The notes below the pieces were generated by a model. The model saw nothing but the letters and a program-made list of their open reading frames with translations. It was not told the DNA's origin and ran no database searches. The position numbers were made by a program, and so were the translations under genes. From Rhodanobacter sp. Root480 (lineage in GTDB: Bacteria > Pseudomonadota > Gammaproteobacteria > Xanthomonadales > Rhodanobacteraceae), in contig NZ_LMEX01000001.1 of assembly GCF_001426645.1 (NCBI RefSeq), positions 882,755 to 946,754 of the forward strand: a DNA stretch of 64,000 nucleotides. The letters are read 5' to 3'. Shown here in pieces: positions 1-64,000 of this stretch; positions within the stretch are counted from its first letter, which is position 1, and the number at the start of each line of letters is the position of its first letter.

Positions 1-148
1 TCAGCTGCTGAATCGCGGCAAGGTCAACGCGGTGTATCTGGAAATCGGCTCGCGCCATCCGGACGACGCGTGCACCTATCCGGATGTCGACCTGCATGCG
101 CCCGCCGGTGACGCTGCCTATACCCACAAGGACGGTTCACCGTACTAG
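1..148 (+). CDS. Cupin-type protein, C-terminal end only (5' truncated by the window)
   Basis: Reading frame 2 is open from the window edge to the TAG at 146-148 and gives 48 residues, including AVYLEIGSRHPDD and the ending THKDGSPY. This wording (YLE-G-R, then a YPDxDL motif, then a THxDGxPY tail) is what I know from the C-termini of small cupin-domain proteins of unknown function in Proteobacteria. The conserved cupin histidines would lie upstream and are not visible, so substrate and activity cannot be stated. The next gene is convergent, its stop codon lying 22 bp downstream. Confidence 0.6.
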   Translation, partial: QLLNRGKVNAVYLEIGSRHPDDACTYPDVDLHAPAGDAAYTHKDGSPY

Positions 149-170
149 TGCGGCAGCCCGGCGGGCAATC

Positions 171-1418
171 TCAGAGCGCGGCGTCCGAACCCCACAGCGC
201 TTCCATGCTTACGTTCATGCCCAGCTCGTCGAGATCCACCACCTCGGTCACGGCGTGAGCCGTGGGGTCGCCATGGCGACGAATCGGCGCACCGATGCGC
301 AAACCGTCCTGGGTGGTGATCGAGGACACCCGCGGATTGCGGTCGGTGGCGCCCCGGCGCGTGACCACCGCAATGCTGCCGTTGTGCAGACGCACGCCGG
401 TGCCCGGCGGGTAAATACCCAGGGTTTTGATGAACAGCGCCGCATGATGCTCGTTCACCGCCGCCCCCTCGTTGAGAAAGAGCCGCCGCAAGGCCACGTT
501 GGGCAGCATGGCACTGCGGCAGGCGCGGCTGGAAACCCGCGCGCAATAGATGTCGGCCAGCGATACCAACTGGGTCAACGGGTGAATGGCGTCGCCGGAT
601 TTCTTTGCGGGGTAGCCGCTGCCATCCGGGCGCTCGTGATGGTCGCGCACGATTTCCAGCCAGCGTTCGTCGCCAACGCCGCGCTGCTGCAGCCAGTCCA
701 CGCCGCGTTCGCAATGACCGGTCACGTCACGACGCTGTTCGTCGTTCAACTCGCCCACTTCCTGCAGGCGTTGCTGCAGATCGAGCATGCCGAAGTTCAT
801 GGTCAAGGCCCCCGCCACCACGGTGGCGAGGTCGGCCGCGGAGAACGACATGGCTACACCGGCGATCTGGCATGCGATGGCCGCGTTCACCGAATGGCGA
901 ATGGCGTAGGAACCCTCGCGATGCATCAGGATCGAAGCCAGCGCGACATCCGCGTTGGCCCGGCAGGCACGCTGCACCGTGGCGGCCACTTGCAACAGCG
1001 GCGTGGAGACCTCGTCTCCGACCGGCGCGGCGGACAACAACTGCAACTGGCGTCGTGCACCGAGAATGAGCGACAGCGGCGACGGGTTTCGGTCGGGTTC
1101 CGGCGCCGCGGGCTCGTGGGTGGGCGTCGCCCCTGCCCACAACGCATGACGTTCCAGTTTCTCGATCTGGCTTGCGCTGGTTATCACGTGACCGCGGCGC
1201 AGGAGAAGCGTGCCCTTCACATCATAGGCATCGCATGGCAACGGTTCGCCAATCTTGAGATCCGATGGATCGATCAGACGCTTTTGCACATTCGCCCCGC
1301 TTTCAGGTACCGAGCGGTCGAAGCGGTGTGCTCCCGGGTCGATGGTCTCAACCAACCGACCCTCCATTGCGGCAGGCCTTGCAATTGCAACCGCAACCAG
1401 CACCGTGTACCTGTACAT
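171..1418 (-). CDS. HD-GYP domain protein with degraded HD dyad
   Basis: A 415-residue protein. Residues about 48-95 form the small N-terminal domain often found before HD-GYP domains (DLKIGEPLPCDAYD, then GTLLLRRGHVI). The HD-GYP domain follows at about 165-300: RHSVNAA supplies the first histidine, the GYP signature is intact (DHHERPDGSGYP, H260-P270) and ADIYCA follows. The place where HDIGK is expected reads MNFGM (residues 207-211), so the metal-binding His-Asp pair is missing. HD-GYP enzymes hydrolyse cyclic di-GMP; this one may be inactive and act as a binding protein, which is inference. The ATG at 1418 has no usable ribosome site; the ATG at 1367 is an alternative start. Confidence 0.8.
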   Translation of the reverse strand: MYRYTVLVAVAIARPAAMEGRLVETIDPGAHRFDRSVPESGANVQKRLIDPSDLKIGEPLPCDAYDVKGTLLLRRGHVITSASQIEKLERHALWAGATPTHEPAAPEPDRNPSPLSLILGARRQLQLLSAAPVGDEVSTPLLQVAATVQRACRANADVALASILMHREGSYAIRHSVNAAIACQIAGVAMSFSAADLATVVAGALTMNFGMLDLQQRLQEVGELNDEQRRDVTGHCERGVDWLQQRGVGDERWLEIVRDHHERPDGSGYPAKKSGDAIHPLTQLVSLADIYCARVSSRACRSAMLPNVALRRLFLNEGAAVNEHHAALFIKTLGIYPPGTGVRLHNGSIAVVTRRGATDRNPRVSSITTQDGLRIGAPIRRHGDPTAHAVTEVVDLDELGMNVSMEALWGSDAAL

Positions 1419-1445
1419 ACCTGATCGGCGGATGCGCCGTGATCT

Positions 1446-2303
1446 TTAGCCTGGGCCGGAAGAAGCGCCAGACGCGCTACGTCCGGCGGCCGGCAAATCG
1501 GTGCCGACAAGGATCGCGCGGATGGCACGCAGCTTTGCCTTGATCAACGCCTCGTTGGCCGGCCCCGTACGCAACAGAAGCCTCTGGCCCGCCGAAAGGG
1601 ATTCCAGCGCGGGATCCGCGAACACGTAATGGCTCTTCGATCGCAACAGGAGTGCCGGCTGTGCCAGCTCCGGCGCCGCCAGCAGGTCGTCGATCACCAC
1701 AATCAACCGGTCGTTGAAATAGCCATGGGGGTAGCCAAGCTCCTGATAAGCCTGCTGGAACATGGGGTATGCACGCGCATACCAGGCGACCAACTGCGCC
1801 GGATCGACATGCTGCATCACCTCGATATAAGGCGTGTAGCGGTCACTGTTCTGCGCGGCCACGGTGATATGGCCATCGGTTTCGACCGTCGCAAACGCAC
1901 CCTTGGGCGGGTGTGCGGGCAGCATCAACGTACCCATTGCACGCCGCGGCAAGGCATCGATGGTGGCGACGATGCGCGCCACCACCCGCGTCGATACCAG
2001 CAAATCACGCCCCTGGTCTCCACCTGTCAGCGCCATGAGCGCGGCGATCACGTCGTCGTCGCTTTCACCGAGCGGCGGCAGTGAGGCAGTGGACGCAGTA
2101 GCTGGCACCGCCGCCTGCGTGATCGGATGGCGGGGTGACGTCGCCATCGCTGGTGCGACCTGCGTTGTGGCCGATGGCGCCGTTTCACCGGCCGCGGGCG
2201 GTTGCTGCTTCATCTTGTGCGACACATAAAGAGCCACCACCGCAACCACCAGCACCACGACCACAGCCAGCACCCAACTTGCCACCGATGTTTTCTTTTT
2301 CAC
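1446..2303 (-). CDS. DUF3014 membrane-anchored protein
   Basis: A 285-residue protein with one N-terminal transmembrane helix just after the start (ASWVLAVVVVLVVAVVALYV), a Pro/Ala/Thr-rich linker, and a C-terminal domain carrying the DUF3014 pattern: LPPLGESDDDV, VATIDALPRR, RYTPYIEV, LVAWYARAYPMFQQAY, ELGYPHGYFNDRL and VVIDDLLAAPE. The function of the family is not known to me; the topology places the domain in the periplasm. I chose the GTG at 2303 because GGAG sits five bases before it and the helix follows at once; the ATG at 2363 would add 20 residues without a ribosome site. The HD-GYP gene lies 27 bp downstream on the same strand. Confidence 0.8.
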   Translation of the reverse strand: MKKKTSVASWVLAVVVVLVVAVVALYVSHKMKQQPPAAGETAPSATTQVAPAMATSPRHPITQAAVPATASTASLPPLGESDDDVIAALMALTGGDQGRDLLVSTRVVARIVATIDALPRRAMGTLMLPAHPPKGAFATVETDGHITVAAQNSDRYTPYIEVMQHVDPAQLVAWYARAYPMFQQAYQELGYPHGYFNDRLIVVIDDLLAAPELAQPALLLRSKSHYVFADPALESLSAGQRLLLRTGPANEALIKAKLRAIRAILVGTDLPAAGRSASGASSGPG

Positions 2304-2556
2304 GCGTACTCCGTCGTTGCCATTGCACAAGCGGTTCGACTGAAAGCGGTCCGGATCGTTCACGGCCCCGCGTCACGCCGAAGACACCAGCATGTCCGAA
2401 GTGGCCTGCGCATGCGTTGATCTTTCGTTAGCCGGCCGTGCTTTCACCTCGCGTGTCCATGTGTTTTCGCACCATAGCACCCCCTGCACACCGCGCTGCC
2501 GTCATGCCCGCCTCCCCCATCCGCTTCGCCGGCGAACGCGCTCCACGGGCCTGATC

Positions 2557-3159
2557 ATGAAGCAGGCCGGTCTTTTCGATGCGGGCGGCACGCGGATACT
2601 GCTCGACGATGTCAGCGGCAAGATCACGCTGACGCCGGACCTCATCGATGCGCAAACCGCAGCCCAGTGGTTCCGGGCGTTGCACGACGGCATCGTGTGG
2701 AAGAGCGGCCGTCGGGTGATGTACGAACGTGAAGTGGACGTACCGCGATTGCGTGCGCATTTCCGCACCGACGACCCGGCGCTTCCCGACGTGTTGCAAC
2801 AGGCCCTTGGCCGTGTTCGCGCCGCCTTCGGCGCACCGTTCGACAGTATTGGCCTGAATCTCTACCGCGACCAGCACGACAGCGTGGCGCCACACAACGA
2901 CAAGCTCGCGGATATCATCAGAGGCCAGCCGATCGTGTTGCTGTCGCTCGGCGCCACCCGCACCATGACGATCCGCGGCAAGCAGCCACCGCGCCATGTA
3001 TTGCGGGTGGATCTGGACGCCGGCAGTGCGCTGTTGATGAGTTGGGAAACCCAGCTCCACTACGATCACGCCATTCTCAAACAACGCGCTCCCATCGGGC
3101 CGCGCATCAGCCTGGCCTTTAGGGTGCGCGAAGCGGGCAAGACTGGCGATGTTTCCTAA
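2557..3159 (+). CDS. AlkB-like 2OG-Fe(II) oxygenase
   Basis: A 200-residue protein of the AlkB fold, which uses iron, oxygen and 2-oxoglutarate to remove alkyl groups from nucleic acid bases or other substrates. The iron ligands are visible: the HxD pair in PHNDKL, the distal histidine in LHYDHAILK, and the 2-oxoglutarate-binding arginine pair RxxxxxR in PRISLAFR near the C-terminus. NLYRDQHDSVAPHND is the characteristic AlkB lead-in. The ATG at 2557 gives a normal family length; upstream in-frame sequence looks non-coding. The 3' end overlaps the convergent channel gene by four bases. The actual substrate is not evident. Confidence 0.85.
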   Translation: MKQAGLFDAGGTRILLDDVSGKITLTPDLIDAQTAAQWFRALHDGIVWKSGRRVMYEREVDVPRLRAHFRTDDPALPDVLQQALGRVRAAFGAPFDSIGLNLYRDQHDSVAPHNDKLADIIRGQPIVLLSLGATRTMTIRGKQPPRHVLRVDLDAGSALLMSWETQLHYDHAILKQRAPIGPRISLAFRVREAGKTGDVS

Positions 3160-4235
3160 CGGCTGTCGCCTTTGGGAAAGCGCACCCGCTCCGGCTCGGC
3201 GTTGAGCCGCTGCAGCATTGCGGCGATCAGGCGGGATTTGACGCTGCCGGCCTGTTTGGGATCCACCACGTAGCGCACGATCGCGTCGATCCAGGTATTG
3301 GCGTTGACCCGAAACAGCACCGACGGCCGCTCGTGCACCTGCACCTGGTCCACCGGGGTGGACGCCAGGATGTCGCGGAAAACCTGCACGCGTTCGATCA
3401 TCGCCTCGCCCAGTTCCGCCTCCGCCGCCTCGCGCATCACCCGGCCCACGAACTCAAAGTCGCTGTCGTAGCCCACCTGGAAGGAAATCTCGTTCCAGAT
3501 ATACGGAAAAACCGGCCATGAATAGTTGTAGATGGCGCTGGTCAGCACGTTGGCATTGGGAAACTTCACCAGGCGCCCGCTGGGATGATCGGTGGAGACA
3601 TAGGGCCCGCCAACCTCCCACAGCGTCGTATCCAGGTAGGTCACGTCGATGACATCGCCGGTGGCCTCGCCGATGCTTATGCGGTCGCCCACGCGATAGG
3701 GCTCGCGCGCAAGGATGTAGATCCAGCCGATGAAGCTGGTGATCGGCGTCTGCAACGCAAAACCCAGCACCAGCGAGATAAGTCCCAGCGAAGCGGCGGC
3801 TGCGTACCAGTTGGCGAACAACACCGAAACCACGATGGACGCCAGCACCACGTACACCACCAGGCGCAGGATGCGGCGCAGGTTGTAGCGGGTGACCGCC
3901 GTCTCCGCCCGCTCGATGGCGTAAACGCGCGCCAGCCTGGCTGCCGCCAGAGTCAACACGATTGCCATCGCGCCCACGCTGGCTCGCCGCAGCAGCGGAA
4001 CGTAGCGCGCGGCGAAATCGAAGTAATGCAGCCGCAACAGGTAAAACACCACCGCCAGCACAATCAACGCCAACGCATAGGTCCCCAGCCAGAACTTGTG
4101 CCGGCGCGGTACCGCTGGCGGCTTTTCATCGCCGCAGTCGCGCGAGCGCTGCCGCATGGCGCGCTGTACTTGTTCATCTTGGGCCTTCGCCGGGTCGAGG
4201 GCGCTGTTGGCGACGGATGGGGAGGGATCGGTCAC
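3156..4235 (-). CDS. MscS-family mechanosensitive channel
   Basis: A 359-residue inner-membrane protein. A hydrophilic N-terminal tail of about 45 residues is followed by transmembrane helices near 48-68, 85-100 and 122-142, then the pore-lining helix (SLGLISLVLGFALQTPITSF) and the start of the MscS beta domain (YRVGDRISIGEATGDVIDV, VKFPNANVL). MscS channels open under membrane tension and release solutes during hypo-osmotic shock. The start is GTG at 4235. The gene overlaps the convergent AlkB-like gene by four bases and is divergent from xthA. Confidence 0.88.
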   Translation of the reverse strand: MTDPSPSVANSALDPAKAQDEQVQRAMRQRSRDCGDEKPPAVPRRHKFWLGTYALALIVLAVVFYLLRLHYFDFAARYVPLLRRASVGAMAIVLTLAAARLARVYAIERAETAVTRYNLRRILRLVVYVVLASIVVSVLFANWYAAAASLGLISLVLGFALQTPITSFIGWIYILAREPYRVGDRISIGEATGDVIDVTYLDTTLWEVGGPYVSTDHPSGRLVKFPNANVLTSAIYNYSWPVFPYIWNEISFQVGYDSDFEFVGRVMREAAEAELGEAMIERVQVFRDILASTPVDQVQVHERPSVLFRVNANTWIDAIVRYVVDPKQAGSVKSRLIAAMLQRLNAEPERVRFPKGDSR

Positions 4236-4385
4236 GCATGCTTTCCCGGCTGGCCGAAGTACGGCGTAGGGCCAGCGAACTACACCGGCGGTACCGATAA
4301 AGTGAAAGCCAGCGCCTGCATGCTCACTGCGCGTGCACCATCGCGCCCGCTAGCATCCGGCAGTCCATCCCGATGGAGCCGTCGC

Positions 4386-5228
4386 GTGTCCCCGCTCAAG
4401 CTCGCCACTTTCAATATCAATGGCATCCGCTCGCGACTGCCGATCCTGCTGGCATGGCTGGAGCGCGAGACGCCCGACATCGTCTGCCTGCAGGAACTGA
4501 AGGCGCCCGATGATGCGTTTCCGATCGCCGAGATCCGCGCCGCCGGCTACGGTGCGCTGTGGCAGGGACAAACCTCCTGGAACGGCGTGGCGATTCTCGC
4601 CCGCGGTGGCGACCCGGTGGAAAGCCGGCGCGGCCTGCCCGGCGATCCGGCCGACAAACAGAGCCGCTACCTGGAGGCGGCGGCGCATGGCGTCATGGTC
4701 GGTTGCCTCTACCTGCCCAACGGCAACCCGCAACCGGGGCCGAAATTCGACTACAAACTGGCGTGGTTCGAGCGGCTGATCAAGCACGCCGCGCGCCTCT
4801 ACAAGAGCGGTCACCCGGTGGTGCTGGCGGGTGATTTCAACGTGGTCCCCACCGACGAGGACATCTACAACCCGCGCTCATGGCTGAAGGATGCCCTGCT
4901 GCAACCTGAAAGCCGCGCGTGCTACCAGCGACTACTGGCGCAAGGCTGGACCGACGCCTTGCGTGCCCGTCACCCGGATGATCGCATCTACACGTTCTGG
5001 GATTATTTCCGCCAGCACTGGCCGCGCAATTCGGGCCTTCGCATCGACCATCTGCTGCTGAGCGCCGATCTGGCGCCGCGGCTGAAAGATGCCAACGTCG
5101 ATCGCTGGGTACGCGACCTGCCCCATCCCAGCGATCACGCACCGACCTGGATCACGCTGGACATGGCGGCCCGGCGCAAATCCGCCGCGCCGCGCAAGAC
5201 CGCCCGCCCGCGGCCGGCCGAGCCTTGA
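4386..5228 (+). CDS. xthA: Exodeoxyribonuclease III
   Basis: A 280-residue exonuclease III / AP endonuclease, which cuts abasic sites and trims 3' ends in base-excision repair. Family motifs in order: LKLATFNINGIRSRL, CLQELKAPD (metal-binding Glu), NGVAILARG, GDFNVVPTDEDIYNP, LRIDHLLLS, and the catalytic SDHAPTW near the C-terminus. The GTG at 4386 has GGAG eight bases upstream and places the LKLATFNIN motif at the N-terminus as in the family. A basic, Pro/Ala-rich tail (AARRKSAAPRKTARPRP) of about 20 residues extends past the usual end. The gene is convergent with the CsbD gene. Confidence 0.93.
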   Translation: MSPLKLATFNINGIRSRLPILLAWLERETPDIVCLQELKAPDDAFPIAEIRAAGYGALWQGQTSWNGVAILARGGDPVESRRGLPGDPADKQSRYLEAAAHGVMVGCLYLPNGNPQPGPKFDYKLAWFERLIKHAARLYKSGHPVVLAGDFNVVPTDEDIYNPRSWLKDALLQPESRACYQRLLAQGWTDALRARHPDDRIYTFWDYFRQHWPRNSGLRIDHLLLSADLAPRLKDANVDRWVRDLPHPSDHAPTWITLDMAARRKSAAPRKTARPRPAEP

Positions 5229-5333
5229 CCAGGCCACGAGCGGGCGCGATGGCTGCAGCCCGCCATCGGTTTCTCGGCAAGCGGCCGGTGACAACCGACC
5301 CTGGCCAATCCCTGGCCGGGCCATCAAGCGCCG

Positions 5334-5522
5334 TCAATGGCGACGGTCGGCTTCCCGCTTGGCGTCGTCGTTAGCCTTGCCAACCTTTTTCTGGACCTTG
5401 CCGACGTTTTTCTCCACGGCGCCCTTTGCTTCCTGCCATTTGTCGCCCGTGACCTTGCCGGCCACTTCCTTCACGGCACCCTTGACCTCGTGCTTCGTAC
5501 CCTCGACGCGATTGTGATCCAT
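5334..5522 (-). CDS. CsbD-family stress protein
   Basis: A 62-residue, strongly charged protein beginning [20 protein letters not shown] and continuing [21 protein letters not shown], the repeated amphipathic pattern of the CsbD family. These proteins are abundant in general stress responses and have no known enzymatic role. The ATG at 5522 is preceded by GGAGAG with a short spacer, so the longer reading frame upstream is rejected. The neighbouring flavoprotein gene is divergent. Confidence 0.9.
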
Positions 5523-5689
5523 GCCAACTCTCCGCAAGCCTGCGGCGTGCAGGCGTTTCGTTTGTACGACGAGGGCGGTCGACAGGCCGTGACCGGCCTG
5601 TTTGCACGATGTTTGCGGGTGCCGATGCGCACGTTGCATTCACGGTCCGGGCCGGCAAGCTGTGTGACCACCTCGTCCGGACGCTCCGC

Positions 5690-6589
5690 ATGGCCCACAC
5701 CTACGACTGTCTGATCATCGGCGCCGGTCCCGCGGGACTCACGGCGGCGACCTACCTGGCGCGGTTCCGGCGCGACATCGTGGTGCTGGACGGCGGCCAG
5801 AGCCGCGCCCGCTGGATTCCGGCCAGCCACAACTGCCCCGGCTTTCCCTTCGGCGTAGCTGGCAACGAATTGCTGGCACGTTATCGCACCCACGCACGGG
5901 AATACGGTGTACCGATCGTGGAAACGCAGGTACAGACCCTGGCCAGAGAGGGCCCTGCCTTTGTCGCCGGTGATGGAACGTGCGAATGGCGGGCACGTCA
6001 TGTGATCCTGGCCACCGGCGTGGTCGACCGGCTGCCCGAGATGGCGGACGTGGATGACGCCATCCACAGCGGCGTGGTGCGCTTGTGCGCGGTTTGCGAT
6101 GGCTACGAAGCCCGCGACGAAGCGATCGGCGTACTCGCCCCGGCCGCCGAGGCGCTCGACCATGCCGAATTCCTGCGCACGTTTTCACGCAAGGTCGCCG
6201 CGTTGGTCATAGATGAACCCGGCATGCTTGATGACGCATGGCGGCGGCGCGCGGACCGTGCCGGTATCACGTTGTACCCCGCGCCCACCCGGCTGTCGCT
6301 GCGCGCCGGCGGTTGCCAGGCGGATTTCAGCGACGGCACCACGCTGCGCATGGATACGCTCTACCCCGTGCTTGGCGCCGAAGCGCAATGCGCGCTGGTT
6401 CGCGCACTCGGCGCGCGGCTCGATGCCGTTGGGGCGCTGCATGTGGACGAACGGATGCACACCAGCGTGGAGGGTTTGTATGCGATTGGCGATGTGGTCA
6501 GCGGGCTCAACCAGATCAGCGTGGCGGTGGGCCATGCCGCGCTGGCCGCCAGCGCAGTGCACCAGCGTCTTCCGTCGAACCCCCGGTGA
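5690..6589 (+). CDS. NAD(P)/FAD-dependent oxidoreductase, thioredoxin-reductase-like
   Basis: A 299-residue flavoprotein of the thioredoxin reductase superfamily. The FAD motif [16 protein letters not shown] is at residues 11-26 and the C-terminal FAD motif reads [21 protein letters not shown] CxxC pair sits in the expected redox-centre position (LCAVCDGYE). The second nucleotide-binding loop, usually GGGxSAxxEA, reads [15 protein letters not shown], so the standard NADPH motif is lost; electron donor and partner are unclear. The ATG at 5690 begins [13 protein letters not shown], matching the normal family start. It is divergent from the CsbD gene and stands alone. Confidence 0.85.
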
Positions 6590-6915
6590 GGATCGGTTCC
6601 CCGCGCCGTGCCGACAGCCGAGGCCACAGCTGTGCGGGTAGAAGATCAGGTGTTGATCAAGGGCGCGACGTTGCGAACCGACACGCGGTGGTATCGGCAA
6701 AAACCAGCCAACGGCAATGCGCGGGAAAGCGCATATACGCGCGAATCAATTCACCGTACCGGTGCCACCACTTGCGGATCGGGGCGAACGACGACGGAAT
6801 GTTCGAGCCATCGGACTGACGATGTATTCAACACCGCCGGAAAACTTGCATATACTTCCGCCGCTGGGGGCAGCAGGGGCGGCGGCATATAACCGTGCGT
6901 CAGGGAGATTCGCGA
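6590..6915. other. 326-bp non-coding gap upstream of the solitary GMC gene
   Basis: No convincing gene is present. The stretch is richer in A and T than its flanks. A TATACT hexamer at 6851-6856 with TTCAAC at 6827-6832 (18-bp spacer) is a possible promoter for the GMC gene, and a CACCG-TAC-CGGTG palindrome lies at 6752-6764. Both are weak signals on their own. Confidence 0.4.
6752..6764. promoter_or_regulatory. 13-bp palindrome, possible operator
   Basis: CACCG-TAC-CGGTG has perfect five-base arms around three bases and lies 150-165 bp upstream of the GMC start and about 65 bp before the candidate promoter. No regulator gene is adjacent, so its role is open. Confidence 0.25.
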
Positions 6916-8598
6916 GTGATAGTCGACTACCAGGATGGTTTGTCTACCACAGATATCGAAGCGGATCTTTGCGTCATCGGCGCAGGACCCGCAGGCATCG
7001 CCATTGCACAATCGTTCGTAGGGACGTCGGTGAATGTCTGTCTCATCGAAGGTGGCGGCCTTGCTGGTGAGCATGAAATGCAAGCGCTGTATGAAGGTTC
7101 GTCCATTGGGCCGTTGCCGTTCGATGCGTCGACATCACGCATGCGGGCGTTCGGCGGAAGCTGCAATCTCTGGGGCGGCGGGTGCATTCCACTGGCCGAG
7201 CTCGACCTGACCGAGCGTGATTGGGTACCGCACAGCGGCTGGCCCATTTCCTACGCCGAACTCGAACCGCATTACCGCCAAGCGCAGAAGTTCTGCGGTA
7301 TCGGCGAGAAGGCCTTCGAATCGGGTTCGTTTCTGCAATCATTGCCACGCCCGCCAATCGCCTTCGACGAAACCAGCGGGCTGGTCAATCGAACGTTCGT
7401 CAGCACCCCCATGATCTTCAGCGACGCCTATCGCGGCGAACTGGAGCGCGCACCGAATATCCGGGTGCTGCTGCACGCGAACCTGCTGGAATTGCGGACC
7501 TCACCCGATGGCAGCGTCGTGCAAGGCGCGGTTATCGGCTCGGTCGCCGGGCGCCGCAGCATGGTTCACGCGCGCCACTATGTATTGGCCTGCGGCGGCC
7601 TGGAGAACGCGCGAGCGCTGCTGCTTTCCAATGCCGTGGCACCCAACGGACTCGGCAACGACCATGATGTCGTCGGCCGCTATTTCATGGACCACCCCAG
7701 CAGCAGGCTAGGCGCGATTTTCGGCGAGGGTGGCGATCAGGTTATACGGCCGTACGACCGTGACCTGGGCAAGGGAGATGTTCCCTCCTATCCGGAGATC
7801 ACGCTCTCCGATGAGGTGCAGCGTGCCCGCAAGCTGTTGAACGCACGCGTTCACGCGTTTCCGGTGGAAAGGACAGTGCCCCGTGGCTTGCAGGCCTTGC
7901 GGCAACTGCGCGCCAGCTGGCGTCGCACCGGGAGCGAGCCGACGGTGGAGGAGCGACTCTGCACCGCCTTGAACCACCGCCCGAGAATGGTGCAGCCATC
8001 CGATGCCTCGCCCGCGATGCTGGCGCTGCGCACCGGCATCGGCGCCGTCGATATCCTGCGGGCGTTCGTGAACAAGTTGAACGACCGCCCCAGCGTGGAA
8101 AGCGATCATGTCGATCTCGTCGGCTTTTTCGAGCAGGCGCCGAATCCCCAGAGCCGGGTGATGCTTGGCGATGACCGGGATGCCCTGGGCCTGCGGAAGA
8201 TCTGCGTGGATTGGCGGCTTACCGAGCTCGACCTCCACACCTACCGCGTGGCAGCGGAAATGTTCGGCCAGAACGTGGCTCGCGCATGCGGGGGTCGATT
8301 CGAGCCGGAGGCCTGGTTGCGCGACGGCAGCCAAGTACCGCCGATGTACACCACCGCCCATCACCTGGGCACGACGCGGATGGCGGACGACCCGAAGAAA
8401 GGCGTGGTCGATCGCCACGGCAAGGTGCATGGCGTAGCCAACCTGCACATAGCCGGCAGTTCCGTGTTCCCGACCGGCGGCTGGGCGTTTCCGACACTCA
8501 CGATCGTCGCCTTGAGCCTGCGCCTGGCCGAAAACATCAAGGCGAAACTGCGGTCGGACGCACTGGCCGAGATGGGGACTCAGGCGAACGCCGCCTGA
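6916..8598 (+). CDS. GMC family FAD-dependent oxidoreductase (solitary)
   Basis: A 560-residue member of the glucose-methanol-choline oxidoreductase family. The FAD-binding GAGPAG is at residues 22-27, SCNLWGGGC is the flavin-region motif, and the C-terminal half carries HHLGTTRMADD near 481, where the active-site His of this family lies, and GSSVFPTGGWAFPTLTIVAL. There is no signal peptide. The GTG at 6916 has AGGGAGA at a good distance; the GTG seven codons upstream lacks this. It is transcribed alone, ending at a strong palindrome shared with the convergent FMN reductase. The alcohol or sugar substrate cannot be deduced. It differs clearly from the Fe-S GMC protein at 50.4 kb. Confidence 0.85.
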   Translation: MIVDYQDGLSTTDIEADLCVIGAGPAGIAIAQSFVGTSVNVCLIEGGGLAGEHEMQALYEGSSIGPLPFDASTSRMRAFGGSCNLWGGGCIPLAELDLTERDWVPHSGWPISYAELEPHYRQAQKFCGIGEKAFESGSFLQSLPRPPIAFDETSGLVNRTFVSTPMIFSDAYRGELERAPNIRVLLHANLLELRTSPDGSVVQGAVIGSVAGRRSMVHARHYVLACGGLENARALLLSNAVAPNGLGNDHDVVGRYFMDHPSSRLGAIFGEGGDQVIRPYDRDLGKGDVPSYPEITLSDEVQRARKLLNARVHAFPVERTVPRGLQALRQLRASWRRTGSEPTVEERLCTALNHRPRMVQPSDASPAMLALRTGIGAVDILRAFVNKLNDRPSVESDHVDLVGFFEQAPNPQSRVMLGDDRDALGLRKICVDWRLTELDLHTYRVAAEMFGQNVARACGGRFEPEAWLRDGSQVPPMYTTAHHLGTTRMADDPKKGVVDRHGKVHGVANLHIAGSSVFPTGGWAFPTLTIVALSLRLAENIKAKLRSDALAEMGTQANAA

Positions 8599-8637
8599 CT
8601 CCCTTCATTACAGAATTATCCGGTGTTGTAAACACTC

Positions 8638-8663
8638 GCCGCCTGGCGCCATGGCCAGGCGGC
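8638..8663. terminator. Hairpin between convergent genes, probable bidirectional terminator
   Basis: GCCGCCTGGC and GCCAGGCGGC form a perfect 10-bp stem with a six-base loop in the 82-bp gap between two convergent stop codons. There is no T-tract on either side, so intrinsic termination is likely but unproven. Confidence 0.5.
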
Positions 8664-8680
8664 AGCGGTCGTTGCGACGT

Positions 8681-9238
8681 TCAGGCCAGGTGCCGGCGCA
8701 CCCATGCCACGTAACGGTCGACGAAGTCCTGCAGGAATTTTTCGGTGCCGTCGTTGCTGATGTGGCCCTTCTCATCGATCAAGGTATCGTCCTTGAAATG
8801 CACGAAAACCTCCGGCTGCGCCAGCGTCGACACGTCCAGATAGGCCAGCGTGTTGCGCAGATGCTGCTGTGCCATGGCGCTGCCCACCGCGCCGATCGAG
8901 GCGCCGATCACCGCCCCCGGCTTGCCCGCGAACGAGTTGGTGCCCCAGGGCCGGGACCCGATATCAAGCGCGTTCTTCAGCACGCCGGGCACCGAGCGGT
9001 TGTATTCGGGGGTAACGAACAGCAGCGCGTTGGCGGCCTCCACCTGGTGTTTCAGCCGCTTGCACTCGGCCGGGTAATCGCCGTCGAAATCCTGGTTGTA
9101 GAGCGGCAAGTTGTCGATCCGGATGTGCTCGAACTCCACCCCTTCGGGCGCCAGCCGCTCCACGGCCAGCGCCAATCGGCGATTGATGGATGCCTTGCGC
9201 AGGCTGCCGACGAATACCGCTACCTTGATCTTACCCAT
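8681..9238 (-). CDS. NADPH-dependent FMN reductase
   Basis: A 185-residue flavodoxin-fold protein of the NAD(P)H:FMN/quinone reductase (ChrR, azoreductase-like) family. The FMN phosphate loop is GSLRKASINRRLA at residues 10-22, and the second signature PEYNRSVPGVLKNALD follows at about 79-94. Such enzymes reduce quinones, azo compounds or chromate using NADPH and protect against redox cycling. The ATG at 9238 (MGKIKVAVFVGS) has GGAG upstream; the longer open frame is rejected. The gene is single and divergent from the diguanylate cyclase gene. Confidence 0.9.
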   Translation of the reverse strand: MGKIKVAVFVGSLRKASINRRLALAVERLAPEGVEFEHIRIDNLPLYNQDFDGDYPAECKRLKHQVEAANALLFVTPEYNRSVPGVLKNALDIGSRPWGTNSFAGKPGAVIGASIGAVGSAMAQQHLRNTLAYLDVSTLAQPEVFVHFKDDTLIDEKGHISNDGTEKFLQDFVDRYVAWVRRHLA

Positions 9239-9440
9239 GTGTTTGGCTCCGACAGGTTGAGGTCCATTTTGATGCGCCGACCAGTATAGGTTCCTCCGCG
9301 TTAGGCACCGTGATGACGCCCGGTTTGGCCCGAAACGACCCAGTGGCACGCCGATTGCTTTGTCGATCTCACGGATCACACTGATTTTTCAGGTTTTCTT
9401 GCCGCCCCACCCCGTGCAACAATGGAGGGACGCCAGTGCT

Positions 9441-9455
9441 CATGCCCAGGGCATG
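9441..9455. promoter_or_regulatory. CATGCCC-A-GGGCATG palindrome upstream of the diguanylate cyclase
   Basis: A perfect seven-base inverted repeat with a one-base centre, 65-79 bp upstream of the cyclase start in a 281-bp divergent gap that otherwise shows no gene. It could be an operator; no adjacent regulator identifies it. Confidence 0.3.
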
Positions 9456-9519
9456 ACGGACTTGTTGCAGGGAATACGCATAGTCCGGTGAGGGGAAGTC
9501 AACGTTCAAGGAACGGTCG

Positions 9520-11259
9520 ATGGCCAGGTCGAAAACAATCAGCGCTTTTTGCCACCTCCCGTGGCTCGGCTGTCTGATGCTGAGCCTGCTGTCGATTGGC
9601 ATTGTCCGCGCCGCCACACCACTGGATGGCGCCTGGCGCACGGTGCATGCGGGCGATACGCCGCAACAGGTGCTGCAGGATTTTCACAACGGCACGCTGA
9701 CCCGCTTCGATCCCGCCATGCTGCAGCAGTTCCCGCGCAGCAACCTTGGCAGCTGGGTCGTGCTTGCGCCGCAACCCCCCTGGGTCGATGAAGAAAGGGT
9801 GCTGGCGATTTACCCGCCCCCGGCCGGCATCATCACCATCTATCCCGCGGCAACCGACGTCGTCGCCCCCTTGTCGCGCAGGGATATTTCGGCACCGGCC
9901 CATGGCCACGGCCGGCTGGCGTGGTACGTGCCGACAACACAACCGCCCTCCGCACCGATTGTGCTGAAGTTCGAACCCACGACCGCCGTCGCCGCACCCG
10001 TGCGGTTCGACCTGCAGCCGTGGGGCGAATACCTGCAGAAGGACGCCAGCTGGCTGGTCTTCGCCACCGCGTGCTTCGCCGTGATGCTGGCGATGGTGCT
10101 GATGGCACTGTGTTTTTCGCTGATGCTGCGCGACGTCACCTACACCTGGTACGCGGGCTACATCCTCTGTTATGCGCTGATACAGGCCGCGCAGAGTGGC
10201 TTCCTGTTTCATCCGCTGGAGTGGCATTGGCTGGACGGGATAGCGCCCGCGCTCGAAGCCATAGCCACCGCCGCCTCGGTGGCATTCGCGTCGCTGTTCA
10301 TGGTGCGGTTCTGCGAATTGCAGCGCTACGCACCGCTGCTGCGTGTTCTCATCGGCGGGCTGGCCGTCTGCATGGCGGCGCTGGTCATCATGCAAGGTAG
10401 CCGCATCGACCTGCTCCAGCAGAGGATGTCATTGCTGCTCAATCCGCTGCTGTTGCTGGGTGCCACCTTGCTGTCCATCGCCGCCGTCATCGCCGCCGCA
10501 CGCGGTTCGAGGCATGCGTGGTTTTTCCTGGTCGGTTGGGTACCGCTGCTGGCGCTTACGGCAATCAGCAGCGCACAGATGAACGGTGCGCTGCCCAGCC
10601 TGGGCTGGATCAACCAGGCGGCGCTTGGCGTAGGTGCGTTCGAGGCTATCGTGTTGTCGCTGGGTCTGGCCGACCGTGCGCTGGTGCTGCGCCGCGACCG
10701 CGACACCGTGCGCGTACTGGCCGAACGCGACATGCTGACCAATGCCTTCAACCGCCGCGCATGGATCGAGCGCGCCGAGAAAGCGCTGGCCGGCGATCCC
10801 CCGCAATCACTGGCCGCCCTGTTCCTGGACCTGGATCACTTCAAGCAGCTCAACGACCACCACGGCCACAGCGCGGGCGATCACGCACTGACGTCGGTGG
10901 CGGCAGCGCTTGAAACGGAGCTGCGGCCCGCCGACTTGTTCGGCCGCTATGGCGGCGAGGAATTCGTGGTTTTGCTGACCGGTGCCACAGTGGCGCAAGC
11001 GATGCAGGTGGCCACCCGGCTGTGCCGCCGCGTGCACCGGCTGGAGATTCCGGTGGACGAGGGAGAGCAGCGGCTCACGATCAGTATCGGCATCGCCATG
11101 CGTATCGAGGGCGACACCGTTGCGTCACTGGTGGATCGCGCCGACCAGGCCATGTACAAAGCCAAGCTCGGCGGGCGCAACCGCACCTTTCTGCATCGTG
11201 TCGCCACGCCACACTCGGCACGACCACGGTTGCATATCATCGATGGAAACGGCCGGTAA
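9520..11259 (+). CDS. Diguanylate cyclase with 7TMR-DISM sensor
   Basis: A 579-residue membrane enzyme that makes cyclic di-GMP from two GTP. It has a signal segment (residues 10-32), a periplasmic 7TMR-DISM extracellular domain to about 170, seven transmembrane helices at about 180-385, and a C-terminal GGDEF domain. The active site is GGEEF at 478-482; the inhibitory product-binding site RxxD (RPAD, 469-472) lies exactly five residues before it, so feedback inhibition is expected. LDLDHFKQLNDHHGH is the metal/substrate segment. Family knowledge suggests the DISM domain binds a small ligand, possibly a carbohydrate. Transcribed alone. Confidence 0.93.
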   Translation: MARSKTISAFCHLPWLGCLMLSLLSIGIVRAATPLDGAWRTVHAGDTPQQVLQDFHNGTLTRFDPAMLQQFPRSNLGSWVVLAPQPPWVDEERVLAIYPPPAGIITIYPAATDVVAPLSRRDISAPAHGHGRLAWYVPTTQPPSAPIVLKFEPTTAVAAPVRFDLQPWGEYLQKDASWLVFATACFAVMLAMVLMALCFSLMLRDVTYTWYAGYILCYALIQAAQSGFLFHPLEWHWLDGIAPALEAIATAASVAFASLFMVRFCELQRYAPLLRVLIGGLAVCMAALVIMQGSRIDLLQQRMSLLLNPLLLLGATLLSIAAVIAAARGSRHAWFFLVGWVPLLALTAISSAQMNGALPSLGWINQAALGVGAFEAIVLSLGLADRALVLRRDRDTVRVLAERDMLTNAFNRRAWIERAEKALAGDPPQSLAALFLDLDHFKQLNDHHGHSAGDHALTSVAAALETELRPADLFGRYGGEEFVVLLTGATVAQAMQVATRLCRRVHRLEIPVDEGEQRLTISIGIAMRIEGDTVASLVDRADQAMYKAKLGGRNRTFLHRVATPHSARPRLHIIDGNGR

Positions 11260-11313
11260 CAGGCTTTCGCCGCCGACGCCCACACTGGCGCCTGCTTGAA
11301 GCCTCTGGTTCGG

Positions 11314-13581
11314 TCACCTCAACTCGCGGGCAGCCGCCACCACATCGTCTACACCCGGTAAAACCAGCAAGGCGGCACTCGCCAGCGGCGTGAAGGTGTC
11401 GGCGCCCACGACCCGGCGCAACGGCGTGGCACCGCAGCCGCCTTCGACGATCGCGGTGATCACGCCCTCGCCCACGCCAGCGCTCTTGCGGCCTTCATCC
11501 AGCACCAGGATGCGCTTGGCGCTCTTCGCCTGTGCCGCGATGAAGGCATCGTTGAGCGGCGCCAGCCAGCGCAGGTCGACCACGCGCACCTGCCACTTGA
11601 GCTCTGCTTCGATCGTGCGCGCGGCGCGCAACGCCATCGGCACGCCGTTGCCGAAGGTGAACACCACCAGGTCGTTCGCCCTTTCGTTGTAGACACGGCC
11701 CTCGCCCAGCGTCATCGCCCGGTCGGGCGCGGGATAGTCGAACTGCCACTGGCCGTCGCCGGCCTCGTACAGATCCTTGGTCATGTACAGCGCGATCGGT
11801 TCGAGGAAGGCGCAGACGCGGCCATCGACCTTCGCCAGCGCCATCAGCGTGCGCAGCATCATCGCCGCGTCGTCGCCGCGGCTGGGGCAACCGACCACCA
11901 GGCCGGGGATGTCGCGCAGCGCGGTGATCGAGTTGTCGTTGTGGAAGTGGCCGCCGAAACCCTTCTGGTAACCCAGCGAGGCCACGCGCATCACCATCGG
12001 ATTGCGGTACTGGCCGTTGGAGAAGAACTGCAGCGAGGCCGCCTCGCCGCGAATCTGGTCGCAGGCGTTGTGGAAATACGCCAGGTACTGGATCTCGGGC
12101 ATAGGCAGCATGCCCATGTTGGCGTAACCCTGGGCCAGGCCCAGGATCATCGTTTCATCGAGCAGCGTGTTGAACACGCGGCTGCCCTTGAAGGTCTTGT
12201 TCAGCCCCTTGGTGACGGTGTACACGCCGCCCTTCTGCGCCACGTCCTCGCCAAACAGCAGCGCCTCGGGATACTTCGCCAGCAGGTCGTGCAGGGCCTG
12301 GCCGATCTGGATGGCCAGATGCCGCGGCGGCAGTTTCTCGGGCAGCTTCCCCTCGCCGCCGAACACGGCGAGCCGCCTGTCGGCGTAGTCGGCGCGCTCG
12401 GCTTCGGCCTTCACCGCGGCCGGCGTGTATGGCGCCAGCGGGGCCATCACGTCGTCCAGCGAGGTCAGGCGATGACGCGAATCCGCATCCTCGGCGGCGG
12501 CGAAGCAGCGCTTGCGCGTGGCCTCGTAAAGATTCAGCAGCTCGTCCTTCGAGTACAGACCCGACTCCAGCGCGATACCGGCCGAACGCAGCAACGGGTC
12601 GGAGCATTCGACCGCGAACAGCTCCTCGATGCTGCGCCATTCGATCTCGAAATCGGTGCCGGCGTGGCCCATCACGCGGGTGGTCTTCAGGTGCAGGAAG
12701 GTCGGCCGGCGCGTCGTTCGGCAATGCTCCACCGCGCGCTGCACTTGGGCATAGCCTTCGGCAAGATCCAGACCGTCGGCGAAGAAATAGTCGAGATTGG
12801 CGCGATGCTGGTAATTGCTGGCTACCCAGCCACTCGGTGTCTTCACCGAGATGCCGATGCCGTTGTCCTCGCACACGAACAGCACCGGTGCGGGCAGTTT
12901 CTGGTACGCCGTCCAGGCCGCTGTATTGAACGCGGTCTGCGCACTGGCATGGTTGCTGGAGGCATCGCCGAACGAGCAGATGGTGATGCTGTCGTCGGGA
13001 ATCGGCAGCTGATGGCCGATGCGCCGTGCCTGCTCGATCGCCACCGCAGTGCCCAGCGCCTTGGGCAGGTGCGAGGCGATCGTGGAGGTCTGCGGCAACA
13101 CCCACAGCGGCTTGGAACCCCACACCTTGTGACGGCCACCGGAGGCCGGATCGTCCTTGCTGGCGGCGAAGGACAGCGCTGAGTCCATCACCGGGTCCAT
13201 GCCCGGGATCTTGCGGAAACGTTCGGCCATGAAGGCGCCGGAACGGTAATGCAGGAACGCCGGATCGGTGTGGCGGGCCAACCGCGCCACCATCGCGTTG
13301 CCTTCGTGGCCGGACGAACCGATCGTGTAGAACACCTTGTTCTGCACGCGCAGCACGCGCGCCATCAGGTCGAGGTGGCGCGAGATCAGTTGCGATTCCA
13401 GCAACTCGCGGAAGCCGCGCGCATCCAGCGCACTGCCCGGCAACACGGCCTCGTCGTCGCGTGGCGCGGCACGGGTTTCGCGCTGCCACAGCTGCACGAA
13501 CTCCAGAAAATTCTGGTCGACGACTTCGGCGCGATTGAAGCCCTTGTGGCGAGCACCGAGGGCGAAGGGAATGGCTGTCAT
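11314..13581 (-). CDS. 2-oxoacid dehydrogenase E1, fused alpha and beta subunits
   Basis: A 755-residue thiamine-diphosphate enzyme in which both E1 subunits are joined. The alpha part (to about residue 400) holds the TPP motif from GDASSN (205-210) to CEDN (237-240), plus GSSGHEGN and HYRSGAF. The beta part starts near 420 (AIQIGQALHDLLAKYPEALLFGEDV) and contains NTLLDETMILGLAQGYANMG and the typical C-terminal LVLDEGRKSAGVGEGV. Such E1 enzymes decarboxylate branched-chain or related 2-oxoacids and pass the acyl group to an E2. No E2 or E3 gene is in this window, so it must share subunits encoded elsewhere. Substrate assignment (branched-chain) is family-based inference. Confidence 0.85.
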   Translation of the reverse strand: MTAIPFALGARHKGFNRAEVVDQNFLEFVQLWQRETRAAPRDDEAVLPGSALDARGFRELLESQLISRHLDLMARVLRVQNKVFYTIGSSGHEGNAMVARLARHTDPAFLHYRSGAFMAERFRKIPGMDPVMDSALSFAASKDDPASGGRHKVWGSKPLWVLPQTSTIASHLPKALGTAVAIEQARRIGHQLPIPDDSITICSFGDASSNHASAQTAFNTAAWTAYQKLPAPVLFVCEDNGIGISVKTPSGWVASNYQHRANLDYFFADGLDLAEGYAQVQRAVEHCRTTRRPTFLHLKTTRVMGHAGTDFEIEWRSIEELFAVECSDPLLRSAGIALESGLYSKDELLNLYEATRKRCFAAAEDADSRHRLTSLDDVMAPLAPYTPAAVKAEAERADYADRRLAVFGGEGKLPEKLPPRHLAIQIGQALHDLLAKYPEALLFGEDVAQKGGVYTVTKGLNKTFKGSRVFNTLLDETMILGLAQGYANMGMLPMPEIQYLAYFHNACDQIRGEAASLQFFSNGQYRNPMVMRVASLGYQKGFGGHFHNDNSITALRDIPGLVVGCPSRGDDAAMMLRTLMALAKVDGRVCAFLEPIALYMTKDLYEAGDGQWQFDYPAPDRAMTLGEGRVYNERANDLVVFTFGNGVPMALRAARTIEAELKWQVRVVDLRWLAPLNDAFIAAQAKSAKRILVLDEGRKSAGVGEGVITAIVEGGCGATPLRRVVGADTFTPLASAALLVLPGVDDVVAAARELR

Positions 13582-13608
13582 GGTGTGGTCGTTCTGATCG
13601 GGCGGTGG

Positions 13609-14115
13609 TCAACGGGAAGACAGGACCGGAATGGTGAAAGCAGCAGGCGTGAGTGCCCGCAACGCTTCGGCGTGCCGCATGTCCTTTTCCCGTCCGAAAC
13701 TTTTGAAGAGGCGAATCTGGTCGTCGAGGGAAGGCACCGGTACCGCCAACCCGTTCACGCCCACCAGCACCAGGCGGCCGGGCGATACCGCCTGCCAGCG
13801 TTCATCGGCATGAACTTCAAGCGCGCCCATGATCTCCACCGCCGCGCCGGGAAAACGGAAACGGGCGAAATGCGAACGGAAGCGGCCGACATCCGGCGGC
13901 GTGAACGCGGTTTCGCGCTGCGCTGCCCAAACCGCCATCAACGTCTCGGCATCGGCATGCGAGGTCAGCACATCCACATCCGCCGCGCTTGCCTGCGCGC
14001 CGAGCAACAAAGCCGCGGTGCTGCCGATCAGGCACCACGGATCGACGCAGTGCACGTGCAGGTCGGGCACGATCTCGGCGAGAGTGGCGTAGAGCGCGGG
14101 CGTGAGGTGGCTCAT
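13609..14115 (-). CDS. Small nucleotidyltransferase-like protein
   Basis: A 168-residue protein with the minimal nucleotidyltransferase signature: LIGSTAALLLGAQASAADVDVLT, a GS motif followed by an acidic DxD pair. The C-terminal part contains LDDQIRLFKSFGREKDMRH, typical of proteins of the nucleotidyltransferase superfamily that recognise kinases or aminoglycosides, but no specific substrate is visible. The ATG at 14115 overlaps the stop of the upstream acetyltransferase (ATGA), implying translational coupling. Confidence 0.65.
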   Translation of the reverse strand: MSHLTPALYATLAEIVPDLHVHCVDPWCLIGSTAALLLGAQASAADVDVLTSHADAETLMAVWAAQRETAFTPPDVGRFRSHFARFRFPGAAVEIMGALEVHADERWQAVSPGRLVLVGVNGLAVPVPSLDDQIRLFKSFGREKDMRHAEALRALTPAAFTIPVLSSR

Positions 14116-14654
14116 GCGCGGCGTCGACGCCATTGTTCGCGGCTCTGGCCCCAGATATCGATCACCGCATCCTGATGTGGAGGAGGCAGTTTGCCCTGGC
14201 CTTTCATCGTCGAACCCAGGCGCCTGGCCACGTTTTGCGAGGCGACATTGCCAGGGTCGATGCAATGGATGATGTCGTCCCAGCCAAGCGTGTCGAATGC
14301 CCAGTCGATGGCGGCGGTCCCGGCTTCGGTGGCATAGCCCTTGCCCCAGGCGCGCGGATGAAAGGCGTAACCGATCTCGTTGCCCGGCCAGCACTCCGGT
14401 TTCCACGGGCCTATCTGACCCATCCACAGGCCGCTCTTTTTCTCGATCACACCGAACATGCCGAAACCTTGCACGAACCAGGCGCCCGGTTGCCACAGGA
14501 AGCGCCGCCATGCCTCCGCCCGCGTCACCGGCCCGCCGATGAACCGGCTCGCATCGGCATCGCCCTGCAATTCCGCGAAGCCGTCGAAATCCCCGGCACG
14601 CGGCGGGCGCAGGATCAAGCGGTCGGTTTCCAGAGTCGGACCCAAATGTGTCAT
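14112..14654 (-). CDS. GNAT N-acetyltransferase, RimJ/RimL type
   Basis: A 180-residue GNAT acetyltransferase. The opening LETDRLILRPPRAGDFDGF is the RimJ/RimL-like start, and the acetyl-CoA pyrophosphate loop is visible in EIGYAFHPRAWGKGYATEA (with the R/Q-x-x-G-x-G/A pattern as RAWGKGYA). NVASQNVARRLGSTMKG near the C-terminus is the usual helix that follows. The acceptor is unknown; relatives modify ribosomal proteins, antibiotics or metabolites. It shares a four-base overlap with the downstream nucleotidyltransferase-like gene. Confidence 0.85.
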   Translation of the reverse strand: MTHLGPTLETDRLILRPPRAGDFDGFAELQGDADASRFIGGPVTRAEAWRRFLWQPGAWFVQGFGMFGVIEKKSGLWMGQIGPWKPECWPGNEIGYAFHPRAWGKGYATEAGTAAIDWAFDTLGWDDIIHCIDPGNVASQNVARRLGSTMKGQGKLPPPHQDAVIDIWGQSREQWRRRRA

Positions 14655-14708
14655 GCCTTCGCCACCCTTGCCCGGCCTTCTCCCGCCAACGGAAGAAGCG
14701 CCACGAAA

Positions 14709-15878
14709 TCAGAACGCGTTGATGCCGGTCAGCTCGCGGCCCACCACCAGTTCGTGCACGGTTTCGGTGCCCTCATAGGTGATCACCGATTCCAGGTTCA
14801 GCGCATGGCGGATCGCGCCGTGCTCGGTGGTGATGCCAGCGCCGCCGAGGATGTCGCGGCACTGGCGCGCGATATCGATGGCCATGCGGCAGTTGTTCCA
14901 TTTCGCCAACGAGACCTGGGTCGGCTGCATGGTGCCGGCGTCCTTCAGACGACCGAGCTGCAGTGACAGCAGTTGCGCGGTGGTGATGCGGCGGGCCATG
15001 TCGGCCAGTTTCAGCTGCACCGCCTGGTTGGAGGCCAGCGGCTTGCCGAACAGGATGCGCTCGGCGGTGTAGTCGAGCACTTCCTTCAGGCAGGCCTGCG
15101 CCGCGCCGATCGGGCCCCAGGTGATGCCGTAGCGCGCCTGGGTGAGGCAGCCCAGCGGACCCTTCAAGCCCTTCACGTTCGGCAAGCGCGCGCTGTCCGG
15201 CACGCGCACGTTGTCGAAGAACAGCGCGCTGGTGACCGAGGCGCGCAGGCTCATCTTCTTGTGGATTTCCTGCGCCTTGAAGCCGGCCGTGTCGGTCGGC
15301 ACCACGAAGCCCTGGATGCCGTCGTCCGTCTGCGCCCACACGATCGCGATGTGCGCCAGGTTGCCGTTGGTGATCCACATCTTGGCGCCGTTGATGACCC
15401 AGTCGTCGCCATCCTTCTTCGCATGGGTCTTCATGTTGGCCGGATCGGAGCCGCCGTGCGGTTCGGTGAGGCCGAAGCAGCCGATCACGTCACCCGCGGC
15501 CATCGGCGGCAGGTAATGTTTTTTCTGCTCCTCGCTGCCGTAGGCGAAGATCGGGTACATGCACAGCGAACTCTGCACTGAGGCGAAGCTGCGCAGGCCG
15601 GAATCGCCGCGCTCCAGCTCCTGGCAGATCAGGCCATAGCTGACGCCGTTCATGCCGGCGCCACCGTATGCCTCGGGAATCGTGGCGCCGAGCAGGCCCA
15701 GGCCGGCGATCTCCGGGATCAGCTCCTTCGGGAAGCGGCCCTGGTCGAAGCAATCGCCGATGATCGGCAACACGCGCTCATCGACGAAACGGCCGACGGA
15801 GTCCTGCACCATGCGCTCCTCGTCGGTGAGCAGCGAGCGGACATCATAGAGATCGAGCGGGTCGAGACGGGTAGCCAT
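14709..15878 (-). CDS. gcdH: Acyl-CoA dehydrogenase, glutaryl-CoA dehydrogenase type
   Basis: A 389-residue FAD enzyme of the acyl-CoA dehydrogenase family. The order of motifs and spacing match glutaryl-CoA dehydrogenase: GATIPEAYGGAGMNGVSYGL, CFGLTEPHGGSDPANMKT (FAD-binding), WITNGNLAHIAIVWA, ARYGITWGPIGAA, and the C-terminal VITYEGTETVHELVVGRELTG, which contains the catalytic glutamate (YEGT). The enzyme oxidatively decarboxylates glutaryl-CoA to crotonyl-CoA in lysine and tryptophan breakdown. The ATG at 15878 is chosen because the upstream frame opens with a TTG only. No electron-transfer flavoprotein genes are adjacent. Confidence 0.82.
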   Translation of the reverse strand: MATRLDPLDLYDVRSLLTDEERMVQDSVGRFVDERVLPIIGDCFDQGRFPKELIPEIAGLGLLGATIPEAYGGAGMNGVSYGLICQELERGDSGLRSFASVQSSLCMYPIFAYGSEEQKKHYLPPMAAGDVIGCFGLTEPHGGSDPANMKTHAKKDGDDWVINGAKMWITNGNLAHIAIVWAQTDDGIQGFVVPTDTAGFKAQEIHKKMSLRASVTSALFFDNVRVPDSARLPNVKGLKGPLGCLTQARYGITWGPIGAAQACLKEVLDYTAERILFGKPLASNQAVQLKLADMARRITTAQLLSLQLGRLKDAGTMQPTQVSLAKWNNCRMAIDIARQCRDILGGAGITTEHGAIRHALNLESVITYEGTETVHELVVGRELTGINAF

Positions 15879-16059
15879 GCAATGGAGTCCGTAGGTCAAG
15901 GCAAGCTTCGCATTCTAGTCCGGCCATCCGGAGCGGTCATGGCAAGCTGCAGCATCGGCGATAGGCGCAGCGGCAGGGCCGTGGGACAATCGTCGCGCCC
16001 GCCTCATCGCGCTGCACGCCTGCGGCGATCGAAGTTTCCCCCGCCCTCTTCGGATACCC

Positions 16060-16935
16060 ATGTTCAAAGGCATCCTTCTCGGTTTCCTGGCCTTTGCCGC
16101 CTTCGCGCTCAGCGACGCGTTCGTGAAGCTGTTGCACGGCTCGCTGCCTGCCTATGAGGCAGTGTTTTTCGGCGCCTTGCTGGGCCTGAGCGCACTGCCC
16201 TTCATCAAGGGCGAGGGCGACCGCTGGCGCGAGGTGCTGCTCGCGCAACGCCAGGGTTTGTGGGTCGTGCGCGCCGTCGCCAGCGCCATCGGTACGACCG
16301 CCGCCGTGATCGCGTTCACCGCCCTGCCGATGGCCGAGGCTTTCGCGCTGATCTTCCTGATGCCGATCTTCGTCACCATCCTGTCGGTGCTGGTATTGAA
16401 GGAGCATGTCGGCTGGCGCCGCTGGTCGGCGGTGGTGGCGGGTTTCCTCGGCGTGCTGGTGGTGTTGCGGCCGGGCTTCCGTGAACTCGGCGCCGGCCAC
16501 CTTGCCGCGCTTGTCTGCGGCCTTGCCGGTGCCATCTCGATGATTGCCCTGCGCCTGTCCGGGCCACACGAAAAACGCATCACGCTGTACGGCGCCGGCG
16601 TGATCGGCTCGACGACGCTCGCCGGTATGCTGATGCTGACCAACTTCCGCTGGCCGCATTTGAGTCAATGGCTGTTGCTGCTCGGCTACGGTTTGCTCGC
16701 CGCACTCGGCGCGGTGCTGCTGATGCTGGCCACGCGCAGGGCGCCGGCGAATCATGTGGCACCCACCCAGTACAGCCAGATGCTGTGGGCCGTGCTGCTG
16801 GGCTATGTGCTGTTCGACGACCAGCTGGATTGGCCCATGGCAGTCGGCATTGCCATCATCCTCGGCGCCGGCCTGTTCACCTTCGTACGCGAGGACAAGG
16901 TCACGCGCTGGTGGAAGCGCACTCGCGTGGTGTGA
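16060..16935 (+). CDS. DMT-superfamily (EamA) transporter
   Basis: A 291-residue integral membrane protein with about ten hydrophobic helices arranged as two EamA repeats (FLAFAAFALSDAFVKLL at the start; SVLVLKEHVGWRRWSAVVAG ending repeat one; LGYVLFDDQLDWPMAVGIAI ending repeat two). Members export or import small metabolites such as amino acids or nucleosides; the substrate here cannot be inferred. It ends 27 bp from the convergent 5'-nucleotidase gene. Confidence 0.85.
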   Translation: MFKGILLGFLAFAAFALSDAFVKLLHGSLPAYEAVFFGALLGLSALPFIKGEGDRWREVLLAQRQGLWVVRAVASAIGTTAAVIAFTALPMAEAFALIFLMPIFVTILSVLVLKEHVGWRRWSAVVAGFLGVLVVLRPGFRELGAGHLAALVCGLAGAISMIALRLSGPHEKRITLYGAGVIGSTTLAGMLMLTNFRWPHLSQWLLLLGYGLLAALGAVLLMLATRRAPANHVAPTQYSQMLWAVLLGYVLFDDQLDWPMAVGIAIILGAGLFTFVREDKVTRWWKRTRVV

Positions 16936-16962
16936 CGATCGATGGCGCGATACCGCAGCGGC

Positions 16963-17892
16963 TCAGCGGTTGCTGACGCCATGCGGGACATGCCCCGTTG
17001 CCACGTGCTTGCGTGCGGATTCCACGTTGGCCGGTGAGTCGTCGAAAAAGATGTCGGCACCGAAGGCATCCAGGAAAGGGCCCTTGTCGCGGCCCCCCAG
17101 GAACAGCGCCTCGTCGATGCGCACGCCCCAGCGGCGCAAGGTGAGGATGACGCGCTTGTGCGCGGGCGCGGAACGGGCCGTGACCAGGGCCGTACGGATC
17201 GGCGAGTCTTCGGCGGGAAACGCCGCCTGCAGGCGGTGCAGCGCGGTAAGAAAACCGCGGAACGGGCCCACCGAAAGCGGTTCGGCGGCATGCTCGGCCT
17301 CGCTGCGATGGAACGCTTCCAGACCTTCCTCGCGCGACACCCGTTCACCCTCGTCACCAAACAGCACGGCATCGCCATCGAATGCGATGCGCAACTGCTC
17401 GCTGGCGCGCGGCGGCGCGGTGCTAGGCAGGATGGTGGCGGCGGCGACACCGGCGGCGAGCGCGCGGCCGACGTCCTCCGCATTGGCGGAAAGAAACAGA
17501 TCCGCCTTGAACGGCGCGATGTAATCGGACGTCGGCGCGCCGCTGGTGAAGGCGGCGCGGCTGATCTCCAGCTTGTAGTGCTGGATCGCGTTGAAGATGC
17601 GCAGGCCGGTGTCGCCCGAATTGCGTGACAGCAGGATCACCTCGACCGGCGGCACGTCACCGGCCAGCTTGTTGAGCCCCAACAGTTTCTGCACCAGCGG
17701 AAACGCCACGCCAGGCTGCAGGATCTCGTTCTCGTGCTCGATCTGGAAGTTGCGGTATGCATCCAGCCCGTCGCGCTCGAACAGCGAGTGGCTGTCACCG
17801 AGGTCGAACAACGCGCGCGAGGAAATGGCCACGACCAGTCGGTTGTCGCCGGCAGCTACCGGATCGTGCGCGTCGACGGGAGGAGTGGTCAT
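16963..17892 (-). CDS. 5'-nucleotidase, cytosolic type-1 family
   Basis: A 309-residue protein matching the family of cytosolic 5'-nucleotidase I (Pfam 5-nucleotidase): LVVAISSRALFDLGDSH at the start, FPLVQKLLGLN, VEVILLSRNSGDTGLRIFNA, LFLSANAEDV, RIAFDGDAVLFGDEGE and a HAD-like acidic FFDDSPANVESA at the end. It would release phosphate from nucleoside monophosphates. The ATG at 17892 fits the family length; an in-frame extension upstream is low-complexity and non-coding in appearance. It lies 73 bp downstream of NAD kinase on the same strand, so joint transcription of these nucleotide-metabolism genes is plausible. Confidence 0.8.
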   Translation of the reverse strand: MTTPPVDAHDPVAAGDNRLVVAISSRALFDLGDSHSLFERDGLDAYRNFQIEHENEILQPGVAFPLVQKLLGLNKLAGDVPPVEVILLSRNSGDTGLRIFNAIQHYKLEISRAAFTSGAPTSDYIAPFKADLFLSANAEDVGRALAAGVAAATILPSTAPPRASEQLRIAFDGDAVLFGDEGERVSREEGLEAFHRSEAEHAAEPLSVGPFRGFLTALHRLQAAFPAEDSPIRTALVTARSAPAHKRVILTLRRWGVRIDEALFLGGRDKGPFLDAFGADIFFDDSPANVESARKHVATGHVPHGVSNR

Positions 17893-17965
17893 GCGTCCTG
17901 TGCCTGATGGGAGGGATGGTTTTGAATCTAGCAAAGGTGGGGGTATGGGTGGGTGGGGCAGCTCT

Positions 17966-18727
17966 TCACTCCGCCGCAAACTGCTCATCCAGTATCCGCT
18001 GCTCAAGATTGTGCTCAGGGTCGAACAGCAGCCGTACACCTTGATCGCCCGATTGCCGGATCGTTACCGTCAGCACATCGCGCACTTCATGGAAATCCGC
18101 GGTGGCGCTGACCGGTCGCTTGCCCGGATCGATGACGCGAAACGCCACTTCCGTGCGATGCGGAAGAATGGCGCCGCGCCAGCGGCGGGGGCGGAACGGG
18201 CTGATCGGGGTCAGCGCCAGCACGTTGGCATCCAGCGGCAGGATCGGGCCGTGCGCGGACAGGTTGTAGGCGGTGGAGCCAGCGGGGGTCGAGACCATGA
18301 TGCCGTCGCACACCAGTGAGGTCAGCTTCACCGTGCCGTTCAACTGCACTTCCAGATGGGCGGCCTGGTTGCTCTGGCGCAGGAGCGACACCTCGTTGAA
18401 CGCCTTGGCGACATGCGCGCGGCCGGCCACGTCGGTCACCCGCATTTCCAGCGGAAACAGCGACGCCACGTGCGCCCGCTCGATGCGTTCGGGCAGGTGG
18501 TCGAGCTGGTGCATGTTCATCAGGAAACCGACCTGACCCAGTTTCATGCCGTACACCGGCACGTCCAGGTCGCGATAGGCATGCAGGGTGCGCAGCATGA
18601 AACCATCGCCACCCAACGCCACGATCAGTTCGGCCCGGCCCGGCGGCACATCGCCATACCGTTGCACCAATGCGTCGCGCGCCTGTTGTGCGACGACGGT
18701 GTCGCTGGCGACAAAAGCAAAACGCAT
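17966..18727 (-). CDS. nadK: NAD kinase
   Basis: A 253-residue NAD kinase, which phosphorylates NAD to NADP. The catalytic GGDG motif is at [16 protein letters not shown], the NE motif at [10 protein letters not shown], and the conserved substrate loop at [22 protein letters not shown]. It is shorter than the Escherichia coli enzyme (about 290 residues), with the N-terminal strand compacted, as in other Xanthomonadales-type versions. Located in the cytoplasm. The gene is followed by the 5'-nucleotidase and preceded by a 231-bp repeat-bearing gap. Confidence 0.93.
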
Positions 18728-18826
18728 CGGAAGCCCTGACTGGCGGGAGAAGGCTGAAGGATACGACAGAGGGGGTGCTGCGCCCTAAAGTCCCGAGCTT
18801 TCCCGCAAGCCTTAACCCCCTCCCGG

Positions 18827-18850
18827 CCTCCCCCTGCAAGCAGGGGGAGG
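18827..18850. repeat. Short palindromic repeat, CCTCCCCCTGC type (copy 1)
   Basis: Perfect 11-bp stem CCTCCCCCTGC / GCAGGGGGAGG with loop AA. It lies in the gap between glutamate dehydrogenase and NAD kinase, 45 bp from a near-identical second hairpin, and resembles the dispersed intergenic palindromes of Xanthomonadales. Confidence 0.6.
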
Positions 18851-18895
18851 AGCAGAAACCGAACGACCCGCCACAGGTCCGAGCTTGCCGTAATA

Positions 18896-18919
18896 CCCTC
18901 CCCTGCTCGCAGGGGAGGG
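18896..18919. repeat. Short palindromic repeat, CCCTCCCCTGC type (copy 2)
   Basis: Perfect 11-bp stem CCCTCCCCTGC / GCAGGGGAGGG with loop TC, followed by a GGGGTGGGTCAACC tail. It pairs with the hairpin at 18827-18850 as a tandem of one repeat family. Confidence 0.6.
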
Positions 18920-18958
18920 ACGGGGTGGGTCAACCCGCGGGGAACTCCAACCGAAGCC

Positions 18959-21900
18959 TCAAACCGGCAACTGCGCCAGTTGCGCCAGTCGCCTGACGGC
19001 CACCGATGCAATCGGGTAATCGGCATTCTGGGTGAGGATCTCGGCCAGCATGCTGCGCGTGTGTTGCAGCGTGGCGTCGTCGCGTTGCAACCATGCCTGC
19101 ACCGCGGAGACATCGCCGCTGTCGTCGACGCCCATGCTCAACACCTGCTGTGCCAGCGCCCGGTGCTGCTGGTTCAACTCGTCCAGCAGCGAGCCGCGCG
19201 CCTGCGCATGCCAGTGGCCTTCCACCGGCAACGCCTCGATCTGGTCGCGCAACCAGCCCAGATCCAGCGCTTCGCCCAGTTCATAGAAGATACGCGCCAC
19301 TTTCTCGATCGGCTCGTCGCTTTGGCGGGCAATCTCGGCCATGTCCAGCGCCGCGCGCAGGTCTGGCATGCGGGCCAGCCGCAGGGCCAGTGCCGATGGC
19401 ATGCCCAGGCCTTCCCATTTCTCGCGGTCGCAGGTGAAGTCGCCCTGGCCCGCCTTGCCCAGCACGTGCGGCAAGGCCTTGCGCAGATCCGACACCACGC
19501 CCTGGTAGCGCTCGACGTTGGCGGCGATATCCAGCGTGCCGCCGGGTCGGTTCAACAGCCAGCGCGTCATGTGCCGCAGCAACGCCCATATTTTCAGGAT
19601 CGCGTCGGTCTGGGTGCCTTCGGCCACCTTGCTGTCCAGCGCCTCAAGCTCGGCCCACAGCTCGCGGGCATCGAGAATCTCGCGCGCTGCGGTGTACGCC
19701 TTGGCGATGGCGGCGGGCCGCTGGCCGGTGTCCTCCTGCATGCGCATCATGAAGGTGGCGCCCATGCGGTTGATGGTGGAGTTGGTGACCGCGGTGGCGA
19801 TGATCTCGCGCTTCAGGCGGTGGCGCTGCATGTGCTCGGCGTACTTCTCGTGCAGCGGCTCGGGGAAATAGCGCACCAGCTCGCGCGAGAGGTAAGGATC
19901 TTCCGGTACGTCGGAATCGAGCAGTTGCTGGAACAGCCGCATCTTGTCGTACGACAGCAACACCGCCAGCTCCGGCCGACTCAGGCCCTGCTCCCGGCTC
20001 TTGCGCTCGGCCAGCTCGGCATCCGACGGCAGGTTCTCCACCTGGCGGTCCAGCGTGCCCTCAGCCTCCAGCGTGCGGATGAAATGCGCCATGGAACCGA
20101 GCCGGCGCACCGACTGGTGCTCCATCAGCGTGATCGCCTGGTTCTGCCGGTAGTTGTCCCACAGCACCAGCTTGCCGACCTCCTCCGTCATCGACGCCAG
20201 TTGCTCGTTGCGGGCGTCGACGCTGAGCTCGTTGCGCTTCACCGCATCGTTCAGCAGGATCTTGATGTTGACCTCGTGGTCGGAGGTGTCCACGCCGGCG
20301 GAGTTGTCGATGAAGTCGGTGTTGAGCAGCACGCCGTTCTGCGCAGCCTCGATGCGGCCCTTCTGGGTGAAGCCCAGGTTGCCGCCCTCACCCACCACCT
20401 TGCAGCGCAGCTCCCCGCCATCCACGCGCAGCGCGTTGTTGGCGCGGTCGCGCACGTCGGCATGGCTCTCGCTGGCGGCCTTGACGTAGGTGCCAATGCC
20501 GCCGTTCCACAGCAGGTCCACCGGCGCCCGGAGGATCGCGCTGAGCAGTTCGTTGGGCGGCAGGTGCTCGACATCGGCCTTCAACCCCAGCGCGGTACGC
20601 ACCTCGGCCGAGATCGGGATCGACTTGGCGCTGCGCGGATACACGCCGCCACCAGCGGAGATCAGCGAACGGTCGTAGTCGTCCCAGCTGGAACGCGGCT
20701 TGTCGAACAGGCGCTGGCGCTCGGCAAAGGAGCGCGCGGCGTCGGGCGTTGGGTCGAGGAAGACGTGGCGATGATCGAACGCCGCCACCAGCTTGATGTG
20801 CCCGGACAACAGCATGCCGTTGCCGAACACGTCGCCAGACATGTCGCCGATACCGACGCAGGTGAAATCCTGCGACTGCGTATCCACGCCCAGCGAGCGG
20901 AAATGGCGCTTCACCGACTCCCATGCGCCACGCGCCGTGATGCCCATGCCCTTGTGGTCGTAGCCATGCGAACCACCGGAGGCGAATGCGTCGCCCAGCC
21001 AATAGTCGTGCTCGATCGAAATGGCGTTGGCGATGTCGGAGAACGATGCCGTGCCCTTGTCGGCGGCCACCACCAGGTACGGATCGTCGCCGTCGTGGCG
21101 CACCACATCCTGCGGGTGCACCACGTCGCCCTCGACCAGGTTGTCGGTGATGTCGAGCAGGCCGTTGATGAAGATGCGGTAGCAGGCGATGCCTTCGGCC
21201 AGCTGTGCGTCGCGGTCGCCATCGACCGGCGGCCGCTTCACGAAGAACCCGCCCTTGGACCCGACTGGCACGATGACGGTGTTCTTCACCATCTGCGCCT
21301 TGACCAGGCCCAGCACCTCGGTGCGGAAATCCTCGCGCCGGTCGGACCAGCGCAGGCCACCGCGCGCCACCGCGCCGAAGCGCAGGTGGATGCCTTCGAC
21401 GCGCGGCGCGCAGACCCATATCTCGCGGTAGGGAATCGGCTTGGGCAGCCCGGGAACCTGATGCGGATCGAGCTTGTAGCTGATGTAGTCGCGCGGCGCG
21501 CCCTCGTGATGCTGGAAGAAGCTGGTGCGCAGCGTGGCGCCGATGACGCTGACGAAGCTGCGCAGGATGCGGTCCTCGTCCAGGCTGGCGACGTTCTCCA
21601 GCAGCACGCCGATGGCGCTTTCCACGGCCTGGATCTGCTCCGCGCGCGGCCGCGACAGGGCGGCGCCGAGATCGGCGATCAACGACGGCTGCGCGCTCTG
21701 CACGTTGGCCGGGATCAACGCTTCCATCTCGGCCGCCAGCGTGGCGCCAGCGGCCTTCAAGGCCTCGGCCGACATATCCTCGCGGCGCGGATCGAACCGC
21801 GCCAGGAACAGCTCCACCAGCAAGCCGGCGATCGCCGGATAGCGGTTGAGCGTGTCTTCCATATACGCCTGTGAGAACGCCGCGCCCGTCTGCAGCAGGT

Positions 21901-23893
21901 ATTTGCAATAGCCGCGCAACATGGCGATCTGGCGCCAGCTGAGCTTGGCGCCCAGCACCAGCCGGTTGAAACCGTCGTTCTCCGCGTTGCCGCGCCAGAT
22001 CTGCTCGAAGGCTTCCTCGAACAAGGTACCGACCTGCTCCACGCTGAAGGTGAGCTTGCCGGCCGGTTGCACCTCGAAATCCTGGATCGACAGCGACGCG
22101 CCATCGCGCGGGATGTCGTAGACGTGCTCGGTGAGCACGCGCAGGCCCAGGTTCTCCAACTGCGGCAATACCTCGGACAGGGCGATGTCGCCGCCACTGC
22201 GGTAAACCTTGAAACGCAGCGTCTCCGGCGCCTTCAGCGGATGGTAGAACGACATCCGCAGCGCGTTTTCGCCCGACAGCAGCGACAGTGCGCGGATGTC
22301 CTCGGCGGCCACGGCGGGGCTCACGTCATCGACGTAACCCGGCGGCATCGCCTTGCCGAAACTGTTGGCGAGCAGCATGCCCTCGTGCTCGCCCTGCGAA
22401 CGCACCAGCGCATCGCGCACATCGTCGTGCCAGTTGCGCACGATCGCCTCGACACCCTGCTCCAGCGTGCCCAGGTCGTAATCGGGGTGATCGCCGATGC
22501 GCGGCCGCACCACCACGTACAACCGGGTCAACGCGGCCTCGCCCATCTGCACCGACGAATCCACCTGCTCGGCATGCAACGCCTCGCCCAGCAGCGCCTC
22601 GATGCGCTCGCGCACCGAGGTGTTGAAGCGTTCGCGCGGCACGAATACCAGGCAGGCGAAGAAACGGTCATAGCGGTCGCGGCGGACGAACAGCCGGGCG
22701 CGCGCGCGCTGGCGCAGCTCCAGGATGCCGCTGGCGGTGGCAAACAGCTCGTCCTCGTTGCTCTGGAACAGCTCGTCGCGCGGCAGCACTTCCAGGATGT
22801 GGCGCAGCGATTTGCCGGAGTGGGAATCGCGCTTGAGCTCCGAACGCACCAGCACCGATTCGACCTTGTGCCGCACCAGCGGCACATCCTGCGGCCGGGT
22901 CATGTAGGCACTGGAGGAGAACATGCCGATGAAGCGTTCCTCCGCCACTGCCTTGCCATCGGCATCGAATTTCAGCACGCCCACGTAATCCATGTAGCCG
23001 CTGCGATGCACGTGCGAGCGGGCATTGGTCTTGGTGAGGATGATGGCGTCGGTCGCACCCGAGTGCGGCAGTTCGCTGGCCGCCAGCGAGCGCACCGACC
23101 GCGGCGCCAGCGAATGATCGCTGTCACGCAGGATGCCCAGCCCGGTGGAGTCCACCGCGCGCAGCACCTGCTCGCCATCGGCCGCCACCACCTCGTACTG
23201 GCGGTAACCGAAGAAGGTGAAGTTGTCGTCGGCCATCCAGCGCAGGAAATCCGCCGCCTCGCGCACGGAATCCTCGTCCAGCGAAAGCTTGCGGTGCGGC
23301 AAGTCGGCGGCGATCGCCAACGCCTTGTCGCGCATGGCCGACCAGTCGCCCACGGCCTGGCGTACATCATTCAGCGCGTCGGCAACCTGTGTCTGCAGGC
23401 GCGAGCACAGCGCCTCGTCAACGATGCGGTCGATCTCGAAATGCATGATCGACTCGGGCACGCCGGACTCGTCACCGAGCCGCAGGAGCTGCCCCTCGGC
23501 GTCGCGCACGGCGTTCAACACCGGGTGGATCACCGCCTGAATCGATTGCCGGTTCTCCGCCACGATCATGCTGACGGTGTCCACCAGGAACGGCATGTCG
23601 TCGGTGACCACCTGCAACAGGCTGCGGCCGGGATGACCAGGCACCGCATCCAGCACCCGCACCAGCGCCTGCCCACGGGGTCGGCGTTGCATGAATTGCA
23701 GCAAGCCCGCGATCAATCCGGCCCACTGCTGCGGCGTGTGTGCGGCCACGTCGCCCGGCGCCATGCGGGCAAAAAAGACGTCGGTGAAGATGTTCGCCCC
23801 CGCCAACTGGGAGGGTTCGAGCCCCTGTGCTTTCAGGGCGTCGAGTACGGCATTGCGGGGGGATGTTGCGGTGGTCGCTTGGATCGCATTCAT
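18959..23893 (-). CDS. gdhB: NAD-specific glutamate dehydrogenase, large (180-kDa) class
   Basis: A 1644-residue catabolic NAD-glutamate dehydrogenase, converting glutamate to 2-oxoglutarate and ammonia. The N-terminal 700 residues form the regulatory ACT-like region (DDMPFLVDTVSMIVAENRQ, NFTFFGYRQYEVV, FVPRERFNTSVR). The catalytic domain shows GGLRWSDRREDFRTEVLGLV, KAQMVKNTVIVPVGSKGGF, the NAD-binding region GIGDMSGDVFGNGML, and NGGIGTYVKA. Helical C-terminal sequence follows. I chose the ATG at 23893 (MNAIQATTATSPRN); in-frame sequence upstream is atypical and would overlap the divergent gap. Length agrees with the class, which is usually hexameric and allosterically regulated. Confidence 0.93.
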   Translation of the reverse strand: MNAIQATTATSPRNAVLDALKAQGLEPSQLAGANIFTDVFFARMAPGDVAAHTPQQWAGLIAGLLQFMQRRPRGQALVRVLDAVPGHPGRSLLQVVTDDMPFLVDTVSMIVAENRQSIQAVIHPVLNAVRDAEGQLLRLGDESGVPESIMHFEIDRIVDEALCSRLQTQVADALNDVRQAVGDWSAMRDKALAIAADLPHRKLSLDEDSVREAADFLRWMADDNFTFFGYRQYEVVAADGEQVLRAVDSTGLGILRDSDHSLAPRSVRSLAASELPHSGATDAIILTKTNARSHVHRSGYMDYVGVLKFDADGKAVAEERFIGMFSSSAYMTRPQDVPLVRHKVESVLVRSELKRDSHSGKSLRHILEVLPRDELFQSNEDELFATASGILELRQRARARLFVRRDRYDRFFACLVFVPRERFNTSVRERIEALLGEALHAEQVDSSVQMGEAALTRLYVVVRPRIGDHPDYDLGTLEQGVEAIVRNWHDDVRDALVRSQGEHEGMLLANSFGKAMPPGYVDDVSPAVAAEDIRALSLLSGENALRMSFYHPLKAPETLRFKVYRSGGDIALSEVLPQLENLGLRVLTEHVYDIPRDGASLSIQDFEVQPAGKLTFSVEQVGTLFEEAFEQIWRGNAENDGFNRLVLGAKLSWRQIAMLRGYCKYLLQTGAAFSQAYMEDTLNRYPAIAGLLVELFLARFDPRREDMSAEALKAAGATLAAEMEALIPANVQSAQPSLIADLGAALSRPRAEQIQAVESAIGVLLENVASLDEDRILRSFVSVIGATLRTSFFQHHEGAPRDYISYKLDPHQVPGLPKPIPYREIWVCAPRVEGIHLRFGAVARGGLRWSDRREDFRTEVLGLVKAQMVKNTVIVPVGSKGGFFVKRPPVDGDRDAQLAEGIACYRIFINGLLDITDNLVEGDVVHPQDVVRHDGDDPYLVVAADKGTASFSDIANAISIEHDYWLGDAFASGGSHGYDHKGMGITARGAWESVKRHFRSLGVDTQSQDFTCVGIGDMSGDVFGNGMLLSGHIKLVAAFDHRHVFLDPTPDAARSFAERQRLFDKPRSSWDDYDRSLISAGGGVYPRSAKSIPISAEVRTALGLKADVEHLPPNELLSAILRAPVDLLWNGGIGTYVKAASESHADVRDRANNALRVDGGELRCKVVGEGGNLGFTQKGRIEAAQNGVLLNTDFIDNSAGVDTSDHEVNIKILLNDAVKRNELSVDARNEQLASMTEEVGKLVLWDNYRQNQAITLMEHQSVRRLGSMAHFIRTLEAEGTLDRQVENLPSDAELAERKSREQGLSRPELAVLLSYDKMRLFQQLLDSDVPEDPYLSRELVRYFPEPLHEKYAEHMQRHRLKREIIATAVTNSTINRMGATFMMRMQEDTGQRPAAIAKAYTAAREILDARELWAELEALDSKVAEGTQTDAILKIWALLRHMTRWLLNRPGGTLDIAANVERYQGVVSDLRKALPHVLGKAGQGDFTCDREKWEGLGMPSALALRLARMPDLRAALDMAEIARQSDEPIEKVARIFYELGEALDLGWLRDQIEALPVEGHWHAQARGSLLDELNQQHRALAQQVLSMGVDDSGDVSAVQAWLQRDDATLQHTRSMLAEILTQNADYPIASVAVRRLAQLAQLPV

Positions 23894-24318
23894 GGCTTCT
23901 ACTGGGTAGTGAAAACAAAATGGCGTCATGCAACGTCGCCCCAGAATACTGCCGCGTCGCGAAGCACCACCACCGACCTCCGCCACTTGCATATTTCGCG
24001 CGGACAGTGATCCAGTTACGTGGCGCGCAAACGCGTGCGGCATCGGCTGCCTGCCGGCGCTTGTCCATACCACCACACCCGATGTCAACGGGTGGATTCA
24101 CACCTGATTTAAAATGTAAACTGTCCGGTATAGTCTTGCCGGCCAAGGCCCGATGCTCCGCGAGGATTCGCGAAGCATCCGTCGGGCGCCCCTACCGTCG
24201 GCAAGACCCAAAGACATGAGGCAGCCGAGGCACGGCGCTGTATCGATCCCCTGGATCGGCAGCCGCGCACCGGTGCATCCCCACTCTTCCCCGATTCGAG
24301 CATCGTTCTGGAGCCGCC
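23894..24318. other. 425-bp divergent gap between glutamate dehydrogenase and the RND operon
   Basis: No gene is supported. The middle is AT-rich (TGATTTAAAATGTAAAC) and contains a TATAGT hexamer at 24129-24134 suitable as a -10 for the RND operon, without a good -35. A multi-tier inverted repeat follows at 24133-24207. The long stretch between that hexamer and the ATG at 24319 would give a leader of about 175 bases. Confidence 0.5.
24133..24207 (+). promoter_or_regulatory. Nested inverted repeat upstream of the RND pump operon
   Basis: Three stem tiers are nested: GTCTTGCCG (24133-24141) with CGGCAAGAC (24199-24207); GCCCGA (24148-24153) with TCGGGC (24182-24187); and TGCT-C-CGCGA (24154-24163) with TCGCG-A-AGCA (24168-24177) around a GGAT loop. 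The inner two tiers would lie in the leader RNA; the outer arm touches the putative -10 and may act as DNA only. It could be an operator or a folded leader. Confidence 0.4.
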
Positions 24319-25500
24319 ATGAAGTCCTCCCTACTGCGCGCACCGTTGTGCCTCTGCCTGCTTGCCCTCGCGGCATGCGGCGGCAAAGGCAAGGAACAAG
24401 GCCCGCCGCAAATGCCCCCACCGGAAGTGGGCGTGCTGAAGGTGCAGCCGCAAAACGCACCCCTGACGCGCGACCTGGTGGGGCGCCTGTCGCCCTATCG
24501 CAGCGCCGATGTACGCGCCCGCGTTGCCGGCGTACTGCTGAAGCGCACGTACGAGGAAGGCACCGACGTCAAGAAAGGCCAGCTGCTTTTCCAGATCGAC
24601 CCGGCGCCGTTGAAGGCATCCCTCAATGCCGCGCAGGCATCGCTGGCGCAGGCGCAGGCCAAGGCAACCAACGACAAGGTCACCGCGCAGCGGGTGCGTG
24701 AGCTGGCCCCGAAGGGCTACGTGTCGAAAGCCGATCTCGACAACGCGCTGGCCGCCGAACGCAATTCCGCCGCCGCCGTGCAGGCTGCACGCGCCAACGT
24801 GGAAACGGCCCGCATCAGCCTGGGCTACGCCAACGTGACCTCGCCCATCGATGGTCGCGCCGGCCAGCAGCAGGTGACTGAAGGCGCGCTGGTAGGCAAT
24901 GGCGAAGCCACCCTGCTCACCACGGTGGACCAGATCGATCCGCTGTACGTGAACTTCACCATGAGCGTGGCCTCGCTGGAGAAGATGCGCAGCGCGCAGC
25001 GCAGCGGCGACGTCACCCTCGCCGGCGCAAACAAGACCAGCGTGCGGATCACCCTGCCCGATGGCAGCACCTATGCGGAACCTGGCGTGCTGGATTTTTC
25101 CGACACCTCGGTCAACCCGGCCACCGGCGCGGTGAACCTGCGCGCCACCATCCCCAACCCGCAACGCACGCTGTTGCCCGGCATGTACGTCACCCTGACC
25201 GCCAACCTCGGCCAGCAGCACAAGGTGTTCCTGCTGCCGCAGGCAGCGGTGCAGCGTGACACGGTCGGCGCCTACGCGATGGTGGTTGGCGCCGATGGCA
25301 AGGTCGTGCGCAAGGACCTCACCACCAGCGACATGCGTGACGGCCAGTGGGTGGTCAACGACGGCCTCGCCGCGGGTGATGCGGTGGTGGTCTCCGGCCT
25401 GCAGAAGGTCAAGGCCGGCGCACCGGCCAAGGCCACGCCGTGGCAGCCTGCGCCACCCGCCGGCGCCAAGTCGGCCGCCAAAGCCCCGAGCGGCAAGTAA
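24319..25500 (+). CDS. RND efflux periplasmic adaptor lipoprotein
   Basis: A 393-residue membrane-fusion protein. The signal peptide ends in the lipobox LAAC, so the mature protein begins at a lipidated cysteine near residue 20 and is anchored in the inner membrane. The adaptor order is intact: barrel-sandwich start VRARVAGVLLKRTYEEGTDV, a coiled-coil hairpin at about 95-165 (ASLAQAQAKATND, AAVQAARANVETARIS), lipoyl half YANVTSPIDGRAG, then beta-barrel and membrane-proximal domains (VVVSGLQKVKAG). It is 12 bp upstream of the pump gene. A Pro/Ala/Lys tail ends the protein. Confidence 0.92.
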   Translation: MKSSLLRAPLCLCLLALAACGGKGKEQGPPQMPPPEVGVLKVQPQNAPLTRDLVGRLSPYRSADVRARVAGVLLKRTYEEGTDVKKGQLLFQIDPAPLKASLNAAQASLAQAQAKATNDKVTAQRVRELAPKGYVSKADLDNALAAERNSAAAVQAARANVETARISLGYANVTSPIDGRAGQQQVTEGALVGNGEATLLTTVDQIDPLYVNFTMSVASLEKMRSAQRSGDVTLAGANKTSVRITLPDGSTYAEPGVLDFSDTSVNPATGAVNLRATIPNPQRTLLPGMYVTLTANLGQQHKVFLLPQAAVQRDTVGAYAMVVGADGKVVRKDLTTSDMRDGQWVVNDGLAAGDAVVVSGLQKVKAGAPAKATPWQPAPPAGAKSAAKAPSGK

Positions 25501-25512
25501 CGGAGCGCGATC

Positions 25513-28500
25513 ATGCCGAGTTTCTTTATTGATCGCCCCATTTTCGCGTGGGTGGTGGCCATCCTGATTTCGCTGGGCGGCGTGCTGGCGATCCTCAACA
25601 TGGGTGTGGAATCGTACCCGTCGATCGCCCCGCCGTCGGTCACCGTCAGCGCCACCTACCCCGGTGCCAGCGCGGCCACCACCGAGAAAACCGTCACCCA
25701 GGTGATCGAGCAGCAACTGACCGGCATCGACCACCTGCTGTATTTCAGCTCGTCGTCCAGCGCCAGCGGCCGCGCCAGCATCACCCTGACGTTCGAAAGC
25801 GGCACCGACCCGGACATCGCCCAGGTGCAGGTGCAGAACAAGGTGGCGCTGGCCACCCCGCGCCTGCCCTCGGAAGTAACCCAGCAAGGCGTCGTGGTGG
25901 CCAAGGCGAACGCCGGCTTCCTGATGGTGGTGGCGCTGACGACGGACAATCCGGAGATCGACCGCAACCGCCTCAACGACATCGTGGGTTCCAGCGTGCT
26001 GGACCAGATCGCGCGCGTACCCGGCGTGGGCAGCACGCAGCAGTTCGGTTCCGAATACGCCATGCGGATCTGGCTGAACCCGGACAAGCTGCAAGGCTAC
26101 AACCTGTCCGCCACCCAGGTGCTCGCCGCGATCCGCGCGCAGAACGTGCAGTTCGCCGCCGGTTCGCTGGGCTCCGACCCCGCGCCGGAAGGCCAGGGCC
26201 TCAGCGTCACGGTATCGACCGAAGGGCGCTTCACCACGGCCGAGCAGTTCGCCGACATCGTGCTGCGTGCCAACAGCGACGGCACCACGGTCAAGCTGGG
26301 CGACGTCTCGCGGATCAGCTTCGGCCCCGGCAGCTACGGCTTCGACACCAGTTACGAGGGCAAGCCGATCGGCGCGTTCGCGATCCAGTTGCTGCCCGGC
26401 GCCAACGCGCTGGACGTGGCCACCGCGGTACGCGCCAAGATGGACGAGCTGGCACCCAGCTTCCCGCAGGGCGTGACCTGGTTCAGCCCGTATGACAGCA
26501 CCAGTTTCGTGCGGATCTCGATCAACGAGGTGATCCACACGCTGATCGAGGCGATCATCCTGGTGTTCCTGGTGATGCTGCTGTTCCTGCAGAACTTCCG
26601 CGCCACGATAATCCCCACGCTGGTGATCCCGGTAGCCCTGCTGGGCACGTTCCTGGGCATGCTGGTGCTGGGCTTCACCATCAACCAGTTGACCTTGTTC
26701 GGCATGGTGCTGGCCATCGGCATCGTGGTGGACGACGCGATCGTGGTGATCGAGAACGTCGAACGCATCATGACCGAGGAAGGCCTCTCGCCGCGCGACG
26801 CCACAGTCAAGGCAATGGGCCAGATCACCGGCGCCGTGGTGGCGATCACGGTGGTGCTGGCGGCGGTGTTCGTGCCCTCGTCGCTGCAGCCAGGCGCCAC
26901 CGGCGTGATCTACAAGCAGTTCGCGCTGACCATCGCGGTGTCGATGGGCTTCTCCGCGTTCCTGGCCCTGTCGTTCACGCCGGCGCTGTGCGCCAGCTTC
27001 CTGCAGCCGGAACACCACAAGAAAAAGAACATCGTTTTCCGCAAGTTCAACGACATGTTCACCTGGATCACGAAGACCTATACCGGTCACGTCCACGGTG
27101 CGGTGAGTCATGCGCCGCGCTGGATGATCGTGTTCGTGGCGGTGGCCGTGCTGGGTGGTTTCCTTTACTCCCGCCTGCCCGGCAGCTTCCTGCCCGAGGA
27201 GGACCAGGGCTACGCGCTGGCCATCGTGCAGTTGCCCCCCGGCGCCACCCTGCAGCGCACCACCAAGGTGATGAAGCAGATGCGCGAGATCCTGGACAAG
27301 GACGACGCGGTCGCTGGCGTGCTGCAGGTCACCGGCTTCAGCTTCGTCGGCGCCGGCGAAAACGTCGGCATGAACTTCATCAAGCTGAAAGACTGGGCCG
27401 ACCGCGATGCCTCCGCCACGGAGTTCATCGGCCGCGCCAACGGCGCCTTGCAGCAGATCCGCGACGCGCAGGTGTTCGTGGTCAACCTGCCGACAGTGCA
27501 GGGCCTGGGGCAGTTCGGCGGCTTCGACATGTATCTGCAGGACCGCAGCGGTGCCGGTCGCGACGCGCTCACCCAGGCGCGCAACACCTTGCTGGGCAAA
27601 GCCAGCCAGAGTCCCGTGCTGGTGGGCGTGCGTCCCAATTCGCTGGAGGATGCGCCGCAGTTGCACCTGGATGTCGACCGCATCCAGGCGCAATCAATGG
27701 GCCTGTCGGTGGGCGATATCTACAACGCGGTCGGCCTGATGCTGGCGCCGGTCTACGTCAACGACTTTGCCTACGGCGGGCGCGTCAAGCGCGTGATCAT
27801 GCAGGCCGACGCACCGTATCGCATGGGCCCGGATGCGCTGGAGCACTTCTTCACCCCCAGCTCGCAGCTCACCGCCAACGGCACGCCGGCGATGATCCCG
27901 CTGTCGAACGTGGTGCACACCGACTGGATCGTGTCGTCGCCTTCGCTGACCCGCTACAACGGCTATTCCGCGGTGGAAATCGTCGGCTCGCCCACGCCAG
28001 GGCATTCCTCGGGCGAGGCGATGGCCGAGATGCAGAAGATCGTCAACGACGACCTGCCCAAGGGCTTCGGCTACGACTGGACCGGCCAGTCCTACCAGGA
28101 GATCCTCTCCGGCAACGCCGCCACCTTGCTGATGGTGCTGTCGATCGTGATCGTCTTCCTGGCATTGGCGGCGCTGTACGAAAGCTGGTCGATCCCGATC
28201 GCCGTGTTGCTGGTGGTGCCGCTGGGCATTCTGGGCGCGGTGGTGTTCACCCTGTTGCGTGGCCTGCCCGACGACATCTACTTCAAGATCGGCATGATCA
28301 CGGTGATCGGCCTGGCCGCGAAGAACGCGATCCTGATCGTGGAGTTCGCGGTGGCCGAACAGCAGGCCGGGCGCACCCTGCGCGAAGCCACCGTCGACGC
28401 GGCCCGACTGCGCCTGCGGCCGATCCTGATGACCTCGCTGGCCTTCATCCTGGGCGTGTCGCCGCTGTTCTTCTCCACCGGCGCCGGCGCCAACGCCCGC

Positions 28501-28686
28501 CACGCCATCGGTACCGGCGTGATCGGCGGCATGCTGTTCGCCACCTTCCTGGGCGTGCTGCTGATCCCGGTGTTCTACATCGTGGTGCGACGCCTGCTGG
28601 GCGACAAGCTGGATGGCGATACGCCGGCCAAGCCCGCGCTGGATGGGCCGAGCACGTTCGACTCCGATCCGAGACGCGGCGCCTGA
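25513..28686 (+). CDS. RND multidrug efflux pump, HAE-1 (AcrB/MexB) family
   Basis: A 1057-residue inner-membrane drug/proton antiporter. It opens with FFIDRPIFAWVVAILI, and the proton-relay aspartates are at D407 and D408 (GIVVDDAIVVIENVER), identical in number to AcrB; the relay lysine is K937 in GLAAKNAILIVEFA. Twelve helices and two large periplasmic loops are in the expected places (SFLPEEDQGYALAIVQLPPGAT opens the second porter domain). It forms a tripartite pump with the upstream adaptor, but no TolC-like channel gene follows, so an unlinked outer-membrane partner is needed. No regulator gene is adjacent. Confidence 0.94.
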   Translation: MPSFFIDRPIFAWVVAILISLGGVLAILNMGVESYPSIAPPSVTVSATYPGASAATTEKTVTQVIEQQLTGIDHLLYFSSSSSASGRASITLTFESGTDPDIAQVQVQNKVALATPRLPSEVTQQGVVVAKANAGFLMVVALTTDNPEIDRNRLNDIVGSSVLDQIARVPGVGSTQQFGSEYAMRIWLNPDKLQGYNLSATQVLAAIRAQNVQFAAGSLGSDPAPEGQGLSVTVSTEGRFTTAEQFADIVLRANSDGTTVKLGDVSRISFGPGSYGFDTSYEGKPIGAFAIQLLPGANALDVATAVRAKMDELAPSFPQGVTWFSPYDSTSFVRISINEVIHTLIEAIILVFLVMLLFLQNFRATIIPTLVIPVALLGTFLGMLVLGFTINQLTLFGMVLAIGIVVDDAIVVIENVERIMTEEGLSPRDATVKAMGQITGAVVAITVVLAAVFVPSSLQPGATGVIYKQFALTIAVSMGFSAFLALSFTPALCASFLQPEHHKKKNIVFRKFNDMFTWITKTYTGHVHGAVSHAPRWMIVFVAVAVLGGFLYSRLPGSFLPEEDQGYALAIVQLPPGATLQRTTKVMKQMREILDKDDAVAGVLQVTGFSFVGAGENVGMNFIKLKDWADRDASATEFIGRANGALQQIRDAQVFVVNLPTVQGLGQFGGFDMYLQDRSGAGRDALTQARNTLLGKASQSPVLVGVRPNSLEDAPQLHLDVDRIQAQSMGLSVGDIYNAVGLMLAPVYVNDFAYGGRVKRVIMQADAPYRMGPDALEHFFTPSSQLTANGTPAMIPLSNVVHTDWIVSSPSLTRYNGYSAVEIVGSPTPGHSSGEAMAEMQKIVNDDLPKGFGYDWTGQSYQEILSGNAATLLMVLSIVIVFLALAALYESWSIPIAVLLVVPLGILGAVVFTLLRGLPDDIYFKIGMITVIGLAAKNAILIVEFAVAEQQAGRTLREATVDAARLRLRPILMTSLAFILGVSPLFFSTGAGANARHAIGTGVIGGMLFATFLGVLLIPVFYIVVRRLLGDKLDGDTPAKPALDGPSTFDSDPRRGA

Positions 28687-28701
28687 TCCCCGGCAACAAC
28701 G

Positions 28702-28733
28702 AAAAGCCCGGCAGGAAACTGCCGGGCTTTTTT
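28702..28733 (+). terminator. Rho-independent terminator of the RND operon
   Basis: AAAAGCCCGGCAG, loop GAAA, CTGCCGGGC and then six T residues, 15 bp after the pump stop codon. A textbook stem with T-tract on the plus strand; the A-run upstream could let it act on the other strand too. Confidence 0.92.
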
Positions 28734-28772
28734 GTGTCATCGCAGTGCAGGGCCGCCGCCAAATCCCGTTCA

Positions 28773-28872
28773 TCCTGAGCGTAGGCCGAAGGCCGAAGTC
28801 GAAGGACATGCCAGTGCGCAGCCACGTTTGGCGGCGCTTCGACTCCGCCCGCTGCGCGGGCTACGCTCAGCG
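28773..28872. repeat. Dispersed inverted-repeat element, CTGAGCG...CGCTCAG (copy A)
   Basis: About 100 bp with outer arms TCCTGAGCGTAG and CTACGCTCAG and inner arms GTCGAAG and CTTCGAC, with shorter local palindromes (GGCCGAAGGCC; CCCGCTGCGCGGG) inside each half. A diverged second copy with the same organisation is at 45464-45566. It sits between convergent genes. Confidence 0.65.
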
Positions 28873-28926
28873 CGAACGGTTGGGGGGGTGAGTCAACCTT
28901 GGCGGGTGCCTGCTCCCGCGTGCCAA

Positions 28927-30087
28927 TCAGCGCAACCCTGTTTCCGCCCGCGCAATCACCATCCGCTGGATCTCGCTGGTGCCTTCGTAGATCTCGGTGA
29001 TTTTCGCATCGCGGAAGTAACGTTCCAGCGGCATTTCTTTCGAATAGCCCATGCCGCCGTGGATCTGCACCGCCTGGTGCGCGATCCACATCGCCGCTTC
29101 CGAGGCGGTGAGCTTGGCCACGGCCGCCTCAGTACCGAAGCGGCCACCGCGTTGCTCGGCTTCGCCCTTGGCCCACGCCGCGCGCAGGGTCAGCAGCGTG
29201 GCGGCGTCGAGCTTGCACTTCATGTCGGCGATCTTGGACTGGGTCATCTGGAAGCTGCCGATCGGCTGACCGAAGGCCTTGCGGTCGCGCGACCATTGCA
29301 GTGTGGCTTCGTAGGCGGCGCGGGCGATGCCGACTGCCTGCGACGCGATGCCGATGCGCCCCGCGTCAAGCACGCCCATCGCGATCGAGAAGCCCTTGCC
29401 CTCCTCACCCAGCAGGTTCTCCTTCGGCAGCACGTAATCGGTGAACTCGATCTCGCAGGTGGCCGAGGCGCGGATGCCCAGTTTCGGTTCGGTCTTGCCC
29501 GCATGGAAGCCGGGTAGTTGCGTGTCGATGATGAAGGCCGACACGCCCTTCGCGCCGATGCCCGGCGTGGAGATGGCAAACAGCACGATGTAGCGCGCCA
29601 CGGGGCCGGAGGTGATCCAGCTTTTCTTGCCATTGATCACCCAGTCACCGCTGGCGTTCTTCGTGGCGCGCGTGTGCATGGCCGAGGCGTCGGAACCCGA
29701 TTGCGGTTCGGTCAACGCATATGCGCCGATCGCCTCGCCGGTGGCGATGGCGCGCACGTATTTCTGCTTCTGTTCCTCATTGCCGTGCTTGAGGATGCCG
29801 TGGCAGAACAGCGAGTTGTTCACGCTCATCACGGTGGCGGTGGCCGCGTCGGCCGCGGCGATCTCGATCATCGCCAGCACATAGGCGATCGGGTCCATGC
29901 CGGCGCCGCCGTAGGCTTCGGGCACTTCCACGCCCATCAAGCCCAACTGGCCCATTTCGCGGATGTTCTCCAGCGGAAACTCGGCGCGGGCGTCGAACTC
30001 GGCCGCCACCGGCGCAATGCGCTTTTGCGCGAAATCACGGGCGATCGACTGGATCGACAATTGCTCTTCGGTAAACCGGAAATCCAC
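28927..30087 (-). CDS. Acyl-CoA dehydrogenase, short/branched-chain type
   Basis: A 386-residue FAD-dependent acyl-CoA dehydrogenase. Motifs: MDFRFTEEQLSIQSIARDFA at the start, GVEVPEAYGGAGMDPIAYVL, AYALTEPQSGSDASAMHT (FAD binding), WITSGPVARYIVLFA, GRIGIASQAVGIARAAYEAT, QIHGGMGYSKEMPLERYFRD and the catalytic base region ITEIYEGTSEIQRMVIAR. It fits the butyryl/short-chain or branched-chain subgroup of fatty-acid and amino-acid oxidation. The start is GTG at 30087: GGAGG lies exactly five bases before it and MDFRFTEEQ is the classic family N-terminus, whereas the ATGs at 30117 and 30159 lack ribosome sites. Confidence 0.9.
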   Translation of the reverse strand: MDFRFTEEQLSIQSIARDFAQKRIAPVAAEFDARAEFPLENIREMGQLGLMGVEVPEAYGGAGMDPIAYVLAMIEIAAADAATATVMSVNNSLFCHGILKHGNEEQKQKYVRAIATGEAIGAYALTEPQSGSDASAMHTRATKNASGDWVINGKKSWITSGPVARYIVLFAISTPGIGAKGVSAFIIDTQLPGFHAGKTEPKLGIRASATCEIEFTDYVLPKENLLGEEGKGFSIAMGVLDAGRIGIASQAVGIARAAYEATLQWSRDRKAFGQPIGSFQMTQSKIADMKCKLDAATLLTLRAAWAKGEAEQRGGRFGTEAAVAKLTASEAAMWIAHQAVQIHGGMGYSKEMPLERYFRDAKITEIYEGTSEIQRMVIARAETGLR

Positions 30088-30191
30088 GGGCGCCTCCAAA
30101 GTTACGTCAGCAACCATTTTAGAACGTAAGAAGTGAAAGCCTCTGTGCGAACGCAACATGGCCCGACAGCGGGTTGCGGCATGGCCTCTGC

Positions 30192-30220
30192 TTGACGCAT
30201 CGCACCACCCGGCCTAGCCT
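30192..30220 (+). promoter_or_regulatory. Candidate sigma-70 promoter of the methionine operon
   Basis: TTGACG at 30192-30197 and TAGCCT at 30215-30220 are 17 bp apart, giving a start point near 30227 and a short leader before the regulator gene at 30253. Confidence 0.55.
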
Positions 30221-30231
30221 TGTCATCTTTC

Positions 30232-30241
30232 TATCGCGATA
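30232..30241. promoter_or_regulatory. TATCGCGATA palindrome, possible operator of the ArsR-type regulator
   Basis: A perfect 10-bp palindrome inside a longer imperfect one (CTTTC on one side, AAAGG on the other). It begins a few bases after the inferred transcription start and ends 11 bp before the regulator ATG, a position suited to autorepression. Confidence 0.4.
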
Positions 30242-30252
30242 AAGGGATGACG

Positions 30253-31182
30253 ATGGATCTCGCTACCGCCTCCGGCGTGCTGCGGCTACTCGCCGATCCC
30301 ACCCGGGTGCGCCTGCTGGCCCTGCTCGAAAACGAGGAGCTGACCGTCGCCGAACTGGCCGCCGTGCTGCATCTGGCGCAGCCGCGCGTATCGACCCACC
30401 TGGCCAAGCTCAAGGAAGCCGAGCTGGTGCGCGATCGCCGCGCCGGCGTGTCCGCCTATTATCGCGCCAACAACGAGGGCGACGAACACCAGCATGCGCT
30501 GCTGCGCTCGCTGCGCGAAAGCATCGACGACGCGTTGCTGCGCGAGGACGCCGCGCGCCTGCCCGGCGTACTGGCCCAGCGCGCCCGCGAACAGGGCTGG
30601 GCCGACACCGTGGCCGGCGACATGGAGCGCCACTATTCGCCCGGTCGGACCTGGGAAACCGTGGCCCGCTCGCTGCTGCAATTGCTGGCCACCGGCGACG
30701 TGCTGGACATCGCCTCCGGCGACGGCGTGACCGCCGAACTGCTGGCCCCGCATGCGCATTCCATCGTCTGCGTGGATTCCAGCGAGCGCGTGGTCGAAGC
30801 CGCCGCCAAGCGACTCAAGCCGTTCACCAACGTGCAGGTGCTGCAGGGTGACATGCACGCACTGGAGCTGGGTGACCAGCGCTTCGACCTGGTGTTGATG
30901 CTGCACGCCCTGACCTACGCCGAGGACCCCGCCGGCGCTATTGCCGAAGCGGCCCGCATGCTGCGCCCCGGTGGTCGTCTGCTGGCGGCGACGTTGGGCC
31001 GGCACGACCATCGGGCCGCCGTGGAGCCCTTCGACCATCGCAACCTGGGATTCAGCAGCGACCAGCTGGAAGGTTTCGCGCGCGCCGCGGGGTTGGAGGT
31101 ACTGAATTGCTCCCGCCTCAGCCGCGAACGCAAGGCCCCGCATTTCGAGGTCATCAGCCTGCTGGCACGCAAACCGTCATGA
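30253..31182 (+). CDS. ArsR-family HTH regulator fused to a SAM-dependent methyltransferase
   Basis: A 309-residue two-domain protein. Residues 1-95 are a winged helix of the ArsR type (RLLADPTRVRLLALLENEEL, HLAQPRVSTHLAKLKEAELV). Residues 130-300 form a class I methyltransferase with motif I VLDIASGDGVTAELLAP, acidic VDSS, QGDMHALEL, LVLMLHALTYAEDP and LRPGGRLLAAT. It lacks an obvious cysteine metal-sensor pair. Position directly upstream of the split metH genes suggests a regulator of methionine synthesis that senses SAM or homocysteine through its methyltransferase fold; this is inference. I prefer the ATG at 30253, with AAAGGG upstream, over the ATG at 30247. Confidence 0.85.
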   Translation: MDLATASGVLRLLADPTRVRLLALLENEELTVAELAAVLHLAQPRVSTHLAKLKEAELVRDRRAGVSAYYRANNEGDEHQHALLRSLRESIDDALLREDAARLPGVLAQRAREQGWADTVAGDMERHYSPGRTWETVARSLLQLLATGDVLDIASGDGVTAELLAPHAHSIVCVDSSERVVEAAAKRLKPFTNVQVLQGDMHALELGDQRFDLVLMLHALTYAEDPAGAIAEAARMLRPGGRLLAATLGRHDHRAAVEPFDHRNLGFSSDQLEGFARAAGLEVLNCSRLSRERKAPHFEVISLLARKPS

Positions 31183-31228
31183 CCCCCGACTTTCCTTTTC
31201 GCCACCCTGATCAAACGAGCATTGCCCC

Positions 31229-32305
31229 ATGAGCGCCCTCCCCTGGATCCACCCCGAACGCGTCGCCCTGCTGGAGGCGGCACTGGCCACGCGCATCCTC
31301 ATCCTCGACGGCGGCATGGGCACGATGCTGCAGGCGCATCAACTGGATGAAACCAGCTTCCGCGGTGAGCGCTTCGAGCACGGCCACGACGGCCACGCGC
31401 ACGACCATGCCGGAAGCTGCGATCTGAAAGGCAACAACGACCTGCTCTCGTTGACCAAGCCCGAGATCATCCGCGGCGTGCACGACGCCTACCTCGAGGC
31501 CGGTGCCGACCTGATCGAAACCAACACCTTCAACTCCACCCGCATCAGCCAGGCCGACTACAAACTGCAGCACCTGGCGCAGGAACTGAACCGCGAAGGC
31601 GCCAGGCTGGCCCGCGCCGCCTGCGACGCGATGACCGCGAAAACGCCGGACAAGCCGCGCTTCGTCATCGGTGTGCTCGGCCCCACCAGCCGCACCGCCT
31701 CGCTGTCGCCGGATGTCAACGATCCGGGTTTCCGCAACGTCACGTTCCAGGAACTGGTGGAGAACTACACCGAATCGGCGAACGGCCTGATCGAAGGCGG
31801 CGCCGACGTGCTGATGGTGGAAACCATCTTCGACACCCTGAATGCCAAGGCCGCGCTGTTCGCGCTCAGCGAACTGTTCCACCAGCGCGGCGCACGCATG
31901 CCGGTGATGATCTCCGGCACCATCACCGACCGCTCCGGCCGTACGCTCTCGGGCCAGACCGCCGAAGCGTTCTACTACTCGGTGCGCCACGCGCGGCCGC
32001 TGTCGGTGGGTTTCAATTGCGCGCTGGGCGCCGAGGACCTGCGCCCGCACCTGCAGACGCTGGCAAGCGTCGCCGAAAGCTACGTCAGCACACATCCCAA
32101 CGCCGGCCTGCCGAACGCCTTCGGCGAGTACGACGAAACGCCGGAGGAGATGGCCCGCGTGATCGGCAGCTTCGCCCGCGAAGGCTTGCTGAACCTGGTC
32201 GGCGGCTGCTGCGGCACCACGCCGGCGCACATCAAGGCGATTGCCGAAGTGGTGCGCGATTGCGCACCCAGGGCGCCGCTCTCACTGGCCACGGAGGCCG
32301 CATAA
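31229..32305 (+). CDS. metH: Methionine synthase, homocysteine-binding part (split MetH, N-terminal)
   Basis: A 358-residue homocysteine S-methyltransferase domain corresponding to the first third of cobalamin-dependent methionine synthase. The zinc thiolates are present: C264 (VGFNCALG) and C327-C328 ([13 protein letters not shown]). [10 protein letters not shown] and [18 protein letters not shown] are barrel signatures. The remaining domains are in the next gene, which begins one base after this stop codon. An insertion of about ten residues with five histidines (H51, H53, H56, H58, H60; [14 protein letters not shown]) replaces the usual ADWP before [10 protein letters not shown]. Confidence 0.93.
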
Positions 32306-32306
32306 C

Positions 32307-34997
<2,691 letters not shown>

Positions 34998-35007
34998 GCG
35001 TGGTTCT

Positions 35008-35036
35008 GCAGGAGCGCACCCAAGGTGCGCTCCTGC
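35008..35036. repeat. REP-like palindrome, GCAGGAGCGCACC type
   Basis: GCAGGAGCGCACC, loop CAA, GGTGCGCTCCTGC: a perfect 13-bp stem placed 11 bp after the metH stop codon and just before the convergent gene's stop. Same family as the copies at 36505-36577 and 41404-41426. It probably also ends transcription from both sides, although no T-tract follows. Confidence 0.7.
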
Positions 35037-35043
35037 ATTGTCT

Positions 35044-35385
35044 TTACGCGGTCGCGTCTCCGGTAATGCTGTTCTTGCGATTGCGCAGATGCACGTACAG
35101 GTTGTACGTGGAAACGAATACCGGGAAGAAATTCGAGAGGATGCCCACCGAATCGTTCTTGCCCACGATGAAATACGCCAGCAGCAGCACGCTGCCCAGC
35201 ACCGACAGCCACCAGAACGCCAGCGGCATCACCACGCGCTTGTACTTGCGCGTGTAATAGAGCTGCACGAACCATCGGCTGGTGAACATCAGCGTGCCGG
35301 TGTAACCCACCAGCTTCCATGGGGTCAGCTGAAAGTGCTGCAGCGCATGGACGATCGACGGGAAATTGGCAATGAAAAAATCCAT
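35044..35385 (-). CDS. Lipid-A-disaccharide synthase N-terminal domain protein
   Basis: A 113-residue membrane protein with three hydrophobic helices. The pattern WKLVGYTGTLMFTSRWFVQLYY, then PLAFWWLSVLGSVLLLAYFIV, then LSNFFPVFVSTYNLYVHL matches the stand-alone LAB_N domain found beside lipid A synthesis or glycosyltransferase genes. Its activity is unknown to me. It is a single gene convergent with metH and divergent from the tRNA. Confidence 0.8.
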   Translation of the reverse strand: MDFFIANFPSIVHALQHFQLTPWKLVGYTGTLMFTSRWFVQLYYTRKYKRVVMPLAFWWLSVLGSVLLLAYFIVGKNDSVGILSNFFPVFVSTYNLYVHLRNRKNSITGDATA

Positions 35386-35474
35386 GGCGACGCACTTCGA
35401 TTTGTGAGGTCCGCAAGTCTACCAATTCACCCCGTGCTCCCGAGACGTTTCTCCTCGCGCGTCATCAAATAACG

Positions 35475-35503
35475 TTGACCCACGCCGCAACTGCCCCTAA
35501 AAT
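35475..35503 (+). promoter_or_regulatory. Promoter of tRNA-Val
   Basis: TTGACC at 35475-35480 and TAAAAT at 35498-35503 with a 17-bp spacer, 15 bp upstream of the mature tRNA 5' end. A near-consensus sigma-70 promoter. Confidence 0.8.
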
Positions 35504-35517
35504 GCAGCGCTCACATT

Positions 35518-35592
35518 GGGCGGTTAGCTCAGCGGTAGAGCACTGCCTTCACACGGCAGTGGTCAGTGGTTCGATCCCACTACCGCCCACCA
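35518..35592 (+). tRNA. tRNA-Val (anticodon CAC)
   Basis: A 75-base cloverleaf read directly from the sequence. The acceptor stem GGGCGGT pairs with ACCGCCC, followed by discriminator A and encoded CCA (35590-35592). The anticodon stem CTGCC/GGCAG encloses the loop TTCACAC, giving anticodon CAC, which reads the valine codon GTG. The T arm is GTGGTTCGATCCCAC. The gene has its own promoter and terminator, so it is a monocistronic tRNA. Confidence 0.96.
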
Positions 35593-35600
35593 AGACAAAT

Positions 35601-35628
35601 AAAAAACCGGCCTTCTGGCCGGTTTTTT
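35601..35628 (+). terminator. Rho-independent terminator of tRNA-Val
   Basis: AAAAAACCGGCC, loop TTCT, GGCCGGTTTTTT: a perfect stem with A and T tracts, nine bases after the CCA end. It can also terminate the leftward DUF455 transcript, whose stop codon is 50 bp away. Confidence 0.93.
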
Positions 35629-35678
35629 ATTGCGCACGGTTCAAGCCCGGCATCGAGGCTCGAATCAAAGAGGCCGCA

Positions 35679-36494
35679 TCACGCCTGTCCTTGCGCAGCA
35701 AGCGCCGCCAGGCGATCGAGTTCCGCTTCCACAAAGCCTGCCTCCAGTCGCGCGGGTCGGTTGAACGGGCCGCGCAGGTTGACGCCCATGTAGTCGCGTA
35801 TCAGGGCGAAGAAATGAGCGATGGGTTCGATGCCGTCGCGCTGGCAGCAGTGCTGGTACCAGCGGGTGCCGGCGGCGACGTGGGCAACTTCCTCGCGCAG
35901 GATCACTTCGAGGATGGCAACGGTTCGGGTGTCGCCCAACCGGCGCAGGCGTTCGATCATGGCCGGGGTGACATCCAGCCCGCGTGCTTCGAGCACGCGC
36001 GGCACCAGCGCCATGCGGGCGGTGTCGTCGTGAGCGGTTTTCTCGGCCATCTGCCACAGGCCGTCGTGGGCGTCGAAATCGCCGTAGGCATGGCCAAGCT
36101 CCTGCAACCGCTCGGCCAGCATCGCGAAATGGCGCGCCTCGTCATGGGCGCAACTGGCCCAGTCGCGGTAGTACGCGGCGGGCTTGCCGCGGAAGCGGTA
36201 GACCGCGTCCCACGCCAGGTTGATCGCGTTGAACTCAATGTGCGCCACGGCATGCACCAGCGCCGCCCGACCTTCCTCGCTGCCGAGGCCGCGTTGCGGC
36301 AGCTGGCGTGCGTTCACCAGCACGGGTTTCGCAGGTCGGCCAGGCGCGGTGATCGGATCAGGCGCAGGCGACGACGTATCGGGTTGCAGGTCGCCGGCGA
36401 GAAACGCTTCCCACGTGGCGTGGGTAAGCCGCAGTTTCTCGGCCGGTTCGGTGGCATCCAGACAGCGTTTGGCCGCGGCGTGAAGATCGGTCAT
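35679..36494 (-). CDS. DUF455 ferritin-like protein
   Basis: A 271-residue protein of the DUF455 family, which has a ferritin-like four-helix fold related to the tRNA hydroxylase MiaE. Potential di-iron ligands are visible in order: AVAHIEFNAINLAWD, HDEARHFAMLAERL, and LREEVAHVAAGTRWY (E plus ExxH motifs). No substrate is known. The genomic neighbourhood (tRNA, purF) gives no further clue. Two REP-like palindromes precede it. Confidence 0.82.
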   Translation of the reverse strand: MTDLHAAAKRCLDATEPAEKLRLTHATWEAFLAGDLQPDTSSPAPDPITAPGRPAKPVLVNARQLPQRGLGSEEGRAALVHAVAHIEFNAINLAWDAVYRFRGKPAAYYRDWASCAHDEARHFAMLAERLQELGHAYGDFDAHDGLWQMAEKTAHDDTARMALVPRVLEARGLDVTPAMIERLRRLGDTRTVAILEVILREEVAHVAAGTRWYQHCCQRDGIEPIAHFFALIRDYMGVNLRGPFNRPARLEAGFVEAELDRLAALAAQGQA

Positions 36495-36504
36495 GGCTTT
36501 TCCT

Positions 36505-36577
36505 GTAGGAGCGCACCTTGTGCGCGATGCTTTTCGTTACGTGACGAAGAGCTATCGCGCACAAGGTGCGCTCCTAC
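36505..36577. repeat. REP doublet, GTAGGAGCGCACC type
   Basis: A 24-base arm (36505-36528, starting GTAGGAGCGCACC) and its perfect inverted copy (36554-36577) separated by 25 bp. Each arm is itself able to form a small hairpin (GCGCAC/GTGCGC). This paired, inverted organisation is typical of REP doublets mobilised by RAYT transposases. It lies between DUF455 and purF. Confidence 0.8.
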
Positions 36578-36596
36578 ATGAGGTGGTCGCCCAGCG

Positions 36597-38072
36597 TTAG
36601 ACGCTGCGCCTGGCGGCCTTGGCATCGTCCGAACGCAACATCTGGATCTGCTCCAGGTAACGCTGGTCCAGGCCGGTGACGTACTCGCCGGAGAAACACG
36701 AGGCGTCGAACTGCTGCAGCTCCTCGTTGCCGTCCTGCACGGCCCAGATCAGATCCTTCAGGTCCTGGTAGACCAGCCAGTCGGCGCCCAGGATCTTCTC
36801 CACCTCGGCCTCGGTCTTGCCGGCGGCCACCAGCTCGGTCACCGAGGGCATGTCGATGCCGTAGACGTTGGGATAGCGCACCGGCGGCGCGGCGGAAGCG
36901 AAATAGACATTCTTGGCGCCGGCGTCGCGGGCCATCTGGATGATCTGCTTCGAGGTGGTGCCGCGCACGATCGAGTCGTCGACCAGCAGCACGTTCTTGT
37001 TGCGGAATTCCAGGTCGATCGCGTTGAGCTTGCGCCGCACCGATTTCACCCGCTCACCCTGCCCCGGCATGATGAAGGTGCGACCGATGTAGCGGTTCTT
37101 GACGAAGCCCTCGCGGAACGGCACGCCCAGCACACCGGCCAGCGCGCTGGCGGCGGTACGCGCGGTGTCGGGAATGGGGATGACCGCATCGATGCCGTGA
37201 TCGGGGCGCAGGCGCAGGATCTTCGCGCCCAGCTTTTCGCCCATGCGCAGGCGCGCCTTGTAGACCGATACGTCCTCGATCATCGAGTCGGGCCGGGCAA
37301 GGTAGACGTACTCGAAGATGCATGGCGTGTGCAGCGCGCCCTCGGCGCAGCGGCGGCTGAACAGCTCGCCTGCGTCGGTGATGATCACCGCCTCGCCCGG
37401 CTCCACGTCGCGGATGCGCTTGAAGCCGAGCACGTCCAGCGCCACCGATTCCGACGCCACCGCGTATTCGCGGCCTTCGGCGGTGACGCGTTCGCCCAGC
37501 ACCAGCGGGCGGATGCCGTGCGGGTCGCGAAACGCCAACAGGCCGTAGCCCAGCAGCAACGCCACGCAAGCATAGCCGCCGCGGGCGCGCACATGCATGC
37601 CAGCCACGGCCTTGAAGATGTGATCCGGCGTCAACGCCATGCGGTCCTGGATCTGCAGCTCATGCGCCAGCACGTTCAGCAGCACCTCGGAGTCGGAGTC
37701 GGTGTTGATGTGGCGCCGGTCGCCCTCGAACATCTCGCGGCGCAACTCGTCGGTGTTGACCAGGTTGCCGTTGTGGGCGAACGCGATGCCGTAGGGGGAG
37801 TTGACGTAGAACGGTTGCGCCTCCGAGGAGCCCTCGGAACCGGCCGTGGGATAGCGGCAATGGCCGATGCCGATGCGGCCGGGCAGCGTCTTCATCGATG
37901 CCTCGGTGAACACGTCGCGCACCAGCCCGTTGCCCTTGTGCAGGCGCAGCCGCGAACCGTCCACGGTGGCGATGCCGGCGGCGTCCTGGCCGCGGTGTTG
38001 CAACACCGTCAAGCCGTCATAAAGCGCCGATGCCACCTGGGTGGTACCGACAATGCCGATGATTCCGCACAT
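36597..38072 (-). CDS. purF: Amidophosphoribosyltransferase
   Basis: A 491-residue enzyme for the first committed step of purine synthesis, making phosphoribosylamine from PRPP and glutamine. The nucleophilic cysteine is C2 after removal of the initiator methionine (MCGIIGIVG). Glutaminase motifs include [13 protein letters not shown] and FAHNGNLVN; the PRPP loop is [31 protein letters not shown]-like sequence near the end ([17 protein letters not shown]) is characteristic. It is the last gene of the folC-SPOR-cvpA-purF operon, 24 bp downstream of cvpA. Confidence 0.96.
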
Positions 38073-38096
38073 GTTGTTGCCTGCTTCGAAAGTCGT

Positions 38097-38717
38097 TCAA
38101 AAATGAGGGGCGGGAGCGCTGCCTGCAGCCGCGGGATAGGCCTGGTGCGCGGTACTGGCCGGAGCGGGCGTCCGGCCCGATATGGGGGTCAGCAGCGAAG
38201 CCGGCAAGCGTGGCAACTGGCTCAGCTGGGCGGGCGCGTGCAGGTTGCGCACCTCCGCCGGCACGCGCTGTTCCAGCCAGGTGGCCACATGCTGAAAATG
38301 CGGCAGCAACACCGACTGCTGCCACCACGGATCGCGGGTGAACGCGGTGAATCCGATCAGGAACACCAGCAGGGTCACCAGCAATACACCACGCACGAAC
38401 CCGAAGATCATGCCCAGCAGCCGGTCGGTGCCGGACAAACCGGTACTCGCCACCAGCCGCGCCACCACGAAGCGCAGCAACGCGCCCAGGATCAACACCG
38501 CCACGAAACACAGGCCGTAGCCGGCGATGATCCGCGCCGAGGGCAGCGTGATGATGGAGCCGAAGTGCGACGCCACCGCCGGCCCGAAAACCCAGGCCAC
38601 CCAGAACGCCGCCGCCCACACCACCAGCGCCAGCACTTCGGCAATCAGGCCACGCCACAGCCCGATCAATACCGACAAGCCGAGCACGCCGATGATCGCG
38701 TAGTCGATCCAGTTCAT
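38097..38717 (-). CDS. cvpA: CvpA family membrane protein
   Basis: A 206-residue protein with four transmembrane helices (NWIDYAIIGVLGLSVLIGLW; AEVLALVVWAAAFWVAWVF; AGYGLCFVAVLILGALL; FGFVRGVLLVTLLVFLIGF). CvpA is required for colicin V production in Escherichia coli and is linked to envelope homeostasis; its molecular role is unclear. The position immediately upstream of purF is conserved across gammaproteobacteria. The C-terminal 50 residues are Pro/Ala-rich and extend beyond the usual domain. Start ATG at 38717. Confidence 0.9.
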   Translation of the reverse strand: MNWIDYAIIGVLGLSVLIGLWRGLIAEVLALVVWAAAFWVAWVFGPAVASHFGSIITLPSARIIAGYGLCFVAVLILGALLRFVVARLVASTGLSGTDRLLGMIFGFVRGVLLVTLLVFLIGFTAFTRDPWWQQSVLLPHFQHVATWLEQRVPAEVRNLHAPAQLSQLPRLPASLLTPISGRTPAPASTAHQAYPAAAGSAPAPHF

Positions 38718-38754
38718 GGATGAATCCGTCCGGCTCGCAGTGGGCGATGCAAGC

Positions 38755-39807
38755 TCAAGGCACCGACACGATGTTGCCGTCGATGCCCAGCTTGGCCTTG
38801 ATCTGGTCGTGCACGCGCTGCGCGTCCGCGCGCTGCGTCTGCGGGCCGGCGCGCACCCGCCACAATTGCTTGCCACCCACGTTGACCGAATCGACAAAGC
38901 CGTCGAAGCCTGCCGCCCGCAACTTGTCGCGCAGCGCGTTGGCGTCGGCCTGGCCGCTCACCGCCGCCAGTTGCACCGCCCAGCCGCCGGCCCTGCTGGC
39001 GCTGGCGGTATGTGCGGATGTGGTCGGGCTGGCGGAGCTGGCTTGCGCGTCGCTGTGCTCCAGCGTCGCCGGCACGCCGGAGATGCTGTGGGTGATTTTC
39101 AGCCGCGCCGCCTCAGCGGCCGTGCGCGTGGCAAACGGGCCGGCGACGACCTTGGTCCGGCGCTGCCCCGCCTGGGTGATCGCATGGCTGCTGACCGGGT
39201 AACCCAGGGCGCGCACCTTCTGCTGCAAGGCGGCCGCGCCCGAGGCGCTGGCGTAGGCACTGAGGTTGATCATGTAGCTGCCCTGCCCGCCGGCGTCGGC
39301 CACATGGGGAGCAGGCTCGGCGGGTTTGGGCGCAGGCTTGGGGGCCGGCGCCGGGGCGGATTCGGGCTTGGCTTCGGGCTTGGCGGGAGCCGCCGGCTTG
39401 GTCGCGACGGGCTCGGCGGCAGCGGGTGCCGGCGTTTCATTGCGGGTCGCGGCCTGCATCGGGATCACCGGCTCGGCGGTGGACGTGCCCGTTCCCGTGG
39501 TAACCGTGGTGGGCTCGTGCGCCTTGCCGGCGCGGGGGTCGGTCTCTACATCCAGCGGACGGTTGGAGCCGATGTTCACCGTGGCCAGCTGATCGCCGGA
39601 GACCGGCGCCTGCGCTTGGGTCGGTGCCGTGCCGCTGGTGGACAGATCCATGGTGCGCGTCTGCAGGTCGCGATCCGGCGCCGGCGGAATCGCCAGGCTC
39701 ACCGCCGCGTCGCCACTTTCCGCCGGCGGCTTGCCGGAAAACCACATGGGAATGAACAGAACCGCCAAGGCGATCAGGACGGCAGCACCCAGCAGGCGTG
39801 TATTCAA
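38755..39807 (-). CDS. SPOR-domain cell-division-type protein (DedD position), two SPOR repeats
   Basis: A 350-residue bitopic protein: short cytoplasmic start, one helix (LGAAVLIALAVLFIPMWF), a long Pro/Ala/Glu/Lys linker (about 110-160), and two SPOR-like modules at the C-terminus, about 178-245 (YMINLSAYASASGAAAL ... VVAGPFATRTAAEAARL) and 275-350 (WAVQLAAVSGQADANAL ... VRAGPQTQRADAQRV). SPOR domains bind denuded glycan strands at the division septum. The gene occupies the dedD position between folC and cvpA; standard DedD has one SPOR domain and about 220 residues, so this is an enlarged version. Confidence 0.85.
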   Translation of the reverse strand: MNTRLLGAAVLIALAVLFIPMWFSGKPPAESGDAAVSLAIPPAPDRDLQTRTMDLSTSGTAPTQAQAPVSGDQLATVNIGSNRPLDVETDPRAGKAHEPTTVTTGTGTSTAEPVIPMQAATRNETPAPAAAEPVATKPAAPAKPEAKPESAPAPAPKPAPKPAEPAPHVADAGGQGSYMINLSAYASASGAAALQQKVRALGYPVSSHAITQAGQRRTKVVAGPFATRTAAEAARLKITHSISGVPATLEHSDAQASSASPTTSAHTASASRAGGWAVQLAAVSGQADANALRDKLRAAGFDGFVDSVNVGGKQLWRVRAGPQTQRADAQRVHDQIKAKLGIDGNIVSVP

Positions 39808-39868
39808 GGTTTCGCTCCAAGGCGGCTCGCGGCAGGCAGAACGCGATTATAACCGCCAGCGTCCCTGC

Positions 39869-41218
39869 TCATGGAACCGTCCCAACCGGCACGGTGCACG
39901 CGGCGGCAGATGGTGTGGGCTCCAGCGCCATCTGCGCCAGCACGGCACTGGCCACGAAGAAGGAACCGAAAGCCAGGATGCGATCCCCGGCCTGCGCCGT
40001 CCGACGCGCCGCAGCGAGCGCGGCCGGCACGTCGGCGTGGGTGTCGAACGTTGCGCCGGGCTGGGTCTGCCGCAGGATTCCAGCGAGCGCATCCACGGCC
40101 AGGCCACGCGGGCTCACCTGCTCCAGCCCGGCCAGATGCCAGTGATCGATGCGCGTACCCAAGGCACCGATGACGCCGGCCACATCCTTGTCGCCCAGCG
40201 CGCCGTACACCGCGTGCACGCGTGCGGGCGGTTGTGCGTCCAGCCAGTCCGCCAGCGCACGCGCGGCCTGCGGGTTGTGGCCCACGTCCACCAGCACGGG
40301 CGGGTCGCCGCCCAGCGGTTGCAGGCGTGCCGATGGCGAGGCGGCGCGCAATCCTGTGCCGATCGCCGTAGGCCAGTCGTGCGTCGACAGCGCCGGCTCC
40401 GCCGACCACAGCGCATGCAGGGCCGCAATCGCGGCCGCCGCATTGGCGTATTGCACCGGCGCCGACAGCCACGGATCGGGCAGCTCCATGTCGGCGCCGT
40501 CGCGGTGCCGCCAACGCCAGCCACCGTGGGCATGACGCTGCGCGTGGAAATCCACACCGGCCCGCTCGACCCTGGCGCCGCAGGCCGCCAGCGTCTGCAG
40601 CAATCCGGCCGGCGGATCCAGCTCACCCACGATCGCCGGCCGCCCGCGGCGCGCGATGCCGGCCTTCTCGCGGCCGATGCTGTCGCGATCGGGGCCCAGC
40701 CAATCCATGTGGTCCAGATCCACCGTGGTGATCACCGCCACGTCGGCGTCGATGATGTTCACCGCGTCCAGTCGCCCGCCCAGGCCGACTTCCAGCACGG
40801 CCAGATCCAGCCCCGCACGCGCAAACAGATCCAGCGCGGCCAGCGTGCCGAATTCGAAATAGGTCAGCGGAATGGCGGGATCGGAACCGGCCGTGCGCGC
40901 CGCCTCGATGCGTTCGAACGAGGCCACCAGCACGACGTCGTCCACCTCGGCGCCATCGATCCGCACCCGCTCGTTGTAGCGCAGCAGGTGCGGCGACGTG
41001 AAACTGCCCGTGCGCAGGCCGGCTGCCCGCGCCATCGCCTCCAGCAAGGCCACGGTGGAACCCTTGCCATTGGTGCCGCCCACCGTGATGACACGCCGCG
41101 CCACCGCCGGCGCGCCCATCCGCTGCCACACCTGCCGCACCCGATCGAGCCCCAGCTCGATGCTGTGTACGTTGACGTGTTCCTGATAGGCCAGCCATTC
41201 GGCGAGGTTGCGGGTCAT
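39869..41218 (-). CDS. folC: Bifunctional dihydrofolate/folylpolyglutamate synthase
   Basis: A 449-residue ATP-dependent ligase that adds glutamate to dihydropteroate and to folates. The P-loop is VITVGGTNGKGSTVALLEAM at about 43-62; TSPHLLRYNERVRIDG, LEVGLGGRLDAVN and DLDHMDWLGPDRDSIGREKAGI are family signatures, and the C-terminal domain carries VLVDVGHNPQAARALADWL. It is the first gene of the four-gene operon and feeds folate one-carbon supply that the downstream purine pathway needs. Confidence 0.94.
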   Translation of the reverse strand: MTRNLAEWLAYQEHVNVHSIELGLDRVRQVWQRMGAPAVARRVITVGGTNGKGSTVALLEAMARAAGLRTGSFTSPHLLRYNERVRIDGAEVDDVVLVASFERIEAARTAGSDPAIPLTYFEFGTLAALDLFARAGLDLAVLEVGLGGRLDAVNIIDADVAVITTVDLDHMDWLGPDRDSIGREKAGIARRGRPAIVGELDPPAGLLQTLAACGARVERAGVDFHAQRHAHGGWRWRHRDGADMELPDPWLSAPVQYANAAAAIAALHALWSAEPALSTHDWPTAIGTGLRAASPSARLQPLGGDPPVLVDVGHNPQAARALADWLDAQPPARVHAVYGALGDKDVAGVIGALGTRIDHWHLAGLEQVSPRGLAVDALAGILRQTQPGATFDTHADVPAALAAARRTAQAGDRILAFGSFFVASAVLAQMALEPTPSAAACTVPVGTVP

Positions 41219-41403
41219 GCGAAAGCTTCTTGTTGAATGGCGGGTGCGGGGCGCGTGGTGGGAATTGAGCGGGATCAGCCCGTCATTCTACTGTCCACGG
41301 TGGTCGGCGCGGCGCGGGAAAACGCGCACGGCGGGCGGGGATGGGGGAAAGCAGGCAAAATACGCGGTTTCGGCGCTTGCGATGTTGCTTCTGCCTGGTG
41401 CGG

Positions 41404-41426
41404 GTCGCGACTGAAGTCGCTCCTAC
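41404..41426. repeat. REP-like palindrome, GTAGGAGCGACTTCAGTCGCGAC (reverse orientation)
   Basis: On the minus strand this 23-base unit starts GTAGGAGCGAC and contains GCGACTTCAGTCGC, a hairpin with a short loop. It is the same GTAGGAGCG family as at 35008 and 36505 and lies 41 bp upstream of the SDR gene. Confidence 0.65.
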
Positions 41427-41466
41427 AAGGTCGCGCCGATCCATCCTCACAGCGGTAGACCTTTCG

Positions 41467-43023
41467 ATGAATGCCCACCCGACCCTGCCTGCGCAGGATG
41501 ACGACGAGTCCGCATTGCTGGCGCAATTGCGCGAGACCACCGCGCTGCTGGAAGCGCTGGCCGCCGACCGCCAGTTGCTGGACCGCTTGCCCGCGGACGA
41601 GCGCGCGCGGCTGCACCAGGCCGTGGCCAGCGTCTACCATCCCGACCCGGTGGCGCGGCGCGTGAAGTTGAAGGCGGCCGAGAAGGCACGCCACGCGGCG
41701 AAGGTGCAGGCCGAGGACGGCGTGCTGAACCGGACCGGCATCCGCACCCTGCGTCGCAAGCCGGTGTTCACCACGCCCAACGTGTTCGCCCCCGAGGGAT
41801 TCATCGCGCACGACGTGGGCCCCGATGCCGACGCGGCGCAGCCGCGCGAATCGGTCGAACCGAAGCATTGCTACGTGTGCAAGCAGAAATACACGACGCT
41901 GCACTTCTTCTACGACCAGCTGTGCCCGACCTGTGCCGCGTTCAACTACGCCAAGCGCACCGAGCTGGCCGACCTGCATGGACGCGTGGCATTGCTCACC
42001 GGCGGCCGCGTCAAGATCGGCTACCAGGCCGGCCTGAAGCTGCTGCGCGCCGGTGCCGAACTGATCGTCACCACGCGTTTCCCGCGCGATTCGGCGGCGC
42101 GCTACGCGGCGGAGCCCGACTTTGCCGAGTGGGGCCACCGCCTGCAGGTCTACGGCCTGGACCTGCGCCACACGCCCAGCGTGGAGGCGTTCTGCCAGGA
42201 GCTGGTGGCGACCCGGCCGCGGCTGGATTTCATCATCAACAACGCCTGCCAGACCGTGCGCCGCCCGCCGGATTTCTACGCGCACATGATGGAAGGCGAA
42301 ACCGCCGCGCTGCACGACATGCCCGAGCACCTGCGCAAGCTGGTCGGCCATTACGAAGGCCTGCGTGGCTCGAACATCCTGCCTCAAGGCACGGGCCGCG
42401 ACACCGCCGTCCCCGGCCTGACCCGCGCCGCCGAATTGTCCCAACTGCCGCTGCTGCCCGAGGAACTGCTGGCACAAAGCCACCTGTTTCCCGAAGGCCG
42501 GCTCGATCAGGATTTGCAGCAGATCGACCTGCGCCAGCGCAACTCCTGGCGGCTGCTGATGGCCGAGGTGCCATCGGTGGAATTGCTGGAAGTGCAACTG
42601 GTGAACGCCATCGCACCCTTCATCATCAACGCGCGCCTGAAACCGCTGATGCTGCGCACGGGCGAGCGCGACAAGCACATCGTCAACGTGTCCGCGATGG
42701 AAGGCCAGTTCTACCGCAGCTTCAAGACCACCCGTCACCCGCACACCAACATGGCCAAGGCCGCGCTGAACATGATGACGCGCACCTCAGCCACCGATTA
42801 CCACAACGACGGCATCCACATGAACAGCGTCGACACCGGCTGGGTGACCGATGAGGACCCGGCCGAGCTGGCCGCAAAGAAGGTGCTGGAAGAACGCTTC
42901 CACCCGCCGCTGGACATCGTCGACGGCGCCGCCCGCATCGTCGACCCGATCATCCACGGCATCAACACCGGCGAGCACGTGTGGGGCCAGTTCCTGAAGG
43001 ACTACCGCCCCACCGATTGGTAA
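41467..43023 (+). CDS. Atypical SDR-family oxidoreductase with N-terminal four-cysteine motif
   Basis: A 518-residue protein. An N-terminal helical region of about 130 residues is followed by two CxxC pairs (C135/C138 and C153/C156; [20 protein letters not shown]), likely a metal-binding knuckle. A Rossmann domain begins near 172 ([22 protein letters not shown], a TGGxxxIG motif) and continues with [13 protein letters not shown]. In the catalytic region the aligned YxxxK segment reads [12 protein letters not shown], so tyrosine is replaced by threonine; a YRSFK lies eleven residues earlier. An insertion of about 90 residues sits between NNAC and the serine (VSAMEG). Activity and substrate are unknown; members of this architecture are widespread but I know of no characterised one. 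Confidence 0.75.
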
Positions 43024-43036
43024 AGTCGAAACACTC

Positions 43037-43060
43037 CCTTCTCCCGCTTGCGGGAGAAGG
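43037..43060. repeat. Short palindromic repeat, CCTTCTCCCGC type
   Basis: Perfect 11-bp stem CCTTCTCCCGC / GCGGGAGAAGG with loop TT, followed by TGCCCGAAGGGCGGATGAGGG. This hairpin-plus-tail arrangement is a recognisable dispersed repeat of Xanthomonadales-like genomes. It begins 14 bp after the SDR stop codon. Confidence 0.65.
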
Positions 43061-43160
43061 TGCCCGAAGGGCGGATGAGGGCGCTCTTGGCGACCCGCTA
43101 TTCACACCCGCTTGCCTACCCACGGTATGCACTGCGCTTTACGTGCCCCGGAGCGATGCC

Positions 43161-44489
43161 ATGCGCCACGCATTCGCCATAGCCTTCATCGCCCTCGCCC
43201 CACTCGCCCTCGCCAGCTGCGGCGAGTCAGCCCGGTTGACCGTGCATCAAGGCATGGGCCCGAACCCGCAACTGCCGCCGCCGCACAAAACCCTGATTCC
43301 CACCACCAACACCGCCAAGGCGATTGGCTGGTCCACCCATGAACACCCCATCGCTGCGCCGGGCCTGACGGTCCACGCCTTTGCCCGCGATCTGGATCAT
43401 CCCCGCTGGCTCTACACACTGCCCAACGGCGACGTGCTGGTGGCGGAAACCAACGCGCCCCCCAGACCCGACGACAGCAAGGGCATCAAGGGCTGGGTCG
43501 CCAGGCTGATCATGGCCGGCGCCGGCGCCGGCGTCCCCAGCGCCAACCGCATCACCCTGCTGCGCGACGCCGATGGCGATGGCGTCGCCGAGACGCGCAG
43601 CGTCTTCCTGCAGCATCTCAACTCCCCGTTCGGCATGGCATTGGTGGGCGATACCTTCTACGTCGCCGACACCGACGCGTTGCTGGCCTTTCCGTACCGC
43701 GCCGGTGAAACAAGCATCGCCGCGCCGCGCCGCAGGGTGATCGATCTCCCCGCCGGCACCATCAACCACCACTGGACCAAGAACGTCATCGCCAGCCAGG
43801 ACGGCCGCAAGCTCTACGTCACCGTGGGCTCCAACAGCAACGTGGGCGAGAACGGCCTGGCCGTGGAAAAGGATCGCGCGCGCATCCTCGAAGTGGACAT
43901 CGCCAGCGGCAAGGCGCGCGCATTCGCCACCGGCCTGCGCAACCCCAACGGCATGGGCTGGCAGCCGCAAAGCGGCGCGCTGTGGACGGCGGTCAACGAA
44001 CGCGATGAACTGGGCAGCGACCTGGTACCCGATTACATGACCTCGGTGAAGGACGGCGGTTTCTACGGCTGGCCCTTCAGCTACTACGGCCAGCACGTCG
44101 ATACGCGGGTGAAGCCGCAGAACCCCGCGGTGGTGGCTTCGGCGCTCGTGCCCGACTACGCGCTGGGTCCGCACACCGCCTCGCTGGGCCTGATGTTCTA
44201 CCGCGGCCAGTTGCTGGGTGCGCACTATCGCAACGGCGCATTCGTGGGCCAGCACGGCTCGTGGAACCGCCGGCCGCGCAGCGGTTACAAGGTCATTTTC
44301 GTGCCGTTCGCCAACGGTGAGCCCGCCGGCCCGGCGCAGGACGTGTTGACGGGATTTCTCGACAGCGAAGGCCGCGCGCGCGGCCGGCCGGTCGGTGTGG
44401 CGGAGGATGCGAAAGGCGCCCTGCTGGTGGCCGATGACGTCGGCAACACGGTGTGGCGCGTAACACCGGCTCGAACCGGCGCCGATTGA
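43161..44489 (+). CDS. L-sorbosone dehydrogenase-like beta-propeller lipoprotein
   Basis: A 442-residue exported protein. The signal peptide ends in LASC (cysteine at about residue 20), marking a lipoprotein. The rest is a six-bladed propeller of the PQQ-dependent sugar/sorbosone dehydrogenase family: [102 protein letters not shown] and [18 protein letters not shown]. Such enzymes oxidise aldoses or sorbosone in the periplasm using PQQ; whether this one binds PQQ is not certain. GGAG lies seven bases before the ATG. It is 26 bp upstream of the channel gene. Confidence 0.85.
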
Positions 44490-44515
44490 GCGCCCGTCCC
44501 GCCGCGGAGCGCGCC

Positions 44516-45394
44516 ATGAACGACAACAAGCATCGACTCGCCACCGACGCCACCCCGGACGATCACCAGACTGCCGACGAGAAGGACGGCTTCTCCCTTT
44601 CCACCGAAGAAAAGCATGACGTGGAGGAGAAGCAGCCGCCCCGCGCCGCCGTGCTGCACGAAACGATCCGGCTGCAGGGCGAGGAGGAATTGGGCCGCAG
44701 CATCCCGGCGCTGGGCTGGTCGGCGTTGGCGGCGGGTTTGTCGATGGGCTTTTCCATGCTGGCGCGCGGCCTGCTGCATCGCCATCTCGGCGACGCACCC
44801 GGCGCCTTCCTGATCGAAAGCCTGGGCTATCCGCTCGGCTTTCTGGTGGTGATCCTGGCGCGGCAGCAACTGTTCACCGAGAACACGATGACGGCCGTGC
44901 TGCCGCTGATGACCCATCCGGACCTGGCCAAGCTCGCTTCGCTGCTGCGGCTGTGGTCGGTGGTTTTCGTGGGCAACATCATCGGCACCGCCCTGTTTGC
45001 CTACGGCATCCTGCACATGCCCGTGTTCGACCATGCCACGCACGAGGCCCTGGTCGGCATCGGCGCCGAGGTGATGGCCAACTCGCCGGGGCAGATGTTC
45101 TCCAAGGGCATCCTCGCCGGCTGGCTCATCGCCACCATGGTATGGCTGGTGCCCGCTGCCGAGCAGGCGCGGATCACCGTCATCGTGCTCACCACCTACC
45201 TGATCGCGCTGGGCGGGTTCACCCACATCATCGTGGGCTCGGTGGAGGTGCTGTACCTGGTGTTCAGCGGCGGCGCCGGGTTCGGCGACTATGTCTTCCA
45301 CTTCGGCCTGCCGACCCTGCTGGGCAACATCGTGGGCGGCAGCTGCATCTTTGCCTTGATCAGCCACGCGCAGGTGCGCGGCGACGAGGCTTGA
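44516..45394 (+). CDS. Formate/nitrite transporter family channel
   Basis: A 292-residue inner-membrane protein. An acidic, hydrophilic N-terminal region of about 65 residues precedes six helices (ALAAGLSMGFSMLARGLL; FLVVILARQQLFTENTMTAV; VVFVGNIIGTALFAYGIL; GILAGWLIATMVWLVPAA; LGGFTHIIVGSVEVLYLVF; GNIVGGSCIFALISHAQV). The QQLFTENT loop and the GNIVGG motif are hallmarks of the FNT family; the long N-terminus matches the YfdC-like branch rather than FocA. Substrate is unknown. The start has GGAG six bases upstream, and the gene probably shares a transcript with the preceding lipoprotein. Confidence 0.85.
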   Translation: MNDNKHRLATDATPDDHQTADEKDGFSLSTEEKHDVEEKQPPRAAVLHETIRLQGEEELGRSIPALGWSALAAGLSMGFSMLARGLLHRHLGDAPGAFLIESLGYPLGFLVVILARQQLFTENTMTAVLPLMTHPDLAKLASLLRLWSVVFVGNIIGTALFAYGILHMPVFDHATHEALVGIGAEVMANSPGQMFSKGILAGWLIATMVWLVPAAEQARITVIVLTTYLIALGGFTHIIVGSVEVLYLVFSGGAGFGDYVFHFGLPTLLGNIVGGSCIFALISHAQVRGDEA

Positions 45395-45463
45395 GCGCTG
45401 CGTCATCGCACAGCCTTGAGACGCCATTCAAAACGCGGTGGAAACTCACCCTCTCACCGTTCT

Positions 45464-45566
45464 CCCTGAGCGTCGGCCGCGCAGCGGCCAGAGTCGAAGG
45501 GCACGCCTCGTGAACTTTCCCGCATCACTTCGACTTCGCCGCCCTGCGGGCGGCTACGCTCAGTGT
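45464..45566. repeat. Dispersed inverted-repeat element, CTGAGCG...CGCTCAG (copy B)
   Basis: About 100 bp. Left half CCCTGAGCG ... GAGTCGAAGG and right half CACTTCGACT ... CTACGCTCAG repeat the layout of 28773-28872, with different central palindromes (GGCCGCGCAGCGGCC and CCGCCCTGCGGGCGG). It separates the convergent channel and lacI-type genes. Confidence 0.65.
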
Positions 45567-45623
45567 GATCGGAGGAGGAGTTCGCTGCTCCAAGGGCCTT
45601 AAAAATCCAGCCCTCTCCGATCG

Positions 45624-46700
45624 TCACTTCCGCTTTCGCGGCGACGGTGGCGCCGTCGAACCGCGCACCACCAGATCCGCCGACAGCACCCGCTTGCGCG
45701 GCGGCACCTCGGGATCGGCAAGCAACTCGATCAGCATCGCCATGGCCTCGCGCCCCAACGCATTCTTGGGTTGCGCGACGGTGGTCAGCGCGGGCGAGGT
45801 GTAACGCGCGAAACGGATGTCGTCGAAACCCACCACCGAAACGTCCTCCGGCACGCGCAACCCGTGCGAACTCAACGCGCGCATGGCGCCGATCGCCATT
45901 TCGTCGTTGGAGCAGAACACCGCGCTGAACGACTGCCCTTGCGACAGCAGCAACTCGACGGCGCGCTCGCCGGCCTCGATCGAAAAATCGCCGCTGACCA
46001 TCAACGCGGGATCGACGGCGAGCTTCGCCCGCTGCAACGCCAGCCGGTAGCCCTTCTCGCGGTCCACGCAGATCGGGCTCGACGGCGGGCCGGCGACGAA
46101 GGCGATCTGGCGATGCCCCAGCATCACCAGGTAATCGACGGCGGCGCCCGCGGCGGCGACGTTGTCCACGTAGACGCTGGAAATCTGCTTGTCCTTCACG
46201 TACTCGCAGGCGTTGACCACCGGCAGCCGGCCCGGCATGGGAATCTTCGGCACGCGGTGCGACATGGTGATGATGCCGTCGGCCTGGCGCGCGGCGACCA
46301 TGTCGGCATACGCCTGCTCGCGCACCAGGCTGCTCTGGGTTTCGCCCAGCAATACCGAGTAGCCGCTCTCGTGCGCTACCTGCTCGATGCCGCGGATCAC
46401 CTCGGAGAAAAAGGGATTGGCGATGTCCGGCAGCAACGCCACGATCAGTCGCGTCCGTGCCGTGCGCAGGTTGCGTGCCAGCGCATTGGGCGTGTAGCCC
46501 ACGCGTTTGACCACCTCCTGGATGCGCAGGCGCGTGGTCTCGTTGACCACCTCGGGCCGCTGCAATGCCCGCGACACCGTCGCCACTGAAACGTTGGCGA
46601 TGGCGGCGATCTCCTTGATCGTCCTCACCCGCGCGGGCGTCGCGGCCGCGCGAGTTGCGCTGGCGGTGGATCGCTTGCCTCTGGATCCTTCCGAACTCAC
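45624..46700 (-). CDS. LacI-family transcriptional regulator
   Basis: A 358-residue repressor. A basic N-terminal extension of 25 residues precedes the LacI HTH (RTIKEIAAIANVSVATVSRAL, hinge NALARNLRTARTRLIVALLP) and a periplasmic-binding-protein-like sensor domain (IANPFFSEVIRGIEQVA; FCSNDEMAIGAMRAL; VSVVGFDDIRFARYTSPALT). The GTG at 46700 has GAGGAGG upstream and gives a normal length. It is divergent from the sugar operon beginning at 47076, and two matching palindromes lie between them, so it very likely controls that operon with a sugar or 3-keto-sugar inducer. Confidence 0.9.
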   Translation of the reverse strand: MSSEGSRGKRSTASATRAAATPARVRTIKEIAAIANVSVATVSRALQRPEVVNETTRLRIQEVVKRVGYTPNALARNLRTARTRLIVALLPDIANPFFSEVIRGIEQVAHESGYSVLLGETQSSLVREQAYADMVAARQADGIITMSHRVPKIPMPGRLPVVNACEYVKDKQISSVYVDNVAAAGAAVDYLVMLGHRQIAFVAGPPSSPICVDREKGYRLALQRAKLAVDPALMVSGDFSIEAGERAVELLLSQGQSFSAVFCSNDEMAIGAMRALSSHGLRVPEDVSVVGFDDIRFARYTSPALTTVAQPKNALGREAMAMLIELLADPEVPPRKRVLSADLVVRGSTAPPSPRKRK

Positions 46701-46811
46701 GGTCTGCCACCTCCTCGTCGACGCTGCGCCGCACGATAGCACCCGCCTGGCCAACCAACGCGCCATGCGGGGCGCTTCCCAACCCGTCCCCAGCAATTTT
46801 TGTGCAACGCA

Positions 46812-46827
46812 ATGTAATGGATTACAT
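46812..46827. promoter_or_regulatory. LacI-type operator O1, ATGTAATGGATTACAT
   Basis: Perfect seven-base arms ATGTAAT/ATTACAT around GG. Its centre is 120 bp upstream of the regulator's GTG. The matching site at 46952 shares 14 of 16 bases, which makes chance unlikely. Confidence 0.75.
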
Positions 46828-46951
46828 CCAACAGTTGCGCGGGCATTTGCGCATCTGTTACACAGCTTGCCACGTATTCCGACGTTTTTTGCATATTCGC
46901 CTTGCAACGCCGACTGAGGGAAGCCGGGTAAATCCGTCGTTTCCCGCCATC

Positions 46952-46967
46952 ATGTAATCGAATACAT
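46952..46967. promoter_or_regulatory. LacI-type operator O2, ATGTAATCGAATACAT
   Basis: Arms ATGTA/TACAT are perfect around ATCGAA. Its centre lies 140 bp from the centre of O1 and about 116 bp before the first operon gene. The central CG is typical of LacI-family operators. Confidence 0.75.
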
Positions 46968-47075
46968 CGCATGCGGCAGCCATGCCGCCGGAGGGGAGAT
47001 GGCAAGCCAGCCCGTATCGAGCGGCACCCACGCAATGGCAGGCGCAAACGACGCGCCGGACCGCGAGGCATCCGC

Positions 47076-48269
47076 ATGAAGGCCCTCGGCATGGCCCTGG
47101 TCGGGCCAGGCTTCATCGCCGCGCATCACATCGATGCCGTGCGCCGGCTGGGCAATGTCGAGGTCGTGGGCCTTGCCGGTTCCAGTCTGGCCTCGGCGCA
47201 GAAGCGGGCACGCGAGCTTGGCGTTGGACATGCCTACACGGACTACCACGAGTTGCTGGCCGACCCGGCCGTGCAGGTCGTCCACAACACCACGCCCAAT
47301 CACCTGCACCGGGAGATCTCGCTGGCGGCCTTGCGCGCCGGCAAGCATGTGATCTCCGACAAGCCGCTGGCCAGCAACCTGCAGGAAAGCCGCGAACTGC
47401 ACGAGGCCGCGCGCGACGCCGGTGTGGCGCACGTGGTCACGTTCAACTACCGCAGCCATGCGCTGGTGCAACAGGCGCGCGCCATGATCGCCAAGGGCAA
47501 ATTGGGGGCACCTGTATTCGTGCATGGCTGCTACCTGCAGGACTGGCTGACCGACGACACGACCTATTCGTGGCGCCTCGATCCCAAGCGCGGCGGCGCC
47601 AGTTCCGCGCTGGGCGACATCGGCTCGCACTGGTGCGACCTGGCCGAACACGTCACCGGCGCGCGCATCACCGCGGTGCTGGCCGACCTTTACACGGCGG
47701 TGCCGGTGCGCCATGTGGCGGCGGCACCGACGCGCGCTTTCGCCAAGGCAAAAGCGGCACCGCGGCGCGACGTGAAGATCACCAGCGAGGACACCGCCAG
47801 CGTGTTGCTGCGTTTCGACAACGGCGCCCGCGGCTGCGTCACCGTGGGCCAGGTGCTGCCCGGCCACAAGAACGATCTCCGACTGGAAGTGAATGGCCGC
47901 CTCGCCTCGCTGGCATGGCGCCAGGAGAACCCCAACGAGCTGTGGATCGGCCACCACGACCGCGCCAACGCCGTGCTGTCGCGTGATCCGGCGTTGCTCG
48001 ACTCGGCCGCACGCGGCTACGCACACCTGCCCGCCGGCCATCCGGAAGCGTGGAGCGACGCCTTCCGCAACCTGATCGCCGATGCCTACGCCTGGATCCG
48101 CAAGGGCGGCACGCCGCAGACGAAACCGGCCGCGTTGCCGACCTTCGCCGACGGCTACCGCAACGCGCTGGTGATCGATGCCATGCTCAAGAGCCATGCC
48201 GCGGGCGGCGCATGGCAAAACGTGGAAGACGACCGCGAACCACCACGCAAAAGGGGAGTACGGAAATGA
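47076..48269 (+). CDS. Gfo/Idh/MocA-family oxidoreductase
   Basis: A 397-residue NAD(P)-dependent sugar oxidoreductase. The dinucleotide loop is MALVGPGFIAAHHIDAVRRL; the family Lys is in the KP motif of GKHVISDKPLASNLQES, and the second domain carries RGGASSALGDIGSHWCDLAE with the usual catalytic Asp/His pair. There is no signal peptide, so it acts in the cytoplasm. Relatives reduce 3-keto-glycosides or 3-keto-glucose (for example Escherichia coli YcjS), which fits the cluster. First gene of the operon; its stop overlaps the transporter start (ATGA). Confidence 0.88.
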   Translation: MKALGMALVGPGFIAAHHIDAVRRLGNVEVVGLAGSSLASAQKRARELGVGHAYTDYHELLADPAVQVVHNTTPNHLHREISLAALRAGKHVISDKPLASNLQESRELHEAARDAGVAHVVTFNYRSHALVQQARAMIAKGKLGAPVFVHGCYLQDWLTDDTTYSWRLDPKRGGASSALGDIGSHWCDLAEHVTGARITAVLADLYTAVPVRHVAAAPTRAFAKAKAAPRRDVKITSEDTASVLLRFDNGARGCVTVGQVLPGHKNDLRLEVNGRLASLAWRQENPNELWIGHHDRANAVLSRDPALLDSAARGYAHLPAGHPEAWSDAFRNLIADAYAWIRKGGTPQTKPAALPTFADGYRNALVIDAMLKSHAAGGAWQNVEDDREPPRKRGVRK

Positions 48270-49507
48270 AGTGGCGCCTTCGCTTGATGATGCTTTTCCA
48301 ATACGCGATCTGGGGTGCGTGGTACGTCACCGTGGGCACCTGGCTGGGCCAGACGCTGCATTTCAGCGGCACGGAGATCGGCGCCATCGCCGGCACCACG
48401 GCGATCGGCGCGATGATCTCGCCGCTGTTCGCCGGCCTGTTGGCGGACCGCTGGTTCGACACCCGCCGCGTGCTGGTCGCCCTGCAGGTGCTGGGTGCCG
48501 CGCTGCTGGTGTTCGCGGCGCAACAGCAGGCATTCGGCGTGCTCTACGTCACGCTGCTGCTCTACAGCCTCTGCTACATGCCGACCCTGGCGCTGACGAC
48601 CTCGCTGGCGATGCGGCACATCGATGATCCGCGCGAGGAGTTCGGCGCCATCCGTGTGTTCGGCTCGATCGGCTGGATCGTGGTCGGCCTGGTCGTCGGC
48701 GCCGCCGGCATCGAGGCCACCGCATCGCCGCTGTATTTGGCGGCCGGGCTGTCGCTGGCGATGGCGGGCTATTGCCTCACCCTTCCCGCCACCCCGCCGC
48801 TGGCCGGCAACAAGCGTTTCGAGCTGCGCCAGGCGCTGCCGCTGGAAGCCCTGCATCTGCTGCGTGGGCGCTCGATGGCGGTGTTCGCCCTCGCCTCGTT
48901 CCTGATCTGCATCCCGCTGCAGTTCTATTACGCGTTCACCAACCTGTTTCTCAACGAAGTGGGCGTGGTCAACGCGGCCGGCAAGATGACCGGCGGGCAG
49001 ATGTCGGAAATCCTCTGCATGCTGCTGATCCCCTGGTTCTTCCGCCGCCTGGGCGTGAAGTACATGCTGGCAGTAGGCATGCTGGCCTGGGTAGTGCGCT
49101 ACGTGATGTTCGCCTTCGGCACACCGGACGAGCTGATGTGGATGTTGTGGCTGGGCATCATTCTGCACGGCATCTGCTTCGACTTTTTCTTCGTGGTCGG
49201 CCAGATCTACATCGACCGCGAGGCGCCGCCCGCCCTGCGCGCGGCCACCCAGGGCCTGATCACCTTCATCACCTATGGCCTGGGCATGTTCGTGGGTTCG
49301 TGGTTGTCCGGGCTGGCCGTCGATGCCTATGCCGCGACGGACGCCCAGGGCACCGTCGCGCATCAATGGCGTCCGATCTGGCTGACCGCCGCCGGCTTCG
49401 CCGCCGCCGTGCTGGTGCTGTTCGTGCTGCTGTTCAAGGACCGCGAACGCGCCGCGGACCCCGACCTTTCCCACCTCGACCTGGCCACCCGGGAGAAAAC
49501 CCCATGA
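48266..49507 (+). CDS. MFS sugar/nucleoside transporter (NupG-like)
   Basis: A 413-residue twelve-helix transporter of the nucleoside:H+ symporter branch of the major facilitator superfamily. Early motif MLFQYAIWGAWYVTVGTWL and GTTAIGAMISPLFAGLLADRWF (the loop 2-3 signature), then RVFGSIGWIVVGLVVG, and HGICFDFFFVVGQIYIDREA in the second half. Transporters of this type are repeatedly found beside Gfo/Idh/MocA and isomerase genes. It probably imports a keto-sugar or glycoside released in the periplasm. Four-base overlaps connect it with both neighbours. Confidence 0.88.
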   Translation: MKWRLRLMMLFQYAIWGAWYVTVGTWLGQTLHFSGTEIGAIAGTTAIGAMISPLFAGLLADRWFDTRRVLVALQVLGAALLVFAAQQQAFGVLYVTLLLYSLCYMPTLALTTSLAMRHIDDPREEFGAIRVFGSIGWIVVGLVVGAAGIEATASPLYLAAGLSLAMAGYCLTLPATPPLAGNKRFELRQALPLEALHLLRGRSMAVFALASFLICIPLQFYYAFTNLFLNEVGVVNAAGKMTGGQMSEILCMLLIPWFFRRLGVKYMLAVGMLAWVVRYVMFAFGTPDELMWMLWLGIILHGICFDFFFVVGQIYIDREAPPALRAATQGLITFITYGLGMFVGSWLSGLAVDAYAATDAQGTVAHQWRPIWLTAAGFAAAVLVLFVLLFKDRERAADPDLSHLDLATREKTP

Positions 49508-50394
49508 CGATGACCCGCAGGCAGTTCCTGTCCCGCTCGGCGCTTTGCGGCACCGCTGCATTTCTGGCCACCAGCACCGCCGGCAGGGCATTCGCCGCCG
49601 CCGCGCAGGGCAAGCCGATGGGCATCCAGCTCTACATGATCCTCAAGGCCTATCAGGACGATCCGGTCGGCGCGCTGAAAACACTCAAGGAAATCGGCTA
49701 CACCGAGATCGAGGCCATCATCACCAGCACCGCCGCCACCCTGCGCGGCCAGCTGGACGCCACCGGCCTGCGCTGCCCCAGCCTGCACTTCGACGGCATC
49801 GGTTTCGAGCCGGGCATCGAGGCGGCGCACACGCTGGGCGCGCAGTACATCGTCAGCAGCATGCTGCCGGCGATCATGCAGAAAGAGCTGGCCGCCAAGG
49901 GCAAGCATGGCGAGCAGGACTATTCACTCGACGGCGCCAAACGCACCGCGGAATACGCCAATCGCCTGGGCGAAAAAGCGAAGCAGGCGGGCCTGCAGTA
50001 TGCGTATCACAACCACCACCTGGAATTTTCCGATGTGGGCGGCGGCCAGACGTTCTACGACGTGCTGCTGAAGGAAACCCGGCACGACCTGGTGAAGTTC
50101 GAACTGGACTGCGGCTGGGTCCACGTCGGCGGCAAGAACCCCGCGGATTACTTCAAGGCCAACCCCGGCCGCATGCCGCTGATGCACGCCAAGGATTTCC
50201 TGCCCGGCGCCGGCAACGGGAACTACCCGGGTTCCGAACTGGGCCGCGGCACGCTCGACTACCAGCCGATCATGGCCGCGGCGGACAGCGCCGGGTTGAA
50301 GCATTGCTTCGTCGAGCAGGAAGGCCCGTTCTCGCGCATCAGCCAGCTCGACGCCGCGCGCATCGACTACGACTACCTGCGTCCGTGGCGCTGA
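49504..50394 (+). CDS. Tat-exported TIM-barrel sugar isomerase/epimerase-like protein (1)
   Basis: A 296-residue protein of the AP endonuclease 2-like sugar isomerase/epimerase superfamily. The N-terminus is a Tat signal (MTMTRRQFLSRSALCGTAA ... AFAAA), so it folds in the cytoplasm, perhaps with its metal, and is exported. Barrel motifs: MGIQLYMILKAYQDD, YAYHNHHLEFSDVG (metal Glu), VKFELDCGWVHVGG (Asp), PLMHAKDFLPG (His) and CFVEQEGPF (Glu), so a full metal site is plausible. In this setting a 3-keto-sugar epimerase or eliminase role is inferred. It overlaps the transporter gene by four bases. Confidence 0.85.
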   Translation: MTMTRRQFLSRSALCGTAAFLATSTAGRAFAAAAQGKPMGIQLYMILKAYQDDPVGALKTLKEIGYTEIEAIITSTAATLRGQLDATGLRCPSLHFDGIGFEPGIEAAHTLGAQYIVSSMLPAIMQKELAAKGKHGEQDYSLDGAKRTAEYANRLGEKAKQAGLQYAYHNHHLEFSDVGGGQTFYDVLLKETRHDLVKFELDCGWVHVGGKNPADYFKANPGRMPLMHAKDFLPGAGNGNYPGSELGRGTLDYQPIMAAADSAGLKHCFVEQEGPFSRISQLDAARIDYDYLRPWR

Positions 50395-50436
50395 GCGCCC
50401 ACCTTTCCGTCTGATCGCCTTTTCCCCGGGGGCTCC

Positions 50437-52128
50437 ATGAACAACCACATCTACGACGCCATCGTCATCGGCACCGGCATCAGCGGCGGCTGGGCCGCCA
50501 AGGAACTGACCGAGAAAGGACTCAAGACCCTGGTACTGGACCGCGGCCGCATGGTCGAGCACGGCGACTACCCCACGGCGATGAAGGCACCGTGGGAGCT
50601 GCCCTACGCCGACGAGCCCACGCAGGAAGATATCCGCCGACATCCGGTCCACACGCGCCCCTCCTTCTACGGCATCAAGCAATCCACCAAGCACTGGTTC
50701 GTCGACGACCTCGACAACCCGTACGAGGAAACCAGGCCGTTCGACTGGTTCCGCGGCTACCAGGTCGGCGGCCGCTCGCTGATGTGGGGCCGGCAGAGCT
50801 ACCGCTTCAGCCCGATGGATTTCGAGGCCAACGGCAAGGATGGCGTGGGCGTGGACTGGCCCATCCGCTATGACGACCTGGCGCCCTGGTACGACTACGT
50901 CGAGGAGTTCATCGGCGTCAGCGGCGACACCGATCATCTGGCGCAACTGCCCGATGGCCAGTACCTGCCGCCGATGGAGCTCAACGCCGTCGAGAAGGAC
51001 TTCCGCGAGAAGCTGGCCAGCAAGCTGGGGCGCAGGCTGATCATCGGCCGCACCGCCAACCTGTCCGCGCCGCTGAAGCACGACAAGAGCCCGCAACGCG
51101 CGCCCTGCCAATACCGCAACCTGTGCATGCGCGGCTGCCCGTACGGCGCCTATTTCAGCAGCAACTCGTCCACCCTGCCCTCGGCCCAGCGCACCGGCAA
51201 CATGACCATGGTGGCCAACGCCATCGTGCACGAGCTGATCTACGACAACGCCAAGGGCAAGGCCACCGGCGTGCGCGTATTGAATGCCGAAACCGGCCAG
51301 CAGACCGACTACTTCGCGCGCATCATCTTCGTCTGCGCCTCCACCTTCGGCACCGCGCACCTGCTGCTCAACTCCACCTCCAGCCGCTTCCCCAACGGCT
51401 TCGGCAACGACAGCGGCGAGGTGGGCCACAACATCATGGACCATGTGTTCGGCAGCGGTGCCGGCGCCCTGGTGGATGGCCACGAGGACCGCTACTACAC
51501 CGGCCGTCGCCCCAATGGTTTCTACATCCCCCGCTACCGCAACATCGGCAGCGACAAGCGCGACTACCTGCGCGGCTTCGGTTACCAGGGTGGCGCCAGC
51601 CGCCAGGACTGGACGCGACTGGTCGACCAACCGTTGCTTGGCGACGAGCTGAAACGCGCGGCCGAGGCGCCGGGCCCCTGGCGCATCGGGATGACCGGCT
51701 TCGGCGAGATGCTGCCGTCGCACAGCAACCACGTCACCCTGGATCGCAACCGCAAGGACAAATACGGCCTTCCCCTGCTCAACTTCGACGCCGCCCACGG
51801 CGAGAACGAAGTCCGCATGGAGAAGGACATCATGAACGACGCCGCCGAGATGCTCAGTGCCGCCGGCTACCGCAACGTGACGCCCTACAAGACCAAGGCG
51901 AACGTGGGTGCCGGCATCCACGAAATGGGCACCGCGCGCATGGGCCGCGACCCGAAGACCTCGGTGCTCAATGGCTGGAACCAGATGCACGCCTGCAAGA
52001 ACGTCTTCGTCACCGACGGCTCCTGCATGGCCTCGTCCGCCTGCCAGAACCCGTCGCTGACCTACATGGCGCTGACGGCACGCGCGGCCAACCATGCCGT
52101 GGAAGAACTGAAGCGCGGCAACGTCTGA
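50437..52128 (+). CDS. Fe-S GMC sugar dehydrogenase, large catalytic subunit
   Basis: A 563-residue GMC flavoprotein of the bacterial FAD-glucose dehydrogenase / fructose dehydrogenase / LacA class. FAD motif VIGTGISGGWAAKELTEKG at 10-28. Three cysteines C224-x5-C230-x3-C234 (CQYRNLCMRGCPYGAYF) correspond to the [3Fe-4S] ligands of that class. The active-site region is GAGIHEMGTARMG (H495) and ACQNPSLTYMAL. It has no signal peptide and would ride on the Tat signal of the next gene's product. Homologues oxidise the C3 hydroxyl of glucosides or disaccharides, or C1 of glucose. The start is preceded by GGGGG. Confidence 0.88.
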   Translation: MNNHIYDAIVIGTGISGGWAAKELTEKGLKTLVLDRGRMVEHGDYPTAMKAPWELPYADEPTQEDIRRHPVHTRPSFYGIKQSTKHWFVDDLDNPYEETRPFDWFRGYQVGGRSLMWGRQSYRFSPMDFEANGKDGVGVDWPIRYDDLAPWYDYVEEFIGVSGDTDHLAQLPDGQYLPPMELNAVEKDFREKLASKLGRRLIIGRTANLSAPLKHDKSPQRAPCQYRNLCMRGCPYGAYFSSNSSTLPSAQRTGNMTMVANAIVHELIYDNAKGKATGVRVLNAETGQQTDYFARIIFVCASTFGTAHLLLNSTSSRFPNGFGNDSGEVGHNIMDHVFGSGAGALVDGHEDRYYTGRRPNGFYIPRYRNIGSDKRDYLRGFGYQGGASRQDWTRLVDQPLLGDELKRAAEAPGPWRIGMTGFGEMLPSHSNHVTLDRNRKDKYGLPLLNFDAAHGENEVRMEKDIMNDAAEMLSAAGYRNVTPYKTKANVGAGIHEMGTARMGRDPKTSVLNGWNQMHACKNVFVTDGSCMASSACQNPSLTYMALTARAANHAVEELKRGNV

Positions 52129-52139
52129 GGAGAAACGCC

Positions 52140-52727
52140 ATGAATCGTCGCGAATGGTTGAAGTGCATGTCCGCGCTGGCGCTCAGCGCGGCAGGCGCGC
52201 CGTTGCTGGCCGTATTCGATGCGCATGCCGCCGCGCAAAAACCCGCCATCGGCCCCCGTTTTTTCAGCCCGCCGCAAGCGGACGTGGTGGCCGCCGTGGT
52301 CGACATCATCATCCCGCGCACCGATACCCCCGGCGCGCTGGACGCGGGCGTGCCGCGTTTCATCGCGCAGATGTTCCGGGACGTGTATTCCAAGGCGGAA
52401 CAAGCGCGCTACCTGGGCGCACTGGCCGCATTTGAGCGCGCGGGCGGCACGCCGTTCCTGCAACTCGACGCCGCGCAGCGCAAGGCGCTGGTCACCCGGC
52501 TGCATGGCGAGGCGCTCGCCAGCGGCCGCCACATCGACCACAACTCCGCCGCGGCCTTCGTGCTGATGAGCAAGAAGCTGGCGATGCTGGGTTACTTCAT
52601 GTCCGAACCCGGCTGCACGCAGGTGCTGCAGTACGTGGCCGTCCCCGGCGGCTACCAGGCCGATGTGCCCTTGTCCAAGGCGGGCAATGGCCGCGCCTGG
52701 GCTGTCGAAACCGTCTTGAGGCTCTGA
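52140..52727 (+). CDS. Small subunit of the GMC dehydrogenase (gluconate 2-dehydrogenase subunit 3 family)
   Basis: A 195-residue Tat-exported chaperone/subunit. The twin-arginine signal is MNRREWLKCMSALALSAAG, cut after AHA. The mature part has VVDIIIPRTDTPGALDAGVP, a signature of the family that accompanies FAD-dependent glucose, gluconate, fructose and lactose dehydrogenases (LacC-like). It is needed for folding and export of the catalytic subunit, which lies 11 bp upstream. An AGGAG ribosome site precedes the ATG. The cytochrome c subunit that normally completes such complexes is not in the window. Confidence 0.88.
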   Translation: MNRREWLKCMSALALSAAGAPLLAVFDAHAAAQKPAIGPRFFSPPQADVVAAVVDIIIPRTDTPGALDAGVPRFIAQMFRDVYSKAEQARYLGALAAFERAGGTPFLQLDAAQRKALVTRLHGEALASGRHIDHNSAAAFVLMSKKLAMLGYFMSEPGCTQVLQYVAVPGGYQADVPLSKAGNGRAWAVETVLRL

Positions 52728-52730
52728 CCC

Positions 52731-53792
52731 ATGAAAACACTCAAAGGCCCGGGCATCTTCCTGGCGCAATACGCGGGCAACTCCGCACCGTTCGACACCT
52801 TGCCCAACATCGCCCGCTGGGCGTCGTCGCTGGGTTTTGTCGGTGTGCAGATCCCCTCCAACGACACCCGCCTGTTCGACCTGGAGCAGGCCGCCGCCAG
52901 CAAGACGTATTGCGACGATATCGCCGGCATGCTGGCCGAACACGGGCTGGCAGTGACCGAGCTGTCCACGCATCTGCAGGGGCAGCTCGTGGCATCGCAC
53001 CCGGCCTACGACGCATTGTTCGACGGCTTCGCCCCGCCCGCGCTGCGTGGCAACGTGGTCGGGCGCCAGGCGTGGGCGGTTGAGCAGCTCAAGCTGGCGG
53101 CGAAAGCCAGCAAGCACCTCGGCCTCACCGCGCACGCCACCTTCTCCGGCGCGCTGGCCTGGCATCTGTTCTATCCGTGGCCGCAACGTCCGGCCGGCTT
53201 GATCGAGCAGGCGTTTGCGGAACTGGGCAAGCGCTGGCGTCCAATCCTCGACGCGTTCGACGACGCTGGTGTGGACGTCTGTTTCGAACTGCATCCGGGC
53301 GAGGACCTGCACGACGGCGCCACGTTCGAGCGCTTCCTCGATGCGGTGGACCAGCATCCGCGCGCCAACATCCTCTACGACCCCAGCCACATGGTGCTGC
53401 AGCAGCTGGACTATCTCGCCTTCATCGACCTCTATCACGAGCGCATCCGCGCCTTCCACGTGAAGGACGCCGAGTTCCGCCCCAACGGCCGCTCGGGCGT
53501 CTATGGCGGCTACCAGAGCTGGATCGACCGCCCCGGCCGTTTCCGCTCGTTGGGCGACGGGCAGATCGACTTCCGCTCGATCTTCAGCAAGTTCGCGCAA
53601 TACGGCTACCCGGGCTGGGCCGTACTGGAATGGGAGTGCTGCATCAAGGACGCCGAGCAAGGCGCGGCCGAAGGCGCGACGTTCATCCGCGAACACATCA
53701 TCAAGGTCACCGGGCGCGCATTCGATGACTTCGCCGCAACCGGCGCCGACGCGGCGTTCAATCGCCGCGTGCTGGGGATGGACGCGTCATGA
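52731..53792 (+). CDS. Cytoplasmic TIM-barrel sugar isomerase/epimerase-like protein (2)
   Basis: A 353-residue protein of the same superfamily without any signal peptide. Metal-site motifs are VDVCFELHPGEDLHDG (Glu), NILYDPSHMVLQQLDY (Asp, His), IRAFHVKDAEFRPNG (His) and AVLEWECC (Glu). Its N-terminus LKGPGIFLAQYAGNSAPF differs from the two exported barrels. The lack of a signal places it with the Gfo/Idh/MocA oxidoreductase in the cytoplasm, where it may isomerise the imported 3-keto-sugar before reduction; this is inference from location and gene company. The next gene overlaps by four bases. Confidence 0.85.
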   Translation: MKTLKGPGIFLAQYAGNSAPFDTLPNIARWASSLGFVGVQIPSNDTRLFDLEQAAASKTYCDDIAGMLAEHGLAVTELSTHLQGQLVASHPAYDALFDGFAPPALRGNVVGRQAWAVEQLKLAAKASKHLGLTAHATFSGALAWHLFYPWPQRPAGLIEQAFAELGKRWRPILDAFDDAGVDVCFELHPGEDLHDGATFERFLDAVDQHPRANILYDPSHMVLQQLDYLAFIDLYHERIRAFHVKDAEFRPNGRSGVYGGYQSWIDRPGRFRSLGDGQIDFRSIFSKFAQYGYPGWAVLEWECCIKDAEQGAAEGATFIREHIIKVTGRAFDDFAATGADAAFNRRVLGMDAS

Positions 53793-54691
53793 CCGCCAGC
53801 GGCATCACCCGTCGCGATGCGCTGGCCTGGCTCGGCACTACCATCACGGCGCTGGGCGCCGCGCCATGGCTGGCCGCATCGGCCGACAGCGGGTCGCGCC
53901 CGCCCCGGTCGCAAAAGATGACGCCAGGGCGCCTGAAGCAGTCGCTGAGCCGCTGGACCTCGCAGGCGCCGCTGCCGGAATTGTGCCGGCGGCTCAAGGG
54001 AATCGGTTTTGCCGGCGTCGATCTGGTCTACGCGGACGAATGGGCGGTGGTCAACGACAGCGGCCTGGCCGTCACCATGGGCTACCCCGCCAAGCGCGAC
54101 AATTTCCTCACCATGGGTTTCAACAACCCGGCCCATCACGCCGTGCTGCTGAAGGAACTGGAAGCCGCCATCCCGCTGGCCAAGCGCGCGGGCGTGACCA
54201 ACCTGATCACGATGTTCGGCAACCGCCAGCCGGGCATCGATGAAGGCCACGCCATCGACAACTGCGTCGCCGGGCTTTCGAAGATCGCGCCGTATGCGGC
54301 CGAGCACGGCATCACGATCTGCGTGGAGCTACTGAACAGCAAGGTCGACCACCCCGGCTACCAGGGCGACAGCACGCGCTTCGGCGTGGCCGTGATGAAG
54401 GGCGTCGACTCACCCCACGTGAAGCTGCTCTACGACATCTACCACATGCAGATCATGGAGGGCGACGTGATCCGCACGATCCGCGACAACATCGCGTGGA
54501 TCGGCCATTTCCACACCGCCGGCGTGCCGGGCCGCCACGAGATCGACGACACCCAGGAGCTCAACTACCACGCCATCGCCAAGGCGATCGCGGATCTGGG
54601 CTTCGACGGCTATCTCGCGCACGAATTCGTGCCGGCAGGGCCCGACCCGTTCGCCGCCTTCGCCGAGGCGGTCAGGGTGTGTACGGTCTGA
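53789..54691 (+). CDS. Tat-exported TIM-barrel protein, hydroxypyruvate-isomerase-like (3)
   Basis: A 300-residue barrel protein with an N-terminal Tat-type signal ([19 protein letters not shown], residues 5-23). Downstream, [47 protein letters not shown] and [10 protein letters not shown] supply the Glu-Asp-His-Glu metal set and the [10 protein letters not shown] loop typical of hydroxypyruvate isomerase relatives. Exported members of this family next to DUF1080 and GMC genes likely handle keto-sugars in the periplasm, not hydroxypyruvate. It overlaps the preceding gene (ATGA). Confidence 0.85.
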
Positions 54692-54714
54692 CTTCCCCAG
54701 TTTCGGAGCTGCCC

Positions 54715-55497
54715 ATGACTTGGCGAACCGTGTTGATCTTCACCGCGCTGGCTACCGCCGCACCCTCTTTCGCCACTACCGCGGATCACCCGCCGACCGA
54801 TCCCAAGGCCACCGAACAATGGCAGCCGGTGCCGAAGCTGGTGACACCGGGCGAGCACGACGCCGCACCGCCCTCGGATGCGATCGTGCTGTTCGACGGC
54901 CGCAACCTCGATCGATGGGAATCGGTCGACGACCATTCGCCGGCCCGCTGGAAAGTCCACGATGGCGTGCTGACGGTCAACAAGAACGCCGGCAACATCC
55001 AGACCCGGCAGCGGTTCAAGAACTATCAGCTGCACCTGGAATGGCAGGTGCCGGCGGATATCGCCGGCGAAGGCCAGGCGCGCGGCAACAGCGGCCTGTT
55101 CCTGGCCTCGACCGGGCCGGGCGACGCGGGCTACGAACTGCAAATCATGGATTCGTGGAAAAACCCCACCTACGTCAATGGCCAGGCCGCCAGCGTCTAC
55201 AAACAGACGCCGCCGCTGGTGAACGCCATGCGTCCGCCGGGCGCATGGCAAACCTACGACGTCATCTGGACAGCACCGGTGTTCGCCGCCGACGGCACGC
55301 TCACCGCGCCGGCCTACGTCACCGTGCTTCACAACGGCGTGCTGGTGCAAAACCACACCGCGCTGACCGGCGAAACCGTCTACATCGGCAAGCCGGCCTA
55401 CACGCCGTATACCGACGCGCCGATCAAGCTGCAGGCGCACGGCGATCCCTCGCTGCCCATCAGCTTCCGCAATATCTGGGTGCGTCCGCTGGATTGA
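54715..55497 (+). CDS. Secreted DUF1080 protein, 3-keto-glycoside hydrolase family
   Basis: A 260-residue protein with a Sec signal ([15 protein letters not shown]). The rest is a concanavalin-like sandwich of the DUF1080 / 3-keto-disaccharide hydrolase family: [96 protein letters not shown] and [11 protein letters not shown]. Family members cleave disaccharides or glycosides already oxidised at C3. It is the last gene of the operon, in the compartment where the GMC enzyme acts. GGAG precedes the ATG. Confidence 0.9.
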
Positions 55498-55601
55498 GCG
55501 GTCGTTGCGGCCGCGTAGCGCCGCACAACGAAAAGCGAACAGCCCCAACGGCCGCAGTGTTTATACTCGGCCGCTTCGCATGCGACAGGAACACACGCAC
55601 C

Positions 55602-56524
<923 letters not shown>

Positions 56525-56528
<4 letters not shown>

Positions 56529-57292
56529 AGTTCAACTGGCATGGCATGGGCGCGATCTACCGCTTCGAGATGGCCCGCACCCGCCGCACGCTGCTGCAGA
56601 GCATCGTCTCGCCGGTGATCTCCACCACGCTGTATTTCGTGGTGTTCGGCGCGGCAATGGGTTCGCACATGGGCGGCATCGATGGCGTCAGCTACGGCGC
56701 CTACATCGTGCCCGGGCTGATCATGCTGTCGCTGCTGACGCAGAGCATCTCCAACGCCTCGTTCGGCATCTACTTCCCCAAGTTCACCGGCACCATCTAC
56801 GAGATCCTTTCCGCGCCGGTGTCGTACCTGGAGATCCTGGGCGGCTACGTGGGCGCGGCTGCCAGCAAGTCGGTGCTGCTGGGCTTGATCATCCTGGCCA
56901 CCGCACGGCTGTTCGTGGACTTCGACGTCGCCCATCCGGTCTGGATGGTGGCGTTCCTGATCCTCACCTCGGTGACCTTCAGCCTGTTCGGTTTCATCAT
57001 CGGCATCTGGGCCGACGGCTTCGAGAAACTGCAGCTCGTGCCGCTGCTGATCGTCACCCCGCTGACCTTCCTGGGCGGCAGCTTCTACTCGATCCACATC
57101 CTGCCGCCGCTATGGCAGAAGATCAGTCTGTTCAATCCGGTGGTCTACCTGATCAGCGGCTTCCGCTGGGCGTTTTACGGCGTATCGGACGTCAGCGTGG
57201 AAATCAGCATGGGCATGACGCTGCTGTTCCTGACGGCCTGCCTGGCCGGGGTGTGGTGGATATTCCGCACGGGGTATCGGTTGAAGGCCTGA
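56525..57292 (+). CDS. yadH: ABC-2 type permease, YadH type
   Basis: A 255-residue membrane protein with six helices. [91 protein letters not shown] and [16 protein letters not shown] match the YadH/NodJ/DrrB class that pairs with YadG-type ATPases for export. It starts inside the last codons of the ATPase gene (ATGA). Confidence 0.9.
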
Positions 57293-57361
57293 AACGCGGG
57301 ACCAGGCACAAGCTGACGCCGGTCTCGACACAAGCGGCAACAACGAAATGCCATCGGGTGT

Positions 57362-57658
57362 TCAACGCCGGTCCGACGTGTGCGCGGCGACGAAGCTGCG
57401 CAGCACGTCGTTGATCCGCGTCTGGTAACCCGCCCCCCCGTCCTTGAAGTAATCAAGCACGTCCCGGTCGATGCGCAGGGTCACCTGCGCCTTTGGCTCG
57501 GCGCGCGCGGGACGATGCGCCGCCCAGAACGCAGGCGACAGCGCCGGAATGTCGCTGTAGTCGATGGCCTCATCCGGCATGTCCGCGACGGCTTGCATGC
57601 GTTTGCGTTGCGCGGTGGCGAGCGGCTTAGGGTGTTTGGGATCAATTTTGTACTTCAT
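57362..57658 (-). CDS. brnA: BrnA-type antitoxin
   Basis: A 98-residue antitoxin. The N-terminal half is basic (MKYKIDPKHPKPLATAQRKR); the C-terminal half is a ribbon-helix-helix domain (AQVTLRIDRDVLDYFKDGGAGYQTRINDVLRSFV) that in the family binds DNA and neutralises the toxin. Its ATG overlaps the 3' end of brnT by 17 bases, so it is translated from the same message, with the toxin first, as usual for this system. Confidence 0.9.
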   Translation of the reverse strand: MKYKIDPKHPKPLATAQRKRMQAVADMPDEAIDYSDIPALSPAFWAAHRPARAEPKAQVTLRIDRDVLDYFKDGGAGYQTRINDVLRSFVAAHTSDRR

Positions 57659-57926
57659 GATAAATCGCTCGCTCGTAAGCGTTGGCCTTGCGGGCCGAAA
57701 TGATGCGTGTGACCTCGCCGTGGACACCACGCACGGCGTGCACTACCACCAGCAGCACGGGATCCACCGAGCCGATGCTCAGCCAACGCTCCTCTCCGTA
57801 CTCCTCGCGATCATCGAGCATGTCGATGCGGCCCGGATCGAGAAACACGCGTGCAGCCTCTTCAAACGCGATGCCGTGCTTGCGCAGATTCAAAGCCGCT
57901 TTGGCATCATCCCACTCGAAGTCCAT
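57642..57926 (-). CDS. brnT: BrnT-type toxin (RelE-fold RNase)
   Basis: A 94-residue ribonuclease toxin of the BrnT family. It shows the full family wording: MDFEWDDAKAALNLRKHGIAFEEA, VFLDPGRIDMLDDREEYGEERW, LVVVHAVRGVHGEVTRIISARKA and YERAIYHEV. BrnT cuts RNA and stops translation under stress. The ATG at 57926 is the conserved start; a TTG ten codons upstream is inside the inverted repeat. The gene lies directly downstream of a perfect 18-bp inverted repeat. Confidence 0.9.
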   Translation of the reverse strand: MDFEWDDAKAALNLRKHGIAFEEAARVFLDPGRIDMLDDREEYGEERWLSIGSVDPVLLVVVHAVRGVHGEVTRIISARKANAYERAIYHEVQN

Positions 57927-57935
57927 TCCTTGGGC

Positions 57936-57976
57936 CCCATCATATGTAACTACCAAATGTAGTTACATATGATGGG
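57936..57976. promoter_or_regulatory. Perfect 18-bp inverted repeat upstream of brnTA
   Basis: Arms CCCATCATATGTAACTAC (57936-57953) and its exact complement (57959-57976) flank CAAAT. The repeat ends nine bases before the brnT start and about 65 bp from the marR stop. It could be the BrnA/BrnT operator, with TACATAT as a -10 element on the minus strand, or a hairpin in the brnT leader. Confidence 0.7.
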
Positions 57977-58041
57977 GGAGTCAAACCCGGAGCATCGCTT
58001 TGTCACCCCGGTAAAAACCCACGCGCCGGCTCGCGATATGA

Positions 58042-58536
58042 CTACGCCCGCCCCTTGCCCATCGTCTGTGCCTCGATATCGGTGGCAAACCGCTGCAGCA
58101 GATTCACCAGCGTGTCGACATCCGCTTCGCTCCATTCGGCGAAGAGCTTGCGCGCCATGCGTTCGCGCGCCGCATCCAGCGCATCGGTCATCGCCTTTCC
58201 CTTCGGGGTAACGGCGGCCGCACGCACGCGTGCATCGGTTTCGCTCGCCTGGCGTTGCACCAGACACAGTGTCTCCAATTTGGTGACTTGTCGGCTCACG
58301 GTGGTGTAGTCGCGCCCGGCCCGGCCGGCCAGATCGACGACGCCAATCGGGCCGAGCCGCTCGATCACCACCAGCAAGGGGAACAGTGCGCGGTCCAGCG
58401 CGATGCCGGCATCACGCACCAGTCGCTCATCGACCTCCGGCCGGTTCAGCACGCTGACCACGCTGATCAACGCCATGTGCAACGCACGCACGCGGGAGGA
58501 TATATGTGCATCTTGCACATTTTTTCTGGAAGCCAT
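58042..58536 (-). CDS. MarR-family transcriptional regulator
   Basis: A 164-residue winged-helix regulator. Core sequence LGPIGVVDLAGRAGRDYTTVSRQVTKLE is the recognition helix segment, followed by the wing QRQASETDARVRAAAVTPKG and dimerisation helices. MarR proteins usually repress a divergent gene until a phenolic ligand binds. The ATG at 58536 has AGAGGA four bases upstream. It is divergent from the FAD hydroxylase, and two identical-arm palindromes overlap the promoter region, one lying inside codons 6-11 of this gene. Confidence 0.9.
   Translation of the reverse strand: MASRKNVQDAHISSRVRALHMALISVVSVLNRPEVDERLVRDAGIALDRALFPLLVVIERLGPIGVVDLAGRAGRDYTTVSRQVTKLETLCLVQRQASETDARVRAAAVTPKGKAMTDALDAARERMARKLFAEWSEADVDTLVNLLQRFATDIEAQTMGKGRA
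58504..58520. promoter_or_regulatory. MarR operator site 1, ATGTGCA-TCT-TGCACAT
   Basis: Perfect seven-base arms. It lies inside the 5' coding region of marR and overlaps a TTGCAC -35 (58513-58518) that pairs with TACGAT (58536-58541, 17-bp spacer) to form a candidate promoter for the hydroxylase. Confidence 0.75.
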
Positions 58537-58550
58537 ACGATCCTCTATTC

Positions 58551-58567
58551 ATGTGCATTTTGCACAT
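58551..58567. promoter_or_regulatory. MarR operator site 2, ATGTGCA-TTT-TGCACAT
   Basis: Same arms as site 1, centres 47 bp apart, just downstream of the inferred hydroxylase transcription start and 13 bp before its ATG. Occupation would block both divergent genes. Confidence 0.75.
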
Positions 58568-58580
58568 ATATGGAACCACG

Positions 58581-60101
58581 ATGAACGTGTCGAACACCGA
58601 TGTACTGATCTGCGGCGCCGGTGCCTCCGGCCTGACCCTGGCGATCGATCTTGCGCGGCGTGGTGTCAGCTTTCGCCTGATCGAGAAAAATAATGCGCCT
58701 TTCCACGGCTCACGCGGCAAGGGCATCCAGCCAAGGACACTGGAAGTCTTCGAGGATCTTGGCATCGTCGACCGCATCCACGCCAGCGGCGGCCCCTATC
58801 CGCTGATGCGCACCTACCGCGCGGACGGAAGCCATGACGATATCGCGCTGGGTCAGGAGATCGCGGCCGCCCCGGCCGAACCGCACGCCCTGCCGTGGAT
58901 GCTGCCGCAATTCCTGACCGAACGGATCATGCGCGAGCGCCTGGCGGAGCTCGGGCATCAGGTGGCATTCGGCTGCGAACTGGTGGCGGTGCAGCAGGAT
59001 GCGCAGGGGGTGATCGTCACGCTCGACGGCCCGCACGGTACGGAAAGCGTGCGCGCCCGCTATCTCGTCGGCGCCGATGGCGGCCGCAGTTTCGTGCGCC
59101 AGGCGCTGGGTATCGGTTTCCCCGGCAAGACCCTGGGCGTGCGCGCCATGGTGGCCGACGTCACCCTGCACGGCCTGGAACGGGATGCCTGGCATCGCTT
59201 CAACGACACAAACATGCCGCAACAGATCGCGATATGTCCGCTTGCCGGAACCGGGATGTTCCAGATCCAGGCACCGATCCCACTCGAAGGCGACGTCGAC
59301 CTTTCCGTCGCCGGCCTCAACACCATGCTGGCGCAACGCACCGGGCGCAGCGACATCCACGTCAGCGAGGTGTCGTGGGCCTCCGCCTTCCACATGAACG
59401 CCCGGCTGGCCGACCGCTATCGCGTCGGCCGTGTTTTCCTGGTCGGCGACGCCGCCCACACGCATCCGCCCACCGGCGGCCAGGGCCTGAACACCAGTGT
59501 GCAGGATGCGTACAACCTCGGCTGGAAACTGGACGCCGTACTGGCCGGGGCGCCGGACGCCCTGCTGGACAGCTACGAGGAAGAACGCCGCCCCATCGCC
59601 GAAAGCGTGCTCGGCCTCTCGACGCGACTGCTCGATGCCGCCAAGCGCGGCGACAGCCGACGCGGCCGCGAAGTCCGCCAACTCGACCTCGGCTATCCCA
59701 CTTCGTCACTGAGCCTGGAGGCACCGCAAAGATCGCATGGCCTGCAGCCGGGCGAGCGCGCACCCGACGCACCCATCCATCACGCCACCGGCCTGCCCAC
59801 CCGCATCTTCGATCTGCTGCGGGGACCACACTGGACGCTGCTGGGCCAGGACGTCGACCGCGACTGCATGACGCCGCACCCGCAACTGCGCATCCACGTG
59901 TTCGGTGATCGCGGCGACGTGGTCGACACGCAGGGGCATTTCCGCGACGCGTATGGCGTGGCGTCGAACAGCTGGGTGCTGGTGCGGCCGGACGGGTACA
60001 TCGGGGCTTTCATCGCGGGTGACGGGATCGATGCGCTGCATGCGTATTTGCAACGCTTTAGCATCGCGTTGGGGAAGATCGCAGACGCCACTCCAGCCTG
60101 A
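58581..60101 (+). CDS. FAD-dependent aromatic monooxygenase (class A)
   Basis: A 506-residue flavoprotein hydroxylase of the p-hydroxybenzoate hydroxylase fold, in the larger branch with a thioredoxin-like C-terminal domain. Motifs: VLICGAGASGLTLAIDLARRG (FAD), GKGIQPRTLEVFEDLGI, YLVGADGGRSFVRQALGI (DG motif), RVFLVGDAAHTHPPTGGQGLNTS (GD motif). The last 110 residues (GPHWTLLG ... VLVRPDGYIGAFIAGDGID) form the extra domain. It uses NAD(P)H and oxygen to hydroxylate a phenolic or polyketide-like compound. Control by the divergent MarR regulator supports a phenolic inducer. The exact substrate is not deducible. Confidence 0.88.
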   Translation: MNVSNTDVLICGAGASGLTLAIDLARRGVSFRLIEKNNAPFHGSRGKGIQPRTLEVFEDLGIVDRIHASGGPYPLMRTYRADGSHDDIALGQEIAAAPAEPHALPWMLPQFLTERIMRERLAELGHQVAFGCELVAVQQDAQGVIVTLDGPHGTESVRARYLVGADGGRSFVRQALGIGFPGKTLGVRAMVADVTLHGLERDAWHRFNDTNMPQQIAICPLAGTGMFQIQAPIPLEGDVDLSVAGLNTMLAQRTGRSDIHVSEVSWASAFHMNARLADRYRVGRVFLVGDAAHTHPPTGGQGLNTSVQDAYNLGWKLDAVLAGAPDALLDSYEEERRPIAESVLGLSTRLLDAAKRGDSRRGREVRQLDLGYPTSSLSLEAPQRSHGLQPGERAPDAPIHHATGLPTRIFDLLRGPHWTLLGQDVDRDCMTPHPQLRIHVFGDRGDVVDTQGHFRDAYGVASNSWVLVRPDGYIGAFIAGDGIDALHAYLQRFSIALGKIADATPA

Positions 60102-60162
60102 ATTCCTCCGCGTCACCGCCTGTCCCGGTGGCGCGGCAACTCCCGCCGAAACCGCGAACGAC

Positions 60163-60582
60163 TCAGGCGAGCAGTCCAAGCGCACGCAGCGCATCCTCGG
60201 CCGCTTCATGGTCTTGCACCGACGTGCCGCCGGAGATGCCGATGCCACCCGCGAGCTTGCCATCGAGCAAGATCGGCACGCCGCCGCCCACCGCCATCAG
60301 CCGCGGGTGCTGGCCCAACGGAGCCACCATCGGCTCGCTCATGTAGTGGTTCCATTGATGCGTGGACATGCCGAACGATGCGGCGGTCCATGCCTTGTCC
60401 ATGGCCACCTCGGCGGTCAGGAACGGCGCCGCATCCGCACGTTCGAAGGCGCGCAGGTGACCGCCGGCATCGGTGATGGCAATGGTGGCCGCGAAGCCGC
60501 GCTGGGCACATGCCGAACGGGCATGGCCGAGCAATTCATGCGCGGCTTCCAGGCTGAGGATGGGATTGGTAGTTGCGTTCAT
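60163..60582 (-). CDS. GlcG/HbpS family heme-binding-type protein
   Basis: A 139-residue protein of the GlcG/HbpS family: AATIAITDAGGHLRAFERAD, FLTAEVAMDKAWTAASFGMS, RLMAVGGGVPILLDGKLAGG and GIGISGGTSVQDHEAAEDAL. Family proteins bind heme or cobalamin-like ligands or act as accessory factors; the function here is open. The ATG at 60582 has AGGA upstream. It is 22 bp downstream of the quinone-reductase-like gene and is probably co-transcribed with it. Confidence 0.88.
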   Translation of the reverse strand: MNATTNPILSLEAAHELLGHARSACAQRGFAATIAITDAGGHLRAFERADAAPFLTAEVAMDKAWTAASFGMSTHQWNHYMSEPMVAPLGQHPRLMAVGGGVPILLDGKLAGGIGISGGTSVQDHEAAEDALRALGLLA

Positions 60583-60604
60583 GGCGATTCCTGGGGATGA
60601 AGAG

Positions 60605-61618
60605 TCAGCGGGCGGCAACGACAACTTTGCCGATCATGTTGCCGGCCTCGACCAGCGCATGCGCCTGGATCAGGCCAGCGGCATCGAGGCCATCGATACG
60701 TCGGGTGAGCGTGTGCACTACATCGCCGCGATCGACCAGTTCGGCCATGCGGCGCAGCAAGGCGTGCTGTCGGGCGATGGTGCGCGTGGTGAAGATCGGG
60801 CGCGTGTACATCAGCTCCCAATGGATCGAGATGGACTTGGTCTTGAACGGGCCGATGTCGAGCGCGACCGGATCGTCGATCAGCGCGAACTTGCCCTCCG
60901 CACGCATCACCGCGGCAATCTGCGGCACGTAGCTCGCGCTTTCATTGAGGCCCACCACGAAATCGACCTCCTTGATGCCCAGCGCCTGCAACTGCGGCGC
61001 CCACGGCTCGCGATGGTTGATGACGTGGTGGGCACCGTGCGCCAGTACCCACTCGCGCGTCTGGTCCCGCGAGGCGGTGCCGATGACGGTGACGCCAGTC
61101 AACCGACGCGCCAGCTGGGTCAGGGTGGAGCCCACGCCGCCGGCCGCACCCGTCACCAGCAACACGCTGTTCTCGGTGGGATCGGCTTCGTGGACGCGCA
61201 GGCGATCGAACAGCAGCTCCCACGCGGTGATGGCCGTCAGCGGCAGCGAAGCCGCTTCGGCGAAATCCAGCGACCGGGGCATCGGCCCCACGATGCGCTC
61301 GTCGACGGCCTGCAGTTCGCTGTTGCTGCCCAGCCGCGTGATGTCGCCCGCATACCAGACGCGATCGCCGGGCTTGAAGCGCGTGGCCAGCGGCCCCGTC
61401 GCCCGAACGATGCCCGCCGCATCCCAGCCGGGAATGCGCGGCGCGCCTTGCGGTACGTCGCCATGCGCGCGGATCTTGGTGTCCACCGGATTCACCGAGA
61501 CGGCCTTCACTTCGACCAGAAGGTCGTGATCGCGCAACTCGGGTATGGCCAGTTCAACGTCCTGCAGGACGTCGGGGTGGTCGATCGGGAGGTTCCGGAA
61601 AAAGCCGACAGCTTTCAT
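60605..61618 (-). CDS. Zinc-independent alcohol dehydrogenase / quinone oxidoreductase family protein
   Basis: A 337-residue medium-chain dehydrogenase/reductase. VSVNPVDTKIRAHG and IPGWDAAGIVRATG belong to the catalytic domain; SLPLTAITAWELLFDRL and the nucleotide loop LLVTGAAGGVGSTLTQLARRL follow. Zinc-binding cysteines are absent, which places it with NADPH:quinone/enone reductases. It is divergent from the LysR gene at 61716, with a typical LysR half-site palindrome in between, and lies upstream of the GlcG-like gene. Confidence 0.88.
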   Translation of the reverse strand: MKAVGFFRNLPIDHPDVLQDVELAIPELRDHDLLVEVKAVSVNPVDTKIRAHGDVPQGAPRIPGWDAAGIVRATGPLATRFKPGDRVWYAGDITRLGSNSELQAVDERIVGPMPRSLDFAEAASLPLTAITAWELLFDRLRVHEADPTENSVLLVTGAAGGVGSTLTQLARRLTGVTVIGTASRDQTREWVLAHGAHHVINHREPWAPQLQALGIKEVDFVVGLNESASYVPQIAAVMRAEGKFALIDDPVALDIGPFKTKSISIHWELMYTRPIFTTRTIARQHALLRRMAELVDRGDVVHTLTRRIDGLDAAGLIQAHALVEAGNMIGKVVVAAR

Positions 61619-61679
61619 GGGCGTGCTCTAGGTGATCTGGAGGCGCCATTGTGTCGTTCTTCGTTTTTACGAGAAATAG

Positions 61680-61694
61680 GTTAATGTCAGTAAC
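61680..61694. promoter_or_regulatory. LysR-type T-N11-A site in the divergent promoter
   Basis: GTTA-ATGTCAG-TAAC has perfect four-base arms and contains T-N11-A. It lies 22-36 bp before the LysR start and 62 bp or more before the reductase start. Confidence 0.55.
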
Positions 61695-61715
61695 ACTTAC
61701 CGCATTTTAAAGAAA

Positions 61716-62687
61716 ATGATCCGACTCGACGACATCCAGATCTTTGTGCAGACGGTCGAGGCGGAGAGCTTTTCCGAGGCCGCCCGCCGGCTCAATATCG
61801 CTCCCGGCTTTGCCAGCGCCGCAGTGCAACGGCTGGAGAAGGCGCTGAATACCCGGCTGTTCGTGCGCTCCACCCGCAGCATGCAGTTGTCGGCGGAGGG
61901 CGAACGCTATCTGCCGCATGCGCGCGCCATGCTCGATGCACGGTCGCAAGGCCAGCGTGCACTGGCCAGCGCGCAAGACAGCTTGTCCGGAAGCCTTCGC
62001 CTTTCGGTGCCTTCGGATTTCGGAAGGAACCTCCTGCTGGGCTGGCTCGACGAATTCCAGCACCAGCATCCGGCCCTGTCCCTGCACCTGCGGATGAGCG
62101 ATCGCGCCGCCACCCTGACGCGCGAACCGCTGGATGCAGCCGTGCGCTACGGCGCGTTGTCGGATTCGTCGCTGGTCGCCATTCCGCTCGTCGAAAACAA
62201 CCGGCGCGCGCTGTGCGCCGCGCCTTCCTACCTGGAGCGCGCAGGCAAGCCCGCTAACGTGGACGACCTCAGGCACCACAACTGCCTGCGCTTCGTGTGG
62301 AGCGAGCAACTCCACGAACGCTGGCTGTTCACCCTGCCCGGCGGCAACAAGACCGTGAGCGTCTCGGGCAATCGCATCAGCGACGACGCCGACACCGTGC
62401 GCCGCTGGGCGGTGGCCGGCGAGGGCCTGGTCTACAAATCCCGCATCGACCTCATTCCGGATCTGCGCGCCGGCCGCCTGGTCGAAATTTTCCCGCCAGC
62501 CCACTGCGAACCGTCACCGCTCAACCTCATCTGCGCCGACCGCTCGCGATTGACGCCGGCGATCACGCAACTGAAAACCTTCCTGCAAGCGCGCTGCGCA
62601 GGCCTGCTCGACGATTACTGGCAACACGTCGCAGCGAGCGCCGCCACCCGAAAAGGCAAGCCTCGCCGCGCTGCTCCACGTCGCTGA
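61716..62687 (+). CDS. LysR-family transcriptional regulator
   Basis: A 323-residue regulator. The HTH spans about 1-60 (DDIQIFVQTVEAESFSEAARRL, SAAVQRLEKALNTRLFVRST), followed by the effector domain (GSLRLSVPSDFGRNLLLGWL; LDAAVRYGALSDSSLVAIPL). The C-terminal tail is basic and low-complexity (ASAATRKGKPRRAAPRR). It belongs to the branch often controlling divergent quinone reductases. A T-N11-A palindrome is in the shared promoter region. Confidence 0.92.
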   Translation: MIRLDDIQIFVQTVEAESFSEAARRLNIAPGFASAAVQRLEKALNTRLFVRSTRSMQLSAEGERYLPHARAMLDARSQGQRALASAQDSLSGSLRLSVPSDFGRNLLLGWLDEFQHQHPALSLHLRMSDRAATLTREPLDAAVRYGALSDSSLVAIPLVENNRRALCAAPSYLERAGKPANVDDLRHHNCLRFVWSEQLHERWLFTLPGGNKTVSVSGNRISDDADTVRRWAVAGEGLVYKSRIDLIPDLRAGRLVEIFPPAHCEPSPLNLICADRSRLTPAITQLKTFLQARCAGLLDDYWQHVAASAATRKGKPRRAAPRR

Positions 62688-62710
62688 CGAACGCCAGCCT
62701 GTGCCCCTCA

Positions 62711-62752
62711 TCCCGGCGGCTCTCAACGGCCGAAGGGCCGGTCACGCCGGGA
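62711..62752. repeat. Nested hairpin between convergent lysR and hipA
   Basis: TCCCGGCG (62711-62718) pairs with CGCCGGGA (62745-62752), and an inner CGGCC-GAAG-GGCCG hairpin lies at 62727-62740. It sits in the 159-bp gap between convergent stop codons and may be a transcription stop or a dispersed repeat; the rest of this gap shows nothing. Confidence 0.5.
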
Positions 62753-62846
62753 TCCCCCACGCCACTGATCGCAAGGAACTGGATTTCTGTTTGCGCAGGA
62801 CTGGGGGACAGAGAACGCTGATAGCCGCCGTCAACCGGCTATCACC

Positions 62847-64000
62847 TCACCGCTCCGCATCGATAACCTGACGCATCAACGCGATCTCGCCCTTGCGCAA
62901 ACCCAGGGCCTTGGCCCGCGTTTCCCAACCGCGCACCACGTCACGCACTTGCCGCGCAATCGCTTCCGCCGCGCCGGGTCGCAGACGGTAGAACTCGGCA
63001 CTGGCCAGCAGCAAGCTCGCATCAGGTGACGCATCGCTACCGTCGATGCTCAGCACGTGCACGCCCCGGTCGGCGTTGGGGTTGACGTCGAAGGCGGGCG
63101 AAAGCACCCAGCCGTTTCCGTCGCGCAAGAAGCCGTGATTGCGCAGATGGTCGTCGCGGTTGCCGATGAGGATGTTGAACAGTACCCGGCGAAACAACTG
63201 CGCAAGCTGGTCGGCGATCCGAGTGCTGGAGCCCTCGCGTTCGATCACCTCGACGATGTCCAGATAGCTCGCACCATCGCTGTCGCCGCGCGCCAGGCGC
63301 GTCATCGCCGAGCTGTAGAGGCGACGCGAACCGGGCGTGCGGTCAAAGCGCTGGACGGCGAAGGTGTGACCCCGGCCGGACAACTTCAGCGCGCGTGCGG
63401 GTGGCATCTCGATGCCGGCGTCGCACGCCAGCTGCCAGGTGAGGTACTCCCAGTGACCCACGTCGCGGCGGTCGTCCATCGCCGGAAATTTGGCCAGCCA
63501 CAGGCTGCCATCGGTATCGCGGAAGCTGGCCTTGGGCCGCGCGCCACCCAGCGATGCGCCCGGTGCGATGAGTTGCCTGATCCACTTGTCGACCTGCTCG
63601 TCATCGCCGCTTTCGACCCGCCCGGCGGCGGCTTCCAACTTGCGCAGCGCCGTGATCGGCGGCGCGCTCGGGTCGCGTGCGTCGACATGCTCGCCACTGA
63701 TCGGGTCGCGCAGGCGCAACGCTCCCATACGCGATTCATCGTTGACCCCAAGCAGGAAATCCCAACCGCGCAGCAGCCGCAACGGGCGCCCTTGCTCGCG
63801 CGACTCGATCGCTTCGCGCCGCTCCACCAACAGCTTGCCCCAGCGATCCGGCGAGGCATCCTGGAAACAGCCGGAGAGCTGGTCGGCGCCGGCATGCGCA
63901 TACAACGCGCCACCGGCAAGCGGCAGTTCGTGGTCCAGCGCAAAGCTGGCGTACGGCGTGGTCTGGCTCAACCACGCGTCCGCGTAATCGAAACGTACGG
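62847..64000 (-). CDS. HipA-family serine/threonine kinase, 5' end beyond the window
   Basis: At least 384 residues; the frame stays open to the window edge (VRFDYADAW precedes the first visible TTG), so the first 20-40 residues are missing. The HipA_N part ends near LRLRDPISGEHV. The kinase part has SLGGARPKASF, the ATP lysine in LWLAKFPA, the catalytic loop FNILIGNRDDHLRNHGF and the metal motif LSPAFDVNP. HipA toxins phosphorylate glutamyl-tRNA synthetase or other targets and are neutralised by HipB, whose gene would be upstream, outside the window. Convergent with the LysR gene. Confidence 0.88.
   Translation of the reverse strand, partial: VRFDYADAWLSQTTPYASFALDHELPLAGGALYAHAGADQLSGCFQDASPDRWGKLLVERREAIESREQGRPLRLLRGWDFLLGVNDESRMGALRLRDPISGEHVDARDPSAPPITALRKLEAAAGRVESGDDEQVDKWIRQLIAPGASLGGARPKASFRDTDGSLWLAKFPAMDDRRDVGHWEYLTWQLACDAGIEMPPARALKLSGRGHTFAVQRFDRTPGSRRLYSSAMTRLARGDSDGASYLDIVEVIEREGSSTRIADQLAQLFRRVLFNILIGNRDDHLRNHGFLRDGNGWVLSPAFDVNPNADRGVHVLSIDGSDASPDASLLLASAEFYRLRPGAAEAIARQVRDVVRGWETRAKALGLRKGEIALMRQVIDAER

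Follow-up and report, generated by a model that had tools for sequence, protein, structure and literature searches.

An operon of Rhodanobacter sp. Root480 probably encodes an oxidation-elimination-hydration-reduction pathway, divided between two compartments, that achieves net glycoside hydrolysis without a classical glycoside hydrolase. We propose this order of steps because the cytoplasmic barrel protein is, by homology, a hydratase and the first exported barrel, TIM1, is lyase-like, and on the same grounds the glycoside is probably cut by beta-elimination. A plausible division of labor places a GMC enzyme, its small subunit, two Tat-exported barrels (TIM1 and TIM2), and a DUF1080 protein in the periplasm and assigns an importer, the hydratase, and a reductase to the cytoplasm. 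The scheme suggests a chemistry for genes annotated “sugar phosphate isomerase/epimerase,” “nucleoside permease,” and “TIM barrel protein,” and it ties together the Agrobacterium enzymes and the Caulobacter lac genes, each of them only half described so far. The features, located in the window (the whole analyzed stretch of 64,000 nucleotides from contig NZ_LMEX01000001.1), are as follows.

45624..46628, minus strand: LacI-family regulator, GTG at 46628 being the likeliest start (Pfam LacI, 54.1 bits; Peripla_BP_3, 144 bits)
46813..46826, unstranded: operator-like palindrome TGTAATGGATTACA, in the window and 13 of 14 loci scanned, at one place in the genome
46953..46966, unstranded: second operator-like palindrome TGTAATCGAATACA, in the window and 14 of 14 loci scanned, at one place in the genome
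47076..48269, plus strand: Gfo/Idh/MocA oxidoreductase, probable cytoplasmic 3-keto-glucose reductase (Pfam; place in the conserved cluster)
48266..49507, plus strand: MFS importer of the Nuc_H_symport family, probable importer of the cleaved keto-sugar (PF03825, 369.4 bits)
49504..50394, plus strand: TIM1, predicted by homology to be a Tat-exported 3-keto-glycoside 1,2-lyase, or beta-eliminase (AtOGE residues; lyase folds)
50437..52128, plus strand: Fe-S GMC flavoprotein without a leader of its own, probable large subunit of a glycoside 3-dehydrogenase (Pfam GMC N and C)
52140..52727, plus strand: Tat-signal small subunit, Gluconate_2-dh3 (PF13618, 103.6 bits)
52731..53792, plus strand: cytoplasmic 2-hydroxy-3-keto-glucal hydratase, by homology (PDB 8RO4, AtHYD; E 2.7e-179)
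53789..54691, plus strand: TIM2, predicted Tat-exported isomerase/epimerase-like barrel (conserved site; fold matches; linkage to GMC)
54715..55497, plus strand: secreted protein of the 3-keto-disaccharide hydrolase family, DUF1080 (PF06439, 148.4 bits against a cut-off of 26.8)

Open reading frames and Pfam matches confirmed the minus-strand LacI gene and eight tightly packed plus-strand genes (47076-55497). Their ends overlap by 4 bp at the Gfo/MFS, MFS/TIM1, and hydratase/TIM2 joints and are separated by 42 bp (TIM1-GMC), 11 bp (GMC-small subunit), 3 bp (small subunit-hydratase), and 23 bp (TIM2-DUF1080), bearing out an earlier note on this DNA that described eight genes with overlaps or short gaps. 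The families are also those it named: Gfo/Idh/MocA, Nuc_H_symport, three AP_endonuc_2 barrels, GMC, Gluconate_2-dh3, and 3keto-disac_hyd (PF06439, formerly DUF1080). The same note was right that glycoside hydrolases and TonB receptors are missing from the Pfam matches of the operon proteins; position 46701, where it began the operon, falls in the LacI-Gfo intergenic stretch and is not a gene start. The whole genome holds five GH3 matches and one GH1 match. Twin-arginine (Tat-like) leaders were recognized by eye, relatives being inspected as well, on TIM1, the small subunit, and TIM2. Scans of positions 46500-55800 were uninformative, giving 0 sigma-70 promoters versus 1.5 in shuffled sequence and 8 terminator-like sites versus 6.2, near the shuffle level.

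The GTG at 46628 is the sole start codon among residues 71-100 of the LacI open reading frame and lies directly ahead of the helix-turn-helix. Both palindromes occur together in 14 of the 15 regions scanned (the window plus 14 loci), and the LacI protein would repress through these two conserved putative operators until an inducer binds. The palindrome pair strengthens the earlier proposal of a LacI-linked, two-compartment 3-keto-glycoside operon, as do relatives in which the periplasmic genes stand apart from the cytosolic ones.

The first step would be oxidation of C3 of the glycoside in the periplasm by the GMC/small-subunit flavoenzyme, as its families suggest. The best PDB match of the GMC protein is the fructose dehydrogenase large subunit, with whose cysteines a CX5CX3C motif starting at Cys224 aligns; the motif is present in 80/80 GMC relatives, followed directly by Pro in 61 and not in 19, which upholds the description of this protein as an Fe-S enzyme. 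The small subunit has an RREWL leader and lies at most 1.5 kb from the GMC gene in 48 of 65 distant loci, and at the level of Pfam families the pair matches the flavin GMC dehydrogenase with Tat-signal small subunit of the Agrobacterium-type pathway. The third component of the Caulobacter dehydrogenase, LacC, is presumably a cytochrome c. No LacC-like third component is encoded within the operon, and a genome-wide search with an X. sacchari cytochrome returned six weak matches (best E, 2.3e-5) and no clear partner.

Cleavage is assigned to TIM1 and the DUF1080 enzyme. TIM1 looks like a 3-keto-glycoside 1,2-lyase and not like a YcjR-type isomerase. Five of five active-site residues, corresponding to the metal ligands and catalytic His of AtOGE, are invariant in 29/29 aligned TIM1 sequences (rows L020 and L061 left out), and by fold the protein groups with named 1,2-lyases among the matches listed; identity to AtOGE is 24% over 209 structurally aligned residues. 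Judging from this homology and these residues, TIM1 would act as a metal-dependent lyase that breaks the glycosidic bond of the 3-keto-glycoside in the periplasm.

The DUF1080 enzyme, to judge by its homologs, would also break this bond in the periplasm, and the products of cleavage would be the aglycone plus 2-hydroxy-3-keto-glucal and/or 3-keto-glucose. It is encoded beside the GMC/small-subunit dehydrogenase, as in the Caulobacter LacABC/DUF1080 system, and matches 4qhz with an E value of 1.3e-80. Its residue H242 (protein P0009) is invariant in 20/20 aligned sequences, the window included (L011, L013, L015, L018, and L047 left out). In an alignment to 3osd of very low score (-2.8 bits), this residue sits at a QxHGD motif common to both proteins; we infer that it may correspond to the catalytic H275 of the B. 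thetaiotaomicron lyase. The genome has a second DUF1080 gene outside the window (G000:C1:1062338); no member of the gene set was seen by eye in the 3.7 kb inspected there.

What enters the cytoplasm is probably the glucal or 3-keto-glucose. The MFS protein, which matches general MFS models in Pfam too, would import the cleaved monosaccharide; its position points to this role, as do clusters in Paracoccus and Palleronia where a sugar ABC importer replaces it. The cytoplasmic barrel is, on the strength of its homology, a 2-hydroxy-3-keto-glucal hydratase, with 250 of 350 columns (71.4%) identical to 8RO4, and this AtHYD relative would convert the glucal to 3-keto-glucose. The Gfo/Idh/MocA enzyme, which falls short of the cut-off in each of the ten NCBIfam families listed, would then reduce 3-keto-glucose to glucose. 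Agrobacterium enzymes have been reported for the hydration step, on preliminary evidence, and for the reduction step (PMC10628242).

Two published clusters come closest to the operon. The GlycDH-OGE-HYD-Gfo system of Agrobacterium tumefaciens is a four-enzyme glycoside pathway (PMC10628242), and like it the operon brings together, within a single cluster, genes for a probable flavin glycoside dehydrogenase, a probable beta-eliminase, a hydratase (71% identical between the two), and a Gfo oxidoreductase; unlike it, the Rhodanobacter operon has a Tat-exported lyase and adds DUF1080, the MFS importer, and TIM2. In the lac cluster of Caulobacter crescentus, as far as the available part of its description goes, lacABC is found with the DUF1080 protein CCNA_01705, oxidation is periplasmic, and cleavage is proposed to be so; a multicomponent dehydrogenase, a secreted DUF1080 protein, a transporter, “epimerases,” and a reductase are encoded together there as here, and that description mentions two “epimerases” against three barrels in our operon (PMC9007349). 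The Rhodanobacter operon also differs in lacking a cytochrome c. The LgdA-B1-B2-C levoglucosan pathway of Bacillus smithii follows the same logic of oxidation, elimination, hydration, and reduction but, in the portion of the account at hand, has an NAD-dependent first step, another substrate, and neither a DUF1080 nor a GMC enzyme (PMC7676230). Known 3-keto-beta-glucopyranoside 1,2-lyases include AL1 of Alistipes and BT1 of B. thetaiotaomicron (PDB 8tcd, 8tcr, and 8tct), compared here as proteins. The gene for TIM1, for its part, shares an operon with those for a GMC/Tat small-subunit dehydrogenase and an AtHYD-type hydratase. The suggestion that the operon may be a new pathway variant is partly right; single steps and the similar Caulobacter cluster were already in print (PMC10628242, PMC9007349).

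Of the three barrels, TIM2 alone still looks isomerase- or epimerase-like. Its residues E180, D216, H242, and E279 are invariant in 31/31 aligned sequences (L027, L071, and L073 left out) and line up with those of ketose (psicose) epimerases. In fold and in these E-D-H-E residues, the latter by comparison with the psicose epimerases, TIM2 resembles E. coli YcjR, a 3-keto-D-glucoside 4-epimerase, and the hydroxypyruvate and 2-oxo-tetronate isomerases, from which it differs in its predicted export and in an identity of only 20 to 24% in structural alignments; it reaches 110.1 of 353.45 bits and 105 of 325 bits against the two isomerase equivalog cut-offs. At about 70% identity or more, TIM2 and the GMC enzyme of the operon occur in the same 38 of 197 family genomes, close together in 38/38. 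Strict linkage fails outside the family: in Parabacteroides distasonis (L107) and Haloarcula marina (L111), relatives of TIM2 are plasmid-borne, and the stretches read around them gave no match to GMC. No role for TIM2 was found in the open-access literature searched.

Tentatively, TIM2 would act within the periplasm, either on what the GMC enzyme produces or on a by-product, most likely by moving a carbonyl or inverting the carbon beside it. One possible role, which we hold only tentatively, is that of a YcjR-like periplasmic C4 (or C2) epimerase of 3-keto-sugars, widening the range of usable 3-keto-glycosides, for example to galactosides. YcjR is the best Foldseek match among those listed; however, it is not the closest relative in sequence, since 3ngf (114.3 bits), YgbM (1k77, 76.7 bits), and psicose 3-epimerases (69.9 bits) all score above it (58.4 bits), and the structural Z scores of 3ngf (27.0) and 1k77 (26.2) likewise exceed that of YcjR. 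A rather unlikely alternative is a dedicated periplasmic keto-glycoside isomerase that returns 2-keto-glycosides to the 3-keto form and so spares the GMC product. 3-Keto-glycosides can turn spontaneously into 2-keto-glycosides, which the lyase studied by Kastner et al. did not use. This shift is on record for C-glycosides, but phlorizin, an O-glucoside, yielded only one 3-keto product, which was fairly stable (PMC10628242), a result that speaks against this role. If true, TIM2 would perform a metabolite-repair step inside a catabolic pathway, kept from Rhodanobacteraceae to Bacteroidota. With one conserved enzyme singled out, its reaction is directly testable.

The scheme of the earlier note, in which DUF1080 hydrolyzes the 3-keto-glycoside and three YcjR-like barrels convert the 3-keto-sugar to a common hexose, now appears improbable. 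It draws on the name of PF06439, on the epimerase-type site of TIM2, and on its leading fold match, but the cytoplasmic barrel closely resembles a named hydratase, and TIM1 stands among named 1,2-lyases with the eliminase residues kept. An isomerase function is rejected for the former on its 71% identity to AtHYD (8RO4) and for the latter on that homology and those residues. Oxidation in the periplasm, import, and reduction, as the note had them, are plausible; the isomerization between import and reduction gives way to hydration. Degradation of C-glycosides, with the barrels as subunits of a C-glycoside deglycosidase, is very unlikely, as these enzymes rank 43 to 46, under O-glycoside lyases, in the TIM1 fold matches, the first metal position is His in TIM1 but Glu in those enzymes (PMC10628242), and the nine proteins matched no family beyond those named in Pfam and NCBIfam, libraries that may hold no beta-subunit model. 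An inositol or levoglucosan pathway, with Gfo as the dehydrogenase and the barrels as inosose dehydratase or Lgd enzymes, is most improbable of all, since the NCBIfam matches that hint at it (levoglucosan dehydrogenase, 188.9 bits against a cut-off of 650, and IolG, 95.3 against 355, for Gfo; IolE, 63.4 against 290, for the hydratase) lie far under their curated cut-offs and the four-enzyme levoglucosan route, as partially available to us, offers nothing equivalent to the GMC enzyme, its small subunit, or the exported enzymes (PMC7676230).

The operon is conserved beyond this genome. The neighborhood search proposed in the earlier note found LacI and all eight genes in identical order in 13 of 15 close loci, more than expected by chance; of the other two, L006 is interrupted where its contig ends, and three of the genes are absent from L020. 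The idea that L020 had naturally lost its cytosolic half was considered and dropped. Because that genome carries a divergent Gfo-MFS-hydratase cluster at another place, in which the hydratase match contains one TGA, the case represents replacement or relocation and not a demonstrated functional loss. An alternative route of glycan breakdown is reportedly the subject of a 2024 Nature paper, and the non-hydrolytic glucoside pathway that of a 2024 paper in Angewandte. Similar gene sets occur in Bacteroidota, gammaproteobacteria, and alphaproteobacteria; all families were matched in Halomonas sp. PA16-9 (L112), an unannotated record, but several of them in pieces, and it is left out of the complete sets. 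Some relatives keep the five periplasmic genes grouped and lack the cytosolic ones in the vicinity, which indicates that the gene content splits into separable periplasmic and cytosolic modules of a widespread non-hydrolytic glycoside route.

In the window, which covers positions 882755-946754 of contig C1 in a genome of 3.67 Mb, every one of the eight operon genes claimed by the earlier note was found in the order Gfo, MFS importer, TIM1, GMC, small subunit, hydratase, TIM2, and DUF1080, and its family calls for all of them were borne out by Pfam. Three of the seven joints are four-base overlaps. An RREWL leader is clearly recognisable on the small subunit, and no gene of the operon is indicative of a particular aglycone.

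Eighty named loci were fetched with the GMC protein, and the nine window proteins were placed on them. LacI and all eight genes occur in identical order in 13 of the 15 nearest loci, which belong to Dyella, Luteibacter, and R. fulvus; of the other two, L006 starts at the GMC gene, where its contig ends, and L020 has no Gfo, MFS, or hydratase gene. The nearest of these 80 is Rhodanobacter fulvus (97%). Its DNA matches the window at 92.75% identity over 10.2 kb, past the operon and into downstream ABC transporter genes. Against the three loci used for this comparison (L007, L012, and L016), DNA homology runs from about 45.64 kb to 55.50 kb, with one 60-base match elsewhere, so that LacI and the operon behave as one cassette. 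Two small features lie outside it:

45447-45580, some 135 bases immediately past the LacI gene, matching three places beside LacI in R. fulvus L008 (36-171, 204-337, and 370-456; 87.5-89.7% identity) and therefore resembling a local repeat element
57362-57956, minus strand, a pair of short ORFs that overlap, by eye like a BrnA/BrnT-type toxin-antitoxin pair

Between LacI and the first operon gene lie two 14-base palindromes, TGTAATGGATTACA and TGTAATCGAATACA. Of 15 scanned regions, 14 (the window and L007-L019) contain the pair and L020 only the second, and a whole-genome scan allowing one mismatch placed them at these two sites only. On circumstantial grounds, this conservation and uniqueness make a good case for local control by LacI, with the palindromes as putative operators.

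By gene content, the operon's proteins fall into two separable units, one of five exported or periplasmic members and one of three cytosolic or membrane members. Genome G186, which is the L020 strain (100% identity across 18.6 kb), and genome G196 have LacI, TIM1, GMC, small subunit, TIM2, and DUF1080 in the operon but no Gfo, MFS, or hydratase, with only short, weak Gfo matches beyond LacI. In two genomes of another genus of the family (G008 and G032), TIM2, DUF1080, TIM1, GMC, and the small subunit are neighbours, DUF1080 and TIM1 being separated by a gap, which in G032 was seen by eye to contain a different MFS protein; hydratase and Gfo matches were absent within the 18 kb taken. The L020 genome, Luteibacter sp. 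UNC138MFCol5.1, carries a further cluster at another place, its hydratase match reported with one internal TGA:

G197 contig C7, 372301-375716, divergent second Gfo-MFS-hydratase cluster

This separability supports the two-compartment split proposed in the earlier note, independently of homology.

The cytoplasmic isomerase of that proposal is wrong on present knowledge: the protein (P0007) can be aligned over its full length with the Agrobacterium 2-hydroxy-3-keto-glucal hydratase, PDB 8RO4, with identity in 250 of 350 columns, and by eye no leader was seen on it. The best solved relatives of the GMC enzyme are fructose dehydrogenase large subunits; its CX5CX3C motif, present in 80 of 80 relatives, aligns with fructose dehydrogenase cysteines, which hold a 3Fe-4S cluster in that enzyme. 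The DUF1080 protein is near 4qhz, titled "putative glycosyl hydrolase," and distant from 8rr2, titled 3-keto-disaccharide hydrolase (E 1.1e-5). We infer that the B. thetaiotaomicron lyase is a DUF1080 protein; if so, DUF1080 may act by elimination and hydration instead of direct hydrolysis. A second gene of this family lies outside the window, away from the operon (G000:C1:1062338-1063075).

Every pathway step has a published counterpart: the Agrobacterium four-enzyme route (PMC10628242), levoglucosan use (PMC7676230), and the Caulobacter lac genes with DUF1080, a transporter, two "epimerases," and a reductase (PMC9007349). The role of YcjR is cited in PMC11543891, and PMC10646112 deals with C-glycoside oxidases. 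New here are the joint assignment of function for this operon, the exported lyase in such an operon setting, the split into modules, and the linkage of TIM2 with GMC.

None of the 16 listed same-genus genomes has a TIM2 match, so the operon is rare among sampled members of the genus; two carry a GMC with about 50% identity, and the rest show weaker matches or none. The operon is common in some sister genera, and transfer is likely. Farther away the set is scattered: within 10 kb of GMC in 65 other loci, by script identity thresholds and with loci near contig ends included, we counted the small subunit 52 times, Gfo 15, TIM2 12, TIM1 12, hydratase 11, DUF1080 5, and the MFS gene 4. Complete or near-complete sets occur in two Mucilaginibacter loci, L028 and, with no MFS match, L041, in a Bacteroidetes MAG (L047), and on plasmids of Xanthomonas sacchari, Hymenobacter volaticus, Paracoccus, and Palleronia. 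The Paracoccus and Palleronia clusters carry a sugar ABC importer at the position of the MFS gene, which fits a model in which a monosaccharide would be imported after cleavage outside. The X. sacchari and Hymenobacter clusters include a cytochrome c, unlike that of the window, which has no such gene. Individual plasmid loci were as follows:

L108 (Hymenobacter volaticus), 3386-13602, complete set, c-type cytochrome between hydratase and TIM2
L113 (Sphingobium), 6572-12616, cytosolic trio only, MFS-Gfo-hydratase
L107 (Parabacteroides distasonis), 9875-10756, TIM2 relative (42%) with an RR leader, no other set member within 10 kb
L111 (Haloarcula marina), 6910-8792, archaeal TIM2 relative without a leader

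The Hymenobacter plasmid also bears a second TIM1-like barrel on the opposite strand, and the Sphingobium trio is followed by an uncharacterised gene of 2.2 kb and one for a cytochrome c. The Haloarcula TIM2 relative directly follows a Gfo/Idh/MocA gene, beside a beta-galactosidase gene, with further Gfo and barrel genes around it.
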